In this document: one piece after another, positions 1-31,081 of the stretch | How the letters are laid out: every line of letters starts with the position of its first letter | Numbering within the stretch: position 1 is the first letter of the stretch | Source: a virus | Strand: one strand, 5' to 3' | Virus record (IMG/VR): IMGVR_UViG_3300031673_000319 | Coordinates: 1 to 31,081 of that record | Length of the DNA: 31,081 nucleotides | Position numbers and translations under genes: made by a program | The notes under the pieces: generated by a model | Told to the model about the DNA's origin: nothing | The model's database searches: none | Seen by the model: the letters and a program-made list of their open reading frames with translations, nothing else

Positions 1-62
1 CTCATTCGCATAAAAAATTCCCTCTCTGATTGTCAGCCCTGAAATTCTAAGGTGTATAAACA

Positions 63-788
63 ATGAAATCTAAAAAGGAAAACGGGCAAAAAATAGCGGA
101 TCTGAAAGGTAAACTTGAAATTATCTATCTCTCTATCGCAGATTTAGTCAAACTCCCCGGCAACCCCCGGAAGGACAAGGACCCGAAGGCTGTTGAACGG
201 CTGGCGAAGCTGATTTTGAAACATGGTTTCAGGAATCCATTGGATGTCTTCCCGGAAAATGGAAAGCATACCATTATCGTCGGGAATCATCGCTTCGACG
301 CGGGCCTGTCCCTCGGCATGACGGAGTTCCCTTGTCTGGTCTATACCGGCGACAAAAAAACGGCCTTTGCGCGGGCGATCAGCGACAACAAAAGTAATGA
401 GTGGACGGAATGGGATATGCCCATCCTGAAGGAATTGTTTATTGAGCTTGATTCCGGGGACTTCGATATTCATCTGACCGGCTTCAATTCTCATGAGCTC
501 GAATTGATGATGACGGCGGAATTTCAGGGCGAACCCCAAACAGATAAAGCATCCCGTCAATGTCTATGGCAAAGGAATCATCCAGATAAGGCCAAGTCAC
601 AAGCCTTATGTAAAGCCAACCCCGGAAAAGTAATAGTTCTTTATGAATGTTCTTGTGAACCAGATAAGAAAAAACACAATCACCACTTCGACTATTCAAG
701 GGCGTTCGAAGTTATAAGGCTTTGCGAAAGATGTCATGTAAGCGAGCATAACCGCTTGCATGAATTTGAGGGGGAGGAGATACCGTGA
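63..788 (+). CDS. ParB-like nuclease domain protein with C-terminal HNH-like zinc domain
   Basis: The 241-residue protein begins with a ParB/Srx-type domain (about residues 18-150). The NPRKD segment near residue 34 and the VGNHR motif near residue 73 are the usual box I and box II landmarks. In phages this domain normally precedes an adenine methyltransferase and acts in DNA binding or modification near the terminase genes. Here the methyltransferase is absent. After about residue 155 the sequence changes to a short Cys/His-rich module (ECSCEP, HNHHFDYSRAFEV, LCERCH) that resembles the C-terminal half of phage HNH homing endonucleases. The start has an AAGGTG ribosome site and the stop lies 12 bases before the small terminase gene. 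The ParB-fold call is fairly secure; the nuclease activity of the tail is inference. Confidence 0.75.
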   Translation: MKSKKENGQKIADLKGKLEIIYLSIADLVKLPGNPRKDKDPKAVERLAKLILKHGFRNPLDVFPENGKHTIIVGNHRFDAGLSLGMTEFPCLVYTGDKKTAFARAISDNKSNEWTEWDMPILKELFIELDSGDFDIHLTGFNSHELELMMTAEFQGEPQTDKASRQCLWQRNHPDKAKSQALCKANPGKVIVLYECSCEPDKKKHNHHFDYSRAFEVIRLCERCHVSEHNRLHEFEGEEIP

Positions 789-800
789 AAGGAGGAAATC

Positions 801-1304
801 ATGGCTAAGGGCGGATACCGCGCGGGAGCAGGACGGAAAAAGGGAACAAAAAACAAAAAGCCCCGGAAAGGATCGGCGGCGTCTATCGAGACAGAGCAAA
901 TCAAGGGGTTGCTCTCCGTCGGGCGCAAGGCAAAGGCCCGCTTCTATCAGGAATATTTGATCCGGGTGGCAAATACGGACGGGAAGCAAGCGCCGCTCTC
1001 CATCTCCGAAAAGAAGCTGATGGTTAATCTCGGTGAGGAGCTCGCCGCAGAGATCGGGGAGAAGGCACCGGGGGGCGTGGCCGAAGATCTTACACCCCTT
1101 GAGCTTATGCTTAGAGGGATGAGAGATCCGAACGAACCAAAAGAGACGCGGTATCGGTTAGCCATCGCCGCAGCGCCTTTCGTTCATCCCCGCAAAGGTG
1201 AGGGCCAGGGGAAGAAAGATGAGAAGAACGAGCGGGCCAAGGCTGCCGGATCGGGTAAATTCCGGGCGTCGGCGCCACCGATGCTGAAGGTGGTGAGTAA
1301 ATGA
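801..1304 (+). CDS. terS: Terminase small subunit (putative)
   Basis: This 167-residue protein is taken as the DNA-recognition subunit of the packaging motor. It has a basic, glycine-rich N terminus (GGYRAGAGRKKG) typical of small terminases and related phage DNA-binding proteins. A central helical region follows, then a conserved-looking block ETRYRLAIAAAPFVHPRKGE and a basic tail. A very strong AAGGAGG ribosome site precedes the ATG. The stop overlaps the start of the large terminase gene by 4 bases (ATGA), which fits translational coupling of the two subunits. Assignment rests on position next to the large subunit and on the overall sequence character; no catalytic motif is expected in this family. 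Confidence 0.8.
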   Translation: MAKGGYRAGAGRKKGTKNKKPRKGSAASIETEQIKGLLSVGRKAKARFYQEYLIRVANTDGKQAPLSISEKKLMVNLGEELAAEIGEKAPGGVAEDLTPLELMLRGMRDPNEPKETRYRLAIAAAPFVHPRKGEGQGKKDEKNERAKAAGSGKFRASAPPMLKVVSK

Positions 1305-3010
1305 TGGAACACAACACATCTTGCCTTGACTGGGAGAAACGCATCATGGCCGGTGAATCCCTTATCCCTCCGTCTCTATTTCCACAAGAGGCCGAGGCGG
1401 GACTTGCCGTTTTTAAGGAATTGCGACTTGTTGATGTTCAGGGCCGGCCAACAATGGGCGAGGCCGGGCGACCGTGGATTTTCGACTTTGCGGCCTCTGT
1501 CTTTGGGGCTTATGATAACGAATCTGGCCGACGTCTAATCTCTGAGTTTTTCCTATTTGTAGCAAAGAAAAATTCAAAGTCAACCCTTGCCTCAGCTTTG
1601 ATGCTCTCTTGTTTAATCCGCAACTGGCGCGACTCCGCGGAGTTTCTTATCGTGGCCCCGACCGTGGAAATCGCATCAAATAGTTTTCTCCCGGCCCGCG
1701 ATATGGTTCGCGCCGATGAGGAGCTTTCTGATTTATTCCTCGTACAAGAGCATTATCGTGCGATCACGCACAGGACGACGGGCGCGATGCTAAAGGTCGT
1801 CGCGGCAGACAATGAAACTGTCGGTGGGAAGAAGGCGACGGGGATACTTTTGGACGAATGCTGGATTTTTGGTAAGCGCCCGAACGCCGAAAACATGCTC
1901 CGGGAGGCCTGCGGGGGGCTCGCATCCAGGCCGGAGGGGTTTGTAATCTGGCTGACAACACAATCCGACGAGGCACCTGCAGGTATATTCAAGCAGAAAC
2001 TTGACTACGCCCGCGGCGTCCGGGATGGCCGTATCAATGACAACAGTTTCCTGCCGATTCTTTATGAGTTTCCCGAGTCTTTCTTGAAAGATAAGAAATA
2101 TCTTGATCAGAAATACTGGTTTGTTACCAATCCAAACCTTGGCGCATCTGTTGACGAGGCATTTATTATCAGGGAGTTCAAGAAGGCCGAGGAGGCCGGG
2201 GACGTGTCGATGCAGGGGTTTCTTTCGAAGCACCTGAATATCGAAATGGGCCTTTCCCTCAGATCGCAGCGGTGGGCCGGTTCCGACTTCTGGGAAGCGG
2301 CGGCGGGCACGGTCACTCTCGACCTCATCCTGGAAAAATCCGACGTGGTTGTGATCGGCATCGACGGCGGCGGGCTCGATGACCTTCTGGGGCTGGCGGT
2401 CCTGGGCCGGGACGCGGAAAACGGGAACTGGCTGCTATGGACAGTCGCCTGGTGCAACCCGATCGCTCTGGAGCGTAGGAAATCAGAGGCTTCGAAATAC
2501 CGGGACTTCGAGAAAGACGGGGATCTGATCATCGTGAAGGAAATTGGGCAGGATCTCCGGCAAGCGGGGGATATCGTGAGGAAGTGCGAGGGATCTGGAC
2601 TCCTTGACCGGATCGGGGTTGATCAGGCCGGGATCGGCGCCATAGTCGATGAGATTGAGCAGGGCGACGAAAAGGGTGATGGGGCGATAAAGCATGATAG
2701 AATCGTCGGAATCCCGCAGGGGTGGCGGCTTAACGGAGCAATCAAGACGCTGGAGCGCAAGGTGGCGGAAAAGACCCTCATTCACGGCGGTCAATCGCTT
2801 ATGGCATGGTGTGTCGGGAATGCGAAAGTGGAGCAGAGAGGGAACGCGATATCGATCACCAAACAGGCAAGCGGGACCGGGAAGATCGATCCATTGATGG
2901 CAACGCTGAATTGCGTGGCGCTTATGGCAATGAACCCGGAGGCGAGGCTAAAGAAATCGGCCTATGACGGCTTAACTACCGCCCAGATGATTGAACGCAT
3001 GAGGATGTGA
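1301..3010 (+). CDS. terL: Terminase large subunit
   Basis: This is the ATPase/nuclease that cuts and pumps phage DNA into the prohead (Terminase_1-like group, 569 residues, usual length). The N-terminal ATPase has a variant Walker A at residues 88-95 (AKKNSKST). Walker B is at residues 183-187 (ILLDE), ending in the catalytic Asp-Glu. The C-terminal RNase H-like nuclease starts near residue 348 with IGIDGGGLDD, and a second acidic strand (RIGVDQAG) lies near residue 440. The start overlaps the small-subunit stop; a second ATG three bases downstream could also be used. The gene is followed after 10 bases by a small ORF with its own ribosome site. Confidence 0.96.
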   Translation: MMEHNTSCLDWEKRIMAGESLIPPSLFPQEAEAGLAVFKELRLVDVQGRPTMGEAGRPWIFDFAASVFGAYDNESGRRLISEFFLFVAKKNSKSTLASALMLSCLIRNWRDSAEFLIVAPTVEIASNSFLPARDMVRADEELSDLFLVQEHYRAITHRTTGAMLKVVAADNETVGGKKATGILLDECWIFGKRPNAENMLREACGGLASRPEGFVIWLTTQSDEAPAGIFKQKLDYARGVRDGRINDNSFLPILYEFPESFLKDKKYLDQKYWFVTNPNLGASVDEAFIIREFKKAEEAGDVSMQGFLSKHLNIEMGLSLRSQRWAGSDFWEAAAGTVTLDLILEKSDVVVIGIDGGGLDDLLGLAVLGRDAENGNWLLWTVAWCNPIALERRKSEASKYRDFEKDGDLIIVKEIGQDLRQAGDIVRKCEGSGLLDRIGVDQAGIGAIVDEIEQGDEKGDGAIKHDRIVGIPQGWRLNGAIKTLERKVAEKTLIHGGQSLMAWCVGNAKVEQRGNAISITKQASGTGKIDPLMATLNCVALMAMNPEARLKKSAYDGLTTAQMIERMRM

Positions 3011-3020
3011 AAGGAGAGTT

Positions 3021-3143
3021 ATGTGGAAATGGATCAAGGCATTATTTGAGAAAGGCGACATTACATATGGTTATCAACCGCGTGAATGTCCAACTGATGC
3101 AAAACCACCAGAGGAGAGAGCCGATGACCACTCTCCCCGATAA
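3021..3143 (+). CDS. Small hypothetical protein (40 aa)
   Basis: A 40-codon ORF begins with ATG directly after an AAGGAGAG ribosome site that overlaps the terL stop. The product is short and begins MWKWIKALFEKGD, then turns hydrophilic and proline-rich (about residues 20-32). It overlaps the first 20 bases of the helix-turn-helix gene in another frame. I do not recognise a family. The good ribosome site and the otherwise unexplained 110 bases between terL and the next gene support it being translated. Confidence 0.5.
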   Translation: MWKWIKALFEKGDITYGYQPRECPTDAKPPEERADDHSPR

Positions 3144-3303
3144 AGATCTCCTCCGGCCTGACGAGGTGGCAGCAATTTGGAAAGTCTCCGTCAAGACCAT
3201 TTATCGCTGGATCGACTTAGGCATCCTTCCGGGCATAAAAAAAGGCGGGACGGTGAGAGTGCCACGGGAGGACGCGGAAAAAGGGGAGCCGATTATTGAA
3301 TAG
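3124..3303 (+). CDS. Excisionase/MerR-type helix-turn-helix protein
   Basis: A 59-residue protein built almost entirely of one winged helix-turn-helix domain. LLRPDEVAAIWKVSVKTIYRWI (about residues 9-30) is the helix-turn-helix, and the following GILPGIKKGGTVRVPREDAE is the short wing and end seen in HTH_17/excisionase-family proteins. It should bind DNA. The start is set at the ATG after GAGGAGAGAG; longer in-frame starts upstream have no comparable ribosome site and add residues unlike the family. Its place between terminase and portal is common for small phage DNA-binding proteins that may assist packaging or late regulation, but the role here is inferred. Confidence 0.75.
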   Translation: MTTLPDKDLLRPDEVAAIWKVSVKTIYRWIDLGILPGIKKGGTVRVPREDAEKGEPIIE

Positions 3304-3312
3304 GAGGGAATA

Positions 3313-3348
3313 ATGGGTTCGATTAGTTTGATTAACTTAACTTTTTAA
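3313..3348 (+). CDS. 11-codon leader-like ORF before terminator
   Basis: A tiny ORF (MGSISLINLTF) follows an almost perfect ribosome site, AGGAGGG, at 3302-3308. Its stop codon lies only 5 bases before the 5' arm of the intrinsic terminator at 3354. No family is expected at this size. The position suggests that a ribosome finishing here could shield the terminator stem, as in leader-peptide attenuation, or it may just be an incidental ORF after a good purine run. Confidence 0.35.
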   Translation: MGSISLINLTF

Positions 3349-3353
3349 ACAAG

Positions 3354-3379
3354 GGGGAGGCGAAAACCTCCCCTTTTTT
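3354..3379 (+). terminator. Rho-independent terminator between terminase and portal genes
   Basis: A perfect 7-bp GC-rich stem (GGGGAGG at 3354-3360, CCTCCCC at 3367-3373) with loop CGAAAA is followed directly by six T residues. It separates the terminase/helix-turn-helix group from the portal group. The following 134 bases up to 3513 contain no convincing gene or promoter; a weak TTGATT/17-base/CGGTAT arrangement at 3478-3506 is not close enough to consensus to call. Confidence 0.85.
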
Positions 3380-3513
3380 ATTTTCCGTCTTATCCTTACC
3401 CATCTTTACCCATCCTTCTTAGACTCAAATCGATCTACCTGTCACAATCCCACCTCAGAGAAGTCCCGTATTTAGTTTTGATTATTGAAGCAAGTGAGTG
3501 CGGTATGCGTTAA

Positions 3514-3711
3514 ATGTCGCTCGAAACAGGTCTGAAGTCTGTGTTTTCCCGTATCGGCGCGTGGTTAGCGGCGAGTGTACGGGATTTTTTGTACTTCCCC
3601 GGCATGGCCATGCTCGGCTACGGCCTCTATCTCTATCGGCCCTGGGTTGCCTTCTCCGTCTGCGGAGCCCTCCTGATGATCACCGGATACCTCATGGGGG
3701 ATGAAAAATGA
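3514..3711 (+). CDS. Small membrane protein upstream of portal
   Basis: A 65-residue protein with an amphipathic N terminus and a hydrophobic stretch from about residue 26 to 61 (FLYFPGMAMLGYGLYLY, then WVAFSVCGALLMITGYLM), consistent with two membrane-spanning segments in a hairpin. It ends in a short acidic tail. Its stop overlaps the portal start (ATGA). The ribosome site is weak. I do not recognise a family; it resembles small membrane ORFs found next to phage portal or lysis genes. A holin-like role is possible but the lysis genes proper lie at 11863. Confidence 0.6.
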   Translation: MSLETGLKSVFSRIGAWLAASVRDFLYFPGMAMLGYGLYLYRPWVAFSVCGALLMITGYLMGDEK

Positions 3712-4925
3712 GCCTCGTGGGACGCATGGCAAGACCGAAGGCGATGAACAGCGAAGAGTTGTCTAGGATGATCTCTTCGGTTTTTGGCGGCGGGTCCACC
3801 TCTTCCGGCGTGTCGGTCAGTTCAGATACAGCCATGCGGCAGGCGACGGTTTATGCCTGCGTCAAGGTGCTTTATCAGTCCATCGCGCAGATGCCCTGTC
3901 ACCTCATGGAGCAGATAGGTGATAATAAAGAAAAGGCACTCAGTAAACGGCTCTACCGACTTCTACACGATCAACCGAACCAATGGATGACGGCCCCGGA
4001 ACTTTGGGGGATGTCCGTTGCCCACGTTTCCCTCCGGGGTGACTTCCTCGCATTTAAGGTCATGGTCGGGGATGAAGTACGTGAGCTTTTACCGATTGCT
4101 ACCGAACGGGTTAAAGAAATCACGCAGAACGCAGATTATTCGCTCACTTACAAGATAGCCTCCCCGGACGGATCAAACACAACGCCTTATCCGCAAAGTA
4201 AGATTTTACACATTCGCGGGTTATCTTTAAACGGCTATACCGGCCTGAACCCGATTACATATCTCCGGGAGTCCATCGGCCTCGGGTTGGCGGGCGAGAG
4301 ATTCCTTTCGGGATATTTCGGGAAAGGGCTACATCCGAGCGCAGTTATTACCCGTCAGAACCAGATAAAAAACATCAAAGATTACAAGGATGCAACGAAG
4401 GCGGTTTACGCTGGCCTCGCTAATTCCAGCGATCTCATGGTGCTAGAAGATGGCGAGACAATCAACTTTCCGCCCATTAAACTGGTCGATGCTCAGTTTC
4501 TCGAACTCGGCAAGTTTACGCAGTCTCAAATCTGTGGCCTTTTCCGTGTTCCCCTGATGCTGGTCCAGGCGGGGGATGCACCAACGACCTACGCCAGCGC
4601 CGAACAGTTCATGCTCGCCTTCGTCACGCACGCCCTAACCCCCATCGTCGTAAATATCGAAAAGGCGATCTATCGGGATCTCCTGACCGAAGAGGAGAAG
4701 AAACGATATTTTGCGAAATTCTCGATGGCGGGGTTACTCCGGGGAGATATGGAGTCCAGATTTAAATCCTATCAAGTGGCTATAAATTCAGAGATATTAT
4801 GTCCGAACGAAGTCCGCGATCTTGAGGATTATAACGCTTATGAAGGTGGAAACGAGTACCGAACAAGAACGTCTAGTCTGAAACAGGACGGAGAACCTCC
4901 TGTCACGCAGAAGGGAAAGAAATGA
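3708..4925 (+). CDS. Portal protein, HK97 family
   Basis: This 405-residue protein forms the dodecameric ring at the capsid vertex through which DNA enters and to which connectors attach. The block TVYACVKVLYQSIAQMPCHL near residue 47, then LLHDQPNQWMTAPELW near residue 85, is the hallmark of HK97-like portals. So is the LHIRGLSLNGYTGLNPI region near residue 164. Length is normal. It is coupled at its 5' end to the small membrane protein and at its 3' end to an HNH gene by 4-base overlaps, so the HNH insertion has not disturbed the reading frame. Confidence 0.95.
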   Translation: MSLVGRMARPKAMNSEELSRMISSVFGGGSTSSGVSVSSDTAMRQATVYACVKVLYQSIAQMPCHLMEQIGDNKEKALSKRLYRLLHDQPNQWMTAPELWGMSVAHVSLRGDFLAFKVMVGDEVRELLPIATERVKEITQNADYSLTYKIASPDGSNTTPYPQSKILHIRGLSLNGYTGLNPITYLRESIGLGLAGERFLSGYFGKGLHPSAVITRQNQIKNIKDYKDATKAVYAGLANSSDLMVLEDGETINFPPIKLVDAQFLELGKFTQSQICGLFRVPLMLVQAGDAPTTYASAEQFMLAFVTHALTPIVVNIEKAIYRDLLTEEEKKRYFAKFSMAGLLRGDMESRFKSYQVAINSEILCPNEVRDLEDYNAYEGGNEYRTRTSSLKQDGEPPVTQKGKK

Positions 4926-5653
4926 AAGTTTGCCGCCGGTGCAACAACGAAAAACCCGAAACAGCCTTTTCGAAAGGTCCACGATGCAATGAGGGACTAT
5001 CTTATTGGTGTAAGGACTGCTGCAAGAAATACAGAGAAGAAAATAGGGACCGCATCAGGCAAACGAAAAAAAAGAAGTATGAAGAAAACAGGGAATCAAT
5101 AATAGCCAAAGTGAGAGCATACAATGACTCTCGAAAGGGAGAATACAGGGAATATCAAAAAAAGTACCAAAAGGAATATCAGATACTTAATCGAGAAAAG
5201 CGCAACGGGCAAGTACGCGCATGGATAACCGCAAACCCGGAAAAATCCAAAGAGATATTCAGCAGATCGTGCGCGAAGCGACGCGGAACGGTAAGCGGAA
5301 AACTTAACGGAAACGTATCAAGGCAAATGCGGAAATCTTTGCAAAGTGACTCGAAGGCGGGACGGCATTGGGAAGAGTTGGTCGATTTCACCGTGGATCA
5401 ACTAAAGCGGCACCTCGAGAAATTATTCAGTCCCGAAATGAATTGGGGAAACTACGGCACCGTTTGGGAAATAGACCACAAGGTTCCGATAGCCGCCTTT
5501 AACTTTGAGCACCCAGGCGACATTGATTTTCGCCTGTGTTGGTCGTTGAGGAATTTACAGCCACTGGAAGCGTCGAAAAATATGAGCAAGGGGGCGCGGG
5601 TCGAAAGGCCGTTCCAACCATCATTGGCCCTTGCCGCAGGAGGATTACGATGA
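4922..5653 (+). CDS. HNH homing-type endonuclease 1
   Basis: A 243-residue free-standing HNH endonuclease. Residues 4-33 hold a zinc-ribbon-like pair of CxxC motifs (CRRC, CKDC). A long Lys/Arg-rich DNA-binding middle follows (about 35-140). The C-terminal nuclease starts at WEIDHKVPIAAFNF (catalytic Asp-His) and continues with LRNLQPLEASKNMSKGAR, which supplies the Asn and metal-site residues. It overlaps portal (ATGA at 4922) and the protease (ATGA at 5650), so it is translationally coupled on both sides. It is a clear paralogue of the HNH gene at 6484. Such genes spread by cutting alleles that lack them. Confidence 0.9.
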   Translation: MKVCRRCNNEKPETAFSKGPRCNEGLSYWCKDCCKKYREENRDRIRQTKKKKYEENRESIIAKVRAYNDSRKGEYREYQKKYQKEYQILNREKRNGQVRAWITANPEKSKEIFSRSCAKRRGTVSGKLNGNVSRQMRKSLQSDSKAGRHWEELVDFTVDQLKRHLEKLFSPEMNWGNYGTVWEIDHKVPIAAFNFEHPGDIDFRLCWSLRNLQPLEASKNMSKGARVERPFQPSLALAAGGLR

Positions 5654-6480
5654 ACCCATTAGCATACAGAAACGAAAAGAACGCCCACGCGATTTCCGCT
5701 TTTTGGGGGAAGTCTCTCGACAAGCCTGATTGGTATTCAATCAACGCCCTGGCTGCCGATACGGCTGAGATATTCATCTACAATGTGATCGGGTGGCCGT
5801 TCAACGATATCGGCGGACTGGTGCGTGAGATGGCAGGGATGAAAGACAAACCCATCCTTGCCAGGATCAACTCCCCCGGAGGTGACGTATTCGACGGAAT
5901 GAGTCTGTTCAACGCATTTGCTAACCATCCGGGCGGGGTGACTGTCCGCATTGAAGGGATGGCGGCATCGATAGCCTCCACTGTGGCGATGGCTGGCAAG
6001 AAGGTTGAGGCATATCCCAATACGATGGTCATGGTTCACAACGCTTGGGTTTACGCAGGAGGCGACCACAACGTCCTCCGGGAAATCGCGGATATCACCG
6101 AGAAAATAAGTGGCCAGATGCAGGACATCTACACCGGGAAAACCAAGACCGGCAAGAAGGAAATGAAAAAGATGATGGACGATGAAACCTATATGACGGC
6201 TCAAGAGGCATTAGATAAGGGGTTCATTGATACCATCTTAAAGAATGGCAAGGGGGTCAAGGCTGAATTCGATCTTCCCTTCGCTAACGTGCCTGATTAT
6301 TTCAAGGCAGCAGACAAAGAACTAACTGAACGAGATGCAGAGAAAGCCCTGCGAGATGCCGGGTTTTCAAGACATAAAGCTAAGGCCCTGCTTGCGGCGG
6401 GGAAATACGTACCGGACGAAGAAGAAATAGAAAGCATAAAGGCGCTGTGTAAAAAAACGATTTCTATTATTCAGGGTTAA
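5650..6480 (+). CDS. ClpP-like prohead maturation protease
   Basis: A 276-residue serine protease of the ClpP/S14-related phage group, expected to cleave the N-terminal scaffold (delta) domain of the capsid protein during head maturation. The ClpP fold is marked by INSPGGDVFDG near residues 73-83. The nucleophile motif GMAAS places Ser107 at the catalytic position, and VMVHN places the general-base His at 130. The AGGAGG ribosome site 6 bases upstream and the ATGA overlap with the preceding HNH gene fix the start. A longer in-frame start at 5536 would translate HNH sequence and is rejected. The C terminus carries an LRDAGFSRHKAK segment that is echoed downstream of the next HNH gene. Confidence 0.93.
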   Translation: MNPLAYRNEKNAHAISAFWGKSLDKPDWYSINALAADTAEIFIYNVIGWPFNDIGGLVREMAGMKDKPILARINSPGGDVFDGMSLFNAFANHPGGVTVRIEGMAASIASTVAMAGKKVEAYPNTMVMVHNAWVYAGGDHNVLREIADITEKISGQMQDIYTGKTKTGKKEMKKMMDDETYMTAQEALDKGFIDTILKNGKGVKAEFDLPFANVPDYFKAADKELTERDAEKALRDAGFSRHKAKALLAAGKYVPDEEEIESIKALCKKTISIIQG

Positions 6481-6483
6481 GAA

Positions 6484-7200
6484 ATGAAAACCTGCTCAAA
6501 GTGCAAAAAAGAAAAACCGCGAAGCGAGTTTCACAAAGATCGCTGTAGCCACAGCGGGATAAAAAGCTGCTGTAAGGAATGCCTGCGACCGATTTCCGCC
6601 GCGCGTTATCCCATCTATGCAGCTAATAATGTGGAGAAAATCAAGGAAGGAAGGAAGACCAAGTACAGAAAAAACAAAGAACAAAGCAAGGTATCTGCCA
6701 AGCAGTGGAAAAAAGATCACCCAGAAAGGGCGCGAGAGTTAGGTACATCCTGCTCTAAGCGATGGAGAGCAAATAACCCAGAGAGGGCGAGGGAATTATA
6801 TACCAGGCACGATAAAAAGGTATTGAGTACGCCAGAAGGAAAATTAAACCGCAATATGTCCAGGCTAATCAACCATTGCCTTCATGGGTTAAAGGAATAC
6901 CGCAAATGGGAGTTGCTTGCGGGATATACAACCGAACAACTCAAAGAACATCTTGAAAAACAATTTACGCCAGGCATGACCTGGGCAAATTATGGAGAAT
7001 GGCACGTAGATCACAAAACGCCGAGAGCTGTTTTTAATTTTAACACTGCCGAAGATATTGATTTTGGGCGGTGTTGGGGCTTGGAGAATTTGCAGCCCCT
7101 GTGGGCAAAGGAGAACATGAGCAAGGGTGCGCGGCTCGACAGACATTTTCAGCCAGCGCTTGCTATGGGATGCGGAATAGAGAGCCGTTGCGGGATGTAG
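6484..7200 (+). CDS. HNH homing-type endonuclease 2
   Basis: A 238-residue paralogue of the HNH gene at 4922, with the same order: N-terminal CxxC pair (CSKC at 4-7, CKEC at 30-33), a basic repeated middle (HPERARELG, NPERARELY) and a C-terminal HNH nuclease (WHVDHKTPRAVFNF, then LENLQPLWAKENMSKGAR). It begins three bases after the protease stop and in the same frame (TAA GAA ATG). The ribosome site is weak, so expression may depend on coupling to the protease. Together with the other HNH genes it marks repeated invasion of the head module. Confidence 0.9.
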   Translation: MKTCSKCKKEKPRSEFHKDRCSHSGIKSCCKECLRPISAARYPIYAANNVEKIKEGRKTKYRKNKEQSKVSAKQWKKDHPERARELGTSCSKRWRANNPERARELYTRHDKKVLSTPEGKLNRNMSRLINHCLHGLKEYRKWELLAGYTTEQLKEHLEKQFTPGMTWANYGEWHVDHKTPRAVFNFNTAEDIDFGRCWGLENLQPLWAKENMSKGARLDRHFQPALAMGCGIESRCGM

Positions 7201-7208
7201 CGTCTCTC

Positions 7209-7313
7209 ATGGAAAAAGCTGACGTTTTTCTGCGGGATGCAGGATACCGAAGGCGCGGAAATCGATCAATAGCGGCACAAATCAAGAAAAATAAAGCAAT
7301 ATTAGGAGGATGA
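7209..7313 (+). pseudogene. Small ORF or remnant resembling protease C-terminus
   Basis: A 34-codon ORF fills the gap between HNH 2 and the capsid gene and can be extended in frame to an ATG at 7173 (46 codons). It contains FLRDAGYRRRGNRSIAAQIKK, similar in pattern to the LRDAGFSRHKAKALLAAG segment near the C terminus of the protease at 5650. A third partial echo (PLRDVASL) lies just upstream. I read it as a leftover of an older protease 3' end displaced by the HNH insertion. It could instead be a small independent gene. It ends one base before the capsid start codon and carries the capsid AGGAGG ribosome site. Confidence 0.45.
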
Positions 7314-7314
7314 A

Positions 7315-8550
7315 ATGGCAACAATCGACGAAGTAAAGTCTCTCGTTGAAGAGCTAGGCCGGACGTTCGAGGTTTTCAAGGTCAAGAACGATGAAGAACT
7401 AAGACAGATCAAGGCCAGTGGTCACGCGGACCCGCTCTTGACTGCAGAAGTCGAGAGAATCAATGCAGAGATAACCGAAATATCCATCATGAAACGGCAG
7501 CTTGAGGCCGTCGAAACGGCGGTCGCGCGGGGAGTATTGCCCGGCGGAGGACGTTCAGAAATCGACGGAGTGAAGGCCGAGCATAGGGCAGCCTTTGAGA
7601 AATGGTTCAGGAAAGGCGGAGAGGTTCAGTTGGCGGCTGTCAGGCAGCTTCAGATTCAGGCCGGCCTTTCCACTCTCTCTGACCCCGATGGTGGGTATCT
7701 GATTGCCCCCCCGGAGTTCGATCAGGCCATTGACCGTGTGGCGGGAACGCTGTCTGCAATGAGACGACTCTGCACCGTCAGAACAATCGGCACCGATACC
7801 TATAAGAAGCTCGTCAATCAGGGCGGGTCTACTTCCGGGTGGGTGGCCGAGAAGGAAACCCGTGCCGAAACCGACACTCCCGTTCTGAAAGAAATCGCCA
7901 TCAATCAGAAAGAGGTCTATGCGATGCCTGGTTGCACGCAGGTTTCTCTTGATGATTCAGTTATTGATCTTGCGTCATGGCTGGCCGATGAAGTCACTGT
8001 TGAGTTTGCGGAAGAGGAAGGCGATGCGTTCATCAACGGCAATGGTGTCGAGAAACCCCATGGAATCGCGGCTTACTCTTTCGTCGCCGACTCCTCCTAC
8101 GCTTTCGGGAAGGTCGGATATGTTGCCAGCGGTCATGCAAGTCTGATTAACAACGTCGACAAGCTGATGGATGTCACCACGGCGCTGAAATCCATTTACC
8201 TCAACGGAGCTTCGTGGCTGATGACTCGCGCAACGATGGGCAAAATCCGGCAGTTGAAGAACGGCGAGGGCGATTACATCTGGAGAGCCGGTTTGGAAGC
8301 GGGCGCACCTAACACCCTGTTTGGTTATCCGGTTGATACGGACGACAATCTGGATGCAATCGGTGCAGGGAAGTACCCGGTGTTCTTCGCCAACTGGAAG
8401 AGGGCCTATCTGATTCTGGATCGGCTTGGGATAAGGATTCTGAGAGACCCCTATACGAGTAAGGGAAATGTATTATTCTACACAACTAAGCGAGTTGGTG
8501 GAGGAATTGTCATGTACGAGGCCATAAAATGCCTCAAAGTTTCGGCTTAG
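7315..8550 (+). CDS. Major capsid protein, HK97 fold
   Basis: This 411-residue protein builds the icosahedral head. Residues 1 to about 100 form a charged helical region matching the delta/scaffold domain that the protease removes. The mature part begins around SDPDGGYLIAPPEF (near residue 120), a classic HK97-type landmark. It continues with the E-loop and spine region (VRTIGTDTYKKLVNQGGSTSGWVAEKE, given here only as position about 160-185) and the P-domain helix around DEVTVEFAEEEGDAFINGNG. Length and position after portal and protease agree. A strong AGGAGG precedes the start. Confidence 0.95.
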   Translation: MATIDEVKSLVEELGRTFEVFKVKNDEELRQIKASGHADPLLTAEVERINAEITEISIMKRQLEAVETAVARGVLPGGGRSEIDGVKAEHRAAFEKWFRKGGEVQLAAVRQLQIQAGLSTLSDPDGGYLIAPPEFDQAIDRVAGTLSAMRRLCTVRTIGTDTYKKLVNQGGSTSGWVAEKETRAETDTPVLKEIAINQKEVYAMPGCTQVSLDDSVIDLASWLADEVTVEFAEEEGDAFINGNGVEKPHGIAAYSFVADSSYAFGKVGYVASGHASLINNVDKLMDVTTALKSIYLNGASWLMTRATMGKIRQLKNGEGDYIWRAGLEAGAPNTLFGYPVDTDDNLDAIGAGKYPVFFANWKRAYLILDRLGIRILRDPYTSKGNVLFYTTKRVGGGIVMYEAIKCLKVSA

Positions 8551-8562
8551 AAAGGATTGTGA

Positions 8563-9327
8563 ATGGATCGCTTAACGCCACAGAATGATCGCAAGTGTAC
8601 CATCGCCGGATGCGAAAACCACGGGAACATTCGACACGGTTTCTGCAATCTGCATTATCGGAGATGGAGAAGGCACGGAGATCCGCTCGGTGGCGGTCCT
8701 TTGCAAGATCGGGAGAAATGGGGTTCACCCGTGACCGAAAAACCCGAAAGGCAATGCTCGGTCGCGGGTTGCACTCGAACCCTGTTGGCTCAAGGACTTT
8801 GTTCGGCCCATTACGGACGTTGGACTAAATATGGAGACCCTCTCGGGGGTGGCCCCGATAGAAAACCGGCGTCAGAACAGGGAAGAAAAAAGTGTTCATC
8901 GTCCGGTTGCGAAAAACACGCAACGACGAGGGGATTTTGTTGCGGGCATTATGCGCGGTTTATGAAAGGTGGGGATACCACGACACCCCTTACCAGGCAA
9001 AACATAAACAAGGCACAGTGCATGAGCAACGGGTACTTATTTTACACCGACCAAACGCACCCTTTGGCGAGCAAACGCGGAAAGGTTCTACTCCACAGGG
9101 TTGTGATGTCGGAAAAATTAGGGCGACTGGTTAGGGAAAACGAGATTGTCCATCATATTAACGGGGATAGGGCCGACAATAGGCCGGAAAACCTGGAACT
9201 ATTCGTTAGTGGACATCCCTCCGGTCAACGACCAGAAGACCTCGTAGCATGGGCGTATGAAATCATCGCCCTCTATGGGGACGAAATCAAACCAAAGCTG
9301 CGCTTAGTCGCGGCACAGAATCAATAG
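8563..9327 (+). CDS. HNH endonuclease with three tandem zinc fingers
   Basis: A 254-residue endonuclease unrelated in its N-terminal part to the two HNH genes upstream. It has three tandem finger-like units, the first C12-x4-C17-x10-C28-x2-H31, each followed by RW.[RK].GDP or a variant. The first two end in the identical linker GDPLGGGP. A C-terminal HNH_3-type nuclease follows: LLHRVVMSEKLGR, then IVHHINGDRADNRPENLELF with the catalytic His-His and Asn. The fingers probably choose the target. It lies 12 bases after the capsid gene and is the third free-standing HNH gene in 4.4 kb. Confidence 0.92.
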   Translation: MDRLTPQNDRKCTIAGCENHGNIRHGFCNLHYRRWRRHGDPLGGGPLQDREKWGSPVTEKPERQCSVAGCTRTLLAQGLCSAHYGRWTKYGDPLGGGPDRKPASEQGRKKCSSSGCEKHATTRGFCCGHYARFMKGGDTTTPLTRQNINKAQCMSNGYLFYTDQTHPLASKRGKVLLHRVVMSEKLGRLVRENEIVHHINGDRADNRPENLELFVSGHPSGQRPEDLVAWAYEIIALYGDEIKPKLRLVAAQNQ

Positions 9328-9340
9328 GAGGTAAAAGACC

Positions 9341-9814
9341 ATGAAGGATTTACACAGCAAAATTTCGGTTGTGCAGGCCATTGCGCCGAAAACATACAGC
9401 ACCGGGATTTCCGGCACGGCTGATGTTGATCTCCAGGGATATAACTCCTGCGAAATCGAGATCACCTTTGGCGATCATGCCGACACGCTCAGTGCGGCGG
9501 TTGACTTTGATGTGACGCTCCACGACTCCCCGGACACTGCCGGTGTTCATGGAGACTGGACGGATGTAGCGGCGGCAGGTCTTTTGGGCTGCATGGATGA
9601 CTACCCATCAAGCGGGATCATCCTGCATGTCGAGGATGATGCCGACACGAATCAGGTTTACAGGATCGGCTATGTCGGTGGCGAGCGGTTCATTAAACTC
9701 GACGTGGCAACGAATGGTACGCACGCAACCGGCACCATCATCGGCGTGAATGTGATTAAGGGCGACCCCGAGTTAGCACCAGTTGCAGACACCGTTCCGA
9801 CGATGCCTGCTTAA
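9341..9814 (+). CDS. Virion structural protein candidate (after capsid)
   Basis: A 157-residue, mostly beta-type protein with an AGGAGG ribosome site 9 bases upstream. It begins MKDLHSKISVVQAIAP and has the segment VDLQGYNSCEIEITFGDHAD near residue 30. That pattern is common in uncharacterised phage proteins encoded close to the capsid gene. A role as capsid decoration or stabilisation protein is inferred from position and composition only. It ends before a 87-base gap that carries two hairpins. Confidence 0.6.
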   Translation: MKDLHSKISVVQAIAPKTYSTGISGTADVDLQGYNSCEIEITFGDHADTLSAAVDFDVTLHDSPDTAGVHGDWTDVAAAGLLGCMDDYPSSGIILHVEDDADTNQVYRIGYVGGERFIKLDVATNGTHATGTIIGVNVIKGDPELAPVADTVPTMPA

Positions 9815-9819
9815 TTTAT

Positions 9820-9873
9820 TAACCCATCCCCTTTAGTGGGGTAGTCCGGGCGGGGTTATCCTGCCCCGTCCGG
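9820..9873 (+). repeat. Post-gene motif copy 1 with hairpins
   Basis: TAACCCATCCCCTTTAG at 9820-9836 is a degenerate version of the motif found after the next two structural genes. It is followed by a strong stem: CCGGGCGGGG at 9846-9855 pairs with CCCCGTCCGG at 9864-9873 with one G-T wobble. No T run follows, so it is not a typical intrinsic terminator. Confidence 0.5.
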
Positions 9874-9901
9874 GCGCAACCAATGGAAAAGGAGAAATAA
9901 A

Positions 9902-10870
9902 ATGAGCTACATTCCTAAAGTTTACAGAGACAGCGGCGGGGATCGCCAAGTAATCGCGGCGGGCGGAATCCTCAGAATGGAACCAGGTTCAATGGTTCAG
10001 TACGCAAACCCGACCGGCGCAGCGGATTATTACGTTGACGGGAATGTCTCCGCAACCGGAGAGGGGACGATTGACTCCCCGTACCTGACCCTTGCTGAAG
10101 CAATCACGGCCAGCAATTCCAGCATTGACGACGACACTACAAGATGGTGGGCGCGGAGAAACCGGATTTTTGTCATGGGCGATCAGGAGATCACTGAAAA
10201 CCTAACCATCTTTCCTGAAAAATGCGACGTTATCGGTCTTGGATTCGATATCGAGGCCATGCCAAGAATAACCGGAACCCATATCATTGCAGCTTGGGCG
10301 ACAGGCAAGGCATACGGAACCCGGTTCTTCAACTGTGGATTCATGAACAACGCCGCAGGCCCCACAGTTCATCTGGTAACAGATGAAATGGCGGTCGAGT
10401 TCCATGGATGTCTCTTCTGGCCAAAGGTAACTGGCTCAACGCATTGCATTCTGCTCGAAGATGATAATCGTGCGTTCAAGATGATTGGCTGTCGGGTTAT
10501 GGAACACGCCGCCGCTCCGGGTACCGGCATTTTTGCCGAAGGCATTAAGGTGTCAGGAACCGGGCAGCACGACATGGTTATTCGTGACAATTTCATCCGA
10601 GCTACTGAAGGAATCCATATTGAGGCTGGCACGGGTGGATATAACGGGCTTATTGTCAACAATATCATCCACGCCACGGCTTATGTGATCAATGATGCTT
10701 CCAAGCTCTGGTACGTCATCGACAATCGGCTGATCACGGATGTGGATACCGACACAGACCCGGCATCCGGTATTGTCTGTAAGGAAGAGTATGCATGCGG
10801 AAACATCATAACTGGTAGCGGGACTGAAGGCAACGCCGATACCTTCCCGTGGGCAAGGGTAGCGACCTAA
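9902..10870 (+). CDS. Right-handed beta-helix (pectate-lyase-like) structural protein
   Basis: A 322-residue protein whose N-terminal 30 residues (SYIPKVYRDSGGDRQVIAAGG) look like a virion-attachment peptide. From about residue 40 it has the DYYVDGNVSATGEGTIDSPYLTLAEAI pattern that opens parallel beta-helix domains. Repeated short strands with Asn and Gly turns follow (IRDNFIRATEGIHIEAG, LIVNNIIHATAYVI, YVIDNRLI). Such folds occur in phage decoration and adhesion proteins. No catalytic pectate-lyase motif is evident, so binding rather than cleavage is more likely. A GGAG ribosome site precedes it. Confidence 0.7.
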   Translation: MSYIPKVYRDSGGDRQVIAAGGILRMEPGSMVQYANPTGAADYYVDGNVSATGEGTIDSPYLTLAEAITASNSSIDDDTTRWWARRNRIFVMGDQEITENLTIFPEKCDVIGLGFDIEAMPRITGTHIIAAWATGKAYGTRFFNCGFMNNAAGPTVHLVTDEMAVEFHGCLFWPKVTGSTHCILLEDDNRAFKMIGCRVMEHAAAPGTGIFAEGIKVSGTGQHDMVIRDNFIRATEGIHIEAGTGGYNGLIVNNIIHATAYVINDASKLWYVIDNRLITDVDTDTDPASGIVCKEEYACGNIITGSGTEGNADTFPWARVAT

Positions 10871-10910
10871 CCTAACCCCTTCTCAGGCGGGTGTCTCCAT
10901 GAGCCCGCCT
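10868..10910 (+). repeat. Post-gene motif copy 2 with hairpin
   Basis: TAACCTAACCCCTTCTCAG (the first TAA is the stop of the beta-helix gene) is identical over 19 bases to the copy after the gene ending at 11716. It runs into a 7-bp stem, AGGCGGG at 10885-10891 with CCCGCCT at 10904-10910. The loop holds CATGA, which could pair with TCATG at 10911-10915. Confidence 0.6.
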
Positions 10911-10926
10911 TCATGAGGACAGAGAT

Positions 10927-11088
10927 ATGGCTTATCAAAAGGGACCGCTGAATTATCAGAAATCGACGGAGGACTTGCCCACCGATCTTCAGGCGGGGGC
11001 AAGGATGAAATATACGGACACCGGGGAACGGCTCATCTTCGACGGCGAAGGCTGGATTGAGGACCCGCCGGAACCCGAAACAGAATAA
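10927..11088 (+). CDS. Small hypothetical structural protein (53 aa)
   Basis: A 53-codon ORF fits between two structural genes, with GAGG about 9 bases before its ATG. The product is hydrophilic and acidic at its C terminus (EGWIEDPPEPETE). The middle TDTGERLIFDGEGWIED looks like the short beta-hairpin peptide often seen in phage virion accessory proteins (a fragment asking to be displayed or to attach to another subunit). I do not recognise a family. The next gene starts 16 bases downstream. Confidence 0.6.
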   Translation: MAYQKGPLNYQKSTEDLPTDLQAGARMKYTDTGERLIFDGEGWIEDPPEPETE

Positions 11089-11104
11089 AAGGGAGGACTT
11101 TGAA

Positions 11105-11716
11105 ATGTATCTGAGAATCGGACGAAACACCCCTGCTTCGGCAGGGAGCAACGCCCCCCGGGGTGATCAGCTCGGCGGTCTTGTCGTATCGGGAGGAGAA
11201 TATCAGGATTCCATGCTCGGCGGTGAAATGTTTTTTGCCAACGCCCTGGACATGGAAGTTGCGCTCTATTCTGCCACCACTGCAATCGGATTGATTGTAT
11301 ATAACCCGCTTACCAGTGGCGTAAACATGGTGCCGTATTTGTGGGGCGTTCAGGTTTATGCGGCATCGATAGCCATGACCGGCATGGTGATTGCGATCAA
11401 TAGCCAACCAACAGATCCAACGGGTCTTACGGCAGCGCCATTGAGAGGCAAATGTCTATTGACAGGCAGCACGGGCTTGGCAGTCGGGAAATGCTCAGCA
11501 TATAGTGCCGCGACCATTATCGCGCCCGTTCTGGTGTGGCCGTTATTCGTTAATACGGTAACGATAGGAATTGTCGGTACTTACAAGACCGATGGCGATC
11601 TAAAAGGCGCCTTTGGTTTTGCACCCGGAACTTGCTGCGTTATGGGTGCTTTGGCCGCAGCCGGTGTAAACGTAAACCTCGCTCTGACCTGGAAAGAAGT
11701 TCCGGTCGGTCTGTAA
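11105..11716 (+). CDS. Virion structural protein candidate (203 aa)
   Basis: The 203-residue product begins MYLRIGRNTPASAG; a GGGAGG ribosome site lies 8 bases upstream. It is rich in Gly, Ala, Val and Thr, with many short strands and a central VYAASIAMTGMVIAINSQPTDPTG region, consistent with a jelly-roll or Ig-like virion protein. It keeps the pattern seen in uncharacterised phage proteins near capsid genes (a LGGEMFFANALDMEV segment around residue 38). A head decoration or fibre-anchor role is possible; position is the only support. In-frame codons before 11105 lack a ribosome site and overlap the preceding ORF. Confidence 0.55.
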   Translation: MYLRIGRNTPASAGSNAPRGDQLGGLVVSGGEYQDSMLGGEMFFANALDMEVALYSATTAIGLIVYNPLTSGVNMVPYLWGVQVYAASIAMTGMVIAINSQPTDPTGLTAAPLRGKCLLTGSTGLAVGKCSAYSAATIIAPVLVWPLFVNTVTIGIVGTYKTDGDLKGAFGFAPGTCCVMGALAAAGVNVNLALTWKEVPVGL

Positions 11717-11760
11717 CCTAACCCCTTCTCAGCCGGGGTGGGCACTTGACGCCCCGGCTT
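11714..11760 (+). repeat. Post-gene motif copy 3 with hairpin
   Basis: TAACCTAACCCCTTCTCAG at 11715-11733 repeats copy 2 exactly. It leads into a perfect 8-bp stem, AGCCGGGG at 11732-11739 with CCCCGGCT at 11753-11760. The loop contains CACTTG (11744-11749), complementary to CAAGTG at 11763-11768, so an H-type pseudoknot can form. Confidence 0.6.
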
Positions 11761-11762
11761 AA

Positions 11763-11855
11763 CAAGTGGCAGGACGGGCCAGGGATGCGCGAACATCCCA
11801 CCTGAAGGGTAACAGGTTCAGCCCGCCCCCGTAACGGGTAACATAAAAAAGGGGG
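11763..11855 (+). promoter_or_regulatory. Structured RNA candidate upstream of lysis genes
   Basis: The gap before the holin candidate can fold as a three-way junction. The outer stem CGGGC 11775-11779 pairs with GCCCG 11821-11825. It encloses hairpin GGGATG 11782-11787 / CATCCC 11794-11799 and hairpin ACCTG 11800-11804 / CAGGT 11813-11817. A fourth short hairpin CCCG/CGGG lies at 11828-11838. A CCCCC run at 11826-11830 could pair with the GGGGG (11851-11855) of the ribosome site for 11863. No known riboswitch class was recognised. Confidence 0.4.
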
Positions 11856-11862
11856 TAAGGCA

Positions 11863-12075
11863 ATGGGAGACGGGATAAGCAGGGAGACATTTGACGGGAT
11901 GGATGTGGATAGCAAACTCGGCGTTCTGTTTGACTATGTGAGAGACAATCACACCTGTTTCATTGATCTACGGGACAAGATGAGCAAACGGAAACGATTC
12001 GATACGGTTATGTCGGGCCTTGGCGGGATGTTCGGCGGGGCGGCGACGTTTTTGGGGATCAAGTGGAGTGGGTGA
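11863..12075 (+). CDS. Holin-like small membrane protein (XhlA-like pattern)
   Basis: A 70-residue protein with a charged N-terminal helix (DVDSKLGVLFDYVRDNH) and one hydrophobic C-terminal segment, about residues 48-67 (VMSGLGGMFGGAATFLGIKW), preceded by SKRKRF. This layout matches haemolysin XhlA-like phage proteins: cytoplasmic amphipathic domain, basic stop-transfer, single C-terminal anchor. It lies one base upstream of the lysozyme gene, the classic holin position. It would form or regulate the membrane lesion that releases the endolysin. The GGGGG ribosome site is good and could be masked by upstream RNA pairing. Confidence 0.65.
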   Translation: MGDGISRETFDGMDVDSKLGVLFDYVRDNHTCFIDLRDKMSKRKRFDTVMSGLGGMFGGAATFLGIKWSG

Positions 12076-12076
12076 G

Positions 12077-12553
12077 ATGCTGATGCTCAGAGAAATGCTG
12101 AAACGTCATGAAGGCTTAAGTCTCAAGCCTTACCTCTGCTCTCGCGTCCACATGACGATAGGATGGGGCTGGAATCTGGACGCCCACGCCCTGCCGGTTG
12201 ATATAGCGGCGTGTCTGCGGGTCACGGGGTCAATCACGGAGGCCATGGCGGAACGGCTCCTGAATATATCGATCACGAACGCAACCGATGACTGCCGGGC
12301 CATATATCCCGGTTTCGACAAACTCAGCGAGCCCCGGCGCTTCGGCCTTATCGACTTCATGTTTAACCTGGGTGTGACGAAGATACTGCACAAATTTCCG
12401 GCTTTCTATTCCGCGGCATGTCATCACGATTGGAACCGAGCAGCAGACGAGATGCAGTACACGGATGGACTTAAAAAAGACCAACTATCCGACTACTGGA
12501 AACAGACAAAGGGACGGGCGGTAGAAATAGTTGGAATGATTAGAGAGGGGTAA
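12077..12553 (+). CDS. Endolysin, T4-type lysozyme (GH24)
   Basis: A 158-residue muramidase that cuts the glycan strands of peptidoglycan at the end of infection. The family motif is clear in MLKRHEGLSLKPYL and TIGWGWN. The catalytic Glu is E12 and the Thr is T27. The residue nine positions after the Glu, normally Asp, is C21, giving E-8aa-C-5aa-T. Cys at this site is known in some natural endolysins and in active T4 lysozyme variants, so activity is expected. There is no signal peptide, so it needs the adjacent holin candidate. Longer in-frame starts upstream overlap the holin gene and lack family similarity; GGAG lies before the chosen ATG. Confidence 0.92.
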   Translation: MLMLREMLKRHEGLSLKPYLCSRVHMTIGWGWNLDAHALPVDIAACLRVTGSITEAMAERLLNISITNATDDCRAIYPGFDKLSEPRRFGLIDFMFNLGVTKILHKFPAFYSAACHHDWNRAADEMQYTDGLKKDQLSDYWKQTKGRAVEIVGMIREG

Positions 12554-12556
12554 GAA

Positions 12557-13297
12557 ATGAAAAAGCTACTTGCAATCCTAACAGTCGTACTATTCCTGGC
12601 ACTGCCGGTTTGGGCGGAGGATAAAGACGATCCGAAGCCTGACAAAGCCAAGTGTCCGGGAACCCCTATGCAAAGCGATTGCCTGACCTGCCATACCCTA
12701 TTGGGTAACAAGATGGTGTTGAAAGAGTTCCCTCCCGACGCATGGCGGACCTATCCGACCAATGTTCCAATGAGGGTGATCAGTGATGTTGGCCGTTTCG
12801 TTCTGACCGATATTGATTCACGGGGCATTTCTGAGTTCTTCGCATACCTGAATCGCCACGGAATCAAAAAGGCTGTGATTGAGCTCCATTCCCCAGGCGG
12901 AAGTCTATTCGACGCCCAGAGGATCGTCAACATAATCAAGGAATGGCAATCAGGCGGCGGCACGGTAGAAACCCGGCTTTACGGAATGGCGTTTTCTGCG
13001 GGATTCTATATTTTCGTATCTGGGGATCATCGCTTAGTTTCTGCCGATTCCGATCTGATGTGGCATGAGCTGTTATCGTTCGAAGGGTTTGGACTCAAAT
13101 TGACTACACCCTCAGACAGTGAGCAATCGGCAAAAATATTGAGGCACCTCCAGGATGTCAGAAATAATTATCTCGTCACGAGGGGCAAACTTACAAAGGC
13201 GGAACTGGATGCCAAGATAAGCCGCCGCCAAGAGTGGTGGATGACGGGCAGGGATGCCGTAGAACTCGGCTTTGCAGACGGGTTTATTGGGAAATAG
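12557..13297 (+). CDS. Exported ClpP/SDH-type serine protease with CXXCH motif
   Basis: The 246-residue protein starts with a clear signal peptide (MKKLLAILTVVLFLALPVWA, cleavage likely after A20). A C-L-T-C-H motif follows at residues 42-46, the pattern used for covalent heme c attachment, with an extra Cys at 33. Residues about 70-246 are a ClpP-like domain: LHSPGGSLFDAQ near 110-121, nucleophile Ser147 in GMAFSAG, and His170 in MWHEL. It parallels the prohead protease (Ser107/His130) but is exported. It lies 3 bases after the lysozyme gene, so it may act in the periplasm during lysis or in host modification. Whether heme is bound is unknown; the CXXC could instead form a disulfide. Confidence 0.8.
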   Translation: MKKLLAILTVVLFLALPVWAEDKDDPKPDKAKCPGTPMQSDCLTCHTLLGNKMVLKEFPPDAWRTYPTNVPMRVISDVGRFVLTDIDSRGISEFFAYLNRHGIKKAVIELHSPGGSLFDAQRIVNIIKEWQSGGGTVETRLYGMAFSAGFYIFVSGDHRLVSADSDLMWHELLSFEGFGLKLTTPSDSEQSAKILRHLQDVRNNYLVTRGKLTKAELDAKISRRQEWWMTGRDAVELGFADGFIGK

Positions 13298-13342
13298 CCA
13301 TGATCGAGCGCGACAGGAGTCTATATTTTCGCAGGGGTTACA

Positions 13343-13780
13343 ATGACAAAGGCATATAACAATCTATTTGTGGAATATTTCCGTGGAGATCCTAAAAGGT
13401 GCCGCTTAACTATGCCCTTGAAGGCGTACAGTGATGTTTTGAGCCGAGACATCGAAGCCCCCATCGGATTTGTCAACGACATGGAATCCGTGCCTATCAT
13501 CAAAGGGACAAACAACGAAAGCGGCGTATGGCATGACTATTTCAGCCGGAGCGATTCAGATCCGGTTGTTGATAAAACCACCTGTGCGAAAATTTATCTT
13601 GAGTTTCAGAAATACTATGATCTTCAGGAAGGTGGATTTTTTAACGCCGTTTGGGACTTTATGCGCCGATGGTTCAAAACAGGCGTGGTTTGGGTAGTTC
13701 CATGTTACTTCCATAAGTACAAAGTCATGGCGACCTATGAGGAGATCATAGCAAATCCTAACCCCTATGGTTCAATGTGA
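13343..13780 (+). CDS. DUF1353-like lysis-module protein
   Basis: A 145-residue protein whose centre, APIGFVNDMESVPIIKG (near residues 39-55) followed by GVWHDYFSRSD, matches the DUF1353 pattern of G-F-x-x-D-x-x-S-V-P and a later H-D-Y. The conserved Asp and His suggest a metal site. DUF1353 proteins are frequent beside phage lysis genes and are suspected peptidase-like enzymes, but no function is proven. A hydrophobic aromatic stretch near the C terminus (FMRRWFKTGVVWVVPCYFHKY) could be a membrane contact. The start follows GCAGGGG. Confidence 0.7.
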   Translation: MTKAYNNLFVEYFRGDPKRCRLTMPLKAYSDVLSRDIEAPIGFVNDMESVPIIKGTNNESGVWHDYFSRSDSDPVVDKTTCAKIYLEFQKYYDLQEGGFFNAVWDFMRRWFKTGVVWVVPCYFHKYKVMATYEEIIANPNPYGSM

Positions 13781-13789
13781 GGTGGCACC

Positions 13790-13840
13790 ATGAAAGTAGT
13801 CCGCCGGATTGAAAAACGAAAAGAACGGGTGAGAAGATGA
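13790..13840 (+). CDS. Tiny basic ORF (16 aa) coupled to next gene
   Basis: Sixteen codons (MKVVRRIEKRKERVRR) lie after a GAGGTGG ribosome site and end in an ATGA overlap with the gene at 13837. Nine of 16 residues are Lys or Arg. It may serve mainly to deliver ribosomes to the next start, or encode a nucleic-acid- or membrane-binding peptide. A similar arrangement recurs at 16013. Confidence 0.4.
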   Translation: MKVVRRIEKRKERVRR

Positions 13841-15159
13841 GAGTAACAGGCGAGCAGTACAAAAAAGCACAGGGTTTCCCCTTAGAGGTAGATTCGTTAT
13901 TCCACGCGCTTACCTATGTCATTGACAAAGGGGAACCGCGTTGCCTTGAGTATCCAGATAACTTCGATAGTGCGGTCTATATTGCTTCATACAATGATCT
14001 GATGGCTGCGGGGATAACCGATGGACTGAGCCATTATCTCCGATATGGCTGGAAAGAAGGACGATGGCGCATACCTCCCGATTTCGATGGAGCGGCCTAT
14101 ATTGCATACTGGAAGGACGTCCGGGAGGCCGGATACACGGCGGCGGACGCGGGGGTGCATTATAACAGGTTCGGGTACAAGGAAAAACGGTGGCCCCTGC
14201 CTGCGGGCGAGATAAAAGCATTCAATGCCATCCCTGCATTGGATGATCCGGATAACTGTTATTTCACCGCCTGCCGGGTAAATGGGGAGATGCGGTTTGC
14301 AACGTATAAGGACGGCAGCTATACCGCCCATATAAAGAACATTGCCGGAAAAGTCCTTGATTCCTTTAATTGCGAGTCATGCTTTATGATTATCCCGTTC
14401 AAGGGTGGGTACAACATGTCTCAGGAACATGGCAGGTATTCGACTGTTGACAAGGGGATGATCTACCGCCTTATCAATGGTGTCTGGCAGGAGGTTTATC
14501 GACATCCTCGATGGACACTGATAACAGAAATGCATGTTCACACGGATGGTTATTTGTATGCCACAGGAGGAAAGTGGGGCGATTCTTCCGATCCTGCCGG
14601 AATTGTCCGATCCCTTGATGGGGTGAATTGGGAAGTCTGGTATGAGAATCTCTATGAATATCGCTTCTGGGGTATGACTTCGAAGGATGGAAATCTCTGG
14701 ATTGCCTCAACTTCATCCGGCACAGACTGGGGAGCTAATGACTGCCGGCCTTCTGTGTTCTGCAATAAAGCCTTGGCATTGACTGACTATGACCATCCCA
14801 ACAGCGGCTTCTGGGCCATCGAAGCATGGAATGATGACATCTATCTAGGCAGGTGTGGAGATGCGGCGGTTGTGCGATTCTCCGACAAGAAAGAAGTCCT
14901 GACCATGCCGGGATACGAATCTATCCACGACCTGGCCATTGACAAGAAGACCAACACCCTAATCGCTTTCTGTAATAAATCTGCCGGATCAGGCGCAATA
15001 GTGAAAGCCACAAAGGATGGCAATAACTGGTACACGATGGATGAAGGATTTACTGTTCCATTGATCGTAGACGGTTATTATGACGATCAGGAGGATGCAC
15101 TCTATTTGTGTGCTGGTGTGTTCACTGGTCGAGGGAAGATTTACAAGAGCGAACGATGA
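13837..15159 (+). CDS. Protein with two surface-type repeats and a beta-propeller-like domain
   Basis: A 440-residue protein. Residues about 40-118 hold two copies of a repeat of the form P-x-x-F-D-x-A-x-Y-I-A-x-Y-x-D-[LV]-x-x-A-G followed by H-Y-x-R-[YF]-G-[WY]-K-E-[GK]-R-W. This repeat is common in large bacterial and phage surface proteins. From about residue 125 the protein has recurring blades with Trp and Gly-rich turns (SLDGVNWEVWYE, MTSKDGNLWIAS, ATKDGNNWYTMD), typical of a propeller fold. It has no signal peptide, so a virion fibre or tail-tip adhesin is a reasonable inference. It is coupled to its neighbours by ATGA overlaps on both sides. Confidence 0.55.
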   Translation: MRVTGEQYKKAQGFPLEVDSLFHALTYVIDKGEPRCLEYPDNFDSAVYIASYNDLMAAGITDGLSHYLRYGWKEGRWRIPPDFDGAAYIAYWKDVREAGYTAADAGVHYNRFGYKEKRWPLPAGEIKAFNAIPALDDPDNCYFTACRVNGEMRFATYKDGSYTAHIKNIAGKVLDSFNCESCFMIIPFKGGYNMSQEHGRYSTVDKGMIYRLINGVWQEVYRHPRWTLITEMHVHTDGYLYATGGKWGDSSDPAGIVRSLDGVNWEVWYENLYEYRFWGMTSKDGNLWIASTSSGTDWGANDCRPSVFCNKALALTDYDHPNSGFWAIEAWNDDIYLGRCGDAAVVRFSDKKEVLTMPGYESIHDLAIDKKTNTLIAFCNKSAGSGAIVKATKDGNNWYTMDEGFTVPLIVDGYYDDQEDALYLCAGVFTGRGKIYKSER

Positions 15160-16016
15160 TGAAACTTTTATTGATGCTTCTATTGTTAATCGGCTGTGGC
15201 GACGCGGATAATCCGCAGATCGTGACCCACACGATAACCAACGGCGTGATAACTGTCCGTGCAAGCGAGCAGTTTGCCGGGGCCGTTGATTCCCTGAAAT
15301 ATCAAGGGGTTGAGTTTCTGGACGCTACGGATCATGGGCGTATGCTTCAATCCGCCCAGAGTTTCTGCGGATACGGCGAGTGTTATAATCCCACAGAAGG
15401 TGGCTCGATGTCCGACGGATACTTGCCTACGAGCAGCAGCCGCTTGCAGGCTATTGTCGCCAAAAGCGATTTGCTCTGGACTGAGACACAGATGGCCTTC
15501 TGGTTACGCCCTGGGGAATCATCGGACTGCGGGATGGCAAGAAATACACAGGTGATTTCCGACCATATCATGAACAAAACCGTCCAGATAGGCCACTTAG
15601 TATCACATCATGTTATCGACTACCAAGTGCAGTTTTATATTCCAGAGTATTATTCCAGGGGGGTGTACGAGGTCTTGACCGGATATATGCCCTCGGAGTT
15701 TTCATCGTTCTGGCGCTACAATCCGGCGACCGGAGAGATAAGGGTGGAGGACTATACGACACAAGAAACCCCCCTAATTTATACCAATGCCGAGAACTAT
15801 GCGATGGGGATCTACTCCCCCGGATTGGTTTACGGGAGTTTCACGGCTGCCGAGCTGAAAACCCCCGGAGTCGTGAAATGGAACATGGTGCAACGCCTGA
15901 CGGATGTTCAGGCCGGGACGTATGGGTACAGGTGCTATGTCATTGTGGGATCTCTTGACGAGGTTAAGGACTCCATGACACGACTGCACGAATACTTGTC
16001 CGGGATAAAAAGATGA
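15156..16016 (+). CDS. Predicted lipoprotein, all-beta, unknown function
   Basis: The 286-residue product begins MMKLLLMLLLLIGCG, a lipoprotein signal with lipobox L-I-G-C and an Asp three residues after the Cys (GDAD). The mature part is strand-rich, with blocks such as FAGAVDSLKYQGVEFLDATDHG and VIDYQVQFYIPEYYSRGVYE that resemble beta-sandwich carbohydrate-processing proteins, but no family was recognised. A phage lipoprotein made in this region could block receptors or surface glycans against superinfection; that is inference. The start overlaps the previous stop (ATGA); a second ATG at 15159 is equally possible. Confidence 0.6.
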   Translation: MMKLLLMLLLLIGCGDADNPQIVTHTITNGVITVRASEQFAGAVDSLKYQGVEFLDATDHGRMLQSAQSFCGYGECYNPTEGGSMSDGYLPTSSSRLQAIVAKSDLLWTETQMAFWLRPGESSDCGMARNTQVISDHIMNKTVQIGHLVSHHVIDYQVQFYIPEYYSRGVYEVLTGYMPSEFSSFWRYNPATGEIRVEDYTTQETPLIYTNAENYAMGIYSPGLVYGSFTAAELKTPGVVKWNMVQRLTDVQAGTYGYRCYVIVGSLDEVKDSMTRLHEYLSGIKR

Positions 16017-16090
16017 AATCCACAGGCGCGAAACTGAAGGCCGAGTCGAAAAAGCAGAAACGGGCCAAACGGAGGAAAAAGAAGAAATGA
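16013..16090 (+). CDS. Tiny lysine-rich ORF (25 aa) coupled on both sides
   Basis: Twenty-five codons start within the lipoprotein stop (ATGA at 16013) and stop within the next start (ATGA at 16087). Fourteen residues are Lys or Arg; the C-terminal half is almost all basic. The double overlap makes translation likely. No family is recognisable at this length. Confidence 0.5.
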   Translation: MKSTGAKLKAESKKQKRAKRRKKKK

Positions 16091-16452
16091 AAAGATTAGC
16101 CATCGTTTTAACCATACTGATTCTTTCCGGTACGGCCTTCGCCGCCCACAGGTTCACGGAGAGGGTCTACCAGATCGAGTGGTGTACGGAGCATGGCGGC
16201 ATCATTGAATACGTGCTTCCCGACAAGACCCGTGTTGACTGCCTGACGGATGAGTATGCTGTGGAGGTGGACTTCGGGCCGAAGTGGGCCGAGGGAGTGG
16301 GCCAGGCGCTTTACTACGCGGCCCGAACCGGGAAGAAGCCGGGCATCGTGCTGATTCTCGAAAAGCCAAGCGACCGCCGGCACGTTCTGAAGCTCAACAT
16401 CCTGGCTGAAAAGTATGGAATTAAGATTTGGGTGATCGAGGGATGGAGATGA
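16087..16452 (+). CDS. Exported small protein with PD-(D/E)XK-nuclease-like pattern
   Basis: A 121-residue protein with a signal peptide (MKRLAIVLTILILSGTAFA, cleavage after about residue 19). The mature part has RVDC with Asp51, then EVDF with Glu60 and Asp62, then GQALYYA with Gln73, followed by GIVLILEKP and IKIWVIEG strands. This D...E-x-D...Q order recalls the PD-(D/E)XK nuclease fold and matches uncharacterised exported proteins often seen in phage and proteobacterial genomes. The usual Lys of the motif is replaced by Asp62, so catalysis is uncertain. It is coupled to the lysine-rich ORF upstream. Confidence 0.6.
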   Translation: MKRLAIVLTILILSGTAFAAHRFTERVYQIEWCTEHGGIIEYVLPDKTRVDCLTDEYAVEVDFGPKWAEGVGQALYYAARTGKKPGIVLILEKPSDRRHVLKLNILAEKYGIKIWVIEGWR

Positions 16453-16468
16453 AATACAGGAGGACACG

Positions 16469-16882
16469 ATGAAAAAGTCACTGTTTGGTTTCTTGATTTT
16501 GCTGCTTCTTGCGATCCCTATATTCGGATTCGCAGAGGATCAGCCATTAAGCAAGTCCCTAAACTTTGCATGGGAGCAGGATAACCCGGAGTATATCACC
16601 GGCTGGTCGCTGTACTGGACTCCCACGGCAGGGGCTGGATATGTGAAGGTGGTGGATATCCCTTATATCACAGGGGCGGGACCGACGTTTACGACCTCGA
16701 CAGTTCTGGCTGTCACGGGTACGCCAGGAGCTACGGTAGACAAATATTTCGTGCTGACGGCGACAGGGAAGAACGGGAAGCCCTCGGGGTATTCAAATGA
16801 GGTAAGTTATGGATTCGTCATCCCCTTCCCGACGCCGAGTGCACCGTTCAACCTGATAATCACAGTGACTGTCACACCATAA
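16469..16882 (+). CDS. Exported fibronectin type III-like protein
   Basis: A 137-residue protein with a signal peptide (KSLFGFLILLLLAIPIFGFA). The rest looks like one FnIII-type beta-sandwich: SLNFAWEQDNPEYITGWSLYWTP near the start of the domain, and KYFVLTATGKNGKPSGYSNEVSY near residues 92-114, the usual last strands. Such domains bind carbohydrate or mediate weak surface contacts. It ends in a Pro/Thr-rich tail. An AGGAGG ribosome site precedes the start. It belongs to a run of exported products between lysis and fibre genes. Confidence 0.65.
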   Translation: MKKSLFGFLILLLLAIPIFGFAEDQPLSKSLNFAWEQDNPEYITGWSLYWTPTAGAGYVKVVDIPYITGAGPTFTTSTVLAVTGTPGATVDKYFVLTATGKNGKPSGYSNEVSYGFVIPFPTPSAPFNLIITVTVTP

Positions 16883-16892
16883 CGGAGGCAAT

Positions 16893-17099
16893 ATGTTTGA
16901 TCAAATAATCACTGAAAAGATGGTTGGCATGACGATAGCCAAGGCTTTTCCTGATTTGGAGAAGGCGGTCATTGAGAAGACCGATCTGACTGCCATGAAG
17001 ACATCTGCACGAGATGAGTTTCTTGCTCAGGATTTGAGAGGTTGTGCACTGGCTTTTGAGCAGAAGACGGGGATTGAGCCAATTAAGGAGGCTATATGA
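16893..17099 (+). CDS. Small hypothetical protein (68 aa)
   Basis: A 68-residue, helical-looking hydrophilic protein with a GGAGG ribosome site. The C-terminal segment CALAFEQKTGIEPI is encoded again, with only synonymous-type changes, about 210 bases downstream (17254-17298). Function unknown. Its stop overlaps the next start (ATGA at 17096). Confidence 0.55.
   Translation: MFDQIITEKMVGMTIAKAFPDLEKAVIEKTDLTAMKTSARDEFLAQDLRGCALAFEQKTGIEPIKEAI
17040..17084 (+). repeat. Duplicated coding segment, upstream copy
   Basis: These 45 bases at the 3' end of the gene at 16893 match 17254-17298 at 36 of 45 positions by hand alignment. In the shared reading frame both copies encode CALAFEQKTGIEPI, and the differences in that stretch are synonymous. 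Confidence 0.75.
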
Positions 17100-17299
17100 T
17101 AGCCAATTTTAAGTTTGATCCAACAGCCCCAATGCCTAAAACAGACTGGCCCAGTGAAATACAGGCCATGAAGGATGCAGGTGTTTGGGACGAAAATGGT
17201 GAGCCAGAACGAAAATTACTGGCAGCCCTGAAGATTGCTTCGGTTAAGGTTGAGGGTGCGCGTTGGCGTTTGAGCAGAAAACGGGGATCGAGCCGATAG
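17096..17299 (+). CDS. Small hypothetical protein with recombined C-terminus (67 aa)
   Basis: The first ~50 residues (MIANFKFDPTAPMPKTDW..., AMKDAGVWDENGEPERKLLAALKIASVKVEG in order) look like a normal small phage protein. The last 15 (ARWRLSRKRGSSR) come from reading the duplicated segment at 17254-17298 in a different frame from that in which it encodes CALAFEQKTGIEPI. The natural C terminus was therefore probably replaced by recombination. It starts by ATGA overlap with the preceding gene. Confidence 0.5.
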   Translation: MIANFKFDPTAPMPKTDWPSEIQAMKDAGVWDENGEPERKLLAALKIASVKVEGARWRLSRKRGSSR

Positions 17300-17328
17300 C
17301 GGTTGATATTGGAGTGGTGGTGAAGTAA
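17254..17328 (+). pseudogene. 3'-end remnant of a homologue of the 16893 gene
   Basis: In its own frame this segment reads GCALAFEQKTGIEPI then AVDIGVVVK and a TAA that overlaps the ATG of the serine-rich gene (TAATG). Upstream in that frame there are stops, so only the 3' end remains. It is best read as the tail of another allele of the 16893 gene that travelled with the downstream serine-rich gene during module exchange. Confidence 0.6.
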
Positions 17329-19391
17329 TGGCGACAAGAACTTGGCACGGCGGGACAGACTCAGACTGGAACACTGCTGCAAACTGGGCAGAGAATGCTG
17401 TTCCTACAAGTTCTGATGATGTTGTTTTTGATGATTCAGCGCATACCTATACGTTGAATTTATCTGCTAATGCGGCTGCTAAATCTTTTGTTACTACGGG
17501 CACTATAAATGGGATAACATTTACATCTACTGGTTATAAAGAATTTCGTGTGTATGGCGATATAACTCTAAAATTAACAGATAATGTTTCCGTTGGTAGA
17601 TTAATTGCTGCGGCAACGGGTACTATGTCGCAAAACGGGGCGACATTAGCTAATTTTCAGGTCATTGCAGCAGGTTGTACTGTTACTTTAGGGAGTGATT
17701 TGAATACCGGTGCAGGATTAGTATATTGGACTTATGGAACGCTAGATACAAGCAATAATAATTATGAGATAAACTGCGGCGATTTTTCCGATTCTTTAAC
17801 TACACAATTTAGAGGACTAACATTAAATTCGTCTGTTTTAAATTGTAAATCTTTTATAGCCAGTCCATTTAATTTAACTATTAATGGTACTGACCACACC
17901 ATCAATATCGCCCACGGCGCCCATGCCCACGATAACTTCGGCGGTGCATCCTGGGGCATCGTCAACCTGAACCTGACTCCCACAGCAGCGGTGATCTACA
18001 ATATAGACGGCAATGCTGCCACTTTCGTGCAGTTCAATGTCAATCTTCTTGCCTCACGGGCTGATTGTCAACTCACATTAGCCCATGACATCACAACGGG
18101 CAGCGCGACCTTCACAGGTAAAGATTCAACCAATATGCTTATATTCAATTCTTCCGTCCACGAAACAGCTCGCACCCTTACCGACACGGCAGGGACAAAC
18201 ATATTCACGAACGTCAGAATTCACGACATGACGGCTGCCGGCGGGGCCGTATGGCAGGCTCTATTGACTGATGGGAATTTAGACGATGGCGGGAATGATG
18301 GATGGACGTGGGCGGCAGGGGGCGGTAGCGCTTCGGAGTCAGCCAGCATCTCGGAATCCATGAGCGAGTCGGCTTCGGAGTCAGCCAGCATCTCGGAATC
18401 CATGAGCGAGTCGGCTTCGGAGTCTGCCAGCGAGAGCGCGTCTGAATCGGCTAGTGGGTCTGCCAGCGGGTCAGCTTCAGGTTCAGCCAGCGGATCAGCC
18501 AGCATCTCGGAATCCATGAGCGAGTCGGCTTCGGAGTCTGCCAGCGAGAGCGCGTCTGAATCGGCTAGTGGGTCTGCCAGCGGGTCAGCTTCAGGTTCAG
18601 CCAGCGGATCAGCCAGCATCTCGGAATCCATGAGCGAGTCGGCTTCGGAATCTGCCAGCGGCAGCGAGTCCGGATCGGCCAGCGAATCTGCCAGCGGATC
18701 AGCTTCAGGTTCGGCTAGCGGATCGGCCAGCATATCCGAATCCATGTCCGAGTCGGCTTCGGAATCTGCCAGCGAGAGCGAGTCCGGATCGGCCAGCGAA
18801 TCTGCCAGCGGCAGCGCTTCAGGTTCGGCTTCGGAGTCCGCCAGCATATCGGAATCCATGAGCGAGTCGGCTTCGGAATCTGCCAGCGAGAGCGCGTCTG
18901 AATCTGGTAGTGAATCCGCATCAGGATCGGCATCTGAGTCAGCTTCTGGTAGTGCTTCAGGTAGTGCCTCTATCTCAGAAAGTGAGTCAGAATCTGCCAG
19001 TGAAAGTGCTTCCGAGTCGGCTTCGGAATCAGCCAGTGAATCAGCTTCTGGGTCAGAGAGTGCATCTGAATCCGAGAGCGCTTCGGAGAGTGCGTCTGGA
19101 AGTACCTCTGGTTCTGCCAGCGAATCGGCCTCCGAATCGGCAAGTGGCTCGGCTTCCGCGAGCGCGTCTGGGAGTGAATCTGCATCAGAGAGCGAAAGTG
19201 CAAGCGGGTCTGAATCTGCAAGCGAAAGTGAGTCCGCATCAGAATCCATGAGCGAGTCGGAATCCGCGAGCGCAAGTGAAAGTGCCTCAGAGAGCGCATC
19301 ACCTTCTATTGAATTTCTTTCATCACTACCAATCGTATCTGCTTACGGGGTGCATAGTGCAATCATGGGAGGTCAAATTGTCAGTGGATAG
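17328..19391 (+). CDS. Serine-rich repeat virion/fibre-type protein
   Basis: A 687-residue protein. Residues 1 to about 330 are beta-solenoid-like, opening with TWHGGTDSDWNTAANWAENAVPTSSDDVVFD, a pattern of extracellular and phage surface proteins (positions 5-35). Residues about 335-658 are almost pure Ser-Ala-Ser-Glu/Gly repeats, including SISESMSES units with a 38-residue period. The last 30 residues (from PSIEFLSSLPIVSAY) are a distinct hydrophobic end. There is no signal peptide, so virion attachment is more likely than secretion. The repeat is mucin-like: about every second residue is Ser. The enzyme encoded immediately downstream has an O-glycosyltransferase motif set. The first ~550 bases are AT-rich and the rest GC-rich, showing a mosaic gene. 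Confidence 0.75.
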   Translation: MATRTWHGGTDSDWNTAANWAENAVPTSSDDVVFDDSAHTYTLNLSANAAAKSFVTTGTINGITFTSTGYKEFRVYGDITLKLTDNVSVGRLIAAATGTMSQNGATLANFQVIAAGCTVTLGSDLNTGAGLVYWTYGTLDTSNNNYEINCGDFSDSLTTQFRGLTLNSSVLNCKSFIASPFNLTINGTDHTINIAHGAHAHDNFGGASWGIVNLNLTPTAAVIYNIDGNAATFVQFNVNLLASRADCQLTLAHDITTGSATFTGKDSTNMLIFNSSVHETARTLTDTAGTNIFTNVRIHDMTAAGGAVWQALLTDGNLDDGGNDGWTWAAGGGSASESASISESMSESASESASISESMSESASESASESASESASGSASGSASGSASGSASISESMSESASESASESASESASGSASGSASGSASGSASISESMSESASESASGSESGSASESASGSASGSASGSASISESMSESASESASESESGSASESASGSASGSASESASISESMSESASESASESASESGSESASGSASESASGSASGSASISESESESASESASESASESASESASGSESASESESASESASGSTSGSASESASESASGSASASASGSESASESESASGSESASESESASESMSESESASASESASESASPSIEFLSSLPIVSAYGVHSAIMGGQIVSG
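18331..19302 (+). repeat. Ser-Ala-Ser-Glu/Gly coding repeat array
   Basis: Low-complexity codon repeats encode the serine-rich domain. A higher-order unit starting at TCGGAATCCATGAGCGAG (or TCCGAATCCATG) recurs at 18393, 18507, 18621, 18735 and 18849, exactly 114 bases (38 codons) apart. Units 18393-18506 and 18507-18620 are identical; later units diverge by many synonymous changes. An extra 42-base unit lies at 18351. Reverse-strand and shifted frames are open only because of this repetition. Confidence 0.9.
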
Positions 19392-21492
19392 GGTGTCCGT
19401 AATCATAGCAGGCCGGTCTGAGCAATACTTTCAACGCACCGTGGAGTCAGTTCTTGAAGCGGCTACAGGAGACGTTGAGGTGATTGCTGTAATCGACGGC
19501 GAAGAAGCGGACCCGAAGGTTCATTCCGACGATCCACGGGTGAAGATCGTCCGGCTGGAAACATCCATCGGCCAGCGGGCGGCATACAATCTGGGGGTCA
19601 GGGAATCAACCGGCAAGTACGTGATGAAGATTGATGCTCATTGCCTGTTGGGAAAAGGCTTCGATGAAATCCTGGCGGCCCATTGCCCGGAAAAAACCGT
19701 GGTCCTCCCAGAAATGCGCCGGCTGGATGTGAGGGCGTGGAAAGATAAGCCACGCGGAAAGACCCATTTCATGTATTTCGGTCTTGATCTGTATTGCCAC
19801 TTTTGGAGCGAATACCGCAAGCGCGAAGAGGCAAAGTGCGATTATCCAGAGGTGATGACCGGGCAAGGTTCATGCTGGTTCACCACAAGGGAATGGAATG
19901 ATCACATCGGCCTGTTAGACGAGGGAGTCGGCTCCTGGGGGAATGTCGGGATTGAGATTTCATTAAGGACATGGCTCTGCGGCGGCTCACAGATAGTCAA
20001 TAAAAAGACATGGCAGGCCCATTGGTTTAGACGAGATGATGGCGGTTTTACCTACCCGATGGATGGCAGGCAGGTTGCGAAAGCGCATAAATACACTTGG
20101 GAAAATTATTATTTTAAGGACAATGCATTTCCGAATCAAGTCAAGCCGTTCTCATGGCTGCTCAAGAAGTTTAACCCTCCGGGCTGGGATGCCTATTTAA
20201 TAGACGAATATAAATCGCCGAGAGTGATTGTTTACTATACGGACAGCAAACTCGAACCGAGACTGGCGGCAGCGGTTCGGAAGCACCTAAAGAAAATGGC
20301 GGGTCCGATCCCCATTATAAGTGTCAGCCAGGAACCCTTGAACTTCGGCAAGAACATCTGCGTCGGGGAAAAGCCGCGCTCGGTAATGAGCATGTTTGAG
20401 CAGCAGCTTGCCGGATTGAAGGCGGCTCCCGAGGGTTCGATTATCTATCTATGCGAGCATGATATCTTTTATCATTCAAGCCATTTTGCCTTTATCCCGC
20501 CGACTAAAAAACATTGCTGGTTTAACACCAATCGTTATCATCATAGGTTCGGGATGGATAGCTTCTTGAAGGCTAGGGGGAAGCGAGCATACAGTCAAGG
20601 GGTGGCATATAGGGAAATGTTGATTCCCCATTTTGAGACCAGAATAGCCGAGAGAGGAAAAATAAAAATACACATACCTTTTCATAATTTTGAATCGTCA
20701 AGGCCCAATGTGGATATCAGGCATGGTGCAAACCTAACTCCTGACAGTCACTACAAAAGAGATTGGATCGGGAGTAATTTGAAGGGTATTTATAACCTCC
20801 CGGGGTGGGGCGGGCCAAAACATTTCAGGTCAGTAGTTGGGTACAGGGAATTAAGCTCAGAAACGGGTCCAGAAAAGTCGGCTATTGCCGTGATAAACAG
20901 TAACGGTGGTGATCCAGTAGCATATCTTCGGAAAAAGTTTCGTCGGTCCCTGCCGCAGATGTCTCCTGTTCGATGCATATCGTTCAAGCGCGAAGGACTT
21001 CCAGTGATATTCAGAGATTTGCGTTTTGCAAAGGGAGCAGAAATCGGAGTTCGAGAGGGATTTTATTCCGAACAATTATGTAAAACCATCCCAAACATTG
21101 ACTTACTATGTGTGGATATTTGGGAGGTATACCCCGGTCACAAAGTTAAGAAGACTGCTGAGCAGCATTACGCCGAAGCACAGGAAAGATTAAAACCTTA
21201 TAATGCGAAACTCTGGAAGAAGGATAGCCTTGATGCAGCAAAAGAGATACCGGATGGATCTCTTGATTTTGTTTATATCGATGCAGCACATAGGTTTGAT
21301 AATGTCATTCAAGACCTTGTAACATGGGTGCCTAAAGTCAAGGTGGGGGGCATAGTGAGCGGTCATGACTACTACCGGGGAAGGAACAATGGTGTTGTAC
21401 CTGCGGTGAATGCCTACACATATGCCCACCAGATAAATGAATTTTTTCTGACAGACGAGAAAGAACCGAGTTTCTTTTGGGTGAAGCAATGA
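19378..21492 (+). CDS. Three-domain enzyme: GT27-like glycosyltransferase, second GT-like domain, methyltransferase
   Basis: About 704 residues from a TTG start with GGGAGG five bases upstream (GTG at 19384 is possible). Domain 1 (1 to ~275) is a GT-A fold opening with VSVIIAGR. It has the polypeptide GalNAc-transferase signature: D86-A-H88, then W187-G-x3-I-E193-I-S-x-R197-x-W-x-C-G-G203, then H215-W-F-R. The W-to-H distance of 28 equals that of human GalNAc-T2 as I recall it; the two residues that touch the sugar in that family (Glu-Asn) are V190-G191 here. Domain 2 (~280-500) has GLKAAPEGSIIYLCEHD with E360-H-D362, a DxD-like site. Domain 3 (~543-704) is a SAM methyltransferase (E555-I-G-V-R-E-G; D635 in VYIDAAH). 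Likely role: glycosylating, and methylating the sugar on, the serine-rich protein encoded upstream. Confidence 0.8.
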   Translation: MSVDRVSVIIAGRSEQYFQRTVESVLEAATGDVEVIAVIDGEEADPKVHSDDPRVKIVRLETSIGQRAAYNLGVRESTGKYVMKIDAHCLLGKGFDEILAAHCPEKTVVLPEMRRLDVRAWKDKPRGKTHFMYFGLDLYCHFWSEYRKREEAKCDYPEVMTGQGSCWFTTREWNDHIGLLDEGVGSWGNVGIEISLRTWLCGGSQIVNKKTWQAHWFRRDDGGFTYPMDGRQVAKAHKYTWENYYFKDNAFPNQVKPFSWLLKKFNPPGWDAYLIDEYKSPRVIVYYTDSKLEPRLAAAVRKHLKKMAGPIPIISVSQEPLNFGKNICVGEKPRSVMSMFEQQLAGLKAAPEGSIIYLCEHDIFYHSSHFAFIPPTKKHCWFNTNRYHHRFGMDSFLKARGKRAYSQGVAYREMLIPHFETRIAERGKIKIHIPFHNFESSRPNVDIRHGANLTPDSHYKRDWIGSNLKGIYNLPGWGGPKHFRSVVGYRELSSETGPEKSAIAVINSNGGDPVAYLRKKFRRSLPQMSPVRCISFKREGLPVIFRDLRFAKGAEIGVREGFYSEQLCKTIPNIDLLCVDIWEVYPGHKVKKTAEQHYAEAQERLKPYNAKLWKKDSLDAAKEIPDGSLDFVYIDAAHRFDNVIQDLVTWVPKVKVGGIVSGHDYYRGRNNGVVPAVNAYTYAHQINEFFLTDEKEPSFFWVKQ

Positions 21493-21710
21493 TTGGTCAT
21501 CGCTGTAAAAACTGCATATGGTGGGATAATGAGCATGATCACGTGAAAACTATCCCGGTTACTCTTAACAAGGTAGTTCCCGGCATTTGCAGGAAACACA
21601 AACCAGGGGGATTGAAGATCGGGGATTATTACTACGGGGTTCAGATCATCATGGATGCTTATGAGTTCTGTGGAGAATTTAGAGGGGGGAGTGATGGGGT
21701 GCCCGGCTGA
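21489..21710 (+). CDS. Small cysteine-rich zinc-binding protein
   Basis: A 73-residue protein with C6-x2-C9 (CKNC), a later C-R-K-H and a final F-C-G-E-F, the layout of a small zinc-binding domain common in phage and bacterial genomes (C-x2-C-W-W ... C-x2-H ... C-G-E-F). Role unknown. It starts in the ATGA overlap with the glycosyltransferase gene, and its 3' end overlaps the next gene by 17 bases. Confidence 0.7.
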   Translation: MIGHRCKNCIWWDNEHDHVKTIPVTLNKVVPGICRKHKPGGLKIGDYYYGVQIIMDAYEFCGEFRGGSDGVPG

Positions 21711-22092
21711 AGTATTTGTAGGCGATAATCTGGTCTTTTCGATCACATGCCATGACGCGGATACCGGGGTCTTGACGGATGCAGATGCGGCGCCGGCCTA
21801 CAGAGTTTATGAGGATGAGACGGCAACGGCGATTCTGACCGGGACCATGGCCGTACTGGATACTGCCAACACGACCGGATTTTATACCGAACTCGTTGCC
21901 TGCACGGTTGCCAACGGATTTGAGGTTGACAAAACCTACACCATCTATATCGAGGCGACCGTTGATGGCGATACCGGCGGGATCTGCTATGCATTTAAGG
22001 CCAAAGATCCCCTGGCCGAGGTAAATGTTAAAGAAGTGAACGATGTGGCCTTAACGGGGAACGGGGGAGCAACCCCGTGGGGACCGGTATAA
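21694..22092 (+). CDS. Beta-sandwich virion-associated protein (132 aa)
   Basis: A 132-residue protein beginning MGCPAEVFVGDNLVFSITCHD, with AYRVYEDETATAILTGTMAVLD and FEVDKTYTIYIEATVDGD. This is the Ig/beta-sandwich pattern of an uncharacterised phage family that sits near head-tail connector genes, sometimes as the N-terminal part of a longer fibre-like protein. Here the usual C-terminal extension is missing and the protein stops after TGNGGATPWGPV. GGGGGGAG serves as ribosome site; GTG three bases upstream is an alternative. Confidence 0.55.
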   Translation: MGCPAEVFVGDNLVFSITCHDADTGVLTDADAAPAYRVYEDETATAILTGTMAVLDTANTTGFYTELVACTVANGFEVDKTYTIYIEATVDGDTGGICYAFKAKDPLAEVNVKEVNDVALTGNGGATPWGPV

Positions 22093-22093
22093 C

Positions 22094-22294
22094 ATGAGCA
22101 TGGGAACCTGCTGGACAACGGGGGTATGGGTAACTGATTCGTGGGCAGATGGATCGTGGGCTGGTCGGATTGCTGCATTCACGACCAGCGTCATCCATGC
22201 GATGAAGGGGATAACCATGATCAGCGCGAGGCAAGGCACAACCAAAATAAGCGCCATGGACGGACCTACGAAAATATCGGCAAGGGTGAATTAA
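22094..22294 (+). CDS. Small hypothetical protein (66 aa)
   Basis: A 66-residue product starting MSMGTCWTTGVWVTDSWADG with a W-rich repeat (GVW.TDSWADGSWAG) typical of short phage ORFs beside the preceding beta-sandwich protein. The C-terminal half has two similar peptides, TTKISAMDG and PTKISARVN. It ends one base before the next start. Function unknown. Confidence 0.5.
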   Translation: MSMGTCWTTGVWVTDSWADGSWAGRIAAFTTSVIHAMKGITMISARQGTTKISAMDGPTKISARVN

Positions 22295-23191
22295 ATGGAC
22301 AGATTTAAACCACTACAGCCGGCGGAAGAAGGATATCGGGAGTTTGACTTTGACGATGCGCTGGGGACGGCAACGATAGCATCGGCTGTCGTGTCGGCGA
22401 AGATCGTTTCAACCGGCGTTGATGTCACGGCCACTCTGACCACGGTCGCTAAACAGGACATTACGACCGATACGTCATCCTGCTTTGTCTGGTGCATCGG
22501 ACTGACGGACGGTGTTGACTATCAAATCACCTGTAAGATCGTGGGATCGGACGGTTCAAAACACGAACTGGAAGGGCTGTTGTATGTAGGCGCTGTTCCG
22601 GCAACGGCGGTGACGGGAACCGGTCCGGGTCTCGTAGTGGCGCCGATTATCGAGCCGGTTGGCCTGGCGGAAATGAAAACGCACCTAAAGGCAACCGAAA
22701 CGGCTCTTGATGAAGATATTACTGATGCAATCGTCGGCGGCAGGGAAACGGTTGAGACGATCACCCGCCGGGCGCTCTTAACACAGACGTGGGACTATTG
22801 TCTCAATGAGTGGCCGGACGGCGACTATATCAAGCTCCCATTAGGATGCCTCCAGAGTTCCGGGCTGTCCGTAAAGTGGAAGGACGAAGACGGCACGGAA
22901 ACGACCTTGACCCTAACGACCGACTATCTGGTCGAAACGAACGGGGAGAGGATAGGCCGTGTAGTATTGCCCTATGGCGAGACATGGCCGAGTGGGACTC
23001 TTTACCCTTCGAATCCGATCACGGTGCGGTTCGTTGCGGGCTGGACAACCGCCGCCCTGGTCCCGAAGAATATCAAAAGGGCGGTCATGTTTGCGGCGGA
23101 AGATGTTTTCTTTCACGGGGACCGTCATGATGTTTTAAAGCCGATTATCGATAACCTTTTGGCGACGTGGAGGCTATGGTGGGAGTTTTGA
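22295..23191 (+). CDS. Head-tail connector (gp6-like) fused to an N-terminal beta domain
   Basis: A 298-residue protein. The C-terminal ~185 residues match the HK97 gp6/YqbG-type adaptor that sits on the portal: PVGLAEMKTHLKATETALDEDITDAIVGGRETVETITRRALLTQTWDYCL (positions ~120-170), then a DYLVETNG...VRFVAGWT block, and a helical end. The first ~110 residues are an extra beta-rich domain (ASAVVSAKIVSTGVDVTATLTTV), longer than usual adaptors, possibly related to the bound Ig-like domain proteins upstream. It begins one base after the previous stop. Confidence 0.8.
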   Translation: MDRFKPLQPAEEGYREFDFDDALGTATIASAVVSAKIVSTGVDVTATLTTVAKQDITTDTSSCFVWCIGLTDGVDYQITCKIVGSDGSKHELEGLLYVGAVPATAVTGTGPGLVVAPIIEPVGLAEMKTHLKATETALDEDITDAIVGGRETVETITRRALLTQTWDYCLNEWPDGDYIKLPLGCLQSSGLSVKWKDEDGTETTLTLTTDYLVETNGERIGRVVLPYGETWPSGTLYPSNPITVRFVAGWTTAALVPKNIKRAVMFAAEDVFFHGDRHDVLKPIIDNLLATWRLWWEF

Positions 23192-23520
23192 AAGTAACAA
23201 GCCCGAGCGAACTGAATAGGCGGATTGAACTTCAATCCCCGACGACGGCCAACGATGCTATGGGCTCATCCGTCACCACTTGGACGACAGTGGACACCGT
23301 ATGGGCGAAAAAAACGACTCACCGGAGTGATGAAGCGGTGCAGGCCATGGCGACAACCGGGACGGCGATTCATAACTACCGGATCAGATACAGAACAGAC
23401 GTGCTGAGTTCATGGCGCATTAAGGACGGGACAAAGTATATGGCGATCATCGGCCCCCCGATTGAAAAGATTGAAGGAAGTCAACGGTATTCGGACATCA
23501 CGGTGAGGGAGGTGGCATAA
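23176..23520 (+). CDS. Head closure / head-tail joining protein
   Basis: About 114 residues in the Phage_H_T_join pattern (SPP1 gp16-like): SELNRRIELQSPTTANDAMGSSVTTW, then VWAKKTTHRSDEAVQAMATTGT and IRYRTDVLSSWRIKDGTKYM. It closes the connector after DNA packaging and docks the tail. The exact start is uncertain: ATG 23176, GTG 23179 or TTG 23188 are all in frame, with GGAGG at 23169-23173 favouring the first two. It overlaps the end of the connector gene. Confidence 0.85.
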   Translation: MVGVLKVTSPSELNRRIELQSPTTANDAMGSSVTTWTTVDTVWAKKTTHRSDEAVQAMATTGTAIHNYRIRYRTDVLSSWRIKDGTKYMAIIGPPIEKIEGSQRYSDITVREVA

Positions 23521-23946
23521 ATGGAAAATCTCTTAACCGCCATCGCCACCAAATTCTTAGGCTCCGACTTCTCGACCGATGTCGGCGGGCGGGTATATTT
23601 GGACAAGGCCCCGGATAAGCCCACGTTTCCATACTGTGTTTATTTTGACGTTACAGACTACCCAGATAATGTTTTTGCCAAAACCGGGGAGGAGTATTTA
23701 TTTCAGTTTTCCCTATTCTCAGCGGCTCAGGCGGCTGCGGAAATCACTACCATGCTCAAAGACTTGAAGGCGCTCTTTGATGATTGCAGTATGACCATTC
23801 CGCCCACCGGGACAGTTACGGATATACTTATCTGGTGTAAGCGAGGCGCTAAACAGACATTTACTGAAGAAATCACGACGGTAAAAGGGACGACACAAAT
23901 CCGTCACTGGTCGCAGGAATACGAAATCACGACCCAGAAGGTATAG
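23521..23946 (+). CDS. Tail terminator / completion protein (DUF3168-like)
   Basis: A 141-residue protein starting directly at the base after the previous stop. GGRVYLDKAPDKPTFPYCVYFDV and FQFSLFSAAQAAAEITTMLKDLKALFDDC are typical of the DUF3168/gpU-like tail terminator group, which caps the tail tube for joining to the head. Position between head closure and tail tube genes agrees, although two glycosyltransferase genes intervene before the tube. Confidence 0.75.
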   Translation: MENLLTAIATKFLGSDFSTDVGGRVYLDKAPDKPTFPYCVYFDVTDYPDNVFAKTGEEYLFQFSLFSAAQAAAEITTMLKDLKALFDDCSMTIPPTGTVTDILIWCKRGAKQTFTEEITTVKGTTQIRHWSQEYEITTQKV

Positions 23947-23956
23947 AAAGGAAATC

Positions 23957-24235
23957 ATGGAAAATCTTGATGCAGCAATAGCGGAAGTGAAGGCGGTAAG
24001 GGAACATGATGAGGCTTTGTTGGCTGCAAAAGAGGCGGCTGAGGAAGGGAAGCCACTTTCGCAAATCACCCGCTCGGAATGGATAGCGTTTAATTGGATC
24101 GAAATCGCCTTGACGATGGGGGATGGCAGAACAGAAAGAATGTTTGACGCCATCACAATGCGGACCCCCGCAGAGGCTTTACAGGCTGCCGACGAGTGGG
24201 ATCAGACGGCGGAAGAAAGGGCGGAATTCGCATGA
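23957..24235 (+). CDS. Small acidic helical hypothetical protein (92 aa)
   Basis: A 92-residue, alanine- and glutamate-rich helical protein with AAGGAAATC before its start. No family recognised. It is coupled by ATGA to the glycosyltransferase at 24232, so the two are likely co-translated. Confidence 0.5.
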   Translation: MENLDAAIAEVKAVREHDEALLAAKEAAEEGKPLSQITRSEWIAFNWIEIALTMGDGRTERMFDAITMRTPAEALQAADEWDQTAEERAEFA

Positions 24236-24942
24236 GGCTCGCGGGAATCACTAAAATCAGAAACGAACAGGAGATAATTCAAGACACCCTTGATCATTTC
24301 TCATTTTGTGATGCCTTGTATGTTTATGATGATTGCTCGTCTGACGCTACGGCTGCTATCTGCAATGCTCACCCGAAAGTCAAAAGTGTCGTGCGGGGGG
24401 TGAGTTGGGATTCCGATAGACTCAGGGCCGAGCATCAAACACGGCAAAGAATCCTGAAAGAAGCACAAAAAGATAATCCGGAGTGGATACTATACTTCGA
24501 TGCTGACGAGAGAATCGATTGGGATTTCAAAGGATACGAGAATTATGACGGCGTGATCATGCAACTGTTTGATTTCTATATCACCGAGGAAGATAAGGAC
24601 AAACCCTATCACGACAGGCAATGGATGGGGCCTGAGTATCGAAATATTTTGATGATGTTCAGGAACACGCCTAGCGTTAGATATTGCGTGCCAGATCAGC
24701 GAGAAGCGTTGCTGGGGTTTGGCGCTAAACCGTTATATGCGGGATATGTCAAGCACTACGGCAAGGCCATTTCGATAGAGGAATGGGAAAAGACTTGCGA
24801 TTATTATGCTGCGAATTATCCTGAACCATATAAAACGAAATGGCTGAAACGTAAAGGAAAAGCCATACATAATCAATCGGATTTTGGCAGACCTCTTATA
24901 AAATGGGATGAAAAAGAACAGAAAGGCGTGGTTTTGAAATGA
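24232..24942 (+). CDS. Family 2 glycosyltransferase (GT-A)
   Basis: A 236-residue glycosyltransferase with the N-terminal RNEQEIIQDTLDHFSFCDALYVYDDCSSD pattern of GT2 enzymes of the WaaE/SunS-like group and a D90-A-D-E metal-binding motif (YFDADERI). Length is usual for a stand-alone GT-A domain. The start overlaps the previous stop and the stop overlaps the next glycosyltransferase. With the enzymes at 19378 and 24939 it would extend or branch a glycan on a virion or host-surface acceptor. Confidence 0.88.
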   Translation: MRLAGITKIRNEQEIIQDTLDHFSFCDALYVYDDCSSDATAAICNAHPKVKSVVRGVSWDSDRLRAEHQTRQRILKEAQKDNPEWILYFDADERIDWDFKGYENYDGVIMQLFDFYITEEDKDKPYHDRQWMGPEYRNILMMFRNTPSVRYCVPDQREALLGFGAKPLYAGYVKHYGKAISIEEWEKTCDYYAANYPEPYKTKWLKRKGKAIHNQSDFGRPLIKWDEKEQKGVVLK

Positions 24943-26432
24943 AGATTCTCATCACCGCAAAATACATTTCAGGGTCAGCCTATGAGGGCGGATCAAGCCG
25001 GTTCATGAAGTGCGTGGCGGATACCCTGATCGAAATGGGGCATGATGTGACGGCCACCACGACACCGGAGCAATTTACTGCGGACACCTGGGATTTCATC
25101 ATTTGCAGCCATGCCGAAAAGCTGGCCGCGGTCAAGGATAACCCTGCCCGGAAGGTCTGCATAAGCCACGGGATCATCGGCGATGAAGTTTTCCGCCTGG
25201 GGGCGGATCACTATATTTCCGTTTCTGAGGAAGTAAAAGGATTTAACCGCTACCACGGGATAAACAGCGAAGTCATAGGCCAACCGATCAAGATCGGGGA
25301 ACAGATCAGGCCCGGTGCAGAACTGAAAAAGATCCTGATCATCCGCAGGGCGGCAGGATCAAGGGAGGATTGGTTTTCCTTCCTCTCTGAAAAATATGAA
25401 GTCCGGGACAGCGATATTGGCACCCCGATAGAGGATCAAATTGCCTGGGCGGACCTCGTGATCACTCTCGGACGCGGAGCCCTCGAAGCTATGGCACAGG
25501 GAAAGCTGGTCCTGGTGGCTGACAATCGGGAGTATATCGGCTCATATGGGGATGGGTACGTCAACCATGACAATATCCGGGAAATTGCCGTCTGCAACTT
25601 CTCGGGCCGGAGGTTCAAGCATCCTCTTACCCGCGAGTGGATAGATGCGGAGTTGGAGAAATATGATCAATGGGATTCAGATTTGCTCTACACCTATGTT
25701 AAGGAACATCATGACGCCCAGAAGATCGTCGTTCGCTATCTGGAACTGATCAACCGGGCACCGATGAAGATTTCATTCGGAATCTTGTTGGACGATTGGG
25801 TGCGGTTCTCACAGGTATTCCAACAGTCCGAACTGTCAGGGGTGGAAGCCCATTATATCAAGCAACCGGAAACGGCAACGAAGGGGCTAAACAAGCTCCT
25901 CGATATCATCGAAGCGGAAGGGGCGGACATCGCGGTACTCAGTCATCAGGACATGCACTATAAAGCCGATTGGCTGCCAAAGGTACGGGCGCAACTGGCA
26001 AAGCTGCCGGATAACTGGGTGTGTGCCGGGATCGTAGGAAAGGATATGGAGGGCAGGATTGCCGGGGTATTTCGGGATATGAGGATACCCAACTATTTTG
26101 ACACCTCAGATATCCATGACTTTCCAATTCCAGCCTGTTGTTTTGACGAGTGCTGCATCATCATCAATATGAAATCGGGTTTCCGGTTCAACGAAGCCTT
26201 GGAAGGATTTGACCTTTACGGCTCACTGGTCGTCCTTCAGGCGTGGGAAATGGGCGGGAGTGTGTGGATCATCGACGCTTATGCAGAGCACTATTGCCTC
26301 CGTGACATGCACTGGCGACCGAATGAAAAGTATTGCAGTAATTTCAAATGGCTCTGGGAAAAATATCACGAGATCGGGCGGATTGATACAACCGCGATCG
26401 GGTTCAAGGAAGGGGAAGGGGAAGCGGCATAA
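24939..26432 (+). CDS. Two-domain glycosyltransferase (GT-B-like plus StrF-like GT-A)
   Basis: A 497-residue protein. Residues 1 to ~275 look like a GT-B fold: KILITAKYISGSAYEGGSSRF at the start, a helical Rossmann-type middle, and ITLGRGALEAMAQGKLVLVAD (near residue 175), the donor-site motif of that fold. Residues ~276-480 resemble the StrF/Glyco_tranf_2_5 GT-A domain: ISFGILLDDWVRF, then VLSHQDMHYKADWLPKV near residue 333 and CAGIVGKDMEGRIAGVF. Two transfer activities in one chain would give a short glycan of defined sequence. It is coupled to the GT2 gene and followed by a strong terminator. Confidence 0.82.
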   Translation: MKILITAKYISGSAYEGGSSRFMKCVADTLIEMGHDVTATTTPEQFTADTWDFIICSHAEKLAAVKDNPARKVCISHGIIGDEVFRLGADHYISVSEEVKGFNRYHGINSEVIGQPIKIGEQIRPGAELKKILIIRRAAGSREDWFSFLSEKYEVRDSDIGTPIEDQIAWADLVITLGRGALEAMAQGKLVLVADNREYIGSYGDGYVNHDNIREIAVCNFSGRRFKHPLTREWIDAELEKYDQWDSDLLYTYVKEHHDAQKIVVRYLELINRAPMKISFGILLDDWVRFSQVFQQSELSGVEAHYIKQPETATKGLNKLLDIIEAEGADIAVLSHQDMHYKADWLPKVRAQLAKLPDNWVCAGIVGKDMEGRIAGVFRDMRIPNYFDTSDIHDFPIPACCFDECCIIINMKSGFRFNEALEGFDLYGSLVVLQAWEMGGSVWIIDAYAEHYCLRDMHWRPNEKYCSNFKWLWEKYHEIGRIDTTAIGFKEGEGEAA

Positions 26433-26489
26433 CTAACAATCAGGGTTCTCTCTAAGGTCGGCCAACTAAAGAGGGACGTAAGAACATTT

Positions 26490-26535
26490 AACGGCAGCCG
26501 GTTAGGGCTAACCACCTAACCAGCTGCCGTTTTTT
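26490..26535 (+). terminator. Strong Rho-independent terminator before tail genes
   Basis: Perfect 9-bp stem AACGGCAGC (26490-26498) / GCTGCCGTT (26523-26531), one C/A mismatch, then a further 6-bp stem GGTTAG / CTAACC, and a run of six T residues at 26530-26535. It ends the glycosyltransferase transcript. The tail tube gene starts 41 bases later with a strong AAGGAGG; no clear promoter is visible in between. Confidence 0.9.
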
Positions 26536-26576
26536 GTTGCCCTGACCAACAGCGACAAAACAAGGAGGACAGTAAA

Positions 26577-27005
26577 ATGGCAAAACTCAGTGGCAAGGCG
26601 GGAAAGGTGATGTACGGCACCGTTGTTATTGCCGAAATCACGGAATGGTCGACGAGCGGCTTTAAGATGGAACTCGTCAAGAAAGACCCGGCTTTTGGGG
26701 ATACCGGGGCGGCGGAATACATAGCCTTACAGCTCGGCGATGCAGGGACGATCAGCTTTTCAGGCAACTATGATCCGGCCAATACGACCGGACAGGCGGC
26801 GCTTGCGACGGTAGCAAAGAGCGGTCTCGGCTGTACGAATCTCTATCTCTATGAAACCGCGACAGCTTATTGGCAAGTGGCTGCCGGCGGGGAAATCTTC
26901 CTCACGGGTGGCTACGAACCCACCACGATGCCCCGGAGCGGAATCGGCAAGGTGGCTTTCACCGCGCAGGTATCCGGCGCATACCTGGAAAGAGTCGGAT
27001 CGTAA
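26577..27005 (+). CDS. Major tail (tube) protein
   Basis: A 142-residue tail tube subunit. AKLSGKAGKVMYGTVVIAEITEWSTSG and GDAGTISFSGNYDPANTTGQAAL are characteristic of small siphophage tube proteins of the gpV/TTP type. Length is normal and the AAGGAGG ribosome site is near perfect, as expected for an abundant virion protein. It is followed after a short gap containing a GCCC-GTAA-GGGC tetraloop hairpin (27011-27022) by the chaperone gene. Confidence 0.88.
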   Translation: MAKLSGKAGKVMYGTVVIAEITEWSTSGFKMELVKKDPAFGDTGAAEYIALQLGDAGTISFSGNYDPANTTGQAALATVAKSGLGCTNLYLYETATAYWQVAAGGEIFLTGGYEPTTMPRSGIGKVAFTAQVSGAYLERVGS

Positions 27006-27036
27006 TAACAGCCCGTAAGGGCAGAAAGGCAGTAAT

Positions 27037-27621
27037 ATGACAGCGTTTAAGGAACGAGCGACAAAGCCTGAATCAGAGGGGTATTGGTTTCCCTTCGCGA
27101 CATCGCGCTTAGATAAAAAGAAAAAAGAAAAGGCGCAGAAAAAGCTCGAAGCGGTCTCCTTAGCCGCAGCAGCGGAAAACCGCACATTAACGCCTGCGGA
27201 ACAGGAGGCGGCCCAAAAGGATCTTGAAGCCGCAGTTATCTTCGATGATCCAGAACCTGACGCGGCAGAGTTTTGTGTCAGGAGCATGGTCCCTTTCTAC
27301 ACTCTGAAACTAAAGGCTCGCAAAAAGAAATACCAGCCCTTTCTTAATCCCCTATCACGGGCGATGGAGAGGGTTGGATATTATGAAGAGCCGACACAAG
27401 AAGAGATGGAAGAACAACGTGATGATGCCCTTGACTATGCGCTGATCGGGGAAAGAAACGCGGGGATAGAGTTTACCCGTGAAAACAAACTGAAACTTCT
27501 CAATGGTACGATCCGCAGAGAAGGAGCAGACAGGGGTGAATTTGACCGCTTTCTTGCTCGATGCCTTAAGTTAATACATGAGATGGAAGAGGCAGAGGCG
27601 GCAGGAACGGAAAAAAACTGA
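27037..27621 (+). CDS. Tail assembly chaperone (G-type)
   Basis: A 194-residue, highly charged, helical protein in the position of phage lambda gpG: between tail tube and tape measure. It would hold the tape measure protein during tube assembly. Its last codons are GAA AAA AAC TGA, so a classic slippery heptamer (A AAA AAC at 27612-27618) lies right before the stop, allowing some ribosomes to continue into the downstream frame. The N-terminal PFATSRLDKKKKEKAQKK is strongly basic. Sequence alone would not name it; position and the frameshift signal do. Confidence 0.78.
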   Translation: MTAFKERATKPESEGYWFPFATSRLDKKKKEKAQKKLEAVSLAAAAENRTLTPAEQEAAQKDLEAAVIFDDPEPDAAEFCVRSMVPFYTLKLKARKKKYQPFLNPLSRAMERVGYYEEPTQEEMEEQRDDALDYALIGERNAGIEFTRENKLKLLNGTIRREGADRGEFDRFLARCLKLIHEMEEAEAAGTEKN

Positions 27622-27965
27622 CAGACTGGGTCGAGTGGATGGACGATTATCTCCCCACTTGCCCCAACTGCCGAAAGTTTCATCCAGAAAGGGCCGTACC
27701 CGGTAACGCGAAATGCGAATCATGCCGGGTGCAACTGGTGGAAGAGAATGAGGATGCCGCCGAGGTCTATATGGCGACCAGGCGGCAGTATGTGACCCGG
27801 ATGGAGATTGCCGTAGAAAATGGGGTGCCATATCCCCATACCGTGATTGTGGATATCTCGATTCCTGCGGTGGAAAGCGCGATGAGAATCAGGGGCGTGA
27901 AAGATCAATGGGATTGCCTTGTGAAAGTCCGGCAGGCTTTCCATCACTTTTTGGGGGAGCGGTGA
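27037..27965 (+). CDS. Frameshifted tail assembly chaperone (G-T type fusion)
   Basis: Reading 27037-27618 in frame and then slipping one base back continues without a stop (CTG ACA GAC TGG GTC GAG TGG ATG ...) to the stop at 27963. This gives a fusion of about 309 residues. The T-part (from 27618) contains a CPNC...CESC zinc-binding pair and a helical end. Conserved -1 frameshifting between two chaperone ORFs just before the tape measure gene is a general feature of long-tailed phages. The heptamer is in the correct phase and the downstream frame is the correct one. A weak stem AGTGG 27634-27638 / CCACT 27655-27659 lies downstream. Confidence 0.75.
27612..27618 (+). other. -1 ribosomal frameshift slippery site (A AAA AAC)
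   Basis: The heptamer matches X XXY YYZ in the phase of the chaperone gene and sits directly before its TGA stop, within a run of seven A residues. The adjoining -1 frame is open into the ORF at 27639, whose own ATG has only a weak ribosome site. Confidence 0.78.
27639..27965 (+). CDS. Tail chaperone T-part ORF (probably made by frameshift)
   Basis: 108 codons if started at its own ATG. It carries CPNC near residue 8 and CESC near residue 27, a likely zinc ribbon, followed by a helical region with VIVDISIPAVESAMRIRG. No good ribosome site precedes the ATG, supporting expression mainly as the C-terminal part of the frameshifted chaperone. Its stop overlaps the next start (TGATG). Confidence 0.7.
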   Translation: MDDYLPTCPNCRKFHPERAVPGNAKCESCRVQLVEENEDAAEVYMATRRQYVTRMEIAVENGVPYPHTVIVDISIPAVESAMRIRGVKDQWDCLVKVRQAFHHFLGER

Positions 27966-28423
27966 TGGCGAAAATGATCAACTGGAACCCGGAACCTTTT
28001 CAGGCGGCTTTTGCCAAATTAGGAGTGGATCGGCTTGAGGCCGCAGCAAAACTCGTAGCGGCTGATGCAAAACGAATTTTACAAAGTAAAATCAAAGGGC
28101 TTCCGATTACCCGTCCGGTTCCTCCAGGGCGAACAGATGCATGGATGGAAAGGACCCCTGGCGCTCTCGTGGCAACCATCCGCGTTGTCCGTTTGCGTAA
28201 TGATAAATCGCGTAATGTGAGAATTTATGCCGGGAACTTCAAAACATGGTGGGCCTTGCAGACGGAATATGGGCGGGGGGAATGGAAGGGCGGCGCAAAA
28301 TCGTTTCTTCGTCCCGCAATAGCAAAAGCTCCAACAACCGCAAGGGCTGCGATACAGGGTGACTATGAAGCGGGCGGGCTTAATCAGGCGGGTATCAGTA
28401 CGTATATAGGGCGGGCAGAATAA
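27965..28423 (+). CDS. HK97 gp10-like neck/tail protein
   Basis: A 152-residue protein with the HK97-gp10_like pattern: AAAKLVAADAKRILQSKIKGLPITRP near residues 26-51, then YAGNFKTWWALQTEYGRGEWKGGAKSFLRPAIAKA, in which the E-Y-G and F-L-R-P-A motifs are the family's best landmarks. Such proteins normally lie between head closure and tail terminator genes; here the gene lies between the chaperone and tape measure genes. GGGGGAG precedes the ATG; longer in-frame starts overlap the chaperone ORF and are not favoured. Confidence 0.82.
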   Translation: MAKMINWNPEPFQAAFAKLGVDRLEAAAKLVAADAKRILQSKIKGLPITRPVPPGRTDAWMERTPGALVATIRVVRLRNDKSRNVRIYAGNFKTWWALQTEYGRGEWKGGAKSFLRPAIAKAPTTARAAIQGDYEAGGLNQAGISTYIGRAE

Positions 28424-31081
28424 TGGCTGGAAAACCTGTTGGAACGATGTTCGCGGAGATGGATCTCGATCTAACTCCCTTCGAGAAAAAGCTCAAGCTC
28501 GCCTATAATAAGAGTATTGAAGGAACGCAGAAGTTTGAGCAGGAGTTCAAGAACCTCGGAATCAAATCCGACCGGATGTTTGAATCCCAAAAGCAGGCGG
28601 CTATTGCCTCCTATGAAGGTATCAAGAAACATGCCACCTCCACCGCCCAGGACATCGTTCGGGCGGAACAGGCTAAAAACGAAAAACTGAAACAGTTAAA
28701 CGAGCAGCAGTTTGGCCATCAAAAAACCTTCCTTGGTGATCTGAAGCAGCATTGGGTGGCATATGGTGCGGCGGCTGTTGCTGTCGGTATGGCCATCAGG
28801 AAAGTTTATTCCGCTGTCAGTCAATTTGCAGAGGAAGCCGTAGCAGCGGCCAATGTTCAGGAGGCGGCAGAGGCAAAATTAGGGGCAGTTATCAGGGCCA
28901 CCGGCGGGGCAGCCGGGTACAGCCTTGAGCAGATGAAGGCAATGGCTGCGTCCATGCAAGGAGTTACGACTGTTGGTGATGAACTCATAATGGGTAGCAT
29001 GGCGATCCTGGCCACGTTCAAGAACCTTCGGGGAGAAGGTTTTGAACGTGCCACGAAAGCCGCCCTCGATATGAGCGAGGTGCTGGGGCAGGATGCAAAA
29101 TCCGCAGCAATAATGCTCGGCAAGGCGTTGAACGATCCTGTCTTGGGACTTACGGCTCTGGGCCGATCCGGGATACAGTTCACCGAGTCACAGAAATCTG
29201 TAATCAAGGCCATGGTTGAAACCGGGGATGTGGCCGGGGCGCAAAACCTGATCCTTCGAGAGCTTGAGACTCAGATGGGCGGTGCCGCAGAGGCTGCCCG
29301 CAAGACATTTGGCGGGGCCATGAAGGCGGCGAAAAATGATCTCGGGGACATGAAGGAGGAGATCGGTTTTGTTATCACTAAAAACCAGTTCCTTGCAGAT
29401 GTCGTCTTGATTGCCAGTAATCAGTTCAAGGAGTGGGGTCAGTACATCAAGGACAACCGCGAATACCTGATGGAGCTCGTTAAGGGCGGGATACTCTATG
29501 TTGTCGATGGGTTAGTAACGGCACTTGAGGTAATGCGCGGATTCCATAACGCATGGCTGGGGATCAAGCTTGTCGGGACGGCTGCATTCCAGGCGATAGG
29601 GTTTGCCATGGAGGGGCTTATGACGGGGCTGCGTTTCGCCCTCGCCCCATTGGATAAAATCTTTCTCGGGTTGGTACAGATAGGAGCCCTGGATGTCAAT
29701 CCATTCGACTCATTACATGGGTTCGGCCAGTTCAGAGCATCGAGCGCGGATGTAACCGCCGGCGTGCTGGCCGACATCGATAAAACCAATAAGGGCTATG
29801 ACACCGTTATCAGCACGGTGAAAGGGTGGCAGGCCAAGATAAAAGAAGTGCCCGTAACCAGCGCAGCAGCGGCCAAGGAAATCCTAATCTCGGCGGAAAA
29901 GCTATCTAACGATACGGTGGAGCTAACGGAAAAGCAAAAAGCGGCCCAGGTAAAGTCCGCCGAAGCCCAGATCAAACTCGAAGAGGAGATCCGCAACGAG
30001 TCAAAGAAAATCTGGCTCGGTATGGCAAAGTTTGAGGAGCAGCAGGACGCGGAACGCGAAAAAGCCATGAAGGATATGGCAGCGGCGGAAATCAAGATCA
30101 ACCGAGAGGTCAGCGCCGAATGGGTGAAGATAATCAATGCGGAAACGAAATTTGAGGAGGAGGAAGAAAAGGAACGCAACGACATCCTGAAGAAGTATGC
30201 CGCTGAAGATAAGAAGAGAGCCGAGAAGGCCGCTGATGATGAAAAGAAGGCTGCAGCCGACAAGCTCGACGCCTACCGGAGCCTCTACAAAGACCTGAAG
30301 AAATACGGCGGGGAGTATTTTGACTTCCAGGTGGATACACTCAAGAAGGAACTGGCGGCATACGAAAAGACATTAATCGACGAAAACACATCCACGGCAG
30401 ATGCCCTTAAAATAAGGAAATTGCTCCAGGCAAAATATACGGAAGAACTGAAAAGACTCGACATTCAAAAGCTGAAAAGCTCAGATAATTTCATGGACGG
30501 CGTCAAAGCAGGCTATCTTGAAATGGAAACGAATGCAAAGACCTTCGGAACTGCCGGTTATGAGATATTCAATACCTTTGCCAACGAGTCAAAAAAAGCC
30601 GTTTCCGACATCCTATTTGAAGGCATCAAAACGGGGACGGTAGACGTTCAGGCCGTTTGGGAAACCTTCTCGGACGCGATGCTCAGAAAGTTCACTGATA
30701 TCATAGGGGAGATGGTTATTAACGCGGCGGCAAAGAAAATTTTGATGTGGTTTGAGGCGGCTTGGACCGCCGCCAGCACAAAAGTATTAGATATTATTGT
30801 CGATTTATGGGATTTCGGGAAAGGTCTTATAAGCGGTAGTGGTGGAGATGGGGGCACGGGCAGTGCTGCCAGCGGGGGCGATATATATGGTGGAGGATCG
30901 CTTTACGGTGCTTACGGCGGATGGGTCCCGGGAATGGCCTCCGGGGGCAACAGTTATGCAAATGATAAGGTCAATGCGCGGCTCTCTCCTGGTGAATATG
31001 TCGTTGACCGCGAACGGGTTGCGGCGATGGGTCAGGGCGGGGATACCATACTGGCGCATATCAACGCACAAGAAGCGGCAC
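28423..31081 (+). CDS. Tape measure protein (3' end beyond window)
   Basis: The frame opens at ATG 28423 (TAATG overlap with the preceding stop) and stays open to the window end, at least 886 codons. The first ~110 residues are charged helix, followed by a hydrophobic segment HWVAYGAAAVAVGMAI near residue 108. A conserved-looking tape measure core follows (TTVGDELIMGSMAILATFKNL, then ALNDPVLGLTALGRSGIQFT). Next come two hydrophobic stretches near residues 350-420, a long coiled-coil (about 480-640) and a Gly-rich region. The end has the usual LSPGEYVVDRE motif (around residue 860). It sets tail length and is ejected with the DNA. Confidence 0.93.
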   Translation, partial: MAGKPVGTMFAEMDLDLTPFEKKLKLAYNKSIEGTQKFEQEFKNLGIKSDRMFESQKQAAIASYEGIKKHATSTAQDIVRAEQAKNEKLKQLNEQQFGHQKTFLGDLKQHWVAYGAAAVAVGMAIRKVYSAVSQFAEEAVAAANVQEAAEAKLGAVIRATGGAAGYSLEQMKAMAASMQGVTTVGDELIMGSMAILATFKNLRGEGFERATKAALDMSEVLGQDAKSAAIMLGKALNDPVLGLTALGRSGIQFTESQKSVIKAMVETGDVAGAQNLILRELETQMGGAAEAARKTFGGAMKAAKNDLGDMKEEIGFVITKNQFLADVVLIASNQFKEWGQYIKDNREYLMELVKGGILYVVDGLVTALEVMRGFHNAWLGIKLVGTAAFQAIGFAMEGLMTGLRFALAPLDKIFLGLVQIGALDVNPFDSLHGFGQFRASSADVTAGVLADIDKTNKGYDTVISTVKGWQAKIKEVPVTSAAAAKEILISAEKLSNDTVELTEKQKAAQVKSAEAQIKLEEEIRNESKKIWLGMAKFEEQQDAEREKAMKDMAAAEIKINREVSAEWVKIINAETKFEEEEEKERNDILKKYAAEDKKRAEKAADDEKKAAADKLDAYRSLYKDLKKYGGEYFDFQVDTLKKELAAYEKTLIDENTSTADALKIRKLLQAKYTEELKRLDIQKLKSSDNFMDGVKAGYLEMETNAKTFGTAGYEIFNTFANESKKAVSDILFEGIKTGTVDVQAVWETFSDAMLRKFTDIIGEMVINAAAKKILMWFEAAWTAASTKVLDIIVDLWDFGKGLISGSGGDGGTGSAASGGDIYGGGSLYGAYGGWVPGMASGGNSYANDKVNARLSPGEYVVDRERVAAMGQGGDTILAHINAQEAA

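Follow-up and report, generated by a model that had tools for sequence, protein, structure and literature searches.

Genes and features of the locus

The window analysed here is a 31-kb virus record of IMG/VR, taken over its whole length of 31,081 nucleotides. It encodes an HK97-type capsid protein, by which its recognisable relatives are mostly other metagenomic contigs. The product of the gene at 9341 has distant relatives in various bacterial genomes, Desulfobacterota MAGs among them; so wide a spread points to no particular host. The features considered below are centred on a gap of 146 nt (11717-11862), which extends from the stop codon of a structural-type gene to the ATG at 11863 (Table 1). 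The product of the structural-type gene has no Pfam or PHROG match. The 70-aa product of the ORF that starts at 11863 likewise has no match in PHROG or Pfam and is 37% identical to the protein encoded directly before lysozyme in another phage, L002. Given this position and its one hydrophobic stretch, it is reasonable to regard the protein as a putative holin. The one match from a search for holin proteins lies within a 529-aa ORF that is unrelated; it looked like chance and was rejected. Directly 3' of the lysozyme gene lies a gene for a ClpP-like protein (12557-13297), whose N-terminus resembles a signal peptide; this apparent signal peptide is at odds with its PHROG label of head maturation protease. 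Further downstream, a 114-nt repeat array (18267-19300) falls within ORF 17328-19391, which encodes a serine-rich repeat protein.

Table 1. Positions, in the window, of the genes and RNA features around the 146-nt gap
Feature	Position	Strand	Basis or remark
HK97-type capsid gene	7315-8550		
Paralogous hairpin in the previous gap, AGGCGGG-loop-CCCGCCT	10885-10925	+	loop partly complementary to 3' flank
Upstream structural-type gene, 203 aa	11105-11716	+	ORF; relatives in L217, L219/L107, L220, L104
Copy of 24-nt repeat	11714-11737	+	other copy 10868-10891, after the previous structural gene
GC-rich hairpin, 8-10 bp, 9-nt loop GGCACUUGA	11731-11759	+	
Possible H-type pseudoknot, CACUUG 11743-11748 : CAAGUG 11763-11768	11743-11768	+	sequence complementarity
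Three-way junction, outer stem 11775-11779/11821-11825, extendable by 11772-11773/11826-11827	11772-11827	+	
Junction hairpin 1, 6 bp	11782-11799	+	two compensatory double changes relative to L088
Junction hairpin 2, 5 bp	11800-11817	+	CCUG/CAGG stem invariant in L088
Predicted ribosome-site mask, CCCCC 11826-11830 : GGGGG 11851-11855	11826-11855	+	window only
Ribosome site, start codon and first bases	11851-11870	+	AAGGCAATGGGAGA identical to L088 4937-4950
Putative holin, 70 aa, single C-terminal hydrophobic stretch	11863-12075	+	ORF
Phage lysozyme (endolysin)	12077-12553	+	PF00959, phrog_7

Folding of the gap and the three-way junction

The gap is a composite of two parts, a hairpin with a possible pseudoknot (11714-11768) and a junction that runs into the start site (11766-11870). 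An earlier note on this DNA had described the gap as a highly structured RNA of no recognised class, and all the stems it named are found in the sequence, one loop segment having been misplaced by one base. The 8-bp hairpin 11731-11738/11752-11759 extends to 10 bp (11731-11740/11750-11759). The CACTTG of its loop, put by the note at 11744-11749, lies at 11743-11748, and the complementary CAAGTG is at 11763-11768 as described. Besides the outer stem, the three-way junction comprises inner stems at 11782-11787/11794-11799 and 11800-11804/11813-11817. A CCCG/CGGG hairpin is present at 11828-11831/11835-11838, and both the CCCCC and the GGGGG run are there.

The gap folds with a minimum free energy of -65.2 kcal/mol, against -53.4 +/- 4.1 for shuffled sequence (z -2.9, 0 of 200 shuffles), and this is the lowest energy among 310 segments taken in 100-base steps over the 31 kb. 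A z of -2.9 or below is found in 10 of the 310, several of them within genes; the segment 11701-11849 ranks seventh (z -3.1). A tRNA search found none, no terminator-like site was found in the gap, and a DNA similarity search against 50,697 phage records gave no match. Rfam 15 yielded no match at gathering or permissive thresholds, in agreement with the note's failure to recognise a class. The 16-mer CCTAACCCCTTCTCAG has four matches in IMG/VR, each missing the hairpin, and these were set aside as chance.

The first part contains the hairpin that follows the stop codon. Nearly the same 9-nt loop occurs in L088, a phage whose capsid protein is 67% identical to that of the window (hairpin 4247-4265, loop GGUAGUUGA), where the hairpin occupies a different gap. 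The pattern GGGTGGGNANTTGACNCCC, picked after both copies had been seen, is found among 230 loci only at these two sites. As for the H-type pseudoknot that the note suggested, the 6-bp complementarity between loop and flank stands, with a shuffle p of ~0.01 for Watson-Crick pairs and 0.13 when G-U pairs are allowed, and so the pseudoknot alone is not decisive. Nor is it preserved as such: stem 1 varies compatibly, but the 6-bp stem 2 is preserved neither in L088 nor in the site B copy. In the previous gap of the window, the loop of the hairpin at 10885-10925 is complementary to the flank in which the ribosome site of the following gene lies (by eye, a single mismatch over 11 positions); in L107 the counterpart of this hairpin is kept and the complementarity is lost.

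The second part has a homologue. A covariance model built on the window sequence alone matches L088 at 4817-4942 (28.9 bits, E 5.5e-4, 445 kb searched), and nhmmer also recovers this copy (E 3.8e-5). The homologous element (4843-4950) begins just 3' of the stop codon of a 180-aa structural-type gene and runs into the ATG at 4943, from which another small membrane-protein ORF is read (start MGENEESKYPTWKVIVFAACALIVWLASQGIT); L088 ends 98 nt into this ORF. Gene order up to the junction is parallel in the two phages, with a capsid gene, a phrog_5707-like gene, a second RNA (site A, below), a fibre-like gene and small genes. The strands of hairpin 1 read GGGAUG/CAUCCC in the window but GCGGUG/CACCGC in L088, which amounts to two double compensatory changes with every pair intact (P ~0.007 given the substitutions). 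The core of the outer stem is kept, its mismatches falling at different places. Overall, the two junctions differ in 7 of 38 paired columns, the compensatory pairs of hairpin 1 accounting for four, as against 9 of 17 unpaired ones, and sliding the pairing partners lowers pairing from 92% to 36-49%. Column shuffles of the alignment are equally good in 109 of 500 cases, a test to which two rows give little power, and the fold of the L088 element itself has a z of only -1.25. With a covariance model of both sequences, a search of ~185 loci, 28 whole virus records and 395 bacterial genomes turned up no further copy; the best bacterial match, in the genome L230, is a glycine-type tRNA on the reverse strand (by eye), at chance level over the 395 genomes, and was rejected. 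Covariation in related genomes, which had been proposed as a check, is thus seen in one relative, with two compensatory changes. To judge from this comparison, the leader RNA formed by the junction is probably genuine and conserved, and Rfam does not contain it.

Predicted closure of the ribosome site and known leaders

The possibility that the CCCCC run pairs with the GGGGG of the ribosome site had also been raised in the note. In the window, this pairing is strongly predicted, with a probability of 0.86 with natural flanks and 0.81-1.0 over the tested contexts containing CCCCC. The start of ORF 11863 has the least accessible ribosome site of the 32 starts in the window (0.01), and opening it costs ~3.6 kcal/mol in the model. 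When the upstream sequence is shuffled, 15% of the leaders are equally closed, so composition contributes to the closed site. In L088, however, the ribosome-site switch is missing: other bases stand in place of CCCCC, and the SD is open, its five G's being 0.68-0.98 unpaired. The idea that junction stem and mask form a mutually exclusive switch was dropped, because the 5-bp outer stem lets both form. Opening of the site by a ribosome at the upstream stop codon was considered as well; removal of the first 16 nt of the gap, which mimics such a ribosome, leaves the SD paired in a static model without kinetics or helicase effects. The sole promoter-like site (11477-11506), from a search confined to the sigma-70 type consensus, lies upstream of the gap, so that a transcript from it would contain the leader in full.

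That RNA can control lysis genes is well established for a small number of model phages, namely T4 (gene e) and MS2. The leader hairpin of T4 gene e, which encodes lysozyme, closes the ribosome site on long transcripts and is reported to cut lysozyme synthesis ~100-fold, and the late promoters start inside the structure and thereby remove it (PMC3014915). The local pairing predicted here would similarly sequester the ribosome site of a 70-aa ORF with a putative role in lysis. Unlike in T4 gene e, the promoter-like site of the window is upstream of the leader, none of the sigma-70 type consensus being found inside, and the structure is a junction instead of one hairpin. Sequestration of the T4 type is not conserved among relatives, as the open SD of L088 indicates. 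In MS2, the lysis-gene hairpin is coupled to coat translation: the genes overlap, and it is a ribosome at termination that opens the hairpin (PMC12548453). The window resembles MS2 in having a structure at the ribosome site of a putative lysis gene that adjoins a structural gene, but 146 nt separate its start codon from the upstream gene, and masking the nucleotides next to the stop codon leaves the site closed in the model. Going by these predictions, the leader most likely resembles T4 gene e and MS2 in effect, not in build. The leader pseudoknot of T4 gene 32 binds the gene's own product (PMC3014915). A pseudoknot may form in the leader studied here as well, but it is unconserved.

Interpretation and a second RNA

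The core of the gap is probably a regulatory leader, a view that comes from sequence comparison and folding. The best explanation of the whole, which we judge to have an even chance of being correct, is a two-part leader that controls translation of the putative holin and lysozyme in cis. On one late transcript, the untranslated leader would part these two genes from the last structural gene. Its first part would be an intercistronic hairpin directly 3' of the stop codon, of a kind present in most structural-gene gaps of this phage group, and its second part a three-way-junction RNA that is passed on in one piece with the start site. Acting in cis, the junction would lower translation of the small membrane protein, and hence of lysozyme, relative to the structural genes, and in this phage CCCCC:GGGGG would close the ribosome site. 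The computations show the stems, the homologue with its compensatory changes and the predicted closure of the site, and from these we infer the single transcript, the translational role in cis, the effect on lysis and any trigger. The note had gone further and proposed a cis-regulatory RNA that times lysis. A structured leader does stand before a small membrane-protein gene and lysozyme, but the link with lysis comes from position only; in L002, whose lysis genes are homologous, the leader lacks structure (z -0.2), and the leader of L088 precedes a different small membrane-protein ORF. Timing of lysis by the leader is a plausible hypothesis.

Among the five relatives with the same upstream gene, four have other structures in the corresponding gap and none has this junction. 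Single hairpins follow the homologous gene in L217, L219/L107 and L220, and the corresponding structural-operon gap of L104 contains a match to the Rfam family int-alpA (7803-7868, 38.1 bits, cut-off 35.8). Together with the unstructured leader of L002, these structures indicate that the junction is not linked to these lysis genes; its link appears to be with a location in the operon and with a start site. In L001, the closest relative by lysozyme, a ~300-nt intergenic region packed with hairpins precedes the lysozyme gene (4680-5000, z -6.3), and an SD-like GGGGGAGG is buried in the last of them. This independently structured leader favours closed lysozyme starts by analogy.

The main alternative, possible yet clearly less likely than control in cis, is that the gap belongs to the many GC-rich hairpin spacers which these phages keep after structural genes, where they would stabilise the mRNA or serve its processing and exert no specific control over the lysis genes; the junction would then be an elaborate example. 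Kin phages carry sequence-unrelated hairpins directly 3' of the stop codon in most structural-gene gaps, the simple hairpins in this very gap fit the same picture, and the 24-nt repeat is common to this gap and the previous one. However, L088 keeps the specific sequence and structure of the junction along with the context of the start site, a degree of conservation unnecessary for a generic hairpin. It is improbable that the junction represents an unreported family of phage leader RNAs, portable among small membrane-protein genes, that would sense a molecule or protein and switch the ribosome site of the lysis gene. Slightly less probable again is a trans-acting or processed small RNA, for instance a late sRNA released by cleavage of the structural gene's 3' UTR, which would lie near the lysis gene by coincidence. 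Int-alpA (RF02996; Rfam type 'Gene; sRNA') is likewise a three-way junction, and its match in L104 after the same gene indicates that the position can hold RNAs classed as sRNAs; even at E 10, however, it has no match in the window or L088, and both the want of a terminator-like site and conservation that runs on through the start codon speak against a small RNA. Just as improbable is a chance fold of a GC-rich gap, likeness to L088 reflecting recent common descent without selection on structure: the ten segments at z -2.9 or below, the single homologue and the column shuffles would allow it, but the unbroken, doubly compensated hairpin 1, stems more conserved than loops and the collapse of pairing under coordinate slides argue against it.

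A conserved multi-branch leader at the start of a small membrane-protein gene in uncultured tailed phages would widen the picture of lysis control by RNA and would offer an element open to direct testing.

The second RNA, site A (9821-9903), sits between the phrog_5707-like and fibre-like genes. Its covariance model matches 19 loci, with 15 distinct sequences, in related phages; in the window it matches 9821-9903 only and so not the gap. Two matches in bacterial genomes were rejected, one (L225) being outside a phage context and the other (L226) weaker. At Rfam's gathering threshold site A corresponds to no family, and sub-threshold matches are weak. In the alignment, 97.4% of cells are paired and 18 of 19 pairs show double changes, with slides giving 34-53%; the alignment was fitted to the model and is biased in its favour, and the excess is nonetheless large. 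On this covariation, site A is an unreported RNA family, far better supported than the junction in the gap, and its presence nearby suggests that the structural operon of these phages contains several structured leaders so far undescribed. The loop of the long hairpin of site A covaries with the 3' flank (none of 5000 permutations reaches the observed mean), and since this loop-flank pairing overlaps the 3' strand of the first stem, the two folds may alternate.

Follow-up and report, generated by a model that had tools for sequence, protein, structure and literature searches.

The window, the whole 31,081-base stretch of DNA analyzed here from an uncultivated virus, contains two ClpP-like genes (Table 1). 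One encodes the head-maturation protease of the phage. The other, the subject of this study, begins with an ATG directly preceded by AGAGGGG and encodes a protein of 246 residues. Its start codon lies 3 bases behind the stop codon of the lysozyme gene (TAA, 12551-12553), confirming the sequence-only reading, which had placed it directly after that gene. The same reading described a signal sequence, the motif C42-L-T-C45-H46 and the ClpP residues Ser147 and His170 in one protein, and reasoned that homologues lacking the CXXCH or the catalytic Ser/His would make either feature incidental. All three features are indeed present, and the trio, including both the CXXCH and the catalytic pair, is kept in every one of the 12 full-length members of the family described below.

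Table 1. Features of the locus and of the encoded protein, with the head-maturation protease gene for comparison.
Feature	Position	Strand	Basis or remark
70-aa small protein 5' of lysozyme, possibly holin-like	11863..12075	+	blastp E 1.5e-7 to L020 69-aa protein
Phage lysozyme (endolysin), directly upstream	12077..12553 (listed as ORF 12020-12553)	+	PF00959 E 4.7e-09; phrog_7 endolysin; start by eye
ClpP-like protein, very probably exported, 246 aa	12557..13297	+	
Signal-sequence-like N-terminus, residues 1-20	12557..12616	+	hydropathy; cleavage site by eye
C33-P34-x-T36 ... C42-L-T-C45-H46, heme c-type CXXCH and third conserved Cys	12653..12694	+	12-member alignment
ClpP (PF00574) domain; Ser147, His170, Glu226 aligned with ClpP triad Ser111/His136/Asp185	12842..13288	+	
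Downstream gene, weak DUF1353/phrog_1158 match	13343..13780	+	
Head-maturation ClpP of the phage (comparison, outside the exported family)	5536..6480	+	in-frame ATG at 5650

The gene is a member of a small phage protein family, unlabelled until now, in which a ClpP-like domain is combined with an export signal and a strictly kept CXXCH. We found 11 further full-length relatives in uncultivated virus contigs, 36-51% identical to the window protein, and in view of these intact copies a frame or assembly artefact was rejected. Single-sequence scans with the window protein brought up no relatives, either among virus contigs or, using exact short motifs, among the genomes of bacteria and archaea; the relatives were recovered with two gapped DNA patterns. 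The first (W-H-E and W-W-x-x-G-like codons) matched 61 stretches in virus contigs and yielded L020, a full-length relative, and L042, a fragment of a second one that is complete as L082. The second (M-W-H/Q and P-G-G-x-L-F-like codons) matched 19 stretches, one of them L020 again, and yielded nine more full-length members and one partial. Both patterns partly impose the invariance of their own columns, including in part that of the catalytic His, while the CXXCH segment, C33 and Ser147 lie in neither. A later virus scan with the 12-member alignment, in which one of two motifs was enough for a match, gave no new full-length member.

When the ORFs of the fetched loci were searched with a profile, the 12 full-length members scored 320-383 bits and two partial members 268 and 163 bits, leaving a clean gap to the 20-64 bits of 19 other ClpP-like proteins. 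The CXXCH is present in all 12 full-length members and in none of these 19. The count of 12 excludes two partial sequences, L103, which lacks its N-terminus, and L042, which is the same gene as L082; L102 is three residues short in the alignment because it was aligned from base 5012 although its likely start is at 5003. The dN/dS ratios of three close pairs are 0.12 (L097/L106), 0.09 (L104/L108) and 0.03 (L096/L103), two more distant pairs being saturated; from the close pairs, the family is under purifying selection. Because the signal-like N-terminus, the CXXCH and the catalytic residues are conserved together across strongly diverged phages, all three appear to matter.

Beyond these contigs, two members were compared by tblastn with 50,697 records of cultured phages and 72,556 of plasmids. 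No recognizable member was among the matches listed, which spanned no more than 83% of the query, had about 25-33% identity and were Clp or head proteases where annotated; some Pseudomonas matches begin at query residue 37. Scanning bacterial and archaeal genomes with a two-member alignment, using only the motifs R[RK]QEWWM and M[QV][SK][DE]CLTC, gave no match; by eye, 10 of the 12 members lack these two motifs, so the genome scans are compatible with homologues in cells. Related phages identified through their capsid protein (L003-L018, several of them short fragments) have a head-maturation-type copy or none, where the record was searched, and the exported gene thus looks accessory in that group. 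We found no description of an exported or CXXCH-bearing phage ClpP in the literature, searched at the level of titles and abstract openings.

An export signal is indicated by hydropathy. The window protein begins MKKLLAILTVVLFLALPVWA-EDK: two Lys residues precede a 12-residue stretch with a mean Kyte-Doolittle hydropathy of 3.13, and an A-x-A-like cleavage site, judged by eye, comes after it. A hydrophobic stretch after 1-5 K/R residues is found in 12/12 members (12-residue mean 2.50-3.68), as against values of -0.02 to 1.54 for the same measure in eight controls from the other ClpP-like group. On these grounds the protein is very probably exported. Attachment as a lipoprotein through Cys33 was considered and rejected, since no lipobox precedes this residue by eye.

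The heme c-type motif follows the signal sequence. In the window protein it is exact (C42-L-T-C45-H46), and the only cysteines are at positions 33, 42 and 45; the L082 and L102 proteins likewise have no cysteines beyond those of the motif. Across the 12-row alignment, C33, P34, C42, C45, H46, S147 and H170 are invariant and T36 and D218 nearly so, giving a motif of roughly C-P-x-T-x(5-8)-C-x-x-C-H, in which the spacing from C33 to C42 varies and the T is not strict. A His directly after the second Cys is needed in a heme c site and unneeded for a disulfide, so the invariant H46 favors heme c over a plain disulfide. We lean, from these conserved residues, toward one covalent heme c on the protein.

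Several features fit a plain heme site less well. The third invariant Cys (C33) is unexplained by such a site. The only invariant His or Met columns besides H46 are H170 and M168, so there is no clear distal ligand; the candidates among invariant columns are C33, M168 and the catalytic H170, and a five-coordinate heme requires none. An ordinary class I cytochrome c would not fit into the N-terminal segment, which extends for about 50 residues beyond the signal, and no cytochrome model scored above its Pfam cut-off (the best, NrfB-like, reached E 0.13 in 2/12 members). Judged from the sequences, the third Cys, the absence of an obvious distal ligand and the small size of the segment leave room for a non-heme site, in which the same exported peptidase would use C33, C42, C45 and H46 to bind another metal (e.g. 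zinc) or to form a redox or disulfide site. C33 would then complete a Cys3-His set, and the absence of other cysteines from the window, L082 and L102 proteins and of a conserved distal ligand and a cytochrome domain would be accounted for. Against this, a neighboring Cys and His seldom share one zinc, their adjacency being a hallmark of heme c, and exported CXXCH sites are what cytochrome c maturation systems usually act on. We consider the non-heme site a serious contender that will nevertheless probably prove wrong.

The sequence-only reading had located the gene in the lysis module. We laid out 13 records and merged three look-alike pairs (L110/L111, L112/L103 and L115/L116), which gave 10 distinct contexts. 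In three of these, from divergent phages, an endolysin or holin-family gene on the same strand immediately precedes the exported gene; a fourth context is weaker. The upstream gene in the window is the endolysin, at the 3-base gap described above. In the L109/L107 context it is a holin-family gene (201 aa in L109; PF11351 E 3e-5, phrog_3427 holin), and in L102 it encodes a 181-aa membrane protein matching phrog_1544 (E 9e-33), with an M15 endolysin as the third gene upstream. Phrog_1544 is a PHROG without assigned function that is also matched by the L109 and L112 holin-family proteins. In both L109 and L102 the start of the exported gene overlaps the upstream stop as ATGA. The preceding gene in L020 encodes a small protein without assigned function, related to the 70-aa protein of the window (E 1.5e-7); the latter has no family match in Pfam or PHROG. 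In L112/L103 and L113, lysozyme or holin genes are found on the opposite strand at a distance of about 2-3.5 kb; no lysis gene was seen in four of the 10 contexts (L110/L111, L114, L115/L116 and L117) among the neighbors scanned, which made up part of each neighborhood. The lysis-module location thus recurs in divergent phages but is not general: the link holds for some members of the family, not for every one.

The lysis role can be advanced tentatively, and its main rival is a role at the host surface, in which the exported peptidase would act on surface or periplasmic proteins before lysis (e.g. in phage exclusion or receptor change). The four contexts in which no lysis gene was seen nearby, in neighborhoods scanned in part, are consistent with such a role, as are the copy that follows a tail sheath gene in L115/L116 and the L117 copy, whose neighbors are a radical SAM gene and the gene of an apparently exported trypsin-like protease. 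The window also carries a glycosyltransferase-like gene, as L020 and L117 do by eye, which fits the same role. What argues the other way is that in three of 10 contexts the gene directly follows an endolysin or holin-family gene, with an ATGA overlap in two divergent phages, and we think the host-surface role unlikely.

Other features of these neighborhoods were recorded in passing. In L117, a 119-kb virus record, the genes before the exported gene encode a trypsin-like peptidase (5631-6524, +; PF13365 E 1.1e-8), signal-bearing by eye, and a radical SAM/SPASM protein (6521-7975, +), so that two apparently exported proteases and a modifying enzyme adjoin. The phrog_1158-like gene found 3' of the exported gene in the window also occurs beside a lysozyme gene in L113 (5644-5997, -). 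Behind the lysis region of the window (15153-16882) are genes with lipoprotein- or signal-like N-termini by eye (15153, 16087 and 16469) and without PHROG matches. Three endonuclease VII/HNH-type genes (4922-5653, 6484-7200 and 8563-9327) occupy the gaps between the portal, head protease and capsid genes and the place behind them, as is common for free-standing homing-type endonucleases. A methyltransferase-matching gene (19276-21492) and a weakly glycosyltransferase-like gene (24196-24942) are found among the late genes; the mix in L020 is similar by eye.

To evaluate the catalytic domain, we compared the family with known ClpP sequences and structures. The window protein matches PF00574 over residues 96-244 (E 2.6e-11; 44.2 bits against a cut-off of 20.2), and each of the 12 members matches it with E no higher than 0.5 (best 6.5e-19). 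In an alignment with E. coli ClpP and two plasmid-borne ClpPs as references, Ser147 and His170 fall on E. coli Ser111 and His136 and are kept in 12/12 members. The column of Asp185 contains Glu in 10 members and Asn in two, and because the catalytic Asp is not kept we call these proteins ClpP-like rather than ClpP. The nearly invariant D218 was rejected as the ClpP-type Asp, since it lies eight residues before the aligned column.

The AlphaFold2 model of the window protein, built from the 12-row alignment, has a ClpP fold (mean pLDDT 76.7, pTM 0.66), and that of L107 is similar (mean pLDDT 81.6, pTM 0.67). VIA-align superimposed the two models on ClpP chains with Z 20.2 (rmsd 3.2 Å, 174 aligned) and Z 22.7 (rmsd 2.5 Å, 180 aligned), respectively, and Foldseek on the window model agrees. 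Confidence is low over residues 21-60, which include the CXXCH (pLDDT about 41-63), and we therefore draw nothing about metal or heme geometry from the model.

The substitution of Glu or Asn at the Asp position could mean that the protein is catalytically dead and that its ClpP fold serves in binding or scaffolding. Yet Ser147, which lies outside all search patterns, is invariant in 12/12 members, and the Asp column is also mostly Glu among the 12 other phage ClpP-like proteins in the alignment. A dead enzyme is thus improbable, and the conserved residues indicate that the protein is likely an active peptidase.

The nearest relatives by profile are head-maturation proteases. The best PHROG match of the exported protein is the head-maturation family phrog_94 (E 2.4e-24), and on the NCBIfam head-maturation model NF045542 (cut-off 120) it scores 59.7 bits, as against 165.3 for the head-maturation protease gene of the window. 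The sequence-only reading had called the exported protein a paralogue of that protease. In a maximum-likelihood tree of the ClpP domain (12 exported proteins, 12 other phage ClpP-like proteins and three ClpPs), the exported proteins form one clade (97/99), separate from the head-maturation protease of the window, and its descent as a copy of that gene was not borne out; the tree program warned that a long-branch effect may account for the way in which the exported and ClpP branches meet. The gene also does not lie between the portal (3708-4925) and capsid (7315-8550) genes of the window. As judged from the tree, it is not a recent copy of the head protease of this phage. That it is a second head-maturation protease or a decaying copy, with an accidental signal sequence and CXXCH, is extremely improbable: its top PHROG family fits such an origin, but its NF045542 score is under the cut-off, its clade is separate, its CXXCH is conserved, its position is distant from the portal and capsid genes, and its relatives are under purifying selection.

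We propose that the gene encodes an exported ClpP-fold serine peptidase that acts at the host envelope, probably carries one covalent heme c and belongs to the lysis module in a subset of phages, a composite reading that we hold to be as apt to be right as wrong. The gene would be expressed late together with the lysis genes. The protein would be exported by Sec and its signal sequence cut near residue 20. A cytochrome c maturation system of the host, which we assume to be present, would join one heme to Cys42 and Cys45, with His46 as the proximal ligand. Given this location, Ser147 and His170 (with Glu226) would cleave host-envelope peptides or proteins with no help from an ATP-driven unfoldase. 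Since a periplasmic ClpP-fold enzyme would be without ATP and unfoldases, small or unfolded substrates or a processing role would be expected. In the phage subset that includes the window, the protein, as the product of a lysis-module gene, would probably help to break down or prepare the envelope for lysis.

A more speculative extension, which we consider quite unlikely, is that a covalent heme c beside a ClpP-type active site lets redox state or gas binding switch the protease, with Cys33 as a possible second iron ligand, and that this may, in the lysis module, couple breakdown of the envelope to the collapse of host respiration. To our knowledge, and from the titles and abstract openings searched, no described system combines a ClpP-fold enzyme with heme gating.

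Few proteases have been studied as thoroughly as the ClpP-fold enzymes, which are regarded as cytoplasmic machines. An exported phage family with this fold and a heme c-type motif would take it to a new place and possibly under a new control. The family is also a candidate for how phages without obvious spanins open the outer membrane.

It is instructive to compare the family with known systems. With ClpP (PF00574, peptidase family S14) it shares the fold, the PGG-S segment and the aligned Ser and His, at about 16-24% identity to the family models in the structural alignments listed; it differs in having an export signal, a CXXCH segment and Glu or Asn for Asp, and in that no unfoldase partner is expected outside the cytoplasm. 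The head-maturation proteases (NF045542, phrog_94) are nearest by profile score and also mostly have Glu at the Asp position, but those examined have neither export signal nor CXXCH and belong to another clade and another gene neighborhood. Membrane or envelope proteases of the SppA, NfeD1b and SDH types resemble the family in their ClpP/crotonase-type fold and probably in their envelope location. The scores of the window protein are below the cut-offs for NfeD1b_N (12.7 bits against 40) and SppA_dom (21 against 155.45), and similarity to PF25145 is weak (E 0.097 for the window protein; 7/12 members at E up to 0.5). The exported family keeps a ClpP-type His, in contrast to the Ser-Lys dyad of the SppA and NfeD types. 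Like mono-heme c-type cytochromes, the family members appear to be exported proteins with a CXXCH; unlike them, they have no recognized cytochrome domain, and the motif lies in a very short segment joined to a peptidase domain. Finally, genes for envelope disruption are often found beside endolysin or holin genes, and the exported gene of the window adjoins such genes as those of phage spanins and other outer-membrane disruptors do. In contrast to spanins, the product looks like a soluble exported enzyme rather than a membrane-spanning pair.
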